NCBI RefSeq assembly: GCF_003063295.1
Contig: NZ_MUXF01000024.1
Coordinates: 1 to 53,584 of the forward strand
Direction of reading: 5' to 3'
DNA: 53,584 bases
Source of the DNA: Arcobacter lacus
GTDB lineage: Bacteria > Campylobacterota > Campylobacteria > Campylobacterales > Arcobacteraceae
The translations under genes were made by a program, and so were the position numbers. The notes beneath the pieces were generated by a model. That model had not been told where the DNA came from. It did no database searches and worked only from the letters and a program-made list of their open reading frames with translations. How positions within the stretch are numbered: position 1 is the stretch's first letter; every line of letters begins with the position of its first letter. Shown piece by piece: positions 1 through 53,584 of the stretch.

Positions 1-144
1 ATGATTAGAATGGTTGATGCTATGTTATTTACTAATGAATATGGTGAAGTTTGTCCAGCTGGTTGGCAAAAAGGTGATGAAGGTATGAAAGCAAACAAAG
101 ATGGTGTTGCTGATTACTTAGCTAAAAACGAAGGTAAGTTATAA
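1..144 (+). CDS. 2-Cys peroxiredoxin (AhpC/TSA family), 3' end only
   Basis: The frame is open from the first base and ends at a TAA at 142-144. The visible 47 residues include EVCPAGWQKGDEGMK, the C-terminal part of typical 2-Cys peroxiredoxins that carries the resolving cysteine in a V-C-P context. The family reduces hydrogen peroxide and organic peroxides in the cytoplasm using thiol donors. The 5' end, with the peroxidatic cysteine, lies outside the window, so the ATG at base 1 is probably internal. A thioredoxin gene starts 13 bases downstream, so the two probably form one redox operon. The family call is firm, but the subtype cannot be fixed from this fragment. Confidence 0.85.
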   Translation: MIRMVDAMLFTNEYGEVCPAGWQKGDEGMKANKDGVADYLAKNEGKL

Positions 145-156
145 TAAGGTTAAAAA

Positions 157-474
157 ATGGGGAAATATATAGAACTAAATAAAAATAATATAAAAGAAAA
201 TATTGAAGAAGGTGTTGCTTTAGTAGATTTCTGGGCACCTTGGTGCGGTCCTTGTAGAATGATTGCTCCTGCAATTGATCAATTAGCAGAAGAATTTGAA
301 AATAAAGCAAAAATTTGTAAAGTTAATACAGAAGAAGAACCAGATTTAACAAATGAATATCAAGTAAGATCAATTCCTACTATTCTTTTCTTTAAAAATG
401 GAGAAATTGTTGATCAACTAATTGGAGCAACATCTAAAGCTAAACTTGAAGAAAAATTAAACAGCCTATTATAA
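157..474 (+). CDS. trxA: thioredoxin
   Basis: This 105-residue protein has the length of a single thioredoxin domain. It shows the active site W29-C-G-P-C33 preceded by DFWAP, and the cis-proline loop S-I-P74-T. These are the redox-active disulfide and substrate groove of thioredoxin, which reduces cytoplasmic disulfides and recycles peroxiredoxins. An extra cysteine sits at residue 54. There is no signal peptide. The ATG follows a TAAGGT ribosome-binding stretch 12 bases after the peroxiredoxin stop, suggesting co-transcription. A hairpin terminator follows directly. Whether it is the main TrxA of the cell or a second paralogue cannot be decided here. Confidence 0.93.
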   Translation: MGKYIELNKNNIKENIEEGVALVDFWAPWCGPCRMIAPAIDQLAEEFENKAKICKVNTEEEPDLTNEYQVRSIPTILFFKNGEIVDQLIGATSKAKLEEKLNSLL

Positions 475-506
475 AAAATTTAGAAGAAATAACTCTTCTA
501 AATTTT
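475..506 (+). terminator. intrinsic terminator after trxA
   Basis: A perfect 12-bp inverted repeat (475-486 with 495-506) begins right after the trxA stop. Its right arm ends in TTTT. It closes the peroxiredoxin-thioredoxin unit, and being symmetric it could also act on leftward transcripts. Confidence 0.75.
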
Positions 507-525
507 AATATTAAAATTTATTAAC

Positions 526-564
526 TTAGTTTTTTGGAAGTAACTTAACAGGAACCATCTGGAA
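526..564 (-). pseudogene. displaced 3' tail of the YciI-family gene (left att half)
   Basis: Read on the minus strand, this segment encodes F-Q-M-V-P-V-K-L-L-P-K-N and a TAA stop. That is the C-terminus of the intact YciI-family protein at 19323-19610, which ends in the same residues with Q instead of N. The nucleotide differences are otherwise synonymous. There is no start and no upstream reading frame. It is therefore the original 3' end of the host gene, cut off when the island inserted and brought a substitute 3' end. Confidence 0.9.
536..564. repeat. attachment-site repeat, left (att core)
   Basis: This 29-bp segment matches 19333-19361 in direct orientation with two mismatches. The last 17 bases, from ACAGG to TGGAA, are identical. 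Homology ends abruptly on the island side. It is the left copy of the recombination target used by the integrase at 17947-19167. Confidence 0.85.
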
Positions 565-623
565 TTTATTTTTTTTATATAAATCCAAATAATAAGGGAT
601 ATTTATAAAAAATTATTTCTTTT

Positions 624-642
624 GTACTGTCATCTGTACTGT
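624..642 (+). repeat. putative integrase arm-type sites, left end
   Basis: Two direct GTACTGT copies (624-630 and 636-642) are spaced 12 bp start to start. The same pair with the same spacing and orientation occurs at 19200-19218 inside the other end of the island. Paired short repeats inside both ends are typical of arm-binding sites of tyrosine recombinases. Binding itself is inferred. Confidence 0.5.
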
Positions 643-696
643 TTTAAAATACAAAATTATAGAATTGAGTTCCTCTTTTGTTATTTCAAATCTAAA

Positions 697-1599
697 TTAA
701 AGAAATCCCATTCTCTTAACATCAATATTATGTTTTAAAATCAAATCATCTAATCTTTTTTTCCAACTACTATCTTCACTAATTATATTTAATAAATATT
801 CGCACATAACCAAAGTATTATAAAGATATTTTCTACTAAATGTATTGAACTTTTTGTTTAATTCTTTTGGTAAATTTGGCAATACAAAGTCTATTGTAAA
901 TTTTCTATTCCAAACTCTTGAATGATGTGCAGATGTATTTCTCACTATTGTTAGATGATGTAAAAATGAACTTAATATTTTTTCATCTAAGCCATAATAT
1001 TTTGCAATTACTTGTCTATATTTTCTATCTTTGATATTGCTATACCAACTTGAAATTTGTCCCATTGTCATAACTTCAACACTTACCCAAATTGGTGGTA
1101 ACTCCTCATTATATTTATCTAAATGGTGTTTAATAAATATTTCACTTTTATTTCTATCTATTTCGGCTTTTAACTTAGAAAAAGTTTTTTCATATTTTAA
1201 AGATGAAGAAAATATTTCAGGTTTTAAGTGAGCATGAGAACCAAAACCTTCTGCTAAATGATAAGCAAGTTTACTTCTGATTGATACTTCAATTCTTTCA
1301 ATTGCATCAAGAAGTAAAAGTCTAAGTTCTCTATCAAATATATATAAATTTAATACATCTTCAAAATAAGTATTATCTTTAAATTCATGTAATTCATGAT
1401 TTTTTTCAAATATCAACCAATAACCACCAAGCCTATAGTAATTTAGATTTTCTAAATAATATTTAGCTTTTTCTTCATCATGAAAATTCATACCACGAGA
1501 TTTTAATTGATTTATTTGTTGTTCTATTGTTAAAAAAGGTTTTACAAATGATTGTTTATTTTTTGCAGTATTCAAAAAGTAACTCCTCTGGGTGAGCAT
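697..1599 (-). CDS. Abi family (AbiD/AbiF-like, Abi_2) HEPN protein
   Basis: The 300-residue protein matches the Abi_2 family. Near its N-terminus it has QINQLKSRGM and LNYYRLGGYW, followed by DRELRLLLLDAIERIEVSIRSKLAY. It carries the HEPN-type R-x4-H motif in VRNTSAHH (R220, H225), expected to form a metal-independent ribonuclease site. AbiD/AbiF proteins stop phage growth by abortive infection, but the trigger is not visible here. The ATG at 1599 has no good ribosome-binding site. A TTG at codon 9 (1575) is preceded by AGGAG at 7 bases and may be the true start. That AGGAG is the right arm of an inverted repeat (1582-1588 with 1613-1619) that could hide it in mRNA. Confidence 0.85.
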   Translation of the reverse strand: MLTQRSYFLNTAKNKQSFVKPFLTIEQQINQLKSRGMNFHDEEKAKYYLENLNYYRLGGYWLIFEKNHELHEFKDNTYFEDVLNLYIFDRELRLLLLDAIERIEVSIRSKLAYHLAEGFGSHAHLKPEIFSSSLKYEKTFSKLKAEIDRNKSEIFIKHHLDKYNEELPPIWVSVEVMTMGQISSWYSNIKDRKYRQVIAKYYGLDEKILSSFLHHLTIVRNTSAHHSRVWNRKFTIDFVLPNLPKELNKKFNTFSRKYLYNTLVMCEYLLNIISEDSSWKKRLDDLILKHNIDVKRMGFL

Positions 1600-1619
1600 T
1601 GTAAAGAGGCTTGAGGAGT
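1582..1619 (-). promoter_or_regulatory. inverted repeat sequestering the AGGAG site of the Abi gene
   Basis: ACTCCTC at 1582-1588 and GAGGAGT at 1613-1619 are perfect complements. In the minus-strand mRNA they would form a hairpin that includes the AGGAG lying 7 bases before the TTG at 1575. The ATG at 1599 would fall in the loop. Opening it could control translation of the putative toxin. This is inference from sequence only. Confidence 0.35.
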
Positions 1620-1744
1620 GTTATTACTGTAATAGTAACTTAAGTATCCTAAATTTTTGCTTTTATCCATTGTCTTGCCATTATATTTTTTTCCATTATA
1701 TCTAAATTCATTATAATGGAAATTTAGAAAAAAAATCAAATTAT

Positions 1745-1769
1745 GATAGCAAGTTTCTAACTTGCTATC
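1745..1769. terminator. hairpin at the end of the J-domain gene
   Basis: A perfect 11-bp stem (1745-1755 with 1759-1769) with a 3-base loop spans the stop of the minus-strand J-domain gene. On the plus strand a T-rich run follows directly; on the minus strand a run of eight T lies about ten bases on. It probably separates this gene from the Abi gene. Confidence 0.5.
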
Positions 1770-2209
1770 TCTTTTTTCTCCTTAGTTTTCAAAGTTTCAC
1801 TCCCATATTTAGCCTTAATTTCATCTATTGATTTTGGAGTTGGATTTTTAGATTTCATTTCTCCAAAATACCACATTTTCTTTTTAGATGCCCATTTAAA
1901 ACCAATTTCTTTAAGTTTTTCTTTAATTTCTCTTGTATCTCCTGAAACCCAAACCCATGAGCCAACAAGTTCAATAGTTATATTTTCAAAATGTAGAATT
2001 AAACTAATGATTTTTTCTAGTTCTATATCTATTTTAATATCATTTGAAAAATAGATTTTATGTTCAATTAAATCAGTATATACAGAATTTAGAATTTCAC
2101 TTCCACCAACATCAGGATGTAATTTTTTAGCTAATGTTTTATAAATCTTTTTAGCTTCATTGATTCCCTCTACACCTTTAAACTCATTTATAATCTGTTC
2201 TCTTGTCAT
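1757..2209 (-). CDS. small J-domain-like protein
   Basis: This 150-residue protein has a compact J-like N-terminus. AKKIYKTLAKKLHPDVGGSE holds the HPD tripeptide that stimulates the ATPase of Hsp70/DnaK. The usual G/F and zinc regions of DnaJ are absent. The C-terminal half ends in GSWVWVSGDTRE...GFKWASKKKMWYFGE, a pattern I associate with small J-like proteins on plasmids and phages. It is followed by a lysine-rich tail. It lies between the Abi gene and the nuclease operon and is divergent from the latter. Its client is unknown; it could recruit host DnaK for replication or defence. Confidence 0.65.
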   Translation of the reverse strand: MTREQIINEFKGVEGINEAKKIYKTLAKKLHPDVGGSEILNSVYTDLIEHKIYFSNDIKIDIELEKIISLILHFENITIELVGSWVWVSGDTREIKEKLKEIGFKWASKKKMWYFGEMKSKNPTPKSIDEIKAKYGSETLKTKEKKEIAS

Positions 2210-2334
2210 TGTTTTTTTCCTTTTAAAAAATAGTTTTCATTTTTGAAGATTCGAGGGTTTGTCTTTTTTCTCTTCTTTTTTTAATTTTTAAGAAGATTAA
2301 AAAAACTTATCTCTTTTCTTTAATCAAAAATTTT

Positions 2335-2486
2335 CACTTTCGTTAGTTGTCGGGCTTTTTATAGATTGTAAGGATTAGATTTTTACTTAGAATAAAATTC
2401 AAATTGGAATTTTTGAGAATTTAATTTTAGTATCAGTAAATAATCTAGTAGAGTGAAATGAGAGAAAAAGCACAACTAACAAAGTG
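2335..2486 (+). ncRNA. possible structured RNA or leader (long-range inverted repeat)
   Basis: CACTTTCGTTAGTTGT at 2335-2350 pairs with ACAACTAACAAAGTG at 2472-2486 apart from one bulged C. CTTTTT at 2355-2360 pairs with AAAAAG at 2465-2470 across a small bulge. Smaller stems lie between the arms, such as AAAATTC with GAATTTT. The result would be a closed element of about 150 nt upstream of the defence operon. No reverse transcriptase is present, so a retron is not supported. Expression is unknown. Confidence 0.3.
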
Positions 2487-2571
2487 TTTTTAAATTTTTA
2501 AAGGAAAGGGAATAAATAAGTTTTTCTTCTGGTGCCTAGCAAAAAATTAAAAAGTAAAGAAGAGTTATTGA

Positions 2572-2615
2572 AATGTTATTTTAAATAACATTCTTTATTT
2601 TGTTTTAGTTATAAT
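2572..2615 (+). promoter_or_regulatory. promoter of the nuclease/methyltransferase operon with operator-like palindrome
   Basis: TATAAT at 2610-2615 is a consensus -10 box. The palindrome AATGTTATTT(t)AAATAACATT at 2572-2592 covers the place of a -35 box, 17 bases upstream of the -10. A dimeric repressor binding there would block transcription. No regulator is encoded in the operon itself, so the protein could be host-encoded or one of the island HTH proteins. Confidence 0.5.
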
Positions 2616-2649
2616 AAAAACCTTAAAATAAACAGAAAAGATTGAATCC

Positions 2650-4992
2650 ATGGAATATAAAGATAAGTTTGATATTGAAGAAATAATAGTAGAAGATAGA
2701 AAAACAGGTAAAGAAAAACCAGTAACTATTTATAAACCTAAATACGAAAAAGGCAAAATATTTGCACCACTTCAAAATAAATATCTTGAAGCAAAACCAG
2801 AAGAAAAGGTTAGACAAGAATTTATATGTAGGCTTATAAATGATTATGGATATACATTAGAGCAAATGGCTCAAGAAGTACAATTAACATCTTCAAGTAG
2901 AGGAACTGGACGAGCAAGTGCAGATATAGTTGTATGGAGAACAAAAGAAGAAAAAGAACAAAATAAAACAGCTTTTTTAGTTGTTGAATTAAAAGCAGAA
3001 GCAATAACTTTAAAACCAGAAGATTTTTATCAAGGTTATAATTATGCAACTTGGAGCAGAGCAAAACTTTTTGTAATAAGTAATGGGAAAATAGTAAAAA
3101 TTTATAAAACAATAGAAGAAGAACTTCCTTTAAGTCTACAACCTGTTGGTGAAATTCCTCAAGCAAAAGATATAATTGATAATGAAAAATTAGAAGATAT
3201 ATTATCTAAAACAAAAGAGTTTACAGGTGACGAATTCGCAAAGCTACTTCATAAATGCCACAATATTATTAGAAATAATGACAAACTTTCTCCAGAAGCT
3301 TCATTTGATGAAATCAGTAAAATTTTATTTTTAAAAATAATGTATGAAAAAAGTCCAGATGATGATACTTTGATTTTTTCTAAACAAAAAGTTAAAAAAG
3401 AAATGGAAGTTCATGAAAAAAGAGTTCAAAGAAAAGAGACTTCAAAAACATATCTTGAAGAAAAATTTGATGGTGTAAAAAATGCTTTTAAAGATGATGG
3501 TATATTTGAAGAAAATGAAAAAATTAAAATAAAAGAAAATAGTTTTTTAGAAATTGTACAAGAATTAGAAATTTATAATCTAACTGCAACAAGTGAAGAT
3601 GTAAAAGGTATCGCATTTGAAACTTTTTTAGGTAGAACATTCAGAGGAGAATTAGGACAGTTTTTTACTCCAAGAGTAATTGTGAACTTTATGGTTGATT
3701 TATTAAATCCTCAAGCAAATGAACTTATATGTGACCCATGTGCAGGAAGTGGTGGATTTTTGATAAAAGCTTTTGAAAGTGTAAAAGAGACTATTGATAA
3801 TAAATATATAGAAATCAAAAAGAAAAAATATAATGAACTATTTCCAAAAGATATAGAGCTAACAGAAAATGAACAAGATAAAAAAACTAAACTTTATGAT
3901 AGTTATTTAGCTGAAATAAACAAAGAGCAAGAAAAAGAGATTGAACAACTATCAAAAAGAGCTATTTTTGGAACAGATGCAAATCCTAGAATGGCAAGGG
4001 TATCTAAAATGAATATGATAATGCACGGAGATGGACACAATGGAATACATCATAATGATGGTTTACTAAATGTAAACGGAATTTTTCATGATAGATTTGA
4101 TGTTATTTTGACTAATCCGCCATTTGGAACAACTCTTTCTCAAAATTCTCCTATTGTAGAAGAAGATAGTAAATACAGAAATGACCAATTAATTGAAACA
4201 TATATTAAAAAATATGGTGAAGAGCTTTATTATAAAGCTGGGTTTACTGAAACTTTCAATTATTCAAATATTGAGCATAGATTGAAAGCTAAAGAACTTT
4301 ATCTTGAAAAAATGAATCAAGTTACAGATAATTTCGGAAAACCAATAAGAGAACTTTTTAGAGTTGGTAATAATAAAGAAGAAGATAAAGATAAAGGTAG
4401 TTCGGGGTTAACAGAAGTTTTATTTATAGAAAGATGTTTAGATTTATTAAGAGATGGTGGAAGAATGGGAATTGTTCTTCCAGAAGGTGTATTAAATAGT
4501 TCAAATCTTCAAAATGCAAGAGAGTATTTTGAGAGTAGAGCTAAAATACTTCTTATCGTTTCGCTCCCTCAAGAAATATTTATAAGTTCAGGTGCAACAG
4601 TAAAAACAAGTTTAGTATTTTTAAAAAAATTTACAGCTGATGAAAAAGCACAATATGAAAGTATCAAAGAACAAGCAATAAAAGAAATTACGGATAAATA
4701 TCAAAAAGAGTTAGATGACATAGAAGAAAAACTCTCACTTAAAGGGAAAGAAGCTCTAAAAAAAGATGGAAAAAAAGAGTTACAGCAAAGACAAACAGAG
4801 TTAAATAATTTAATTAGCATAGAAGTAAAAGAGCAAATTAAACAAAAATTTGATTATCAAATACCTATTGCAGATATTAAAAAAGCAGGTATAAATTCAA
4901 CTGGTGGAAAGGAAGAAAATCAGCTACCAGAACTTCTAAAAGCTTTTGCAGAATATAGAACTACTAACAATCTTTGGGAAGTTGTAAAATGA
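2650..4992 (+). CDS. type I-like N6-adenine DNA methyltransferase with N-terminal HsdR_N-type nuclease domain
   Basis: The 780-residue protein joins two domains. Residues 40-180 resemble the N-terminal nuclease region of HsdR: KPEEKVRQEF, then D92 in SADIVVW and E113-L-K115 in VVELKAE, a PD-(D/E)xK core. Residues 200-740 are an HsdM-like methyltransferase. It has LGQFFTPRVIVNFMVDLL, the AdoMet motif C-D-P-C-A-G-S-G-G (361-369) and catalytic N489-P-P-F492, which methylate adenine at N6. Residues 660-740 are charged and probably helical. Its stop overlaps the HsdS start by ATGA, so both subunits should be made together. Ordinary HsdM proteins are about 500 residues and lack the nuclease part. 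No HsdR helicase gene exists in the window. Whether it cuts, methylates or only marks DNA is not decided by sequence. Confidence 0.88.
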   Translation: MEYKDKFDIEEIIVEDRKTGKEKPVTIYKPKYEKGKIFAPLQNKYLEAKPEEKVRQEFICRLINDYGYTLEQMAQEVQLTSSSRGTGRASADIVVWRTKEEKEQNKTAFLVVELKAEAITLKPEDFYQGYNYATWSRAKLFVISNGKIVKIYKTIEEELPLSLQPVGEIPQAKDIIDNEKLEDILSKTKEFTGDEFAKLLHKCHNIIRNNDKLSPEASFDEISKILFLKIMYEKSPDDDTLIFSKQKVKKEMEVHEKRVQRKETSKTYLEEKFDGVKNAFKDDGIFEENEKIKIKENSFLEIVQELEIYNLTATSEDVKGIAFETFLGRTFRGELGQFFTPRVIVNFMVDLLNPQANELICDPCAGSGGFLIKAFESVKETIDNKYIEIKKKKYNELFPKDIELTENEQDKKTKLYDSYLAEINKEQEKEIEQLSKRAIFGTDANPRMARVSKMNMIMHGDGHNGIHHNDGLLNVNGIFHDRFDVILTNPPFGTTLSQNSPIVEEDSKYRNDQLIETYIKKYGEELYYKAGFTETFNYSNIEHRLKAKELYLEKMNQVTDNFGKPIRELFRVGNNKEEDKDKGSSGLTEVLFIERCLDLLRDGGRMGIVLPEGVLNSSNLQNAREYFESRAKILLIVSLPQEIFISSGATVKTSLVFLKKFTADEKAQYESIKEQAIKEITDKYQKELDDIEEKLSLKGKEALKKDGKKELQQRQTELNNLISIEVKEQIKQKFDYQIPIADIKKAGINSTGGKEENQLPELLKAFAEYRTTNNLWEVVK

Positions 4993-6296
4993 GTGCATTA
5001 CTTGATTTTGTAAAATATAGTTATTGTAATACTTGGAGTGTACATCTACTTTTGGAAAATACTTTATTATTTTCAAATAAGTATCCATTAGTATATTTTA
5101 AAGAATTTACCAAAAAAGCAAATATAGAAACCGTACATATTAAAAATGATGAAACATATAAAATACTTGGTGTTCGTTCTTATGGTCAAGGAGTTTATTT
5201 AAATAGAGAAATTCTTGGTTCAACATTAACAATGAGAAAATACCAAAAAGCAAAAAAAAATCATCTTTTTTGGTGTAAAGTTGATACAAAAAATGGAGCT
5301 TTTGGGATTATTCCTGAAGAATTAGAAGATGGGTTAGGTTCTTCAAATATGGCTTTTGCAGAATTAGATATTGAAAAAATAGATGTAAATTATTTACAAT
5401 TATTCTTTAAATCAAAAAGATTTAATGCCTATATGGATGGACAAGTTGTAGGTACAACAAATAGAAAGTATATTAAATTTAACGATTTATTAAATGAAAT
5501 AAAAATTCCTCTTCCTAAACTTGATATTCAAAAACAAATTGTTGAAAAGATTTCTAATTCTCAGAATATTTTAGACAATTTAAAATTAGAGTATCAAAAA
5601 TATATATTACATTTTAACAATACAATTTTTAATAGAGATGTAACAAATGAAAAAAATTTTTTAGAATTTTTAGATTATTCAAAATTAAATAATTGGAGTG
5701 TTCAAAATCTTTTAGAAAATAATTTTAATTATAATAAGTCCTATTCTTTAGTAAAAATTAAAAAATTTATTAAACGAAGTAAAATTCAAACTTTAGTAGA
5801 TGATAACACAGAATATAAAAGAGTCAAAATTAAATTATATAATAAGGGTGTTTCTATAAGAGATAAAGTTTTTGGAAAAGATATAGGAACAAAAAAACAA
5901 TTTATCATTAAAGAAGGACAATTCCTTTTATCAAAAATTGATGCTAGAAATGGAGCTTTTGGAATTGCTACAAAAGAAATTGATGGAGCAATTATCACAG
6001 CTGATTTTTTTGCTTATGATATTGATGAAACAATTATTAATCCATATTTCTTAAGTTTAATTACTACAACAGATGAATTTTTAAATTTTGCAAAAAATTC
6101 AAGTACTGGAACAACAAATAGACAAAGATTAAATGAAGAGTTGTTTTTAAATGTTGAAATTCCTCTTCCATCAATAGATGAACAAAATGATTTAGTACAA
6201 CCATTATTAGATAATTTAGAAAAACAAGAAATAGAAAATATAAAATTAACTCAAGCATTAAAAGATTTTGAAAAAGAGGTGTTTCATGAAGCTTAG
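4989..6296 (+). CDS. hsdS: type I restriction-modification specificity subunit (HsdS)
   Basis: This 435-residue protein has two similar halves, each a target-recognition domain followed by a helical spacer. The half-repeat is visible as NTWSVHLLLEN...VDTKNGAFGI...GTTNRKYIKFND...IPLPKLDIQKQIV, and then as NNWSVQNLLEN...IDARNGAFGI...GTTNRQRLNEE...IPLPSIDEQNDLV. HsdS reads a split DNA target and holds the methyltransferase on it, so the complex should recognise a bipartite site. I chose the ATG at 4989, which overlaps the methyltransferase stop, over a TTG five codons earlier. Its 3' end overlaps the next gene by 11 bases. Confidence 0.92.
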   Translation: MSALLDFVKYSYCNTWSVHLLLENTLLFSNKYPLVYFKEFTKKANIETVHIKNDETYKILGVRSYGQGVYLNREILGSTLTMRKYQKAKKNHLFWCKVDTKNGAFGIIPEELEDGLGSSNMAFAELDIEKIDVNYLQLFFKSKRFNAYMDGQVVGTTNRKYIKFNDLLNEIKIPLPKLDIQKQIVEKISNSQNILDNLKLEYQKYILHFNNTIFNRDVTNEKNFLEFLDYSKLNNWSVQNLLENNFNYNKSYSLVKIKKFIKRSKIQTLVDDNTEYKRVKIKLYNKGVSIRDKVFGKDIGTKKQFIIKEGQFLLSKIDARNGAFGIATKEIDGAIITADFFAYDIDETIINPYFLSLITTTDEFLNFAKNSSTGTTNRQRLNEELFLNVEIPLPSIDEQNDLVQPLLDNLEKQEIENIKLTQALKDFEKEVFHEA

Positions 6297-8025
6297 ATAT
6301 TTAAAAGTTAAAGGGTTTAAAAATTTAACAGGGAACGATAGTTTATTTAATTTGGATTTCACGAATAAAGATAGAATTACAGTTTTGATAGGTAATAATG
6401 GAAGTGGGAAAAGTAATGTCTTAGAAGTAATAAGTGCAATATTTTCTGATTTATATAATTTAAGTAATAATAGAAAAAAAATTGATTTTGATTTTACAAT
6501 AGAATATGAAATCAACAATCATCATGTCCAATTTAGCTTCTCAGCTGAAGAACAATATAAATTCCTCAAATATAATTCTGCAGGAGTGGAGGAAGAAATT
6601 TCTATTGCAAATTTAGAACAATATTTACCATCAAATGTTTTAATGGTTTATAGTGGAGATGATGTCAAATTATTTGAGCAATATTATAAACCATTTACTA
6701 CAAAATTTAAAAAAATTGTAAAAGATGGTCAAGAAATACCAACTTTACCAAAAATGTTATATGTTGATAAATTTTTCTGGACTATTGCTTTATTATCTCT
6801 TTTAAAATCTGAATTAAATGATAATAAAGAGTTTTGTAAAAAAATTCTCAAAAATGACTTATTACAAAACATCCAAATTTTTTTTGAATTTGATCAATCA
6901 TTGGTAAAAAAACAGCTTTCTTTTTTAAATATATTATCACAAGAAAAAGATGAATTGCATTATACACTTGAATCATTTAAAGAGCTAGATTATTTACCTC
7001 ATGAAAAAGATTTATTTGTTCATTTTGCTGGTATGGTTGGGCAAAGAAAACTAATTAAGAAACTAAAAATAAACAATAATGGTATAGATACTATTCATTT
7101 GAGCGAGGGAGAAAAAAAACAGATATTAATAAGAGTTGCATTGGAAATACTAGCGGATGAAGATTCCTTGATATTATTGGATGAAGCAGATGCATTTATC
7201 CATGTTTCAAATAAGTTACAATTAAAAAATTTACTTAAACAATATACAAATAGAGAAAGTATTTTAACAACTCATTCACCAACACTTACACATTCATTTG
7301 AAGATAAGCATATAATGATGCTCAATAATGGGCAAATTGAAGATAAACAAAAACAAGAGATATTCTCACATATTACTGATGGAATTTGGAATTATCAAGA
7401 ACAATCAGTATTTTTGTCTTCGACAAAAAATATTATTTTACTTGTTGAAGGGAAACATGATAAAGTACATATTGAAGAAGCATTCAAAAGATTAAAAAAT
7501 GATTATCAAGATTTAGAATTTGATATTTTTCAAATGAACGGTGAAGCAAATATAAAACATATGATTTTAGGACTAGCAAATAACGGTGTTGATTTTGAAA
7601 CAAAAAAGATTATTGCAATTTTTGATAATGATAAAGCAGGTATAAAATCATTTGGAGAAAATTTCAAAAAAATAGAAGGTAAAACTTATAAAAAGTTAAT
7701 AGACAATGATGGAAATCTATCTAGTATATTTTTTGGTTTTCTTTTACCTAAAAAAATTTCGTGTAACTATGATTTTACTATTGAAAATATGTATGATGGT
7801 GGAAAATATAAAGATGCTCTCAAAAAAGCTTTTGAAAATCGTACTGATGATAGTTTTTTTAATGATTTTGTTGATGATATATCAAAACAAATAAAAGAAG
7901 ATGCAAAAAATTTATTAGCAGATAATTGCAAAAGTTTTGAAGATGTTGATTTTGCACATTTTAAAGAACTTTTTAAATTAATAAAAGAAGTAAAGAATGA
8001 TAGTAACAACCAAACAAATAGTTAA
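6286..8025 (+). CDS. OLD-like AAA ATPase with C-terminal TOPRIM domain
   Basis: This 579-residue protein has an SMC/RecF-like ATPase: G-N-N-G-S-G-K-S (36-43), the signature L-S-E-G-E-K-K (272-278), Walker B L-L-D299-E-A-D and H330 in THSPTL. A TOPRIM-like region follows, with E388 in LLVEGKHDK and D447-N-D449 in IAIFDNDKAG. This order is that of OLD-family nucleases, including the GajA subunit of Gabija. No GajB-type helicase is nearby, so this is not Gabija. The ATG at 6286 has a GAGG site six bases upstream and overlaps hsdS. A TTG six codons earlier is less likely. A role as ATP-gated sensor and nuclease in the operon is inferred. Confidence 0.88.
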   Translation: MKLRYLKVKGFKNLTGNDSLFNLDFTNKDRITVLIGNNGSGKSNVLEVISAIFSDLYNLSNNRKKIDFDFTIEYEINNHHVQFSFSAEEQYKFLKYNSAGVEEEISIANLEQYLPSNVLMVYSGDDVKLFEQYYKPFTTKFKKIVKDGQEIPTLPKMLYVDKFFWTIALLSLLKSELNDNKEFCKKILKNDLLQNIQIFFEFDQSLVKKQLSFLNILSQEKDELHYTLESFKELDYLPHEKDLFVHFAGMVGQRKLIKKLKINNNGIDTIHLSEGEKKQILIRVALEILADEDSLILLDEADAFIHVSNKLQLKNLLKQYTNRESILTTHSPTLTHSFEDKHIMMLNNGQIEDKQKQEIFSHITDGIWNYQEQSVFLSSTKNIILLVEGKHDKVHIEEAFKRLKNDYQDLEFDIFQMNGEANIKHMILGLANNGVDFETKKIIAIFDNDKAGIKSFGENFKKIEGKTYKKLIDNDGNLSSIFFGFLLPKKISCNYDFTIENMYDGGKYKDALKKAFENRTDDSFFNDFVDDISKQIKEDAKNLLADNCKSFEDVDFAHFKELFKLIKEVKNDSNNQTNS

Positions 8026-9811
8026 AAAGTTACCGACAAATTTAAAGTTATTGAGTATTTTAAATGAAGCAATAACAAATAGTATTCAAGCAAATGCAAC
8101 AGAAATTGAAATTTATTTTTATACTTTACCTATTGACTTATTTGGAAATACTAGAAAAGTTAAAAGTATATCAATAATTGATAATGGAGATGGATTTACA
8201 GATAAAAATATAGATTCATTCAATCATTATATGAGTGAATATAAACAAGCTTTAGGATGCAAAGGTATAGGAAGATTTACATATTTAACTATTTGTGAAA
8301 AAGTAGAATTTGAAAGCTATAACAACAATAAAAATATCAAATTTAATTTTAATTTAGAAACAGAAGAGATAAAACCAACTGTAATTGAAAATGAAACATT
8401 AGTTAAAAAAACAAAATTAAAATATATAAACATTGAAAATAGAGAAGTATCATCAGAATTAAGTGTTGAAGCAAAAGAGATAATTAATCATTTTTTATCA
8501 ATATTTAAATTTATGGTTGATGAAAATAAAAATGTTTTGATTAAATTGTATATTGATGATGTTTTAAAAGAAAGTATTGAAGCAAAAGAACATGGTTCAA
8601 ATTTCATTGATGAAGAATTTACAATAAAAGTAAGAGATATAGAAGAAACTTTTAAAGTATCTTATAAACAAAAAGGTTCTTCAATAAAAGGTTTTTATTG
8701 TGCTGATAAAAGAAGTGTAAAACAAGATGGACTGGATGTAAATTTTAGAACATCAAAAGATAAAGGATTACTATTTTTTGTTACTTCAACTTTTTTTGAT
8801 AGAACAGTAAATGATGAAAGAACAGATTTTAATATAAAAGATAATGATAAAAACTTATTTTCATTGGATTGGGATACTCTCAATAGAAAATTATTTTCAA
8901 AAATTAATAGCATTTGTAAAACATTAGGTATTGATATTGAAGAGATAAATAATAAGAATAAAAAAGAGAGTTTAAATTCAGCTCCATATTTGGCTCCATA
9001 TATTCAAAAGAGTCAAAATATGGCAACTAGTGCAGAGATAATCAAAGAAGCAAAAGAGCTATTTAATGCAGATAAAGAGTATATAAGAAATCTAAGAAAT
9101 AAAAGAAATCCTGATTATGAAGAAAGATTATATACAAGTAATCAGGCAGAATTAGCAGAATATATTTTTGATAGAGAAAAAATCATACTTGATATAAAAA
9201 AAGATTTAGAGGATGTTAATAATAAAACGAATGAAACTATCATTCATAATAAAATTATGAAAACAAAAACATCAAATGAAAACTATACTTCATATAAAGA
9301 TAATAACCTTTGGTTATTTGATGAAAGATTTATGATATATAACTATGCTTATAGTGATAAAACAATTAATGAAATTTTAGATTTAAAAGATACTGACAAA
9401 AAGGTAAGACCAGATATTTGTATTTTTACAAAAAGTAAAAATGACACAAAAGAGATAATTTTAATAGAGTTAAAAGGTAGTGATGCAACAGGTGAAAAAA
9501 ATGCTGGTGGACTAAATGAACTTAATAAATATACAAGAAAAATAAAAAACTATTTTGAAAAAAATGGAGAAGAAGTTTTAATTTGGTCATACTTAATAAC
9601 ATCTCTGAATCTAGAAACAAAACAAGAGATAGAAGATTTCCCAGGTATGAAAAAAACATATACTACAAAAGGTCAAATGTATTATTTATATAATGAAAAT
9701 TTAAATGCAATAACTCATATTTTGACTTTAGAAACAATGATTGAAGATGCAATGAGTAGAAACCAATTATTTTTGGATATTTTGAGAGGAAATTATAGTG
9801 GAGAAAATTAA
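7997..9811 (+). CDS. GHKL-family ATPase with C-terminal PD-(D/E)xK-like domain
   Basis: This 604-residue protein starts with a GHKL (Hsp90/MutL-like) ATPase. The N-box is N23-E-A-I-T-N28 with QANA, the first glycine motif is D62-N-G-D-G-F and the second is G87-C-K-G-I-G-R. Such folds close on ATP like a clamp. A middle region (about 140-330) resembles the second domain of these ATPases. The C-terminus has D473 in RPDICIF and E491-L-K493 in ILIELKGSD, the D...ExK core of a nuclease, then a conserved-looking GGLNELNKY. The gene overlaps the ATPase gene before it by 29 bases and the Mrr gene after it by one base, implying tight co-expression. I cannot name the subfamily. Confidence 0.85.
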   Translation: MIVTTKQIVKKLPTNLKLLSILNEAITNSIQANATEIEIYFYTLPIDLFGNTRKVKSISIIDNGDGFTDKNIDSFNHYMSEYKQALGCKGIGRFTYLTICEKVEFESYNNNKNIKFNFNLETEEIKPTVIENETLVKKTKLKYINIENREVSSELSVEAKEIINHFLSIFKFMVDENKNVLIKLYIDDVLKESIEAKEHGSNFIDEEFTIKVRDIEETFKVSYKQKGSSIKGFYCADKRSVKQDGLDVNFRTSKDKGLLFFVTSTFFDRTVNDERTDFNIKDNDKNLFSLDWDTLNRKLFSKINSICKTLGIDIEEINNKNKKESLNSAPYLAPYIQKSQNMATSAEIIKEAKELFNADKEYIRNLRNKRNPDYEERLYTSNQAELAEYIFDREKIILDIKKDLEDVNNKTNETIIHNKIMKTKTSNENYTSYKDNNLWLFDERFMIYNYAYSDKTINEILDLKDTDKKVRPDICIFTKSKNDTKEIILIELKGSDATGEKNAGGLNELNKYTRKIKNYFEKNGEEVLIWSYLITSLNLETKQEIEDFPGMKKTYTTKGQMYYLYNENLNAITHILTLETMIEDAMSRNQLFLDILRGNYSGEN

Positions 9812-10746
9812 TGTCAATACCAACACATGATGAAATTAGAGTACCAGCACTTAAACTTTTAAAAGAAAAAGGAATATTAAAGTTAAAAGAGTTTGAAGCA
9901 CCACTTGCAAAAGAGTTTAATTTGACAAATGAAGAATTAATAGAAATGTATGCAAGTGGAAATGGTCCAGTATTTTATGATAGAGTATCTTGGGCATTAA
10001 GTTATTTAAATATGAGTGGGTTAGTGAATAAACCAAGAAGAGGACATTATCAAGTTACAGAAGAAGGTATTAAGATGCTTTCTTCACCTGAACAAGTTAA
10101 TGAATATATAGCCCAAAAAATTCAAAATAGAAACCGTGAGAAAATTGAAAGTACTCAAAATAATACACTTGAACAAACACTTTTTACAAGTGATGTTATA
10201 AATGAACTTACTCCATCAGAAACTATTGAAATATCGTTCCAAAAAATAAAATCAAAAATCTATAATGAGATAATTGATACTATAAATAGTAAAACACCAA
10301 GAGAATTTGAAAAGCTTGTTGTAGCATTATTACAAAAAATGGGATATGGTGGTGAAATTCATAATTCTGGGGAAGTTACACAATATTCAAATGATAATGG
10401 AATAGATGGTATTATAAAAGAAGATGTATTGGGATTTGGAAGAATTTATATTCAAGCTAAAAGATATCAAAGAGATAATAAAATTGGTGAACCAGCATTA
10501 AGAGATTTTTATGGTGCATTGGGCGCAACTAATTCAAAAAAAGGTGTATTTATTACTACATCAAGTTTTCAAAAAAATGCTAAGGAATATGTAAATAGAT
10601 TAAATGGAGCAACTATTATTTTAATTGATGGTGAAGAATTAGCTAAATACATTTATGATTATTCTCTTGGTATGCAAACAGAACAAATAATAGAAATCAA
10701 AAAATTAGATAGTGATTTTTGGGATATTATGGAAGATAATATTTAA
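9811..10746 (+). CDS. Mrr-type restriction endonuclease
   Basis: This 311-residue protein has the two-domain layout of Mrr. An N-terminal winged-helix region (1-95) has the typical start IPTHDEIRVPALKLL and RPRRGHY-like PRRGHYQVTEEG. The C-terminal Mrr_cat nuclease has D199 in NGIDGII and Q215-A-K217 in IYIQAKRY, the Mrr variant of PD-(D/E)xK with Gln in place of Glu. A serine-rich tract with ITTSSFQKNAKEYV follows, also typical. E. coli Mrr cuts methylated DNA. Beside a methyltransferase gene this is notable, because self-methylation would have to be tolerated. The start is fused to the previous stop (TAATG). Confidence 0.92.
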   Translation: MSIPTHDEIRVPALKLLKEKGILKLKEFEAPLAKEFNLTNEELIEMYASGNGPVFYDRVSWALSYLNMSGLVNKPRRGHYQVTEEGIKMLSSPEQVNEYIAQKIQNRNREKIESTQNNTLEQTLFTSDVINELTPSETIEISFQKIKSKIYNEIIDTINSKTPREFEKLVVALLQKMGYGGEIHNSGEVTQYSNDNGIDGIIKEDVLGFGRIYIQAKRYQRDNKIGEPALRDFYGALGATNSKKGVFITTSSFQKNAKEYVNRLNGATIILIDGEELAKYIYDYSLGMQTEQIIEIKKLDSDFWDIMEDNI

Positions 10747-10761
10747 TAAGTAGGTTTTAAA

Positions 10762-12111
10762 ATGGCTAGATATATGTTTACAAATTCTATTATATATACT
10801 AAAGAAGAATTAGATATTAATATTAGTATATATGATAGATTTCTAAAATTTAAAGATATTTTTTTTAGAGATGGAAAATCTATTTTTGATTCAAGTATTA
10901 AACTTTTTGACAACAATGAAGTATTTGAAGAGTTTGAAAAAAGGATAATAAAGAATTATGATAGTTCAAAGAAAAATAGTGTTGAAAAATATACATTACA
11001 ATTAAAAAATTCAAGTAAGAAATTTAGACATTTTTTTTCAAATTTAATATATCTTTATAATTTACCGATTCATGAAACATATAAAGAAACAAAAATAAAT
11101 GAAATATTGACTTATTTAGACTATTCAATTGATAAAAGTTCAATAAATAAATTATTTATAGAGGATGGTATAGCAAGTTATGGGGGTTTAAAGCGTTCAA
11201 AGTATTATGATATTAATTTTTTATATTTTTTCACAAAAAAATATAAAGATAATCTTTTAATTAATCCTAATGAGCTGATAAATACGCTTAACCTTTATGA
11301 ATTAATGTCTCCTTTAACAAATGAAAAAATTGATAACAGAAATTTATTACCTTCTAGACATATGCTAAATTATCTATTTAATCCAGATGTTTATGAACCT
11401 ATTGTTAATACATCATGTAAAGAAAATATAGTTAAATATTATTTAGGAAAAGTAAATAAAAATACTATTGATGAAGATATATTATCTATAAGGAAAAATA
11501 AAACAGGTTTTGAAGTAAGTTTGTTTGATATTTGTAAAAAATCTGGAATGAGTAAAACAGCTTATGTAGTTAACTTAGATTTTAAACAGAAAAAAGATGA
11601 TTTCAAAGTTTCTTTATCTTCTAAGAATTATAAAGAAGATGATTTAGTAGATAAGTATAAGAGACAAATTGAAAATGGATTAAATGCTGAATTACTAGTT
11701 TATAATGACATAATTAAAGAAGTTGATAAAAAAGTTTTGCTTAATCAATTAATTAAATTAATAAGTTTTAATAAAATTGAAGAAATTAGCGATAAATTAG
11801 AACGATTAATTCATTACTCAAAGAACTTTGATAAATATGCTCCTTTTGATTTAATTTCTACTCAAGGTCAAGAGTTAGTATATATTGAAGTTAAAAGCAC
11901 CATAGGGAATGAAATATATTTTTCAAAATCTGAATTAGAATTTGCTTATGAGCATATTGAGAATTATTTGGTGAAAGTTGTTAAAGATGGTGAAATATAT
12001 GATTTCTCATTATATGAAGTAATTTGTGAATATTTTGAATTAAAAGAAAAAATAAATTTATGTTCAATAGATACAATCAAGGTTAAAATAGGTTTTAATC
12101 AGGAAAATTAA
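10762..12111 (+). CDS. DUF3883 domain protein with nuclease-like core
   Basis: This 449-residue protein has an N-terminal region of about 300 residues that I do not recognise, rich in Lys, Asn and Ile. Its C-terminal part resembles DUF3883: KYAPFDLIS with D363, then YIEVKST with E376-V-K378, followed by YFSKSELEFA. That core is a PD-(D/E)xK-like fold. In other bacteria and in the plant NO VEIN protein DUF3883 occurs with GHKL ATPases, and the GHKL gene here sits two genes upstream. It starts 15 bases after the Mrr stop and ends the operon. A nuclease or DNA-binding effector is inferred. Confidence 0.75.
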   Translation: MARYMFTNSIIYTKEELDINISIYDRFLKFKDIFFRDGKSIFDSSIKLFDNNEVFEEFEKRIIKNYDSSKKNSVEKYTLQLKNSSKKFRHFFSNLIYLYNLPIHETYKETKINEILTYLDYSIDKSSINKLFIEDGIASYGGLKRSKYYDINFLYFFTKKYKDNLLINPNELINTLNLYELMSPLTNEKIDNRNLLPSRHMLNYLFNPDVYEPIVNTSCKENIVKYYLGKVNKNTIDEDILSIRKNKTGFEVSLFDICKKSGMSKTAYVVNLDFKQKKDDFKVSLSSKNYKEDDLVDKYKRQIENGLNAELLVYNDIIKEVDKKVLLNQLIKLISFNKIEEISDKLERLIHYSKNFDKYAPFDLISTQGQELVYIEVKSTIGNEIYFSKSELEFAYEHIENYLVKVVKDGEIYDFSLYEVICEYFELKEKINLCSIDTIKVKIGFNQEN

Positions 12112-12189
12112 TTCTTCCGTCAGGATACCAAAGATTCACCACAATTCCATTGGCGACTTGTTCGCGTGGTGAGTCTGCGGAGTGGAGTA

Positions 12190-12218
12190 AATATAAAAGA
12201 AAGTTGACTAAATGTCAA
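12190..12218 (-). promoter_or_regulatory. consensus sigma70-like promoter, leftward
   Basis: On the minus strand TTGACA (12213-12218) and TATATT (12190-12195) are separated by exactly 17 bp. The transcript would run left through the 12133-12175 hairpin and antisense into the 3' end of the DUF3883 gene. The same bases read on the plus strand form a weak terminator, so promoter function is uncertain. Confidence 0.4.
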
Positions 12219-12226
12219 GTTTTTTT
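12204..12226 (+). terminator. possible terminator of the defence operon
   Basis: TTGAC at 12204-12208 pairs with GTCAA at 12214-12218, and seven T follow. The stem is only 5 bp. It lies about 90 bases after the DUF3883 stop. Confidence 0.4.
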
Positions 12227-12411
12227 AGATTTATGCAACGGAGGGGCGCGTCTGGTGCCTAAAAATAGCGTAAGATTTGAAAAATCTAAGCGTAAATTTT
12301 TAGTGTCTACCGACCCCAATAATTTAAATTATTCAGTTTAGATAGCTAGTTGCCTGGGGAGGCAAGTCGTAGATAAACTTGATAATGTCTGAGTTTTGTT
12401 TAAAATAAAAT

Positions 12412-12438
12412 GTTAACACTTTGATGTGTTAATTTTTT
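12412..12438 (+). terminator. terminator-like hairpin inside the structured region
   Basis: TTAACAC at 12413-12419 pairs with GTGTTAA at 12426-12432 and is followed directly by six T (12433-12438). It would end plus-strand transcripts inside the 15-bp long-range stem, before its right arm is made. Confidence 0.5.
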
Positions 12439-12542
12439 AGTTTAAATAAACACGCAGGGAATTATTGGGGTCGGGAGTTCCACTCCTGACGCGCCCTAAG
12501 GTAAGAAAGGCGATGAATAGAGCTTTTATTACCGCTATCATA

Positions 12543-12583
12543 TATTTAAAAGTATGTTTACTGGTTTAACATACTTTTAAATA
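12543..12583. terminator. strong bidirectional hairpin
   Basis: A perfect 16-bp stem (12543-12558 with 12568-12583) with a 9-base loop lies between the plus-strand RNA/operon and the convergent minus-strand gene that ends at 12589. Its position and symmetry fit termination in both directions, though neither side has a long T run. Confidence 0.6.
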
Positions 12584-12588
12584 AGGTA

Positions 12589-13254
12589 TTAAATAGGACT
12601 TTCAAATAAACTTGCCTCTTGTGCAAGTGGTTTGATTTGTCCTAGCTCATTTATATTTTTTATAAGTTCATCTATACTTATAAAATACAACTTTTGCCAT
12701 TTGGGCATAATAGATGCAAATGATTTTATTTTAGTTTTACTATCTAAAATATAAATTATTGCATCGGGATTGTCTTTTGCTACATCTTGCATAAGCTTAG
12801 TATATCTAGGAGCAGATTTTTTACTAAGCTCTATTTCTATATTTATTTTATTTCCATTACTATTGGTAAAAATAAAATCGGGTATATGATTTAATTTATC
12901 TTGGTGTGTTGATACTGTTGTTCTTTCAACTGAACCTATTTTTGAGAGATGAAATTGTGTTATTTGCTCTATGATGTTATGTTGAATAGTAGTTCTATTT
13001 AACTTAACATTTTTTACTTTTATTTCAAATTCATCTTCTAGCATTGCTTTTGTATCAGCTGTTAAAACTATTGCTCGTCTTGGTTTCATAAGATTTGTAT
13101 TCCAATATGAAATAAGGTTTTGTTTTGCAAGGGAATTAATTCTATTACGTGCTACTTGTTCATTTGTAAAAAAGGTTTTTGCTAATACTTCTATATAAGT
13201 TTTTCCATAGCTATTTATAAATTTGAATATTTCTATATCTCTATTTGTAATCAT
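12589..13254 (-). CDS. replication-relaxation-like protein (winged helix + PD-(D/E)xK-like)
   Basis: This 221-residue protein opens with a winged helix: TNRDIEIFKFINSYGKTYIEVLAKTFF, then ARNRINSLAKQNLISYW. The second half contains IPDFIFTNSNGNK and IEIELSKKS, an arrangement seen in the plasmid replication-relaxation family, where the fold resembles a nuclease. These proteins are usually next to conjugation genes. Here the coupling-protein gene lies 11 bases upstream on the same strand, so they are probably one operon. A role in binding the transfer origin, possibly in place of a known relaxase, is inference. Confidence 0.6.
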   Translation of the reverse strand: MITNRDIEIFKFINSYGKTYIEVLAKTFFTNEQVARNRINSLAKQNLISYWNTNLMKPRRAIVLTADTKAMLEDEFEIKVKNVKLNRTTIQHNIIEQITQFHLSKIGSVERTTVSTHQDKLNHIPDFIFTNSNGNKINIEIELSKKSAPRYTKLMQDVAKDNPDAIIYILDSKTKIKSFASIMPKWQKLYFISIDELIKNINELGQIKPLAQEASLFESPI

Positions 13255-13265
13255 ATTTAAGCCTT

Positions 13266-14801
13266 TTAAAGAACAAGTTCTTTTTCATCTTGATTTTGTG
13301 TATCAAGTGAAATTTCTTGTTTTAATTCAACTTTAAATGCTTTGGAAAGAGAAAGTTTTTTAATATCTACTTCTTTACTATTTAGATTATCCCAATTAAA
13401 TTTTTGTTTTACTGGTATTGGTGAAGTCTGAAATATTTTTATCTCATTTAGATTCTCTTCGATTAAAACTGCAACTTTTGCTCTGGGTAATGCTCTAAGT
13501 CTTGTAATATTCATGTGAGCTTCTTGCTGTTGTCTAATTGTAGTTTCATTACCCTTTTTACTCTTTTGAGTAACAAGTTCTAATCCGCTTAAAAGCTCAA
13601 TATATTTTAGAGTTTTATCATCGCTAGATTTATAATAGATTTTTGTTTGACAATTATCTTTTATTGATACTCTCAAGTTTTCATCTTTCATTTGAGCTTC
13701 ACTTTGATAAGCTAATATAAAATTAACTCCAAATCCTGCAACAGTTGAAAGACCTGCTGATAGAATTTGAGTCGGATAAAAACTAAGCTCATCTAGTATT
13801 GCCAAACAGTTTGTATCTTTTTTATATTTTTTTGAATATTGAATAATATCAGTAATAACAAGCTTTAAAAACTTTAAAGCTGTTTCATCTAACATATCAG
13901 ATTTTATATATAAAACTTTACCTTTTGTAAGAGAGTCTAAAATATGATAATTATTATAAATACTTACATTTTCAAACTCAGAGATTGAAAATTGTAATGA
14001 TTCTAGTATTGATAAATTTGAATAGTTTATTTCAATACTTGAAAACAAATCAGGGTTAAAATATCTCTTTGATAATGAAGCTAATTTATCAAAGTTTGGT
14101 TTGTTTTTTTCTAGCTCTTTTTGAAACTCATTGTTTGAAATTAAATCGCAGATTATATATTTTAGAAATATTGATAAGTTTTGTAAAGTTAAATCAAATT
14201 CTATTTCTAATAAAATTTTAGAGTTAAAAAAAAGATACATTACTTTTGCTAGTAATATTCTTTCGCTCTTTTTATAGAAACTTGCTCCCAATTCTGCATC
14301 ATTTTCAATCAAATTTAGCATTACAGTCATCTTTTTTGTGGCTTCTTCAACTGTATCAAGTTCACAAAAAACTGTATATCCAAAATCATTTCTCCAATTT
14401 ATAATCTGTAAATCTTGAGTTCTGTTTTGTCTTTGTAATTCTTCTAAAATCACTTGAGCTAAAAAATCATCTTCTTTTGGGTCAATTATAATCACACCTT
14501 TGTTTTTTCGTAGAGCTTCTACAACTTTTACACCTATAAAAATACCTTTCCCACTTCTTGTTGGTGCAACTATTTGAGTATGGATTGATTCATCATTATA
14601 AAGTGCTTGTTGTGTTTGATGCTCTATCCCTAAAAAGTATTTATCAGGTTTTATAAAATCAAGTGGGTTAAAGCTAATAGGTTGATGAAATAGTTCATTT
14701 TTTGCAGATGATATTGATGTAATTCCTCGACCTAATGCACTAGATTGTGCATTTTGGTCTTGAGATACTGAAGTCTCTTTTTCTTGTTTTTTGAATAGCA
14801 T
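13266..14801 (-). CDS. VirD4/TraG-type coupling protein (conjugative DNA transfer ATPase)
   Basis: This 511-residue ATPase has Walker A A-P-T-R-S-G-K-G (79-86) and Walker B in CLAILDELSF. Around them is the TraG/TraD layout: GVIIIDPKEDD, an all-alpha insertion, and AYQSEAQMKD after Walker B. Coupling proteins bring the relaxase-DNA complex to the secretion channel at the inner membrane. The protein itself has no clear N-terminal membrane helices. The adjacent gene upstream encodes a four-helix membrane protein and may supply the anchor. I chose the ATG at 14801, with GGAG upstream and one base after the previous stop, over a TTG six codons earlier. No other transfer genes are in the island. 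Confidence 0.88.
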   Translation of the reverse strand: MLFKKQEKETSVSQDQNAQSSALGRGITSISSAKNELFHQPISFNPLDFIKPDKYFLGIEHQTQQALYNDESIHTQIVAPTRSGKGIFIGVKVVEALRKNKGVIIIDPKEDDFLAQVILEELQRQNRTQDLQIINWRNDFGYTVFCELDTVEEATKKMTVMLNLIENDAELGASFYKKSERILLAKVMYLFFNSKILLEIEFDLTLQNLSIFLKYIICDLISNNEFQKELEKNKPNFDKLASLSKRYFNPDLFSSIEINYSNLSILESLQFSISEFENVSIYNNYHILDSLTKGKVLYIKSDMLDETALKFLKLVITDIIQYSKKYKKDTNCLAILDELSFYPTQILSAGLSTVAGFGVNFILAYQSEAQMKDENLRVSIKDNCQTKIYYKSSDDKTLKYIELLSGLELVTQKSKKGNETTIRQQQEAHMNITRLRALPRAKVAVLIEENLNEIKIFQTSPIPVKQKFNWDNLNSKEVDIKKLSLSKAFKVELKQEISLDTQNQDEKELVL

Positions 14802-14802
14802 A

Positions 14803-15462
14803 TTATCTCCATTTCTCAATAACTTTTAGAAAAATTAAGATAAATATTGAAAATATATTTGTATATGCAAATAATTCATTATCTGAAATAAATGAATACC
14901 ATCTTGATAGTAGATTTGATAAAAATGGAGTTCTTTCAACATCTAAATATATTTCAATAGTGTAAAAACTCATTGTAAAACTTATCATTGTTAAACCGAT
15001 TGTAATTATGAAAGTTGTTAAAATATTTAATTGTTTACCAAATATTTTATTTTTTAGATATTCAATATCTTCTTTTTCTATTTGATGGTCATTTAGAAAA
15101 TATTTCATAAAAACATTTTGAGTAAGACTAGCTTTTAAAATGAATACAGCAACTATCCCAATAATTGCATAAGTTGTATAGAATGATGCTATAAAAGTAA
15201 TCAGTCCAATTAAAAAAGCATACATAAAAAAATTGTTATCCCAGTATCTTTTAAAATATCTTGTAATTTGTGCTTTATCTTTTGAAGATGGATTCCAATC
15301 TGTTATTTGATTGGTTTTAGCTTGATTGTACTCTGAAATTATATTATCAAGAGCATCTTCTGCTCTTGATTTATAATCTTGTTTGATTTTTAGATTCTGA
15401 AGTCTTTTTTGTTGACTTGCTAGGTTTTGATTTTCCCAATTATTTTGAGTCTGATTTGACAT
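14803..15462 (-). CDS. membrane protein, likely partner of the coupling protein
   Basis: This 219-residue protein has a hydrophilic, Gln/Asn-rich N-terminus (about 75 residues) and about four membrane helices: FMYAFLIGLITFIASFYTTYAIIGIVAVFIL split as two, then LTTFIITIGLTMISFTMSFYTI, and a last one near the C-terminus. It is unrecognised as a family. Its stop is one base before the coupling-protein ATG, so translation is coupled. Since the coupling protein lacks its own helices, this may be a separated membrane domain. The promoter probably lies in the 15463-15608 spacer. Confidence 0.6.
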   Translation of the reverse strand: MSNQTQNNWENQNLASQQKRLQNLKIKQDYKSRAEDALDNIISEYNQAKTNQITDWNPSSKDKAQITRYFKRYWDNNFFMYAFLIGLITFIASFYTTYAIIGIVAVFILKASLTQNVFMKYFLNDHQIEKEDIEYLKNKIFGKQLNILTTFIITIGLTMISFTMSFYTIEIYLDVERTPFLSNLLSRWYSFISDNELFAYTNIFSIFILIFLKVIEKWR

Positions 15463-15535
15463 AATTATTCCTTTTTATGACATTAAAAGATTAAAGTCAC
15501 ATCAAAAGGAAATAAAAACTAAGATATAATTCCCA

Positions 15536-15601
15536 TTGAGGCAACTCAACGAAATATGTTCAGCTGTTTGATTATGTTTGGCGACAGACAAACAGTTGAG
15601 C
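15536..15601. other. paired inverted repeats, candidate transfer origin (oriT)
   Basis: The spacer before the membrane/coupling-protein operon holds TTGAG-gcaa-CTCAA at about 15536-15550. A 10-bp inverted repeat with one G-U pair, CAGCTGTTTG with CAAACAGTTG, follows at about 15562-15600 around an 18-base loop. Inverted repeats next to coupling-protein genes are common at oriT. No nick-site consensus can be claimed. A transcription terminator for the minus-strand gene ending at 15609 is the alternative. Confidence 0.35.
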
Positions 15602-15608
15602 AACAAGA

Positions 15609-16220
15609 CTATTTTTGTTTTTTAAAAAATTTATTTATTACAGCTTTCAATAATCCGACTTGGTCTACCTCCCTATCAAATTTTTCTATTTCATTAACTC
15701 TGATTAATTCAATATAAGATAAACAATAATACATATGAATTTCATCTTGTCTTAAAATTATATTCATAAAATCTTGAGCTTCTCTTCTTTCTTTAATAGT
15801 ATATTTGTCTTTATTTTTGTGAAGAAAAAGTGTAAATTCTTCATAAAAATGATCTTTTACTGATTCTACATTTGAGAAATATTTATTAAATTCAGGTAAT
15901 GGCATTCTATATTTAGTTTCTTCTAAAAAAACATTAAAAATCACTTTTACACTTAAACTATCTATATTTCTATAATAATCAAGAACTCTTCTTGAAATTG
16001 TTTGAAGTAAAATCCCTTGAACTTCAGTAAATTCATCAAATTTACTTGCTTCAAACTTTGAAACTTCTCCTTTTTTAAAAAACTCTTCTAATAATTCATC
16101 ATCTAAATATTTATGTACAAAATTTAAAGCTAACTTATTATCTTCTTTTTTCCATCTAGCTACTGTTTGTCTGGTAGTATCAAAAAACTTTGCAAGATTA
16201 TCTAATTTTATTTTTTTCAT
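15609..16220 (-). CDS. HTH-containing protein of unknown function
   Basis: This 203-residue protein begins with a helix-turn-helix: IKLDNLAKFFDTTRQTVARWKK, with a typical turn and recognition helix. The remainder is mostly helical and charged, with no recognisable domain. The ATG at 16220 is preceded by AAGG at a good distance; a GTG one codon earlier is possible. Its start overlaps the end of the small membrane-protein gene by 23 bases. It could regulate island genes, for example through the palindrome at 2572-2592, but nothing in the sequence proves a target. Confidence 0.6.
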   Translation of the reverse strand: MKKIKLDNLAKFFDTTRQTVARWKKEDNKLALNFVHKYLDDELLEEFFKKGEVSKFEASKFDEFTEVQGILLQTISRRVLDYYRNIDSLSVKVIFNVFLEETKYRMPLPEFNKYFSNVESVKDHFYEEFTLFLHKNKDKYTIKERREAQDFMNIILRQDEIHMYYCLSYIELIRVNEIEKFDREVDQVGLLKAVINKFFKKQK

Positions 16221-16467
16221 CACTAACCTTAGATGCTATATATTTAAAAATCATCTGATTCATTTTATTTACAGCATCCATAATTAATTTAAAAATAGTT
16301 GCTAATAAGTATATACATCCTAATAATAAAATTAATCCAAATGGTGCAAGAAAATGTATTGTAAAACAATAAAATACTGTTCCCATTACAAATATATAAA
16401 TACACAAATATACTAAAGCTTCAATAGAATTAACTCCTCCTAATTCATGTCTTAACTTTGATATCAT
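16198..16467 (-). CDS. small two-helix membrane protein
   Basis: This 89-residue protein has two hydrophobic stretches: SIEALVYLCIYIFVMGTVFYCF and LAPFGLILLLGCIYLLATIF. A basic C-terminal tail follows. It is not recognised. It overlaps the HTH gene downstream, so the two are translated from one message. Small membrane proteins of this kind occur on mobile elements as entry-exclusion or toxin-like proteins, but there is no direct sign of either here. Confidence 0.55.
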   Translation of the reverse strand: MISKLRHELGGVNSIEALVYLCIYIFVMGTVFYCFTIHFLAPFGLILLLGCIYLLATIFKLIMDAVNKMNQMIFKYIASKVSDEKNKIR

Positions 16468-16627
16468 TCAATACTCCTTGATTTTTCAGTAATTATATAT
16501 CAAATTATTACTAATGTCAATATATATAACATTAATATTAAATTTTATGAATTACCATGTAATATCATATAACTTTTTATAAGTTTAATTTAATTATTTT
16601 AGTGAGATAATTACATATAATTTTAAG

Positions 16628-16765
16628 ATAGGAGGATTTAATAAATTAGTAGTTTTTAATATTAGTTGATAATAAGGCTTGAGACGTCACCAAACAGACT
16701 CAAGCCCAAATATCCATCTCAGGATAAATAACATTATACAAGATTTATCCTTTTTATATAAGAAA
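16628..16765 (+). promoter_or_regulatory. structured leader upstream of the replication-type gene
   Basis: A strong AGGAGG-like site near 16631 has no ATG after it. GGCTTGAG then pairs with CTCAAGCC (about 16676-16706). GGATAAAT pairs with ATTTATCC (about 16722-16750) and is followed by five T, a terminator-like hairpin just before the gene. The order resembles an attenuated leader controlling a replication gene. It also makes spurious upstream TTG starts possible. Confidence 0.45.
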
Positions 16766-16774
16766 AAGGCAAAA

Positions 16775-17722
16775 ATGAGTGATAATAAACAATATTATTA
16801 TATTAAACTAAAGTCAGATTATTTTGATACAGATGAAATGATAGTCCTTGAGAGTATGCCAGATGGACATAAATATGCGAATATTTTATTGAAATTTATG
16901 CTACGAAGTTTGAGAAATGAAGGGAAACTAATGTTTAATGATAAAATCCCCTTTAACTCAATTATGCTTTCGCAAGTTACAAGACATTCAGTTGGAGAAA
17001 TTGAAAAAGCTGTTCAAATATTTGAAAGTTTAAATCTAATTGAGATACTTGATAATGGAGCTATTTACATTAATGATATTCAAAATTTCATAGGTAAATC
17101 TTCAACTGAAGCTGACCGAAAAAGAATTTATAGACACAGAATAAATGAAGATAAAAAACAATTAGGACATTTGTCTAATGAATGTCCAGACAAAAATCCA
17201 CCAGAGCTAAAGAAAGAGCTAAAATTAGAAAAAGAGCTAAAGCCAGAAAATAAAAAAGATAAGTTTAAAAGTTTAATGCAATTTAAAAATTTCTGTATTA
17301 AAAAATATAAAAGCAAAGTTATCACTAATTGTTGTCCTACTTTGTTAGTTGGAAATCAATTAAAAATAAACGAGAATGGTTTCTTAGAAAGTTATTTTGA
17401 GAGTAAAAAAATAGATATAAATCCAGAAAAAGCCAAAAAATTATGGCAGATTTTATATGAAAATCAAGAGGTTATTGGAGTAATTAAAGATGATTCTATT
17501 CAAAAAATTTTGGGGAAATTTATAAAAATTGAAATCGAAAGTAAAGTAACTAAAAAATTAGAAGAATTCATTTATCAAATTCATCATTATAAGGAAGAAG
17601 AAAACAAATATAGATTATATTTCAAAGATGTACTAACAAAACAAATTGGAAAAAGCAATAAACTTTATGATTTAGAAGATATTGAGAAATTGCCATATAT
17701 TGATATCGAGGATAAATTATGA
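16775..17722 (+). CDS. phage replisome organiser-like / replication initiation protein
   Basis: This 315-residue protein carries an N-terminal domain like phage replisome organisers: YYYIKLKSDYFDTDEMIVLESMPDGHKYANILLKFMLRSLRNEGKLMF, then IMLSQVTRHSVGEIEKAVQIFESLNLIEI. This winged-helix fold binds replication origins. The later part is basic and Glu/Lys rich and includes ADRKRIYRHRI, seen after such domains. I chose the ATG at 16775; an upstream TTG frame would run through the leader hairpins. Its stop overlaps the next start by ATGA. It may replicate the excised island. Confidence 0.75.
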   Translation: MSDNKQYYYIKLKSDYFDTDEMIVLESMPDGHKYANILLKFMLRSLRNEGKLMFNDKIPFNSIMLSQVTRHSVGEIEKAVQIFESLNLIEILDNGAIYINDIQNFIGKSSTEADRKRIYRHRINEDKKQLGHLSNECPDKNPPELKKELKLEKELKPENKKDKFKSLMQFKNFCIKKYKSKVITNCCPTLLVGNQLKINENGFLESYFESKKIDINPEKAKKLWQILYENQEVIGVIKDDSIQKILGKFIKIEIESKVTKKLEEFIYQIHHYKEEENKYRLYFKDVLTKQIGKSNKLYDLEDIEKLPYIDIEDKL

Positions 17723-17925
17723 ATAACAATGAATATTTGAATGATAAATTTTTAAAGATTGATGATGTTTTAATAATTATTCCTATAAGTAAAGCTTCTT
17801 TATATAGGCTTGCAAAAAAAGTTAATTTACTAAAACCTATAAAAATTGGTGGTTCTAGTTTTTGGAGTCAAAATAATATTAATATATATTTTGAAAACCT
17901 TAAAAAACAAAATCTTGAATTATGA
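17719..17925 (+). CDS. AlpA/excisionase-like DNA-binding protein
   Basis: This 68-residue protein has a winged-helix fold of the AlpA/HTH_17 type: FLKIDDVLIIIPISKASLYRLAKKVNLLKPIKIGGSSFWSQNNINIYFE, in which a helix-turn-helix is followed by a wing and W. AlpA-like proteins switch on integrase or bend DNA for excision. It overlaps the replication-type gene by four bases and converges on the integrase gene 21 bases away. Its role as excisionase (recombination directionality factor) is inferred from size and place. Confidence 0.75.
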   Translation: MNNNEYLNDKFLKIDDVLIIIPISKASLYRLAKKVNLLKPIKIGGSSFWSQNNINIYFENLKKQNLEL

Positions 17926-17931
17926 TAAAAA

Positions 17932-17955
17932 GGTTAGGATTATTCCCTAATCTTT
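17932..17955. terminator. weak hairpin between the AlpA-like and integrase genes
   Basis: GGTTAGG at 17932-17938 pairs with CCTAATC near 17946-17952 (one G-U), followed by TTTC. It overlaps the integrase stop and lies between two convergent genes. Confidence 0.4.
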
Positions 17956-19167
17956 CAACATATCCAACCAATCAGCATACCATTGAATTAATTCTTTTTT
18001 TTCATCAAAATATTTAAACTTTGATTCTCTATTGTAAGATGCTTTTACCCTATTTTTCTCTTTATGTGCTAAACAAGCTTCAATAATATCAGACTGAAAA
18101 CCATGTTCTTTATATAGTTCATGAGCTATTGTTGAAAACATACTTCTAAATCCATGAAAGCAATGTCTATTTTGATAACCTAATTTATTTAAAGTATCAG
18201 CTAAAGTTGCACCTGCAACACCTCTGTCACTCTTTTGTGGAGATGGGAATACATATTTGCTTCTTTGTCTTGTAAAAGGTTCGATTTCTTTAATAAGTTT
18301 AATTGCTTGTTTTGGTAAGGGACAAACAAAATCAACATTCATTTTCATTTTTTCTTTTGGTATTGCCCAATAACCTTTTTCTAAATCTAAATCATCCCAA
18401 CACATCAATCTTATATTCTCACTTCTAACAAATACATAAGGAATTAATTTAAAAATATAAATTGTACTAATATGACTTCTAAATCTATCCTCGAGGCTAT
18501 AAATATCTTTTAATAGTTGCTTTATATCTTCTTTTTCAGTTAATGCAGGAAGATGTGTTTCCTTACTTTTTAGCAACGTTGTTTTTTTATCAATATCAAC
18601 TATTATATTATGTTCAATATAGCCATTTGTTACTGCAAATTGATATATATTAAACAAAAGAGATAAAATTCTTAATCCAGTTTCTATTCTTCCTTTTTTC
18701 TGGATATTTAAAATAAGTTCAATAAAGTCTTGTCTTTGAATATCTTTTATTGCAATATTACCAATTCTATCAGTGATATTTTTCAGTATTCTTTTATTTG
18801 TAATATATGTATTCTGACTACTATTTAATTTTCTAATTTCTAACCATTTATTTATTACAAAATTTAGACTAATCTCTTCTGATATTTTATTAAGTTTTTT
18901 TTCTGAAATAGGATTAATATTATTATTAAGTAATTTTCTTGCTTCTAAAGTTTTATCCCTAGCTTCTTTTAAAGAAGTTTTTGGATAGACACCTAAACTC
19001 ATAGATAATCTCTTTCCACCATATCTAAAATCAAGTCGAAAAAATTTTGAACCATTTTTTCTTATCACAAAATATAACCCATCACCATCACTTAAATTGT
19101 AATCTTTATCTTTTATTTCTGCTTTTTTTAATTCTAATTCTGTAAGTTTTTTAGTTGTTCTTTTCAT
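17947..19167 (-). CDS. tyrosine site-specific integrase, P4 type
   Basis: This 406-residue protein has the DUF4102 N-terminal domain of P4-like integrases: NLSDGDGLYFVIRKNGSKFFRLDFRYGGKR and MSLGVYPKTSLKEARDK. The catalytic domain has R248 in VFVRSENI, H338-G-F-R341, H368 in LAHKEKN and the nucleophile Y378 in ASYNRE. All catalytic residues are present, so the enzyme looks active. It joins the excised circle to the att site in the YciI-gene 3' end, which starts about 155 bases from its own start codon. GTACTGT motifs in that gap may let it repress itself. P4 integrases mostly use tRNA genes; a protein-gene 3' end is a less usual target. Confidence 0.95.
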   Translation of the reverse strand: MKRTTKKLTELELKKAEIKDKDYNLSDGDGLYFVIRKNGSKFFRLDFRYGGKRLSMSLGVYPKTSLKEARDKTLEARKLLNNNINPISEKKLNKISEEISLNFVINKWLEIRKLNSSQNTYITNKRILKNITDRIGNIAIKDIQRQDFIELILNIQKKGRIETGLRILSLLFNIYQFAVTNGYIEHNIIVDIDKKTTLLKSKETHLPALTEKEDIKQLLKDIYSLEDRFRSHISTIYIFKLIPYVFVRSENIRLMCWDDLDLEKGYWAIPKEKMKMNVDFVCPLPKQAIKLIKEIEPFTRQRSKYVFPSPQKSDRGVAGATLADTLNKLGYQNRHCFHGFRSMFSTIAHELYKEHGFQSDIIEACLAHKEKNRVKASYNRESKFKYFDEKKELIQWYADWLDMLKD

Positions 19168-19171
19168 AATG

Positions 19172-19218
19172 ACAGTACACCAATTTTTGAAATTTTTAAG
19201 TACTGTTAATTGTACTGT
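19172..19218. repeat. putative integrase arm-type sites, right end
   Basis: GTACTGT occurs at 19200-19206 and 19212-19218 in direct orientation, and inverted at 19172-19178 beside the integrase start. The pair mirrors 624-642 in spacing and direction. These sites overlap the region expected to hold the integrase promoter. Confidence 0.5.
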
Positions 19219-19322
19219 ATAAGAACTGAGTTTTAAGTAAATTATTAGATTTTTAGCGAGACAAACTGAAACTTATCAAAGTCCAGTTTATCTGTTATTA
19301 TAAGATATTTTGAGATTTAATG

Positions 19323-19610
19323 TTATTGTTTAGGAAGTAGCTTCACAGGAACCATCTGGAACTCATCCATATTCCAAACATTATTTTTTACATAAGGTTC
19401 ATTTAAAAGCCATTCATCAATCTCTTCATCATTTTCAAAATCAACAAATAAAGTTGATCCAACCATTATATCATCTTCTATTAAAGCACCAGCATCTATT
19501 ATTTTACCTTCGCTCATTAATTTTCTAGCACCTTCTATATGTGCTTCTCTTGATTCAAGTCTTCTTTCTAGTGCACCATCATTATCATAAGCTATTACTA
19601 AATATTGCAT
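19323..19610 (-). CDS. YciI-family protein (island integration target)
   Basis: This 95-residue protein has the YCII ferredoxin-like fold: MQYLVIAYDNDGALERRLESREAHIEGARKLMSEGKIIDAGALIEDD, then STLFVDFENDEEIDEWLLNEPYVK. A His-Asp pair (H24 and a later Asp) is typical of the family, whose role is poorly known. The C-terminus FQMVPVKLLPKQ lies inside the att repeat, so the final codons were donated by the island, while the original tail is stranded at 526-564. The protein is intact apart from N-to-Q at the last residue. Before integration the gene would have ended next to the trxA terminator. Confidence 0.88.
   Translation of the reverse strand: MQYLVIAYDNDGALERRLESREAHIEGARKLMSEGKIIDAGALIEDDIMVGSTLFVDFENDEEIDEWLLNEPYVKNNVWNMDEFQMVPVKLLPKQ
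19333..19361. repeat. attachment-site repeat, right (att core within the YciI gene)
   Basis: Direct copy of 536-564 with two mismatches, embedded in the last codons of the YciI-family gene. The island-borne bases from here to 19323 supply a working 3' end and stop codon. Confidence 0.85.
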
Positions 19611-19652
19611 AAATATCCTTTTTTATTTGATTGTGTTATTTTATCACAAAGT

Positions 19653-20036
19653 TTATAAAGTGGTTGCAAGTAAAAAAAACAAAGGATATGCAATTGCATT
19701 AAAATATCTAATTATAGGGAACATTTTAATATTATAAGGAACAATATCTTCCAATTCTTTGTTTTTTGATAATCCTTTCATTAAAGAAAGTTTCATACTA
19801 ATATCAAAAAATTTTAATATTAGTATAGAACTCATAAAAAAGCCAAAATTATTTAAATAAAAAGACAAAAAAATTGTATAAAAGAATGAAGGATGAAGGA
19901 TCAAATATAAAAAAATATTTTTTTTGAATATTTCAAAATTATTATCTAATAATCCATATAAGGAATCAGATTTTTGCCAATTTGTTTCAAATAATTCAAC
20001 AGCAATAAAGATAAGAAATAAGTATAAATATTCCAT
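19653..20036 (-). CDS. small membrane protein of unknown function
   Basis: This 127-residue protein has about four hydrophobic segments, beginning MEYLYLFLIFIAVELFETNW and ending PLFFLLATTL. There is no recognisable family motif. It follows rpoC on the same strand after a terminator and lies just before the YciI gene, so it is part of the chromosomal side rather than the island. A conserved hypothetical is the safest label. Confidence 0.55.
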   Translation of the reverse strand: MEYLYLFLIFIAVELFETNWQKSDSLYGLLDNNFEIFKKNIFLYLILHPSFFYTIFLSFYLNNFGFFMSSILILKFFDISMKLSLMKGLSKNKELEDIVPYNIKMFPIIRYFNAIAYPLFFLLATTL

Positions 20037-20045
20037 TTTATATTT

Positions 20046-20073
20046 AAAAAGCTAATAAGGCTAGAAAGCCTTA

Positions 20074-20076
<3 letters not shown>
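20046..20076 (-). terminator. terminator of rpoC
   Basis: A 9-bp perfect stem (20054-20062 with 20067-20075) begins inside the rpoC stop codon. On the minus strand it is followed by AGC and a run of five T. It ends the ribosomal-protein/RNA-polymerase operon. Confidence 0.8.
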
Positions 20077-28771
<8,695 letters not shown>

Positions 28772-28802
28772 TTAAGTTTGCTTTTTTAGTATAAAGCACA
28801 AA

Positions 28803-28864
28803 AGCATCCATAAAGGATAAGATTAAAATTCCTTTAAATTTTAATCTTAACCCTCAAAGATGCT
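28803..28864 (-). promoter_or_regulatory. rplL-rpoB spacer hairpin
   Basis: A perfect 13-bp stem (28818-28830 with 28837-28849) is enclosed by AGCATC/GATGCT (28803-28808 with 28859-28864). No T run follows on the minus strand. This fits a processing or attenuation element between ribosomal-protein and polymerase genes, as found in E. coli at the same place. Confidence 0.55.
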
Positions 28865-28870
28865 AAACTA

Positions 28871-28893
28871 TATACAGGGATAATCCCTGTATA
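28871..28893 (-). terminator. hairpin just after rplL (attenuator-like)
   Basis: A perfect 10-bp stem, TATACAGGGA with TCCCTGTATA, and a 3-base loop lie ten bases after the rplL stop. The downstream minus-strand sequence is only moderately T-rich, so partial termination is plausible. Confidence 0.55.
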
Positions 28894-28902
28894 ACAGTTG
28901 AA

Positions 28903-29274
28903 TTATTTAACTTCTACTTTCGCACCAGCAGCTTCTAATTGAGCTTTAATTGCTTCAGCGTCAGCTTTAGAGATACCTTCTTTAATTGTTGAAGGAGTTT
29001 GCTCAGCAGCATCTTTAGCTTCTTTTAATCCTAAACCAGTAATTGCTCTGATTTCTTTAATTACGTTAATTTTTTTGTCTCCTGAATCAACGATAACAAC
29101 GTCAAATTCAGTTTTTTCTTCAGCAGCTTCAACAGCAGCTACAGCACCACCAGCAACTGCTACAGGTTGAGCAGATACACCAAATTTTTCTTCAAATTCT
29201 TTTACTAATTCTGATAATTCTAATACAGATAAACCAGAGATAAATTCTAAAACGTCTTCTTTAGAAATTGCCAT
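28903..29274 (-). CDS. rplL: 50S ribosomal protein L7/L12
   Basis: This 123-residue protein has the usual three parts. The N-terminal dimer helix is [29 protein letters not shown], followed by an alanine-rich hinge. The C-terminal domain has [33 protein letters not shown], which binds elongation factors. It forms the ribosome stalk together with L10, encoded 50 bases upstream on the same strand. Confidence 0.98.
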
Positions 29275-29324
29275 TTCATTTTCCTTATTATATTTTTTTT
29301 ATTTTATATTAATAGCTTAAATAA

Positions 29325-29813
29325 TTAAGCTGCCTCTTCTTCTTTTTTTCTTCTAAGTGCATCAAGACCAATAGTAAAGTTTCTAACAGGCCCCATCCAT
29401 ACAGATGCAAGCATACCAAGAAGTTCTTCTCTTGATGGTAATTTAGCAAACGCATTAACAGTAGCGAAATCAGCAATCTTACCTTCGATAATCCCTGATT
29501 TAATAGCAAATTTTTCTTTGTTAGATGATGCAAATTTATCAGCTACTTTACAAGCTGAGATTTGATCTTCTGACCATAAGAAAATATTTGTACCACTTAA
29601 TTCAACATCACCAAGTTCTGCATTTTTAACAGCAACAGTAACTAAAGTATTTTTAGCAACTTGAACTTTAGTGTTATTAGCTTTTGCTTCTTTTCTTAAA
29701 AATTCTAACTCTTTATGAGTAAGTCCTTTATAATCACAAACAACAACTGCTAATGAATTTTTAAATTCTGCTGTTAAAAAATCAATAACTTCCGATTTTT
29801 CTTCTCTTGTCAT
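29325..29813 (-). CDS. rplJ: 50S ribosomal protein L10
   Basis: This 162-residue protein has the L10 RNA-binding domain: TREEKSEVIDFLTAEFKNSLAVVVCDYKGLTHKELEFLRKEAKANNTKVQVAKNT is recognisable in pieces. A C-terminal helix anchors L7/L12 dimers. A typical L10 leader lies upstream (29817-29930), so it probably represses its own synthesis by binding that RNA. The GGAGG-type site is 6-8 bases before the ATG. Confidence 0.98.
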   Translation of the reverse strand: MTREEKSEVIDFLTAEFKNSLAVVVCDYKGLTHKELEFLRKEAKANNTKVQVAKNTLVTVAVKNAELGDVELSGTNIFLWSEDQISACKVADKFASSNKEKFAIKSGIIEGKIADFATVNAFAKLPSREELLGMLASVWMGPVRNFTIGLDALRRKKEEEAA

Positions 29814-29816
29814 ATT

Positions 29817-29930
29817 TTCCTCCTTTCAAAACATCGACTTAGGCGGGACTTACAAGAAACGAGGAAAGTTTCTTACCAGCTGTCTTTAGTTTTATTTCAG
29901 TGCTTTGAATAACACTCAAAAATATTGATA
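29817..29930 (-). promoter_or_regulatory. ribosomal protein L10 leader
   Basis: The minus-strand leader before rplJ holds the hairpin CTGGTAAGAAAC-TTTCCTC-GTTTCTTG and the kinked TAAGTCCCGCCTAAG. These are the elements of the L10(L12)4 binding site. Binding blocks rplJ-rplL translation when the stalk complex is in excess. The identification rests on motif memory and position. Confidence 0.75.
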
Positions 29931-29952
29931 AATATCAACACATTTGAACGTT

Positions 29953-29978
29953 AAAAAAGATAAGGAAAAATCCTTATC
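29953..29978 (-). terminator. terminator overlapping the rplA stop
   Basis: GATAAGGA (29959-29966) pairs with TCCTTATC (29971-29978), then six T follow on the minus strand (29953-29958). The stop codon of rplA lies in the stem. It separates rplK-rplA from rplJ-rplL and implies a separate promoter for rplJ or partial read-through. Confidence 0.8.
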
Positions 29979-30672
29979 TTACTTCCATTAATTCCATATT
30001 ATCTAAAATAATAGATGGACTCATTGTTAATGAAATTGCTGCATTAGTGATATATCTTCCTTTTGCAGTTGAAGGTTTAGCTTTATTAATCGCAGCAACA
30101 AATGCTTCAACATTCTCTTTAATAGCTTCAGCAGAAAAAGAAACTTTTCCAACAGCTGCTTGCATATTACCTTTTTTGTCAACTCTATAAGTTACTTGAC
30201 CACCTTTAGCATCATTAACTGCTTTTGTAACATCCATAGTAACTGTTCCAGTTTTAGGATTTGGCATTAAACCTTTTGGTCCAAGGATTCTTCCAACTTT
30301 ACCAACAATTCCCATACAATCAGGAGTTGCAATTAAAACATCAAAATTAATATTTCCAGCTTGAATTTGCTCTGCTAAATCGTCATTTCCAACAACATCA
30401 GCACCAGCTGCTTTTGCTTCATCTAATTTAACACCTTTTGCAAATACTGCAACTCTAACAGTTTTCCCCGTACCATTTGGAAGAACAACTGCACCTCTAA
30501 TCATTTGATCAGCATGTCTTGGATCTACGTTTAAGTTAAGAGCAATTTCAACACTCTCATCAAATTTAGCTGATTTTAAATCTCTTACAGCTGTACAAGC
30601 TTCAGCTAAAGAGTATTTTCTTTCTTCAACTTTTTCAGCTAACGCTTTATATCTTTTTGAAACTTTTGCCAT
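29974..30672 (-). CDS. rplA: 50S ribosomal protein L1
   Basis: This 232-residue protein is of normal length. It shows [31 protein letters not shown], the conserved [18 protein letters not shown] and [10 protein letters not shown]1 forms the mobile stalk at the tRNA exit site and can repress its own operon. It follows rplK after a 75-base spacer that holds a small hairpin, TACCACC with GGCGGTA, which could be the L1 operator. An intrinsic terminator covers its stop. Confidence 0.98.
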
Positions 30673-30747
30673 TATTTTCTCCGCAATATTTTTATTTTGC
30701 TACCGCCATTATAAAGTCCGGTGGTAAGACTTTCTTAAAACAGAATT

Positions 30748-31173
30748 TTATAATTCTGTTTCAATACCAATTGATCTAGCTGAACCAGCAACAATTTTTG
30801 CTGCAACTTCTCTATCATCTGTATTTAAATCTTTGATTTTCATATCAACGATTTCCATAATTTGTGCTTTTGATAATTTTCCAACTTTATTTTTAAGTGG
30901 ATTATCACTACCTTTTTTTACACCTGAAACTTTTTTAATTAGTTCTGTCATTGGTGGTTGTTTTAATTCAAAAGTAAAGCTTTTATCTGTATAAATTGTA
31001 AGAACTACAGGAATTCTATATCCTGCTTTGTCTTTTGTTTTTTCATTAAATGCTTTACAAAACTCCATAATATTAACACCTCTTTGACCTAAAGCAGGTC
31101 CAACTGGAGGTGATGGGTTCGCTGCTCCAGCAGGTATTTGTAATTTTAAAAACCCTTGTATTTTCTTAGCCAT
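30748..31173 (-). CDS. rplK: 50S ribosomal protein L11
   Basis: This 141-residue protein has the standard L11 size. The proline-rich [32 protein letters not shown] binds release and stringent factors. The C-terminal [24 protein letters not shown] and GSARSIGIE contact 23S rRNA. It is preceded by nusG on the same strand, with a long hairpin in the 92-base gap. Confidence 0.98.
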
Positions 31174-31207
31174 GGCTATTCCTTTAAAAAATATTTTAAT
31201 GATTAGA

Positions 31208-31252
31208 CATTAGGCAAGAAAACTATAAAGAAGCTAGTTTTTTTGCCTAATG
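31208..31252 (-). promoter_or_regulatory. nusG-rplK spacer hairpin
   Basis: An 18-bp stem with one G-U pair (31208-31225 with 31235-31252) and a 9-base loop nearly fills the gap between nusG and rplK. The minus strand after it lacks an immediate T run. It may be a processing site or an attenuator ahead of the ribosomal-protein genes. Confidence 0.55.
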
Positions 31253-31265
31253 CCTATATAATTTT

Positions 31266-31793
31266 TTATACTATTCTTTCAACTTGAGTATAAGAAATCT
31301 CAACTGGAGTGTTTCTTCCAAAAATAGATACATTTAATTTAAGTATTCCAGATACCATATCAAAATCTTCCACTAATCCATTGAAGTTTGCAAATGCACC
31401 TTCATTTATTCTAACCATTTCACCAGTATCAAAAGATACTTTAGGTTTTGCAGCTGCTCTATTCTTAACTTTTTCTAGAATTAAATTAATGTCTTTATCT
31501 GATAAAGCAGTTGGTTTTTTAGACTCACCAATAAATCTTCCAACTTTTGGCATTGACTGAATTCTATGCCATAAACCAGTATCTAAATCAATTTTAGCAA
31601 ATGCATACGCAGGATATAAAGGTCTCTCAACAATAGTTTTTTTACCTTTTTTTATTTCAATTAAGTCTTCTGTTGGCACTAAAACTTCCTGAATTCTATC
31701 ATCAGCCATTTCCTCAGCTAACTTAAGTAAAGCTTTTTTTACAGACAATTCACTACCTGAATAAGTTTGTATTGCATACCATTTATGTGCCAT
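31266..31793 (-). CDS. nusG: transcription termination/antitermination factor NusG
   Basis: This 175-residue protein shows the NusG N-terminal domain: HKWYAIQTYSGSELSVKKALLKLAEE, then YPAYAFAKIDLDTGLWHRIQSMPKVGRFIG, which binds the polymerase clamp. A C-terminal KOW domain follows: GEMVRINEGAFANFNGLVEDFD. It couples transcription with Rho or the ribosome. It lies ten bases after secE. Confidence 0.97.
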   Translation of the reverse strand: MAHKWYAIQTYSGSELSVKKALLKLAEEMADDRIQEVLVPTEDLIEIKKGKKTIVERPLYPAYAFAKIDLDTGLWHRIQSMPKVGRFIGESKKPTALSDKDINLILEKVKNRAAAKPKVSFDTGEMVRINEGAFANFNGLVEDFDMVSGILKLNVSIFGRNTPVEISYTQVERIV

Positions 31794-31803
31794 ATTTATA
31801 CCC

Positions 31804-31986
31804 TTAATTTATAATAGAAGATAAGCTTATTGACATAATACCATCAATTAAAGCTAAAAATAGAGTTATTACTGTAACTACAATAAAAACAGATATATAA
31901 GCTGTTCTAATTTGTTCTTTTATGGGAAAAATTACTTTAGATAATTCTGACTTTACACTAGAATAATAAGTTTTTAATTTATTCAC
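31804..31986 (-). CDS. secE: preprotein translocase subunit SecE
   Basis: This 60-residue protein has the short, single-helix form of SecE: a basic segment SELSKVIFPIKEQIRTAYISV, then a membrane helix TVITLFLALIDGIMSISL. SecE clamps SecY in the inner membrane. The size and its place between tRNA-Trp and nusG match the conserved order. Confidence 0.93.
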   Translation of the reverse strand: MNKLKTYYSSVKSELSKVIFPIKEQIRTAYISVFIVVTVITLFLALIDGIMSISLSSIIN

Positions 31987-32063
31987 AGTTAACTCCGATT
32001 TTAATTACTATATAGACTTTAAATTCTTTTTAAAAAATGTTAACTTCTTTAAAAAAAATTTAG

Positions 32064-32139
32064 TGGCAGGCCAGGAGGGACTCGAACCCCCATCACTCGG
32101 ATTTGGAATCCGATGCTCTACCATTGGAGCTACTGACCT
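32064..32139 (-). tRNA. tRNA-Trp (CCA)
   Basis: This 76-base cloverleaf has acceptor stem AGGTCAG with CTGGCCT, discriminator G and encoded CCA. The anticodon stem TCGGA/TCCGA encloses TTCCAAA, with anticodon CCA. It lies between rpmG and secE, the usual order in this group. Confidence 0.96.
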
Positions 32140-32174
32140 ATTTGGACTTGTAAAACAAGTCCAAAATTTATGTC

Positions 32175-32345
32175 TTAAGATTTTAACTTAACTTCTTTAT
32201 GAGTAGTATGTTTTTTTAATCTTGGACAATATTTTCTAACTTCAAACTTTTCAGTGTGAGTCTTTGGATTTTTCCAAGTAGTGTAGTTAATATCTCCACT
32301 CTCTTGGCATTTTAATCCTATTTTAATTCTTACTGCATTTGCCAT
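32175..32345 (-). CDS. rpmG: 50S ribosomal protein L33
   Basis: This 56-residue protein begins [13 protein letters not shown] and continues with [16 protein letters not shown] and [16 protein letters not shown], the L33 signature. It has only two cysteines (C13, C40), not the four of the zinc-binding form. It lies eight bases after tuf and ahead of tRNA-Trp on the same strand. Confidence 0.95.
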
Positions 32346-32353
32346 AATAATCC

Positions 32354-33562
32354 TTATTCGATAATTTCAGCAATAACTCCAGCACCTACAGTTCTACCAC
32401 CTTCTCTAATAGCAAATTTAGTACCTTTGTCTAGAGCAATTGGAGCAACTAATTCAACTGTCATTTCTACGTTATCACCTGGCATAACCATTTCAGTACC
32501 TTCTGGTAAAGTACAAGAACCTGTTACGTCTGTCGTTCTTACATAAAATTGTGGTCTATATCCTGAGAAGAATGGAGTATGTCTACCACCTTCCTCTTTA
32601 GAAAGGATATACACTTCACATCTGAATTTTGTATGAGGAGTAATTGTACCTGGTTTAACTAATACTTGTCCTCTTTCAACTTCCTCTTTTTTGATACCTC
32701 TTAAAAGAATACCGCAGTTGTCTCCAGCTTGACCTTGATCCATTTCTTTTCTAAACATCTCAACACCAGTAACTGTTGTTTTTTTAGTATCTCCAAATCC
32801 AACGATTTCGATCTCTTCTCCAACTTTAATTGTACCTTTTTCAATTCTTCCAGTAACAACTGTTCCTCTTCCTGAAATAGAGAATACATCTTCCACTGGC
32901 ATTAAGAATGCTTGGTCAATATCTCTTTCTGGAGTTGGGATATACTCATCAACAGCATCCATTAAAGCAACAATTTTTTCTGCCCATGGACCAACTGAAC
33001 CAGCTTTAGCTTCTTCTAATGCTTGGAATGCTGAACCAGCAATAATTGGAGTATCATCACCTGGGAAATCATAAGTAGATAATAATTCTCTAATTTCCAT
33101 TTCAACAAGTTCTAACATCTCTTCTTTATCTTGAGGATCTAATTGATCTTCTTTATTCATAAATACAACGATGTATGGAACACCAACTTGTTTTGATAAT
33201 AAGATGTGCTCTCTTGTTTGAGCCATTGGTCCATCTGTTGAAGCGATAACTAAGATAGCTCCATCCATTTGAGCAGCACCAGTAATCATGTTTTTAACAT
33301 AATCCGCGTGACCTGGACAATCTACGTGAGCATAGTGTCTTTTTGCAGTTTCGTACTCAATGTGAGAAGTAGCAATTGTAATACCTCTTTCTCTTTCTTC
33401 TGGAGCGTTATCGATTTGATCATAATCTTTCATCTCTCCACCATATTTAACTGCAAGAACCGCAGAAATAGCAGCTGTTAAAGTAGTTTTACCGTGGTCA
33501 ACGTGACCGATTGTACCAATATTAACGTGTGGCTTATTTCTTGAAAACTTTTCTTTTGCCAT
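32354..33562 (-). CDS. tuf: elongation factor Tu
   Basis: This 402-residue protein has all GTPase motifs: [17 protein letters not shown] and GSAF. The middle domain [14 protein letters not shown] and C-terminal [20 protein letters not shown] are standard. The GTP form carries aminoacyl-tRNA to the ribosome. The tRNA genes upstream on the same strand may belong to the same transcript, with a 19-bp hairpin in the leader. Confidence 0.99.
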
Positions 33563-33596
33563 AGGAAATCTCCTTCTAAAATTTTTTGCTTAATTG

Positions 33597-33638
33597 CCCT
33601 CTGAGTAGATAAGCCCAAAGGCTTCTCTATTCAGAGGG
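33597..33638 (-). promoter_or_regulatory. tuf leader hairpin
   Basis: A 19-bp stem with two mismatches (33597-33615 with 33620-33638) and a CAAA loop lies 35 bases before the tuf start. No T run follows, so it is more likely a processing site after the tRNA genes or a stabilising leader than a terminator. Confidence 0.5.
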
Positions 33639-33771
33639 GATTGTGTTTTATACACAAAATTGTGTTGCGTATTATATAATAAAAATACTAAAAATAACTT
33701 TAATGGGAGTAAATTAATATAAGAGTTATAAAAAGTTGTGCTTATAACTCAGCTCCCAGTAATCAATAAAA

Positions 33772-33848
33772 TGGAGCGGGAGACGAGACTCGAACTCGCG
33801 ACAGTCTGCTTGGAAGGCAGAAGCTCTAGCCAACTGAGCTACTCCCGC
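33772..33848 (-). tRNA. tRNA-Gly (TCC)
   Basis: This 77-base cloverleaf has acceptor GCGGGAG/CTCCCGC with CCA encoded. The anticodon stem TCTGC/GCAGA holds the loop CTTCCAA, with anticodon TCC. It is the tRNA of the four-gene cluster closest to tuf. Confidence 0.95.
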
Positions 33849-33857
33849 AACATTGCG

Positions 33858-33942
33858 TGGTGGTGAGAGAAGGATTCGAACCTTCGAAGCCGTAGGCGGC
33901 GGATTTACAGTCCGCAGGATTTGACCACTCTCCAACCTCACC
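33858..33942 (-). tRNA. tRNA-Tyr (GTA)
   Basis: This 85-base tRNA has the long variable arm typical of bacterial tRNA-Tyr. The acceptor is GGTGAGG/TCTCACC with encoded CCA, and the anticodon loop CTGTAAA has anticodon GTA. Confidence 0.95.
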
Positions 33943-34000
33943 GTTGAAAAAATTATTGTTCTGGTCTAGCGCTGTCTTTTGGATTACGCACGACAAAAAA

Positions 34001-34077
34001 TGGAGCTGGTGAAGGGAGTCGAACCCCCGACCTGCTGATTACAAATCAGCTGCTCTAGCCAACTGAGCTACACCAGC
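34001..34077 (-). tRNA. tRNA-Thr (TGT)
   Basis: This 77-base cloverleaf has acceptor GCTGGTG/CACCAGC with encoded CCA. The anticodon loop TTTGTAA lies between CTGAT-type stems, giving anticodon TGT. Confidence 0.95.
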
Positions 34078-34088
34078 GCCAAATAAAA

Positions 34089-34164
34089 TGGTGGTTCGAG
34101 ACAGAATCGAACTGTCGACACAAGGATTTTCAATCCTTTGCTCTACCGACTGAGCTATCGAACC
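34089..34164 (-). tRNA. tRNA-Phe (GAA)
   Basis: This 76-base cloverleaf has acceptor GGTTCGA/TCGAACC with encoded CCA. The anticodon loop TTGAAAA lies within AGGAT/ATCCT, giving anticodon GAA. It is the first gene of the tRNA cluster in the direction of transcription. Confidence 0.95.
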
Positions 34165-34201
34165 AATGCCAAATTGGAGTGAGATTATACATCTTAATAT
34201 A

Positions 34202-35380
34202 TTAATCTAAACTTAAATTGTGCACTTTATTTTTGAATTCATCTCCTCTATGAGCATAAGACTTAAATTGGTCTAAAGAAGCAGCTGCAGGAGATAAAAT
34301 TGCTATACTATCTTGATTCATATTTGCACTGATTTTTTCAACTGCTATATTTAAAAAATCACATTTAAACACATTTATAGAAAATTCTTTACAATATTGC
34401 AAAATTCTATTTGCATTTGTTCCAATAGCATAAACTGTAATATCTAAATTTTTTATATTTTCAAATAATGGAACTAAATTTGCACCTTTATCATCTCCAC
34501 CTAATATAATATGAATATTACTTTTTTGATATGGAATTAATGCTTTTATTGTTGCATCAACATTTGTAGCTTTACTATCATCAATCCATAATCTATTTTT
34601 TTTATCATAAAATTCTTCAACTTTATGTTTATCAATAATAAATTCATTTATCAAATCATAGTTAATTTCATCAAAAATTATTTTACTTGTACATAATGAT
34701 AAAATCGAATCTAATAAAAATGGTTCTTTAAATTTAATTTTTGATTTATCAATATTAAAAAATCTACATAAATCATCACTATCATTATATGTGATTACAA
34801 AAGCCTTTGTTTTTACATCTTTAAATTCATTTGGAATTATTGCTATATCATTTTCATTCATTAATTCTAAAGGTTTTAATTTTGCTTTTTTATATTCTTC
34901 AAAACTTCCATGCCAAGTTATATGGTCTTCTGTAATCGGAAGTAATATATAAATATTTGGTTTTGCTTTATGTGTATAATGCAAAGTAAATGATGAAGTT
35001 TCTAAAATCCAAATTTTTTTATTTTCATCTAAGTGACTTAAAGGAACACCAATATTCCCACCATAAATTGAATCATATTTTTCTAATAAATGTTGACACA
35101 TTTGTGTTGTTGTAGTTTTTCCATTTGTTCCTGATATCCAAATAGAAAAAGGCATAATATTCTCAAATAGATCATAATCACTAATAAGATTCTTAGAATT
35201 TGAAATCATTTGATTGAAAGGAGGAATTCCAGGGCTTACAACTGTTAGTTCATCTGAATTTTTATCATATAAATTAAAATCGCTATCATCATAAAGTGTT
35301 GCATTTGGAAATTTATCTTTTAATGCAAGAGAAGTAACACCTTTTCCTAAAACTCTAATTTCTCTATAATCTTTTTTCAT
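34202..35380 (-). CDS. murD: UDP-N-acetylmuramoyl-L-alanine--D-glutamate ligase
   Basis: This 392-residue Mur ligase adds D-glutamate to UDP-MurNAc-L-Ala in the cytoplasm. It shows the ATP loop G84-T-N-G-K-T-T, WILETSSFTL, ITEDHITWHG and the C-terminal DDSKATN. It is shorter than the E. coli enzyme (438), mainly in the N-terminal UDP-binding part, as in related epsilonproteobacteria. It follows mraY by nine bases. Confidence 0.93.
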   Translation of the reverse strand: MKKDYREIRVLGKGVTSLALKDKFPNATLYDDSDFNLYDKNSDELTVVSPGIPPFNQMISNSKNLISDYDLFENIMPFSIWISGTNGKTTTTQMCQHLLEKYDSIYGGNIGVPLSHLDENKKIWILETSSFTLHYTHKAKPNIYILLPITEDHITWHGSFEEYKKAKLKPLELMNENDIAIIPNEFKDVKTKAFVITYNDSDDLCRFFNIDKSKIKFKEPFLLDSILSLCTSKIIFDEINYDLINEFIIDKHKVEEFYDKKNRLWIDDSKATNVDATIKALIPYQKSNIHIILGGDDKGANLVPLFENIKNLDITVYAIGTNANRILQYCKEFSINVFKCDFLNIAVEKISANMNQDSIAILSPAAASLDQFKSYAHRGDEFKNKVHNLSLD

Positions 35381-35389
35381 AATTCTTCT

Positions 35390-36451
35390 TTATCTAATTT
35401 TTAAACTTAACAGTGCAATTAAATTTGACATAAATGCAATAATCCAAAATCTTACAATTATTTTATTTTCTTTCCAACCTTTTTGTTCAAAATGATGGTG
35501 AATTGGTGCCATTAAAAAAACTCTTTTTTGTCTTAATTTATATGATCCAACTTGTAAAATAACAGAAACTGTCTCCCATACAAAAATAAATCCAATAGCA
35601 AGTAATAAAATTTCTGATTTTGCAACTATTGCCATATATCCCATAAATGCTCCTAAAGGTAAAGAACCCGAATCTCCCATAAAAACTTCAGCAGGATGAG
35701 CATTAAACCATAAAAAAGCAATTAAAGCACCACAAATAGCACTTCCCATAATAGCTAACTCACCTGCAATTTGAATATTTGGGAACAACAAATAATTTGC
35801 AAAAATGGTATGCCCAACAACGTAAACCAAAATAGATAAAGTAGAGAATGCTAAAATAGATGGAACTGTAGCTAATCCATCTAATCCATCTGTTAAATTA
35901 ACAGCATTTGAAGAAGCTACAATAACAAACATCCAAAACACAATTGCAAAAACTCCCATTTCAAATAAAGGAAATTTATAAAAAGGAGTAAAAAGTTCAT
36001 TTGAATGTCCATAGAAAAAAAGAATTGATGCCACTAATCCAGCACATAAAAACTGAAATAACAATTTCATTCGGGGAGTTAAACCTGCACTATTTTTCTC
36101 TTTTGATATTTTTGAATAATCATCTTGAATTCCAATAAATGAAAAAAGAGCTAAAGTTAATAGTCCACCAACTATATAAAAATTATTAAGCTTTGCAGTT
36201 AAAATAGTAGCAACAATTGTAGCGAAAATAAAAACAACTCCTCCCATAGTAGGCGTTCCTGCTTTTATTTTATGGCTTTCTGGAGCTAATTCATAAATTG
36301 GTTGAGAAGCTTTTTTAGCTCTTGCCCACCTAATAAATTTAGGCATTAAATATATAGTTAAAACGAATGCGATAAAAAAACTGATTCCTGCTCTAACAGA
36401 GATATACTGTAAGATATTGATTTCTAAGTGTCTATAAAGCCAGTAAAACAA
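35390..36451 (-). CDS. mraY: phospho-N-acetylmuramoyl-pentapeptide transferase
   Basis: This 353-residue membrane enzyme has about ten helices. It makes lipid I from undecaprenyl phosphate and UDP-MurNAc-pentapeptide. Conserved parts include [10 protein letters not shown], the aspartates in [23 protein letters not shown] and the histidine motif [12 protein letters not shown]. The gene is divergent from gpmI across a 69-base promoter region and forms an operon with murD. Confidence 0.96.
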
Positions 36452-36520
36452 AATTAAACCTTGATTTTGATATAATAGGCGCGATTATAATATATTATAC
36501 TTTTTAAAAGGTTTAAATAA
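36452..36520. promoter_or_regulatory. divergent promoter region mraY/gpmI
   Basis: The 69-base gap contains several -10-like boxes, among them TATAAT in GATATAATAGG near 36470 for rightward transcription and TATAAT-like runs near 36485-36500. AAAGG before the gpmI ATG is its ribosome site. No clear -35 box is seen. Confidence 0.45.
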
Positions 36521-37996
36521 ATGAGTAACAAAACACTACTTATAATAACAGATGGAATAGGACATAACTCTTCAAATAAGAATAATGCCTTTTATACAGC
36601 AAAAAAACCAACTTATGATTATTTATTTGAAAATGTACCATATTCACTAATTCATACTTATGGAGAATATGTTGGCTTACCTGATATGCAAATGGGTAAT
36701 AGTGAAGTAGGACACATGACAATAGGAAGTGGAAGAGTTTTATATCAAGATTTAGTAAAAATACATCTTGCTATAAAAAATGATACATTAAAAGATAATG
36801 AAATTTTAAAAAATACAATTTCAAAATCAAATAATGTTCATCTTTTAGGACTTGCTAGCGATGGTGGTGTTCACTCTCATATAAATCATATTATTGCCAT
36901 GGCAAAAATAGCAAAAAATATGGGCAAAAAAGTTTTTATTCATATTATCACTGATGGAAGAGATGTTGCACCAAATTGTGCAAAAACTTACATAAATCAA
37001 ATTTTAGAGATTTGTGATGAGGATATAAAAATTGCTACAATTTCTGGAAGATATTATGCCATGGATAGAGATAATAGATGGGATAGAGTAAAAAAAGCTT
37101 ATGATTCAATAACTTTTGCAAATCCAAAAACTCAAGATGATATTTTATCTTATATTGAAACTTCATATAAAAATGAAATTTTTGATGAATTTATCGAACC
37201 AACTTCTTTTGAAGGATACAATGGAATAGAAAAAAATGATGGAATAATCTTCTGTAACTTCAGAAGTGATAGAATGAGAGAGATTTCTAGTGTTTTTGCA
37301 AAAGCTGATTTTAATGAATTTGCTACTTTTAAAGATACTTTAAATTTTGCATCTATGACACAATATGATAAAAATGTATTTATTCCTGTACTTTTTCCTA
37401 AAGATAATCCAAAAAACACTTTAGCAGAAGTTATTTCAAATGCCGGATTATCTCAACTTCATACAGCTGAAACTGAAAAATATGCTCACGTTACATTTTT
37501 CTTTAATGGGGGAGTTGAAGAACCTGTTTTAAATGAAACAAGAGTTTTAATTCCCTCACCTCAAGTTGCAACTTATGATTTACAACCTGAAATGAGTGCA
37601 CCTGCTGTTGGAGATGCAGTAAAAACGGCAATGAATGACAACATAGATTTTATAGTTGTAAATTTTGCAAATGGTGATATGGTTGGACATACAGGAGTTT
37701 TTGAAGCTGCTGTTAAAGCAGTTGAAGCAGTTGATTTTGAATTAGGTCAAATTTTTGAATTAGCAAAAAAACAAAACTACAATATTATTTTAACATCAGA
37801 CCATGGAAATTGTGAAATGATGAAAGATGATGAAGGAAATATTTTAACAAATCATACAGTTGGAGATGTTTATTGTTTTGTTTATTCACCAAAAGTAAAA
37901 GAGGTAAAAACTGGAAGTTTAAATAATATTGCACCAACAGTTTTAAAACTTATGGATTTAGAGATTCCAAAAGAGATGGATAAACCTTTAATATAA
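36521..37996 (+). CDS. gpmI: 2,3-bisphosphoglycerate-independent phosphoglycerate mutase
   Basis: This 491-residue manganese enzyme interconverts 3- and 2-phosphoglycerate. It has TDGIGHN at the start with D11, the phosphorylated serine S61 in [15 protein letters not shown], and later SDHGNCEMM and [11 protein letters not shown] with metal ligands. The stop overlaps the start of the ABC gene (TAATG), so the two are co-transcribed although their functions differ. Confidence 0.97.
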
Positions 37997-38685
37997 TGTT
38001 AAATATAAAAAAATTACAAATCTCTTCACAAAACAAAATGTTAGTAAATATCTCTTTTGATATAACTAACTCTTGTGCATTAATAGGAGAGAGTGGAAGT
38101 GGAAAATCTTTAACTTTAAAAGCTTTATTAAATCTTCTTCCATCAAATTTGAAATTAAATAAAGAGATAGATTCACCTTTTGAGTTAAACTATGATTCAA
38201 TAGGATTTATTCCACAAAATCCATTTACTTCTTTATCTTCTATGACAAAAATCAAAAATCAATTTTTCTGTTCAAATGAAAAAAAAGAGGAAGTTTTAAA
38301 ACTTTTAGATTTAGATAAATCAGTCTTAAATAAATTTCCATCACAACTAAGTGGTGGTCAAATCCAAAGAGTTGTTATTGCAATAGCATTAAGTAGAAAT
38401 ATAAAATTACTTTTGCTTGATGAACCAACAACAGCTTTGGATATAGAAAATAAAAACAATATAATAAATATAGTAAATGATTTAAAAAAACAACTAAATA
38501 TTTTGATTCTTTTTGTAACTCATGATATAGAATCTATTAAAGATATTTGTGAAAATATTGTTATTTTAAAAAATGGAGAGATTGTTGAAAAAGGTTTGAC
38601 AAAAGATGTTTTATCTTCACCGAAAGATGAATATACAAAAAGTTTGATTAATTCGACTTTTAAAAATAAAGATTTTAGGATTTAA
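37996..38685 (+). CDS. ABC transporter ATP-binding protein (orphan)
   Basis: This 229-residue ATPase has Walker A G-E-S-G-S-G-K-S (about 33-40), signature LSGGQIQRVVIAIAL, Walker B LLLLDEPTTALD and the H-loop in FVTHD. The sequence style is that of peptide/nickel (Dpp/Nik) importer ATPases, but no permease or binding protein is nearby. It may serve a transporter elsewhere. It is sandwiched between gpmI (1-base overlap) and the penicillin-binding protein gene (3-base gap). Confidence 0.85.
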   Translation: MLNIKKLQISSQNKMLVNISFDITNSCALIGESGSGKSLTLKALLNLLPSNLKLNKEIDSPFELNYDSIGFIPQNPFTSLSSMTKIKNQFFCSNEKKEEVLKLLDLDKSVLNKFPSQLSGGQIQRVVIAIALSRNIKLLLLDEPTTALDIENKNNIINIVNDLKKQLNILILFVTHDIESIKDICENIVILKNGEIVEKGLTKDVLSSPKDEYTKSLINSTFKNKDFRI

Positions 38686-38688
38686 AAT

Positions 38689-40668
38689 ATGATGAAATAT
38701 ATTTTTGGTTTAGCTGTTGTTTTAGGACTTGCAGTTGCAGGTTTTTTATATGATTTATATGATCAAATAAAAGATGATGTTGATAAAGTTGTAAACTATT
38801 CGCCAAAACAAAGTACACAGTTTTTTGATAAAGAAGGAAGGCTTTTAGCAAATACTTTTAAAGACGAAAATAGAGAATATGTGAAATATGATGATATTCC
38901 TGCTCGTGTTATAGAAGGATTAGTTGCTATTGAAGATACACAATTTTTTGAACATTGGGGAATAAATCCTGATGCAATTAGTCGTGCTATGATAAAAAAT
39001 TTAAAAGCTGGTGGTTTTGTTGAAGGTGCTAGTACATTAACTCAACAACTTATAAAAAATCTTACTTTAACTAGAGAAAAAAAGTTAATGAGAAAAGTTA
39101 AAGAAGCCCTACTTGCAATTAGACTTGAAACTATTTTAACAAAAGAAGAAATTTTAGAAAGATATTTAAATCATACATATTTTGGACATGGTTATTATGG
39201 AATAAAAACTGCTGCAAAAGGGTATTTTAAAAAAGATTTATATGAACTATCTTTAAAAGAAATTGCTATTTTAGTAGGACTTCCAAGGGCTCCAAGCTTT
39301 TATGATCCAACAAGAAATCTTCAAGTTTCATTAGCACGAGCTAATCAAGTTATCACAAGATTGGATACTTTAGGTTGGATTACAAAAGAACAATATGAAG
39401 AAGCCATAAATGAAACTCCAACTATTCACAATCAAACTTTGACAAAAAATGTAGCTCCCTATGCTATTGATTATGCAATAAGCCAATTAATAAATGATGT
39501 TCCAGATATTGTTTATGGTGGTTATAAAGTTTATTTAACTATTGATTTAGATGCACAAGAAATAGCTGATGATTCTATAAAAAGATCTTATGAAGAAGCT
39601 TTAAAAAGAGATTTAGAAATAAGAAAGAATTCTAAAGACCCAGATAATAATCCTTATACAAAAGAGCTAAATGCTGCAATGGTTACAATGGAAAGTAGTA
39701 CTGGTAAAATTTTAGCAATGGTTGGAGGAGTTGATTATAGCCAATCAGTATTTAATAGAGCATTTCAATCAAAAAGACAAGCGGGAAGTGCTATTAAACC
39801 ATTTTTATATCAAAGTGCTTTAAATGAAGGTTATAACCCAGCTAGTCAACTTTTTGATATTTCAAGAACATACAATTATACAGTTGGTGGTGTTCAGAAA
39901 AAATGGCAACCAAAAAATTATGGAGGGAATTTCCAAGGAATAGTAACATTAAGAGATTCTTTAATTCAGTCAAGAAACTTATCTACTCTAAATTTGGTAA
40001 CAGATGTAGGAATTCCAATTGTAACAAATGATTTAAAAAATTATGGTTTTAAAGATATTGTTGATAACTTATCTATAACTTTAGGTTCAATGAGTGTATC
40101 TTTAGTCGAATTTAGTGAAGCATATAGTACTTTTGCAAATAATGGAACTCAAGTAAAACCATATATTGTTGAACAAATTGTAAATAAGGATGGTCAAAGT
40201 GTAACTTTTGAACCACAAACTAAAGAGATAAATACTCCTGAACAAAACTACTTAATGGTTTCAATTTTATCAGACGTTGTAAAAAAAGGAACTGGTAAAA
40301 AAGCAGCAGTTGATGGTATAGAGCTTGCTGGAAAAACTGGTACAACAAATGATAATATTGATGCTTGGTTTTGTGGATTTTCACCATCAATTCAAACAAT
40401 AGTTTGGTTTGGACAAGATGATAATACTCCAATGAGAAGAAGTGAAACAGGTAGTACTATTGCAGCGCCTGCATTCTCTTATTTTTTCAAAAAATATTTA
40501 GAACTTCATCCTGAAATTCCTAGAACTTTTACAAAACCTGATGGTGTTTATGTAGGAAACTTTAATGGAAAAGATGAACTTTACACAGATAAATCTCCTT
40601 TACCAGATATTGATTCACAAATTATAATAGATCAATCAAATTCAAATGAAGAAGTTTTAGAGTTTTAA
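38689..40668 (+). CDS. class A penicillin-binding protein (PBP1A type)
   Basis: This 659-residue protein has an N-terminal membrane helix (YIFGLAVVLGLAVAGFLYDL). The glycosyltransferase domain has E82 in EDTQFFEHWG and GASTLTQQLIKN. The transpeptidase domain has S367-A-I-K370, a SRN motif in QSRNLST and K549-T-G-T. It polymerises and cross-links peptidoglycan on the periplasmic side. Two ATGs are adjacent; either may be used. A hairpin terminator follows at 40687-40720. Confidence 0.96.
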   Translation: MMKYIFGLAVVLGLAVAGFLYDLYDQIKDDVDKVVNYSPKQSTQFFDKEGRLLANTFKDENREYVKYDDIPARVIEGLVAIEDTQFFEHWGINPDAISRAMIKNLKAGGFVEGASTLTQQLIKNLTLTREKKLMRKVKEALLAIRLETILTKEEILERYLNHTYFGHGYYGIKTAAKGYFKKDLYELSLKEIAILVGLPRAPSFYDPTRNLQVSLARANQVITRLDTLGWITKEQYEEAINETPTIHNQTLTKNVAPYAIDYAISQLINDVPDIVYGGYKVYLTIDLDAQEIADDSIKRSYEEALKRDLEIRKNSKDPDNNPYTKELNAAMVTMESSTGKILAMVGGVDYSQSVFNRAFQSKRQAGSAIKPFLYQSALNEGYNPASQLFDISRTYNYTVGGVQKKWQPKNYGGNFQGIVTLRDSLIQSRNLSTLNLVTDVGIPIVTNDLKNYGFKDIVDNLSITLGSMSVSLVEFSEAYSTFANNGTQVKPYIVEQIVNKDGQSVTFEPQTKEINTPEQNYLMVSILSDVVKKGTGKKAAVDGIELAGKTGTTNDNIDAWFCGFSPSIQTIVWFGQDDNTPMRRSETGSTIAAPAFSYFFKKYLELHPEIPRTFTKPDGVYVGNFNGKDELYTDKSPLPDIDSQIIIDQSNSNEEVLEF

Positions 40669-40686
40669 TAAACTTCTTTATTTTAA

Positions 40687-40720
40687 AAAACTATAAAAGA
40701 AAATATTTTTTTATAGTTTT
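40687..40720 (+). terminator. terminator after the PBP1A gene
   Basis: AAAACTATAAA (40687-40697) pairs with TTTATAGTTTT (40710-40720), 18 bases after the stop. The arm itself ends in T. Confidence 0.6.
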
Positions 40721-40742
40721 ATTCATTATTCTTTTGCAAATA

Positions 40743-40775
40743 AAAAAGGGAGAGGTAAATAACCCCTCCCTTTTT
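40743..40775. terminator. bidirectional terminator, mainly of glnA
   Basis: AAAAAGGGAGAGG pairs with CCCCTCCCTTTTT, with one mismatch. A-rich and T-rich arms give a T run on either strand. It lies 22 bases after the glnA stop. Confidence 0.8.
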
Positions 40776-40797
40776 AAGAGTTATATTTGCTATTTTA

Positions 40798-42225
40798 TTA
40801 GCAAGAATACATTGTTTTGAATTCAAATGGTGTAGGTCTTGCTTCGTAAGGCCAAACTTGAGTTTCAAATTTATAATGTTGATAAGTATCAATCATCTCT
40901 TGTGTAAATACTGGTTTTAAGAAATCATTATCTCTAATTAAAGCTTCTAATGAACCTCTTAAAGTATGAGGCATTTGAGGAATATCTCTTTCTCTAATTT
41001 CATCTAATGATAATTCAAATAAATCGTCATCCATTGGTCCAACAGGCTCATATTTATTTTTAATTCCATCTAATCCAGCCATTAACATAGCAGCAAATGC
41101 TAAATAAGGACAAGAAGTAGAATCTGGGAATCTCATTTCAATTCTTGTTGCTTTTTCACCTGCTCCATAAGGAATTCTACAAGAAGCACTTCTATTTTGA
41201 GAAGAATAAGTTAATATTGAAGGAGCTTCAAATCCTGGAATTAATCTTTTATAAGAGTTTGTTGAAGGATTTGTAAATGCTGCAACAGCTCTTGCATGTT
41301 TGAAAATACCACCAACATAATGTCTTGCAGTTTCACTTAAATTTCCATACTCACCTTGTTTATAGAATAGATTTTTTCCATCTTTCCAAATTGATTGGTG
41401 TACGTGCATTCCATTTCCATTATCACCATAAAGTGGTTTTGGCATAAATGTTGCTGATTTACCATTTAAGTGAGCTACCATTTTAATAACATATTTTAAT
41501 TTTTGTACGTTATCAGAAGCTTCAATTAAATCTCCAAATACAATACCAATTTCATGTTGTCCTTGAGCAACTTCGTGATGTCCTAAAACAACTTCTAAAC
41601 CAACTTGTTCTAAAACTTGCATCATTTCAGCTCTTAAATCAACTCCATTATCAATAGGAGCTACTGGGAAATATCCACCTTTTACTCTTGGTCTATGTCC
41701 AATGTTTCCACCTTCATAACTTGTTGAATCATTCCATTCACCATCTTCAGAATCAACTTTATAATAAGACTCATTTATTGTATCTTTTATTTTTACATCT
41801 TCAAACACAAAAAATTCATTTTCTGGTCCAAAATATGCAACATCACCAGCACCTGATTCTGCTAAATATGTTAAAGTTTTTTTAGCAATAGATCTAGGAC
41901 ATTTTTCATACATTTGCCCTTTATAAATATCATAAACATCACAAATTACGATGATTGTAGAATCAGCAGTAAATGGATCTAAAAATGCAGTACCAACATC
42001 TGGTTTTAATACCATATCTGATCTGTGAATTGGTTGCCAAGCTTCTATTGAAGAACCATCAAAAGGCATTCCATTATCTAAAGTAGAAGCACTAACTGCA
42101 GTAAATTTATAAGTTACATGGTGCCATGTACCTTTCATATCTGTAAATCTAAAATCTACAAATTTAACATCATTTTCTTGACAATATTTAAAAAACTCTT
42201 CTGTGTTATTTACAAATTTTCCCAT
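40798..42225 (-). CDS. glnA: glutamine synthetase type I
   Basis: This 475-residue enzyme condenses ammonia and glutamate with ATP. It shows [11 protein letters not shown], the metal ligands in [42 protein letters not shown] and RSASCRIP. At the site of the adenylylated tyrosine (E. coli NLYDLP) it reads DLFELS with F403, so control by adenylylation looks impossible. The same change is known in Helicobacter pylori. Monocistronic, with its own terminator. Confidence 0.97.
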
Positions 42226-42322
42226 AAGGTAAACTCCTTGAAATTAATAGAGGTATTCTATCAGAGAAAAAGAAAAAATAAACTAAATCAACTGTATATT
42301 TTTTATACAATTAGATATTAAA

Positions 42323-43126
42323 TTAAAACTTTACTATTTTTCTATCTCTATTTTCAAAAGATATACATTTTGTATACCCAACTTTTTTTGCCAATTCTAT
42401 GGCTTCATCATATTTAAATCCAATATACTCAACGCTATGTGCATCTGAACTAAATGTTATATTAATACCCATTTCATAAGCCATTTCTAGTAGCTGTACA
42501 GAAGGATAACTCTCTTGTATTGGTTTTCTGAAGCCAGAAGTATTAACTTCTAAAACCATATTAGACTTTTTTATTTCTTTTAGTGCATCTTTTGCAATAA
42601 TTCGAACATCTTTTTTAGGTAAAAACTTAAATACTTTTATTAAATCAAAATGTCCAACAATATCAAATAAAGATGTTTTAGCCATAGCCTTTATTGCATC
42701 AAAATATTCAATCCAAATAGAATCAATATCTTTTGACTGATAAATACCTATAAATTCAGGATTATCAAATCCCCACAAATCATTTTTATTTTTTAAAAAA
42801 TGAACTGAACCTATTAAATAATCAACTTTAGAATTTATAACTTCATCTAAAATATATCCATCAAGATAATCAACTTCATAAGCTAATAAAATTTTAATTC
42901 TATTTTTATAGTATTCTTTAGCTTCGTTTATCCATTTTTCATAAATCACTTTTTGATCTATATTCATTCTATACTTGAAATCATAATTCATAGGAGCATG
43001 ACATGCAAATCCATATTCATCAATACCAAGTTCTATTGCTCTTTCTATATATTCATTAACTGTTCCTGTTGCATGATTACATAAAAGAGTATGATTGTGT
43101 AAATCTACTCTCAATTTAAACCTCAT
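42323..43126 (-). CDS. PHP-domain histidinol-phosphatase-like protein
   Basis: This 267-residue PHP hydrolase has the metal motif H10-N-H12 in VDLHNHTLLCNH, then ACHAPMNYDF, a glutamate in AYEVDYLDGY, SVHFL, GHFDL and FSSDAHS. All four PHP motifs are seen. The HisK/HisJ type removes phosphate from histidinol phosphate in histidine synthesis. No other his genes are near, so the substrate is inferred from family resemblance. Confidence 0.85.
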   Translation of the reverse strand: MRFKLRVDLHNHTLLCNHATGTVNEYIERAIELGIDEYGFACHAPMNYDFKYRMNIDQKVIYEKWINEAKEYYKNRIKILLAYEVDYLDGYILDEVINSKVDYLIGSVHFLKNKNDLWGFDNPEFIGIYQSKDIDSIWIEYFDAIKAMAKTSLFDIVGHFDLIKVFKFLPKKDVRIIAKDALKEIKKSNMVLEVNTSGFRKPIQESYPSVQLLEMAYEMGINITFSSDAHSVEYIGFKYDEAIELAKKVGYTKCISFENRDRKIVKF

Positions 43127-43217
43127 TTTTATCTTTATTAATTAGGTCTTTTAATACCTTCTTATTATATTTGTATTATTATATCAAAAAGATTTTAAGA
43201 CCTTAAGGACTATTTTT

Positions 43218-43877
43218 ATGTTATTTGCCAAAATAGAATTTATAAATTTATTACCTTTTCATATATATGTGAAAAAAAATATAAAATCAAATCAACAAAA
43301 AGCAATTATTGAATATAAAAAATCTTATCCATCTCTAATTACAAATAAATTTAAAAATAGAAAAGTACATAGTGCATTTATCTCTTCAATTGAATCAAGA
43401 AATGAAAAATTTTTAGATTTAGGAATAATAGCGCGTGATGAAGTATTATCTGTTTTATTAATTCCAGGAGATGATAAAGAAGATTATCAATCAAAAACTT
43501 CAAATGCTTTAGCAAAAATTCTTGATTTGCAAGGAGAAGTTATTATTGGAGATAAAGCACTAAAATTTTATCATGATTACCCAAATACATTAAAAATAGA
43601 TTTAGCAAAAGCTTGGCAAAAAAAATATAATTTACCTTTTGTATTTGCAGTTTTATGCTACAATAAGCACGAAACACAATTAAAAAATTTAACAAAGAAA
43701 TTTAAGAAATCTCATATAAAAATTCCTCAATACATTTTAGAACACTATTCAAAAAGAAGTGGTGTTTCAAAACAAAATATCCTTGATTATTTGAAAAAAA
43801 TAGATTATGATTTAGGATTAAAAGAAAAAAGGGCTTTAAAACTATTTTTAAAGCTTGCACAAAAAAAAGGATTATGA
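43218..43877 (+). CDS. mqnA: MqnA-like menaquinone biosynthesis protein (futalosine pathway)
   Basis: This 219-residue protein resembles MqnA, the chorismate dehydratase that starts the futalosine route to menaquinone. It opens with KIEFINLLPFHIYVKK, then shows VHSAFISSIES (substrate serines), LSVLLIPGDD, a GDKALKF pocket and DLAKAWQKKYNLPFVFAV. It is near the short end of the family. Campylobacterota use this route. It overlaps uppP by ATGA. Confidence 0.8.
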   Translation: MLFAKIEFINLLPFHIYVKKNIKSNQQKAIIEYKKSYPSLITNKFKNRKVHSAFISSIESRNEKFLDLGIIARDEVLSVLLIPGDDKEDYQSKTSNALAKILDLQGEVIIGDKALKFYHDYPNTLKIDLAKAWQKKYNLPFVFAVLCYNKHETQLKNLTKKFKKSHIKIPQYILEHYSKRSGVSKQNILDYLKKIDYDLGLKEKRALKLFLKLAQKKGL

Positions 43878-44644
43878 TGACAATATTTGATTCCATATTA
43901 TTAGGAATTATAGAGGGATTCACAGAGTTTTTGCCTATTTCTTCAACAGGGCATTTAATAGTTTTAAGTGAAATTTTAGGGCTTGAACAAAATAATGTAA
44001 ATAAAGCTTTTGAAATTATCATTCAATTTGCTGCGATTATGGCTTTAGTTTTTGTATATCCGTCAAAATTTACTTTCTCTCACATTGAATTATGGAAAAA
44101 AATAGTAGTTGCTTTTTTACCAATAGGTATTGTTGGCTTTTTATTTTCATCTCAAATAAAAAACTTATTTTCAATTGAAATAATTGCTTGGATGTTTATT
44201 ATTGGAGGTATTGTATTTTTAATAATTGAAAAATTTTATGATGAAAACAAAACTCATACTTTAGATGTTGAAAAAGTTTCATATAAACAAGCTGTTTTTA
44301 TAGGTGTTATGCAAATATTTGCTTTAATTCCTGGAACTTCAAGAGCAGGAGCTAGTATCATTGGTGCTATGATAGCTGGCTTAAATAGAAAGGCTAGTGC
44401 AGAATTTTCTTTTCTTTTAGCAGTCCCTGTTATGTGTGCAACAACTGGTTATGATTTACTTAAACATCATGAAGAGTTATTAGTAGGAGCAAATTTATTA
44501 AATTTAGCTATTGGATTTGTAGTTTCATTTTTTGTTGCTCTTATTGTTATAAAATTATTCTTAAAATTCTTAGAAAGATTTACATTCGTAGCTTTTGGAA
44601 TTTATAGAATTATTTTTGGAATTTTAATTCTTTTAATCTTCTAA
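43874..44644 (+). CDS. uppP: undecaprenyl-diphosphatase
   Basis: This 256-residue membrane protein has both family motifs: EGFTEFLPISSTGHL near the start and IPGTSRAGASIIGAM in the middle, which form the active site. It recycles undecaprenyl diphosphate to the monophosphate carrier for cell-wall lipid. Resistance to bacitracin often follows its abundance. The 3' end overlaps the convergent murG gene by 12 bases. Confidence 0.96.
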   Translation: MMTIFDSILLGIIEGFTEFLPISSTGHLIVLSEILGLEQNNVNKAFEIIIQFAAIMALVFVYPSKFTFSHIELWKKIVVAFLPIGIVGFLFSSQIKNLFSIEIIAWMFIIGGIVFLIIEKFYDENKTHTLDVEKVSYKQAVFIGVMQIFALIPGTSRAGASIIGAMIAGLNRKASAEFSFLLAVPVMCATTGYDLLKHHEELLVGANLLNLAIGFVVSFFVALIVIKLFLKFLERFTFVAFGIYRIIFGILILLIF

Positions 44645-45655
44645 AATTTTATTTACAATCAATAAAATAGCATCTGGTTTAATAGAATCTTTTAAATCAA
44701 TGCTCATTTTATTTATATTTGAATTTATTGCCTCAAAAAAATATTTTTCATCAAGTTCTTCTTCTCTTTGTAAAAAACATAAATTTTTATCTTTCAAAGC
44801 TTTTGCATTAAAATATTGATGATCACCAGCAGCATATTTAAAAGGTATAAAAAAAGTTGGTAAACAATTTGCACATAATTCCCATAAAGTTGAAGCACCT
44901 GCTCTACTAACTGCAAAATCTGCTTTTGCCATTTTTAAAGGTATCTCTTTAGAAAAATCAAACACATCAGCTTTTATATCTAATTTTTCATACTCTTTTT
45001 TTACTCTTTCAAAATCATTTTTCCCTGTTTGATGAATAATATTTATTCCCATATCATTTAATCTTGGTGCAACTTTTAAAGCAAAATCATTTATACAAAT
45101 TGCTCCTTGTGAACCTCCAAAGAAAGCAACAGTTTTGATACTCTCTCTAACTCTTGCATTATTAAAAAATTCATTTGAAACTGGATAATCTTTTACTAAA
45201 GAGTTCTCATCAAAAGAAGAAAAAACTTCTGTTGCAAATTTTGAAGTTATTTCATTTAATTTTCCCATTTTTGAATTTTGTTCATGTATATAAAACTTGC
45301 AATCTTTTTTTAAAATAGTAGCAAAAGATGCAGCAGCAGCAGAAAAACCACCAACAGAAATAACTTTTTTTACATTATATTTTTTATAGATTTTTAAACA
45401 AAAAAAAGTTTTTGATAAAATATTAAATAAAGAAAAAACTTTATTTAAACCTCTTTTATTTACAACTCCTTTAGTATCTAAAAAATATTTTTCTTTTATT
45501 CTATCATCATTTTCAAACCAAGCTTTATCTTGTCCATTTGATGAACCTATAAATATTATATCAATATCTCTTCTATAAAATTCTTCTATAAAAGCATCTG
45601 CAACTTTAAGATGTCCACCTGTACCACCACCTGTTATAACAACTGTTTCTTTCAT
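44633..45655 (-). CDS. murG: UDP-N-acetylglucosamine--lipid I transferase
   Basis: This 340-residue GT-B glycosyltransferase turns lipid I into lipid II at the inner face of the membrane. It shows GGGTGGHLKVADA, ISVGGFSAAAASFA, HEQNSKMGKLN, FGGSQGA and the sugar-nucleotide site SRAGASTLWEL. Its start overlaps the ftsW stop (ATGA), so it is coupled with ftsW. Confidence 0.96.
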   Translation of the reverse strand: MKETVVITGGGTGGHLKVADAFIEEFYRRDIDIIFIGSSNGQDKAWFENDDRIKEKYFLDTKGVVNKRGLNKVFSLFNILSKTFFCLKIYKKYNVKKVISVGGFSAAAASFATILKKDCKFYIHEQNSKMGKLNEITSKFATEVFSSFDENSLVKDYPVSNEFFNNARVRESIKTVAFFGGSQGAICINDFALKVAPRLNDMGINIIHQTGKNDFERVKKEYEKLDIKADVFDFSKEIPLKMAKADFAVSRAGASTLWELCANCLPTFFIPFKYAAGDHQYFNAKALKDKNLCFLQREEELDEKYFFEAINSNINKMSIDLKDSIKPDAILLIVNKILED

Positions 45656-46935
45656 CTAACCTTTACCTTATTCACATTCATAGTATTATTTACATTTTTA
45701 TTTTGAGGATTTCTTTTTACTATTTCATCTTTTGCCAGTCTACTTATAGATAGAACCAAACCAACAGCAAGTGCCATTGCAAGCATAGAAGAACCACCAT
45801 AAGATAAAAATGGAACGGCAATTCCTTTAATAGGAATCATTCCAGAAATTCCATAAGAGTTAATCAAAAATGCAATTATAATCATCAAAGCAATTCCTAA
45901 ACTAAAAAGATGATATATTGGATTTTCTACTCTTCTACTTATTTTAAAGATTCTCCATACAACACAAAAAAGTATTCCAACTACAAAAATAAGTCCTATT
46001 AATCCTATCTCTTCAATCATTCCTGCTAAAACAAAGTCTGTATGAACTTCTGATAAAAAGCCTAATTTTAAATTTCCTAAAGCAACACCTTGCCCAAAAA
46101 TTCCTCCATTATGAATTGCATTTAAAGAGTGAGAAACTTGATATGGTTCAGGTAAATCATCTATTCTCAGAACTTCAGCCCAAGCTGGAAGCACTGATAA
46201 AATACCATCTTGAACCATAGCCCACCAAGAGTGAATCCTTTTTATTCTATGAGGAGCAGCAATAATCAAACCAACTAAACCAACTAAAGCAATAGTTCCT
46301 AGTGCTAAAAATATTTTGAAAGATCTATTTGCAAATATTAAAAGTACAACTAATATTACTCCTAAAAGTACAACTTGACCTAAATCTTTTTGTAAAAAAG
46401 CAATAATAAATACAACTCCAAAAAATACTAAAAAATATGGAGATAGAAGTAAAGCTTCATCTAATAAACCTTTTTTAGGTTGATGAATAACTTTTCTATG
46501 AAAAGACCAAGATAAAAAATAAATAAACCCTATTTTAAAAAATTCAACAGGTGATAAAGAAATTCCAGGAAGCCTAATCCATCTATTTGCACCACCAGAA
46601 GCAGTAACTAAAGCTCCAGGCAAAAAGGGCATTGCAATCATAAGCAAAGAAAATGTTATTAGAAGAATCCACGATATTTTTCCTATAATTCTATCTGGAT
46701 CAGTTTTTGCTAAAAACCACATTATAAATATAGAAACTATTCCAACTAAAGATTGTCTTAAAAAGAAATGATATTGGTCATAACCAAAAAATTCAACAGT
46801 GTAAATAGTCAAAGAATATGAAAAAATTATACTAATTATAATTAATACTGACACCAATATAAACAATACATAATCTGCATCTTTTAAATTTGGGTTATTT
46901 TCGATAGGTTTAATCTTTTTTTTGATAAAATTCAT
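45652..46935 (-). CDS. ftsW: cell division lipid II polymerase FtsW (SEDS family)
   Basis: This 427-residue SEDS protein has about ten membrane helices. Typical parts are GANRWIRLPGISLSPVEFFKIGFIYFLSW, the YQVSHSLNAIHNGGIFGQG loop with the key acidic region, and IKGIAVPFLSYGGSSML. FtsW polymerises septal glycan with its class B partner. It is divergent from the ftsI-like gene and followed by murG. RodA is the alternative, but the neighbours favour FtsW. Confidence 0.92.
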   Translation of the reverse strand: MNFIKKKIKPIENNPNLKDADYVLFILVSVLIIISIIFSYSLTIYTVEFFGYDQYHFFLRQSLVGIVSIFIMWFLAKTDPDRIIGKISWILLITFSLLMIAMPFLPGALVTASGGANRWIRLPGISLSPVEFFKIGFIYFLSWSFHRKVIHQPKKGLLDEALLLSPYFLVFFGVVFIIAFLQKDLGQVVLLGVILVVLLIFANRSFKIFLALGTIALVGLVGLIIAAPHRIKRIHSWWAMVQDGILSVLPAWAEVLRIDDLPEPYQVSHSLNAIHNGGIFGQGVALGNLKLGFLSEVHTDFVLAGMIEEIGLIGLIFVVGILFCVVWRIFKISRRVENPIYHLFSLGIALMIIIAFLINSYGISGMIPIKGIAVPFLSYGGSSMLAMALAVGLVLSISRLAKDEIVKRNPQNKNVNNTMNVNKVKVR

Positions 46936-46963
46936 ATCTCATTATACAATAATATGGATAAAT

Positions 46964-48826
46964 ATGTCTTCAAACGAAATCGAAAAAAAGAATAAAACAA
47001 AAAAAATCGTCATACTATTTACTCTAATTTTTTTAGCTTTATTAATTTTAATGTTCTCTATTTTTAGAACAATGAATGAAAAACGGCATTTACCTTCTTT
47101 AAAAGGTGAAAAAAATGAATTAGCTGTTCGTGGAGATATCATAAGTGAAGACAACTTCAAAATTGCATCTTCTAAAAAATTGTATAGAGCATCAATAGAT
47201 ACAAGACACCTTGATCCAGATAAAAAGGAATTGTTTTTAACTCTTTTTTCTATATATAGTGGAATAGATTATAAAACTTTAAAAACTAAATTAGAAGAAG
47301 GAGAAAAAACTCCTGGTAATTTGGTTTTATCTTACAGTATAGATTCAAGATCTGCAAAGAATTTAAAAGAATTAGATTTCAAATTAAGACAACTTGATGT
47401 TTTTACTGCAAGACAAGTAAATGGTTCTAGAATTGTAAGAAGCCTTACAATTAGTGAAAGTGGTGAAAAAAGAACTTTTTCATATAACGATACTTTAACT
47501 CCAGTTGTTGGATATATCTCAAAATTTGAATCAGATGCTGGAAAAACAAAAGTTAATGGAATAAAAGGTTTAGAAAACTCTTACAATAAATATTTAAATG
47601 ATGGGAAAGATGGTATTTTGCAAGGATATAGAGATGTTTTATCGTATATATCTTTTAATAGAACTTCTGTAATGACAAAAAGAGAAGATGGATATGCTTT
47701 AAAACTAAACATACCATTAAAACTTCAAAAAAATAATGAAACAACATTGGATAATCATAAAAAACGATTGAGTGCTGATGAAATAATGGTTACAATTATG
47801 GAAAGTCGTACAGGAAAGATTTTATCATTAGCATCTTCTAATAGATTTAATCCTGAAAAAATCAGACAAGAAGATATAGGTTCTTTGAATGTAAATGCTG
47901 TTGAATATCAATTTGAACCAGGTTCAATTGTAAAGCCATTATCAATTGCTTTAGTTATGGATAAAGGATTAGTTAAATCAAATGAAACTTTTTCTGCATA
48001 TAATTTTAACTCAGCAAAAGGTGCTTATCCTATTGGAAAATTTTTTATTAAAGATGACCATAAATTTTCAAAACATACTTTGAGTTTAGATGATATAGTA
48101 ATTTTTTCTTCAAATATTGGAACGCTACAAATTGCACAAAGATTAACAGGACCTGAATTTTTTGAAGGAATGAAAAAATTTGGTTTTACAAGAAAAACTG
48201 GAATTGATTTACCTTATGAAAAAAAAGGTGTTATGCCAAAACTTTGGCAATTTTCTGTAGGAGATAAAGAAAAAAGAGATAATATTTATAAAGCGACTGT
48301 ATCATTTGGACAAGGTATGACAGCTACTTTTATACAACTTATAAAAGCATATTCTGTATTTAATAATGATGGTGCAATGGTAACACCTAAAATTGTATCT
48401 TATTTGAGTCGAGATGGTGATCAAAATAAATATGCTTCACCTTATGATAAACCATTAGAACCAGTAATTTCTAAAAAAACAGCTGATGAAATGAAAAGAA
48501 TGTTAATAAAAACTGTTGATGAAGGAACAGGACGATCAGCTAAAGTTCCTGGATTAGAAATCGGGGGAAAAACAGGTACTGCACAAATAGCTGGAGGAAG
48601 TGGTTATTTAAAAAAATATATTTCATCTTTTTTTGGTTTTGTAAATGATGAAAAAGGAAATTCTTATACTATTGGTGTAACCGTAATAAATCCAATTTCA
48701 ACTGGACCAAATTGGTATTACTATTATGCAGCTCAATCAGCAGCACCCGTGTTTAAAGAAATTGTACAAAACCTTATAAAATTAAACTACTTATCACCGA
48801 AAGTTGATATAATACAAAAAAATTAA
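46964..48826 (+). CDS. ftsI: class B penicillin-binding protein (FtsI/PBP3-like)
   Basis: This 620-residue protein has a short cytoplasmic basic tail, one membrane helix (IVILFTLIFLALLILMFSIF), a PBP dimer domain beginning with AVRGDIIS, and a transpeptidase domain. The latter has S321-I-V-K324, SSNIGT and K536-T-G-T. It cross-links septal peptidoglycan with FtsW, encoded divergently just 28 bases away. I start at the ATG at 46964; a TTG 14 codons upstream would run into the ftsW start. Confidence 0.94.
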   Translation: MSSNEIEKKNKTKKIVILFTLIFLALLILMFSIFRTMNEKRHLPSLKGEKNELAVRGDIISEDNFKIASSKKLYRASIDTRHLDPDKKELFLTLFSIYSGIDYKTLKTKLEEGEKTPGNLVLSYSIDSRSAKNLKELDFKLRQLDVFTARQVNGSRIVRSLTISESGEKRTFSYNDTLTPVVGYISKFESDAGKTKVNGIKGLENSYNKYLNDGKDGILQGYRDVLSYISFNRTSVMTKREDGYALKLNIPLKLQKNNETTLDNHKKRLSADEIMVTIMESRTGKILSLASSNRFNPEKIRQEDIGSLNVNAVEYQFEPGSIVKPLSIALVMDKGLVKSNETFSAYNFNSAKGAYPIGKFFIKDDHKFSKHTLSLDDIVIFSSNIGTLQIAQRLTGPEFFEGMKKFGFTRKTGIDLPYEKKGVMPKLWQFSVGDKEKRDNIYKATVSFGQGMTATFIQLIKAYSVFNNDGAMVTPKIVSYLSRDGDQNKYASPYDKPLEPVISKKTADEMKRMLIKTVDEGTGRSAKVPGLEIGGKTGTAQIAGGSGYLKKYISSFFGFVNDEKGNSYTIGVTVINPISTGPNWYYYYAAQSAAPVFKEIVQNLIKLNYLSPKVDIIQKN

Positions 48827-48838
48827 AAAAGGAAAATA

Positions 48839-49345
48839 ATGTTTGGATTTAAAAAAGAACTAAAAGAATATAACTATACAAAGGAAGAATTATCAAAATT
48901 TGCTTATGCAAAAATAACAACTGATAAAGGAATAATTTGGATAAAACTTTTTAATGAAGAAACTCCAAATACAGTTGCAAATTTTGCAACACTTGCAAAT
49001 GATGGATTTTACAATGGTTTAAATTTTCATAGAGTAATCCCAGGATTTATGGCTCAAGGTGGTTGTCCAGATGGAACTGGTATGGGAGGTCCAGACTGGG
49101 CTATAAAATGTGAAATCGATGCTCCAAAGCAAGTTCACAATAGAGGTAGTTTATCTATGGCTCATGCAGGAAGAAATACAGGTGGAAGCCAATTTTTCAT
49201 TTGTTTTGTTCCTTGTCCACACTTAGATAGACATCATACTGTTTTTGGTGGAATTGAAGTAACAGATAAAGATAGTTTTAAAACTTTAGATAGTATCACT
49301 CAAGGTGATAAAATAGTTTCAATTGAGATTTTAGAAGGTAAATAA
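48839..49345 (+). CDS. peptidyl-prolyl cis-trans isomerase, cyclophilin type
   Basis: This 168-residue protein is a cyclophilin. It has FHRVIPGFMAQGGCPDGTGMGGP with the catalytic arginine, then MAHAGRNTGGSQFFICFVPCPHLDRHHTVFGG. No signal peptide, so it is cytoplasmic and helps folding by turning proline bonds. AAGGAAAATA precedes the ATG, 12 bases after ftsI. A Tn3 transposon begins 11 bases after its stop and cuts it off from a likely terminator at 53390-53422. Confidence 0.96.
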   Translation: MFGFKKELKEYNYTKEELSKFAYAKITTDKGIIWIKLFNEETPNTVANFATLANDGFYNGLNFHRVIPGFMAQGGCPDGTGMGGPDWAIKCEIDAPKQVHNRGSLSMAHAGRNTGGSQFFICFVPCPHLDRHHTVFGGIEVTDKDSFKTLDSITQGDKIVSIEILEGK

Positions 49346-49349
49346 TCTC

Positions 49350-49355
49350 ATATTT
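49350..49355. repeat. 6-bp target-site duplication, left
   Basis: ATATTT lies flush against the left inverted repeat and is repeated at 53369-53374 flush with the right one. It marks the insertion point. Confidence 0.75.
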
Positions 49356-49390
49356 GGGCACAAACCTACAAATGGGTTTTTTTCCCTATG
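49356..49390 (+). repeat. Tn3 terminal inverted repeat, left
   Basis: The 35-bp repeat starts with GGGCACAAACC and contains a run of seven T before CCCTATG. It matches the inverted right end except at the fourth base. A gap of 49 bases separates it from the transposase stop. Confidence 0.95.
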
Positions 49391-49439
49391 TAGTTTATAA
49401 TTTCCTTAAATTATTGATAGGTAGCCCTAGAAACCATTT

Positions 49440-52400
49440 TTAGTTTTCTGAATCTGTTATTGGCAAGGATAATGCTTTTATAGCATCCATATCAAATTCA
49501 TCCTCTATTGGTTTATCTGTAAAATCATATTCTCCATAAAAATTGATATGTTGCCAATGTACTATTGAACCATTTTTAAGAGCTTTAGTGAGTTTTTGTT
49601 GTTGCTCTAAATCTTTCTCTTTTACTAAGAGATTTGAAAAGTAAAGATAGTTCCAGCAAATAATAGAGTTTTGAATTAGAGTCAGCGAATTGCTTGCAAT
49701 ATCTTGCTCCTCTTTATTAGCATAAAAATATTCTCCACTATTACCAAAGAAGATCGCTTTTGAAAATCTATTGACATTTTCTATTTTATTGAGTTGTTTT
49801 TCGATTTGTTGTCGAAACACTACATCATCAATATAATTAAGTAGAAATCTTGTTTTGATAATTCGCCCAAATTCTCTTAATGCTTGATACAATTTATGTT
49901 TACGAGAGTATGATGTGAGTCTTTTTAAAAGTTGCGATGCACTTACCCGTCGCTCTTTGATTGTTATGACGAGCCGTAAAATTTGATCCCATTGTTCTTC
50001 AATAATTTGTATATTGATCTGTTTTACTGGTAAAACGATATACCCTTTATCACGATAAGTCTTTTTTGCTTCAAATGCATAGAGTTGTTGCTCTTTAAAA
50101 TTTTTTATTCTTGGTGCAAACATTAGTCCCAATAGATGAGTTAATCCAAAAATTATCTCGCTATATCCAAATGTATCAGTAGAATGGATATCACTTTTTA
50201 TAACATCATTGTGCATCAATCCATCTATAACATAAGCTGCTTCCCTTTCATTTGCATTGATTACTGTTGTATATGTAATTCTATGAGCTTCATCTACAAA
50301 ACTATATCTACTTACTCCTCTTCCAAGTCCAAAGTATTTAAATGAATACCCAGAATTGAGTGAATCAACACTAAGATTGAATTTTTGTCCATCGCTTGCA
50401 GTATGATTTATTTGGCTATTAGCATGAAATAATTTTGGAACCTCTAAATTTTGAGTAAAGAGTAAAACCATATCATTAGCTTCTTGCAACATATCAGCAG
50501 AGAGATACCAAGTTTTAATATGATCAATATCATGAACAGTTATCCCTTTAGAGATTTTTCCCATTTTTGGAATACTGATATTGCAGCCATACCCAATAAT
50601 TGCAGCATATAAAGCATTGTGTTTTGGTAAACGATGATGAAGATTCTTACTATGATGCAAGAATTTTTTATTAAATGATACTAATTGATCTATATGACGA
50701 AGCACATCAATAAGTGGTATAAACTTCTCTTTTGGTAAATATGGACCAATAGTATCTTCATCCTCAAGCTTTTCAACTTTTGGTGTGTGAACCACAAATG
50801 AGCCATCTGGACGACTATGGAAATATATGTTGATTCCATTTATAATATTCTCGTTGGTAGTTTTATAAGCATTTCCGAGGTCCGCTTGTTGATCTTGCAT
50901 TAATTTATTAGAATCTTGTAAAAACTCTATATTATAGTGTTTCAGATACTCTTCTTTGTTGGCTTCATATAGTTTTGCATCGAGTAAATAAGCATTAAAA
51001 GCACGATATCTGTATGAATATTTGAGGTTAAGTGCTCCAGATTTTATCCCATCAGCAATGGCTATAAATAAAAATACTTTGTAAAGAGATATTCGAAATG
51101 GCTCATCTACATTATTTTGAAGTAATCCATTTTTCTCTATATCATTTAAAAATTCAATTGGTAATTGGGCTGTTGCTACTCCATTTGTATTTTTAAAATG
51201 AGTGATTGCTTTTAAAAGTGATTTATCTGATTCATTTTCATCAAACTCTAATACTTTTACAATTTGAGCAACTCTATTTTGAAGTTTTCTTGAGCGTTTC
51301 TCTAGGATCGCATGGTAACCGATATGATCTTCTAGCTCTTCGTGTGAATCTAAAAAAGTTTTTTTCTCCTCTTTAGCTGCAAGCATTGTTTCAATCTCTT
51401 TGCTAATAAGTTCTAGTTTTTTATCTGATGAAATTTTTAATTTTAATGTGTTTTGAATTGAATAGAGTTTGGGGATAAAATTATCTTTGAGTAAACTAGT
51501 GATCTCTAATGATGCTTTGGATCGAGATGCTCTTTCTAAGAAATATGTATTTTGGTGTTCACGCATTGCTGAAAGTTTTGCACTTTGAACTGATTGAAGT
51601 AAAATATCACACAATTGGTCATTTCGCACCTTTGTGTGATGGACCATAAAACAGATGAGATCAAATTGTTGTTTATGTTTCTCTTTTCGTAATATTTGAT
51701 GCATATCACTTTTTTCAACCCATTGAGCATAATGTTTAGCAGTATTCTCTTCAAGTCCAATTTTTTGTGTAATATCTAAGATGGAGTTATGATAGTTTTT
51801 GATAGTTTCAAATAGTTTTACCTCCTCTTTTATTTTTGAAGGTTTCAAAGAGTGAGATAATTTTTTAAATTTTGAAAGTATGTATCTTCCTGGAAGTGTT
51901 TCATCAACTTCCAACACTCTTTGTAAAGCTTGCAATTCCTCATTATGGGAAAATAATTTGAGTTTACCAAAGATATCTCCCCTTTGTTTATTCATTGCAT
52001 CTGTAATAATTTTTGACAAAAGTGTATATGATGGTACTTCATAGCGATGTTCAATTGCTAATTCTATCAATGTATAAAAAAGTGCTTTTGGTGATGGTAT
52101 TTGTGTAATAAGATTGATTGCTGTTTTTAAAAGTAAATCTTTAAGGGTACTATCAACAGGTTTATATCCAAGTTGATATCGAATTATCTTTTTATAAAGT
52201 GCCATTGTGTTTTTTGAGAATATGTGATTTGGATCAAAATTTATGTGGTATCTTTTACAAATGTAATTGAGATCATCAAGATGAAATAAATTTGGATTAT
52301 AAAATGTTTGAGTCACTTTGAAATATCCATACATAGCAATAAATCGTACTTTATTTGAATCAATCTCAATCGATTCGATTTGTTGTTTGATTATTGGTGA

Positions 52401-52496
52401 TACTGAAAAAATCTCTTGACGAATTTCATACTCAAGTAGTGGTGGAGTTTCGAATTCTTTCTTTTGAGAATAGTTGAGTATCTGAATAAGTGACAT
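49440..52496 (-). CDS. tnpA: Tn3-family transposase
   Basis: This 1018-residue protein has the family length. The N-terminal part (MSLIQILNYSQKKEFETPPLL) binds the inverted repeats. The C-terminal DDE nuclease region shows LGRGVSRYSFVDEAH, then HSTDTFGYSEIIFGLTHLLGLMFAPRI, which is the strongly conserved Tn3 signature with its second aspartate. It drives replicative transposition through a cointegrate. The frame is open throughout. It diverges from the resolvase across 133 bases. Confidence 0.95.
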   Translation of the reverse strand: MSLIQILNYSQKKEFETPPLLEYEIRQEIFSVSPIIKQQIESIEIDSNKVRFIAMYGYFKVTQTFYNPNLFHLDDLNYICKRYHINFDPNHIFSKNTMALYKKIIRYQLGYKPVDSTLKDLLLKTAINLITQIPSPKALFYTLIELAIEHRYEVPSYTLLSKIITDAMNKQRGDIFGKLKLFSHNEELQALQRVLEVDETLPGRYILSKFKKLSHSLKPSKIKEEVKLFETIKNYHNSILDITQKIGLEENTAKHYAQWVEKSDMHQILRKEKHKQQFDLICFMVHHTKVRNDQLCDILLQSVQSAKLSAMREHQNTYFLERASRSKASLEITSLLKDNFIPKLYSIQNTLKLKISSDKKLELISKEIETMLAAKEEKKTFLDSHEELEDHIGYHAILEKRSRKLQNRVAQIVKVLEFDENESDKSLLKAITHFKNTNGVATAQLPIEFLNDIEKNGLLQNNVDEPFRISLYKVFLFIAIADGIKSGALNLKYSYRYRAFNAYLLDAKLYEANKEEYLKHYNIEFLQDSNKLMQDQQADLGNAYKTTNENIINGINIYFHSRPDGSFVVHTPKVEKLEDEDTIGPYLPKEKFIPLIDVLRHIDQLVSFNKKFLHHSKNLHHRLPKHNALYAAIIGYGCNISIPKMGKISKGITVHDIDHIKTWYLSADMLQEANDMVLLFTQNLEVPKLFHANSQINHTASDGQKFNLSVDSLNSGYSFKYFGLGRGVSRYSFVDEAHRITYTTVINANEREAAYVIDGLMHNDVIKSDIHSTDTFGYSEIIFGLTHLLGLMFAPRIKNFKEQQLYAFEAKKTYRDKGYIVLPVKQINIQIIEEQWDQILRLVITIKERRVSASQLLKRLTSYSRKHKLYQALREFGRIIKTRFLLNYIDDVVFRQQIEKQLNKIENVNRFSKAIFFGNSGEYFYANKEEQDIASNSLTLIQNSIICWNYLYFSNLLVKEKDLEQQQKLTKALKNGSIVHWQHINFYGEYDFTDKPIEDEFDMDAIKALSLPITDSEN

Positions 52497-52629
52497 AAGT
52501 ACCTCTTTTTTATTAATTTAATGAACGATATAATATATTAAATTATAATATATTATAGTCATTGTATTTTAGTTTATTTATTAATATAATAATTAAGAAT
52601 ATACATATTTATAGTAAAAAGGATTTTTC
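52497..52629. promoter_or_regulatory. divergent promoter and probable res site of the transposon
   Basis: This very AT-rich 133-bp gap between transposase and resolvase holds clustered TATAAT-like and inverted AT repeats (AATATATTA/TAATATATT near 52530-52550). In Tn3 elements this gap is the resolution site and common promoter. Subsites I-III cannot be marked by eye. Confidence 0.5.
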
Positions 52630-53262
52630 ATGATAATCGGATATATTCGAGTCAGCACAGAGCAACAATCAACAGCAAATCAAAAACATAAAATCCTAGA
52701 ATTTGCACAATCACATAAAATTTTAGTTGATGAATTTATTGAAATTGAGATTTCATCAAAAAGAGATCAAAAAGCTAGATTGATTGATGAATTGTTTATG
52801 AAAATGAAAAAAGATGATACTCTTATTTGTACTGAACTCTCTCGTCTTGGTAGAAATATGATTGAGATTTTAAATTTGATTGAAAAGTTTAATACCGCAG
52901 GTATAAAACTTATTTTTACAAATCAACCAGAACTTTCAACAAACCAGAATGAATCATTATCAAAACTTCTTTTAGCAATTTATGGATATTTTGCACAAAC
53001 CGAAAGGGAGATTATCAGTGAGCGAACCAAACAAGGCTTAGTAGCAGCAAGAGCATCTGGACAATGTTTAGGAAGACCAAAAGGTGCAAAAAATAAAACA
53101 AGAGTTTTGGACCCATTTAAAGATGAAATTAAAAAATATCTTGAACTCAAACTCGCACAAACTAATATTCTAAAGATTGTTAATTCTTTCCTTGAAAAAC
53201 CAATTTCACTCACAGCACTAAGATACTTTATTCAAAACGATAAAATACTGTCTAAAATCTAA
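52630..53262 (+). CDS. tnpR: serine resolvase/invertase family recombinase
   Basis: This 210-residue recombinase has the catalytic serine S9 in GYIRVSTEQQ, LSRLGRNMIEIL and TEREIISERTKQGLVAARASGQCLGRPKGAKNK, leading to a C-terminal helix-turn-helix. It resolves cointegrates at the gap upstream and should repress both transposon genes. An AAAAAGGA site precedes the ATG. Confidence 0.95.
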   Translation: MIIGYIRVSTEQQSTANQKHKILEFAQSHKILVDEFIEIEISSKRDQKARLIDELFMKMKKDDTLICTELSRLGRNMIEILNLIEKFNTAGIKLIFTNQPELSTNQNESLSKLLLAIYGYFAQTEREIISERTKQGLVAARASGQCLGRPKGAKNKTRVLDPFKDEIKKYLELKLAQTNILKIVNSFLEKPISLTALRYFIQNDKILSKI

Positions 53263-53293
53263 GAGATTTACATAAAGGTACAAAATGCGACAT

Positions 53294-53334
53294 GCGATTT
53301 AAATGAAACTTAATTTAAGCTATTTTTAAATCGC
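53294..53334. repeat. inverted repeat inside the right transposon end
   Basis: GCGATTTAAA (53294-53303) pairs with TTTAAATCGC (53325-53334), and the latter touches the right terminal repeat. It may end resolvase transcription or be a remnant of an earlier end. Confidence 0.5.
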
Positions 53335-53368
53335 ATAGGGAAAAAAACCCATTTGTAGGTTTGTACCC
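53334..53368 (-). repeat. Tn3 terminal inverted repeat, right
   Basis: Inverted copy of 49356-49390, 34 of 35 bases identical. Confidence 0.95.
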
Positions 53369-53374
53369 ATATTT
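53369..53374. repeat. 6-bp target-site duplication, right
   Basis: ATATTT, identical to 49350-49355. Confidence 0.75.
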
Positions 53375-53389
53375 GTCAATTCCAAAAGA

Positions 53390-53422
53390 AAAAAGCCAAG
53401 TTTTTTAGCTTGGCTTTTTTTA
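53390..53422 (+). terminator. intrinsic terminator, probably of the cyclophilin gene before transposon insertion
   Basis: AAAAGCCAAG and CTTGGCTTTT form a perfect 10-bp stem followed by more T. No gene on the plus strand ends here except the transposon. The nearest native plus-strand gene is the cyclophilin, which lacks a terminator of its own. Confidence 0.8.
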
Positions 53423-53584
53423 TGCCTAAAAAAATAAGAGAATTGTATTTTTTCTTTTAAATCAGTGTTATATTAGAGAATTAGAGATAGTAAAGATTTA
53501 ATGTAAGAAGAATATATGAATAAAATAATCAATAATAATAAATTAGAATAATGTATTAAAAATAATTTTGTATAGAATAATAAT
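53423..53584. other. end of window, no supported gene
   Basis: The stretch is very AT-rich. A TTGTAT and TGTTATATT pair near 53446 and 53467 could be a rightward promoter. The only ATG frame (53517) stops after 11 codons, so no gene is called. Confidence 0.4.

Follow-up and report, generated by a model that had tools for sequence, protein, structure and literature searches.

A conserved folded noncoding element adjoins mobC-type relaxase genes in Arcobacter, Sulfurimonas relatives and a Sulfuricurvum plasmid

The window, by which we mean the whole stretch of 53,584 nucleotides of Arcobacter lacus DNA analysed here, carries an integrated element of about 18.8 kb with 17-bp direct repeats at both ends (Table 1). 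It contains a defence operon (2650-12111) for a methyltransferase, a specificity subunit, an OLD/PtuA-like ATPase/TOPRIM protein, an HSP90-like ATPase, Mrr and NOV_C, and this operon is cargo of the integrated element. Directly 3' of its last gene lies the folded noncoding region that is the subject of this work, and beyond that come genes for a relaxase, a coupling protein, a replication organiser and an integrase. No gene for a type IV secretion channel was seen among the scanned open reading frames of at least 90 amino acids of the integrated element, which we therefore read as an integrative mobilizable element. The same integrated element contains an abiF RNA, a known defence RNA (RF03085, 44.1 bits; 1582-1618, minus strand), just upstream of an AbiD/Abi_2 gene (697-1599).

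Table 1. Features of the integrated element and of the folded element inside it; paired cells and double-change pairs are explained in the text.
Feature	Position in window	Strand	Remarks
Left 17-bp direct repeat ACAGGAACCATCTGGAA	548-564	.	likely attachment site
Whole structured element	12112-12592	+	about 480 nt; + is the favoured folding strand
H1, 5' hairpin	12132-12176	+	10/11 bp, 12132-12142 with 12166-12176; variable part
H2, A-tract/T-tract hairpin	12190-12232	+	86.8% of cells paired; 4 double-change pairs
ACGGAG motif	12238-12243	+	directly 5' of P1
P1, 5' arm	12243-12252	+	pairs with 12488-12497, 8/8 loci
H3 hairpin	12257-12306	+	internal loop AATAGCGT / AGCGTAAATT
P2, 5' arm	12310-12324	+	15-bp stem
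H4, long hairpin	12328-12386	+	conserved internal loops, GGGG apical loop; 99.2% of cells paired; 5 double-change pairs
H5, long A/T-rich hairpin	12389-12457	+	92.2% of cells paired; 7 double-change pairs
P2, 3' arm	12460-12474	+	
H6, small hairpin GGGAG..CTCC	12473-12487	+	between P2 and P1; 0 double-change pairs
P1, 3' arm	12488-12497	+	partner of 12243-12252
H7 hairpin	12500-12533	+	double change in 5/12 pairs
H8, A/T-rich hairpin	12543-12583	+	mobC end; 16/16 bp; 97.4% of cells paired; 2 double-change pairs
mobC-type relaxase gene (MobC family replication-relaxation protein)	12589-13254	-	convergent with the element
Type IV coupling-protein-like gene (TraG/VirD4/TrwB families)	13266-14819	-	MobB position
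Phage-type replication-organiser gene	16679-17722		
Tyrosine integrase	17947-19167	-	
Right 17-bp direct repeat	19345-19361	.	inside the 3' end of the minus-strand YCII-domain gene 19323-19610

The plus strand of 12112-12592 reaches a minimum free energy of -170 kcal/mol, while 100 shuffles that preserved dinucleotides averaged -108.7 +/- 5.3 and none was as low (z -11.5), which bears out the preliminary description of the region as heavily structured; the minus strand alone also folds far beyond chance (z -9.4). A scan of positions 1-20000 in 200-nt windows (396 window-and-strand tests, 20 shuffles each) placed six of its eight top windows within 12301-12700 and the other two at 12601-12800, on both strands, inside mobC. 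The folded structure extends to 12583, beyond the end at 12540 that had been given for it. The rise in GC noted earlier is real, in that no equal-length window of 1-20000 (0/390) matches 12112-12540 and a neighbouring gene has 20.9%, but the value is 38.2% rather than about half, with a peak of 60% in one 50-base window. The earlier remark that no family seemed to fit agrees with a search of Rfam 15: at the gathering threshold the element is unmatched, the only matches in the window being five tRNAs and the abiF RNA, and seven related loci (L039, L013, L044, L029, L028, L012 and L031) give no match at that threshold either, while the five matches that a permissive search of 11900-12700 returns, with E 2.2 to 8.8 and scores far short of gathering, look like chance. 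Among the matches listed in searches of the literature on relaxase and mobilization RNAs, Arcobacter mobilizable elements, the Sulfuricurvum kujiense plasmid and Arcobacter/Sulfurimonas small RNAs, the element is undescribed. One study (PMC6429828) screened the GC-rich intergenic regions of Arcobacter sp. L for structured RNAs and reports novel motifs, and part of the present motif may be listed among those in its supplement.

The structure is present at eight loci, namely the window, G005, G105, L026, G284, L028, G036 and pSULKU04, the carriers being Arcobacter and Sulfurimonas relatives and a 3.4-kb Sulfuricurvum plasmid. A DNA search of 150 related genomes returned G005 (92% identity), G105 (75% over 277 bases) and a 39-base match in G036; a search guided by MobC led to L026 and L028, both of them Sulfurimonas MAG contigs, and once more to G036 (as L027), a genome of the window's own family; and an order sample added G284 and G440, the latter being pSULKU04. 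When positions 12000-20000 of the window were compared by blastn, the element was the noncoding stretch matched in all six other matching fold-bearing loci, the match in G036 again covering only 39 bases of it and pSULKU04 having none. MobC relatives occur in 7/398 genomes of the order sample, and a profile search of 397 genomes of the phylum sample returned the same seven; the structure adjoins mobC in 6/7 of these MobC-bearing genomes. The exception, G067, has a MobC relative and a coupling gene and the large structure is absent; a short stretch of inverted repeats upstream of the coupling gene (L031 4910-5030) could be a minimal oriT.

Model R1, which covers the helix P2 domain, gave full-length matches in 4/228 genomes of the Sulfurimonadaceae-side family and 2/104 of the window's family, all of them at mobC; two of these, G566 and G528, are L026 and L028 by contig position. 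G036, which stood outside the training set of R1, matches it locally with 25.2 bits (E 2.7e-4), a score that is weak on its own because opposite-strand matches to H5 reach 19-30 bits; the 40-genome searches ran with stricter filters that lose weak matches, and the R1 family search did not report G036 despite its local match. The homology of pSULKU04 is based on shared P1, P2, H3 and ACGGAG together with a BLAST match of part of H3 to G284 (E 7.3e-4), which alone is weak because a search with the pSULKU04 copy gave matches as strong in G450 and G614 (E 8.7e-4 and 9.3e-4), in other parts of the query, that we took as chance. The plasmid scores 59 bits with model R2, to which it belonged, so that this score is not independent; outside the known loci R2 finds 15 matches of 22.8-27.4 bits, the best of which (G176) looks coding.

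Searches further afield were negative. Plasmid and phage DNA searched with the window copy gave nothing, as did plasmid DNA searched with the G284 copy, and the pSULKU04 copy found only pSULKU04 itself in plasmid DNA. In viral contigs MobC relatives were found in none of 149 candidate stretches, the H4 pattern occurred in no contig, and a looser H3 pattern occurred in 57, none of which R2 supported (0 at E 0.01). Single-hairpin BLAST matches in G079, G081, G094, G110 and G111 were dropped, being coding-like or unrelated hairpins by eye, and tblastn with 14 window proteins found nothing at the G081, G094, G110 and G111 loci. On a Vibrio MOBC plasmid, neither a fold scan nor inspection by eye of 7.2 kb around mobC recognised a homologous fold, though folded noncoding stretches exist there (best z -8.2); the CloDF13 record was left out, as its gene table lacks mobB/mobC.

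The architecture is that of a closed junction, in which P1 encloses H3, the long-range helix P2 (carrying H4 and H5) and H6, with H2 before the junction and H7 and H8 after it. The preliminary description had listed perfect stems of 9, 15 and 10 bp, and all three lie where it put them: 9/9 pairs of P1 (GGGCGCGTC/GACGCGCCC, 12244-12252 with 12488-12496), 15/15 of P2 (CCGACCCCAATAATT/AATTATTGGGGTCGG, 12310-12324 with 12460-12474) and 10/11 of H1, a helix that we left out of the pair counts; its GGGG-loop hairpin (TTGCCTGGGGAGGCAA, 12350-12365) was likewise recovered, within H4. In the window P1 includes one G-U pair, and across the eight loci its arms lie 186-266 nt apart and more than one pair type is seen at 4/10 positions. 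P2 holds in all eight as well, with 10-13 Watson-Crick pairs of 13, or with 15/15. The hairpins are less uniform: H3 recurs in G005, G284, L028 and pSULKU04, is divergent in G036 and is absent in G105 and L026, and the primary sequence of H2 varies among lineages while its pairing is largely retained. ACGGAG stands before P1 in the window, G005, G105, G284, L028 and pSULKU04, and ACGGAA in L026; no motif of this type was seen there in G036, where the contents of P2 are, in the predicted fold, largely swapped for other hairpins. The G036 copy (L013 4820-5600, minus strand) is also larger and has several A/T-tract hairpins with TGACNNAANGTCA three times, of which the window has one. As for the two competing folds suggested earlier, the alternative hairpin (12318-12333) does form in the window (7/7 pairs), but across six sequences it is only partly kept, at 35/42 cells against 41/42 for P2 and 35/36 for the helix that takes up its other half, and a two-fold switch would be a weakly supported reading of these sequences.

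Further evidence for the fold comes from compensatory change, the covariance among homologues by which the preliminary description had proposed to judge it. Alignment A3 holds six homologues and 128 pairs in eight helices, and 94.6% of its cells are standard pairs, although these cells overcount events because window/G005 and G105/L026 are near pairs (92-94% identical), which leaves about four lineages. In 32/128 pairs both sides change with pairing kept, whereas shuffles average 15.1 (0/500 as high) and sliding by 1-3 columns leaves 2-7. Further pair types in A3 are less clear (61 against 55.2 expected from shuffles; 21/500 as high). H3, counted apart in five sequences, has double changes in 3/21 pairs (5/500 shuffles as high), and at two positions a G-U pair is retained in 6/6 sequences. 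The element is thus structured, conserved and under selection for a fixed fold, best on the plus strand. A decayed insertion element, which had been raised as an explanation that would overturn a new RNA, was rejected because frames starting inside 12112-12592 have at most 63 codons and because the pairing is kept by compensation.

The constant neighbour of this element is a mobC-type (MOBC) relaxase gene, which adjoins it in all eight loci. The MobC of the window matches the NCBIfam MobC_subf family with E 2.4e-12 and 46.6 bits, below the 200-bit cutoff, and pSULKU04, which carries a MobC homologue, is typed MOBC by MOB-suite. A structural model of MobC (pLDDT 88.4) contains a winged helix resembling that of MarR (77 residues at rmsd 1.9, Z 10.3) and a nuclease-like half, a candidate PD-(D/E)XK domain, in which P125 D126, E140, E142 and K146 are invariant in seven sequences; a Foldseek search with the whole model is headed by endonucleases, though as weak matches (best E 1.5e-3, rmsd about 16). 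In seven loci the element and mobC converge, with the element on the downstream side, but in pSULKU04 it lies upstream and points the same way as the gene, so that it must be an independent unit rather than the tail or leader of an mRNA. It might be thought that an ordinary cluster of terminators or repeats between convergent genes would suffice, as the operon and mobC converge here and several hairpins have A and T tracts; however, the arms of P1 and P2 are about 135-270 nt apart and change in a compensatory manner, a terminator scan finds no site in 12112-12592, and the genes of pSULKU04 are not convergent, which makes this reading highly improbable. The element is best explained as the noncoding core, conserved among its carriers, of a mobilization module of the MOBC type in an integrative mobilizable element, and we consider it very probable that the region has a working role in such a module. 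The mobC gene itself is without a single continuous frame in G105 (L012 6942-7603) and L028 (7001-7664), and the element is still kept there.

The genes on the side away from mobC are anything but constant. A tie between the fold and the defence operon had been proposed, and the position of the element directly after the operon's last gene would agree with a noncoding RNA belonging to that operon, as would the other kinds of defence gene that flank it elsewhere; yet by tblastn the operon is found in only two of the eight loci (the window and G005), the best that its genes find in L028 being a 23%-identical methyltransferase stretch, and at the G005 locus, where the operon's final two genes are missing, the element is intact and has the same starting point. 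The ardA gene occupies this side in G105, L026 and L028. Beyond it come an HKD+Snf2-type defence gene in G105 (L012 8909-12103) and, in L028 (9006-11718), an unrelated type I pair of methyltransferase and specificity subunit, while the contig of L026 stops a short way past ardA; in G036 and G284 this side carries different genes. Defence or anti-defence genes thus stand on this side in 5/8 loci, differing in kind and in direction, and none is annotated in pSULKU04. We therefore read the side away from mobC as what looks like a cargo site collecting defence genes, and a defence-operon RNA as scarcely credible. Of the earlier proposal of a new noncoding RNA beside a defence operon there remain a large structured element, its compensatory changes and the lack of an Rfam match, and the operon tie is not supported. 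The operon itself shows a mixed divergence between the window and G005 (L011 10025-16001), with the methyltransferase (361 residues compared) and the HSP90-like gene 92-97% identical; the ATPase has only 46% identity, the specificity subunit has diverged and G005 has no copy there of the final two genes, so that the operon looks like the product of cassette exchange.

Which strand folds bears on what the fold does. With RNA parameters, allowing G-U pairs in the consensus gains the plus strand 34 pairs and 31 kcal/mol and the minus strand 6 pairs and 1 kcal/mol; under DNA parameters the two strands gain 15 and 1 kcal/mol, respectively. Shuffle z-scores (60 shuffles; four sequences with 400-nt ends) are stronger on the plus strand in 6/7 sequences with RNA parameters and also in 6/7 with DNA parameters, the exceptions being L028 and L026. 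In a strand-neutral set of helices there are 24 G-U and 3 A-C cells, with 73 other mismatched cells, or by position 9 against 3 (p = 0.15); a count of 64 G-U against 6 A-C cells on the plus-derived structure was set aside as biased, because that structure itself derives from the plus strand. The plus strand is thus probably the one that folds, and such a fold would suit an RNA and equally the single DNA strand moved in conjugation.

We tentatively favour an RNA. The plus strand would be transcribed rightwards into a noncoding RNA of some 480 nt. By analogy with the part that sgm-sRNA plays for the integrative mobilizable element SGI1, this RNA might act together with MobC and the coupling protein to start or target conjugal transfer, at a site next to the transfer origin or overlapping it. 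The compensatory pairs, P1 and P2 in 8/8 loci, the linkage to mobC, the preference for one strand and the precedent of sgm-sRNA count in favour of this reading. On the other side stand the fold of the minus strand, the plus preference with DNA parameters, the broken mobC frames of G105 and L028, G067 without the structure, the small number of lineages, about four, and the slight excess by position of G-U over A-C in the strand-neutral helices. The promoter too is unconserved: sigma-70-like promoters (at least 9/12) occur on the plus strand in 3/8 sequences and on the minus strand in 5/8, in differing places, and none is conserved. In addition, T runs after H2 and after several G036 hairpins could end a transcript early. 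That RNA rather than single-stranded DNA is the active form is the least certain part of the proposal.

Less probable than the RNA, but a serious rival to it, is that the fold is DNA. A mobilizable element or MOBC module must carry an oriT in cis, and this is the module's conserved noncoding part, placed in cis and adjacent to the relaxase gene; in pSULKU04, which has 3421 bp and three annotated genes, most of the gap next to mobC (1817-2642) is taken up by the fold. The region would then be the oriT, and the transferred plus strand would fold as a single strand for recognition, nicking or rejoining by MobC, a reading with which the strand preference under DNA parameters and the unconserved promoter agree. 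Known oriTs, however, are mostly short inverted repeats, and a junction rich in G-U pairs whose closing arms are separated by some 190-270 nt is more RNA-like. The pMET1 report (PMC2262945) gives the order oriT-mobB-mobC, which fits an oriT in such modules, but in that CloDF13-like order the oriT is upstream of mobB, whereas the element is downstream of mobC in 7/8 loci. In CloDF13/pMET1-type modules, as in the present one, a mobile element encodes both a relaxase of the MobC family and a coupling protein to go with it; the relaxase there is only distantly related, and the noncoding part differs in position and order.

A further DNA reading would make the fold a single-stranded promoter or priming site (Frpo/ssi type) from which anti-restriction genes are expressed early in the recipient. 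Both ardA and Frpo are found in leading regions (PMC11541004), and the element resembles such sites as a large single-strand fold in mobile DNA, sometimes beside ardA: ardA is in the right direction in G105, L026 and L028, as is another open reading frame in G036 and G284, and an 11-of-12 sigma-70-like promoter lies on the minus strand inside H2 (12218-12190). Yet this promoter in the TGAC hairpin is shared only with G005 and, weakly (9/12), with G036, that is 3/8 loci, so that the element has no conserved -35/-10 in the stem; moreover, a downstream gene in the promoter's direction exists in 5/8, none being listed in the window, G005 and pSULKU04. As a general function it is very unlikely, because the promoter is unconserved and, at three of the eight loci, no gene is listed that it could express.

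Among the closest known systems is SGI1: the element, like sgm-sRNA, lies in the mobilization module of an integrative mobilizable element with an atypical relaxase gene adjacent (here in 8/8 loci). PMC9299015 describes sgm-sRNA as an RNA that is made and needed for transfer, with a core between the relaxase gene and the oriT and a terminator-like sequence near its promoter, and the element here is a candidate for such an RNA; the relaxase of SGI1 is the tyrosine-recombinase-like MpsA/MpsB, the one here MOBC. According to the same paper, MobC of CloDF13 seems to work without the covalent link to DNA that is usual for relaxases, and the authors knew of no earlier report of an sRNA in a conjugation complex. 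We speculate, although we consider it unlikely, that the module contains the first RNA-containing relaxosome, in which the 480-nt RNA would bind the nuclease-type MobC and hold or align the oriT strand for cutting, delivery and rejoining. Large structured RNAs of mobile elements are represented in Rfam by GOLLD, ROOL and HEARO, which the element resembles in size and multi-helix architecture, and from which it differs in having no Rfam match at the gathering threshold in the window and seven related loci. How transfer starts and finishes with MOBC relaxases is poorly understood, and a conserved fold that accompanies them is a concrete, testable part of the process as well as a candidate for the second RNA needed for mobilization, after sgm-sRNA. 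The natural 3.4-kb pSULKU04, carried by the water bacterium Sulfuricurvum kujiense DSM 16994, can serve as a minimal test system. Its copy (L039 2015-2125, plus strand) has repeated GCGAACGGAGG-type motifs before P1, each 3' of a hairpin, and one of these is followed by a 15-codon ATG frame, as read by eye.
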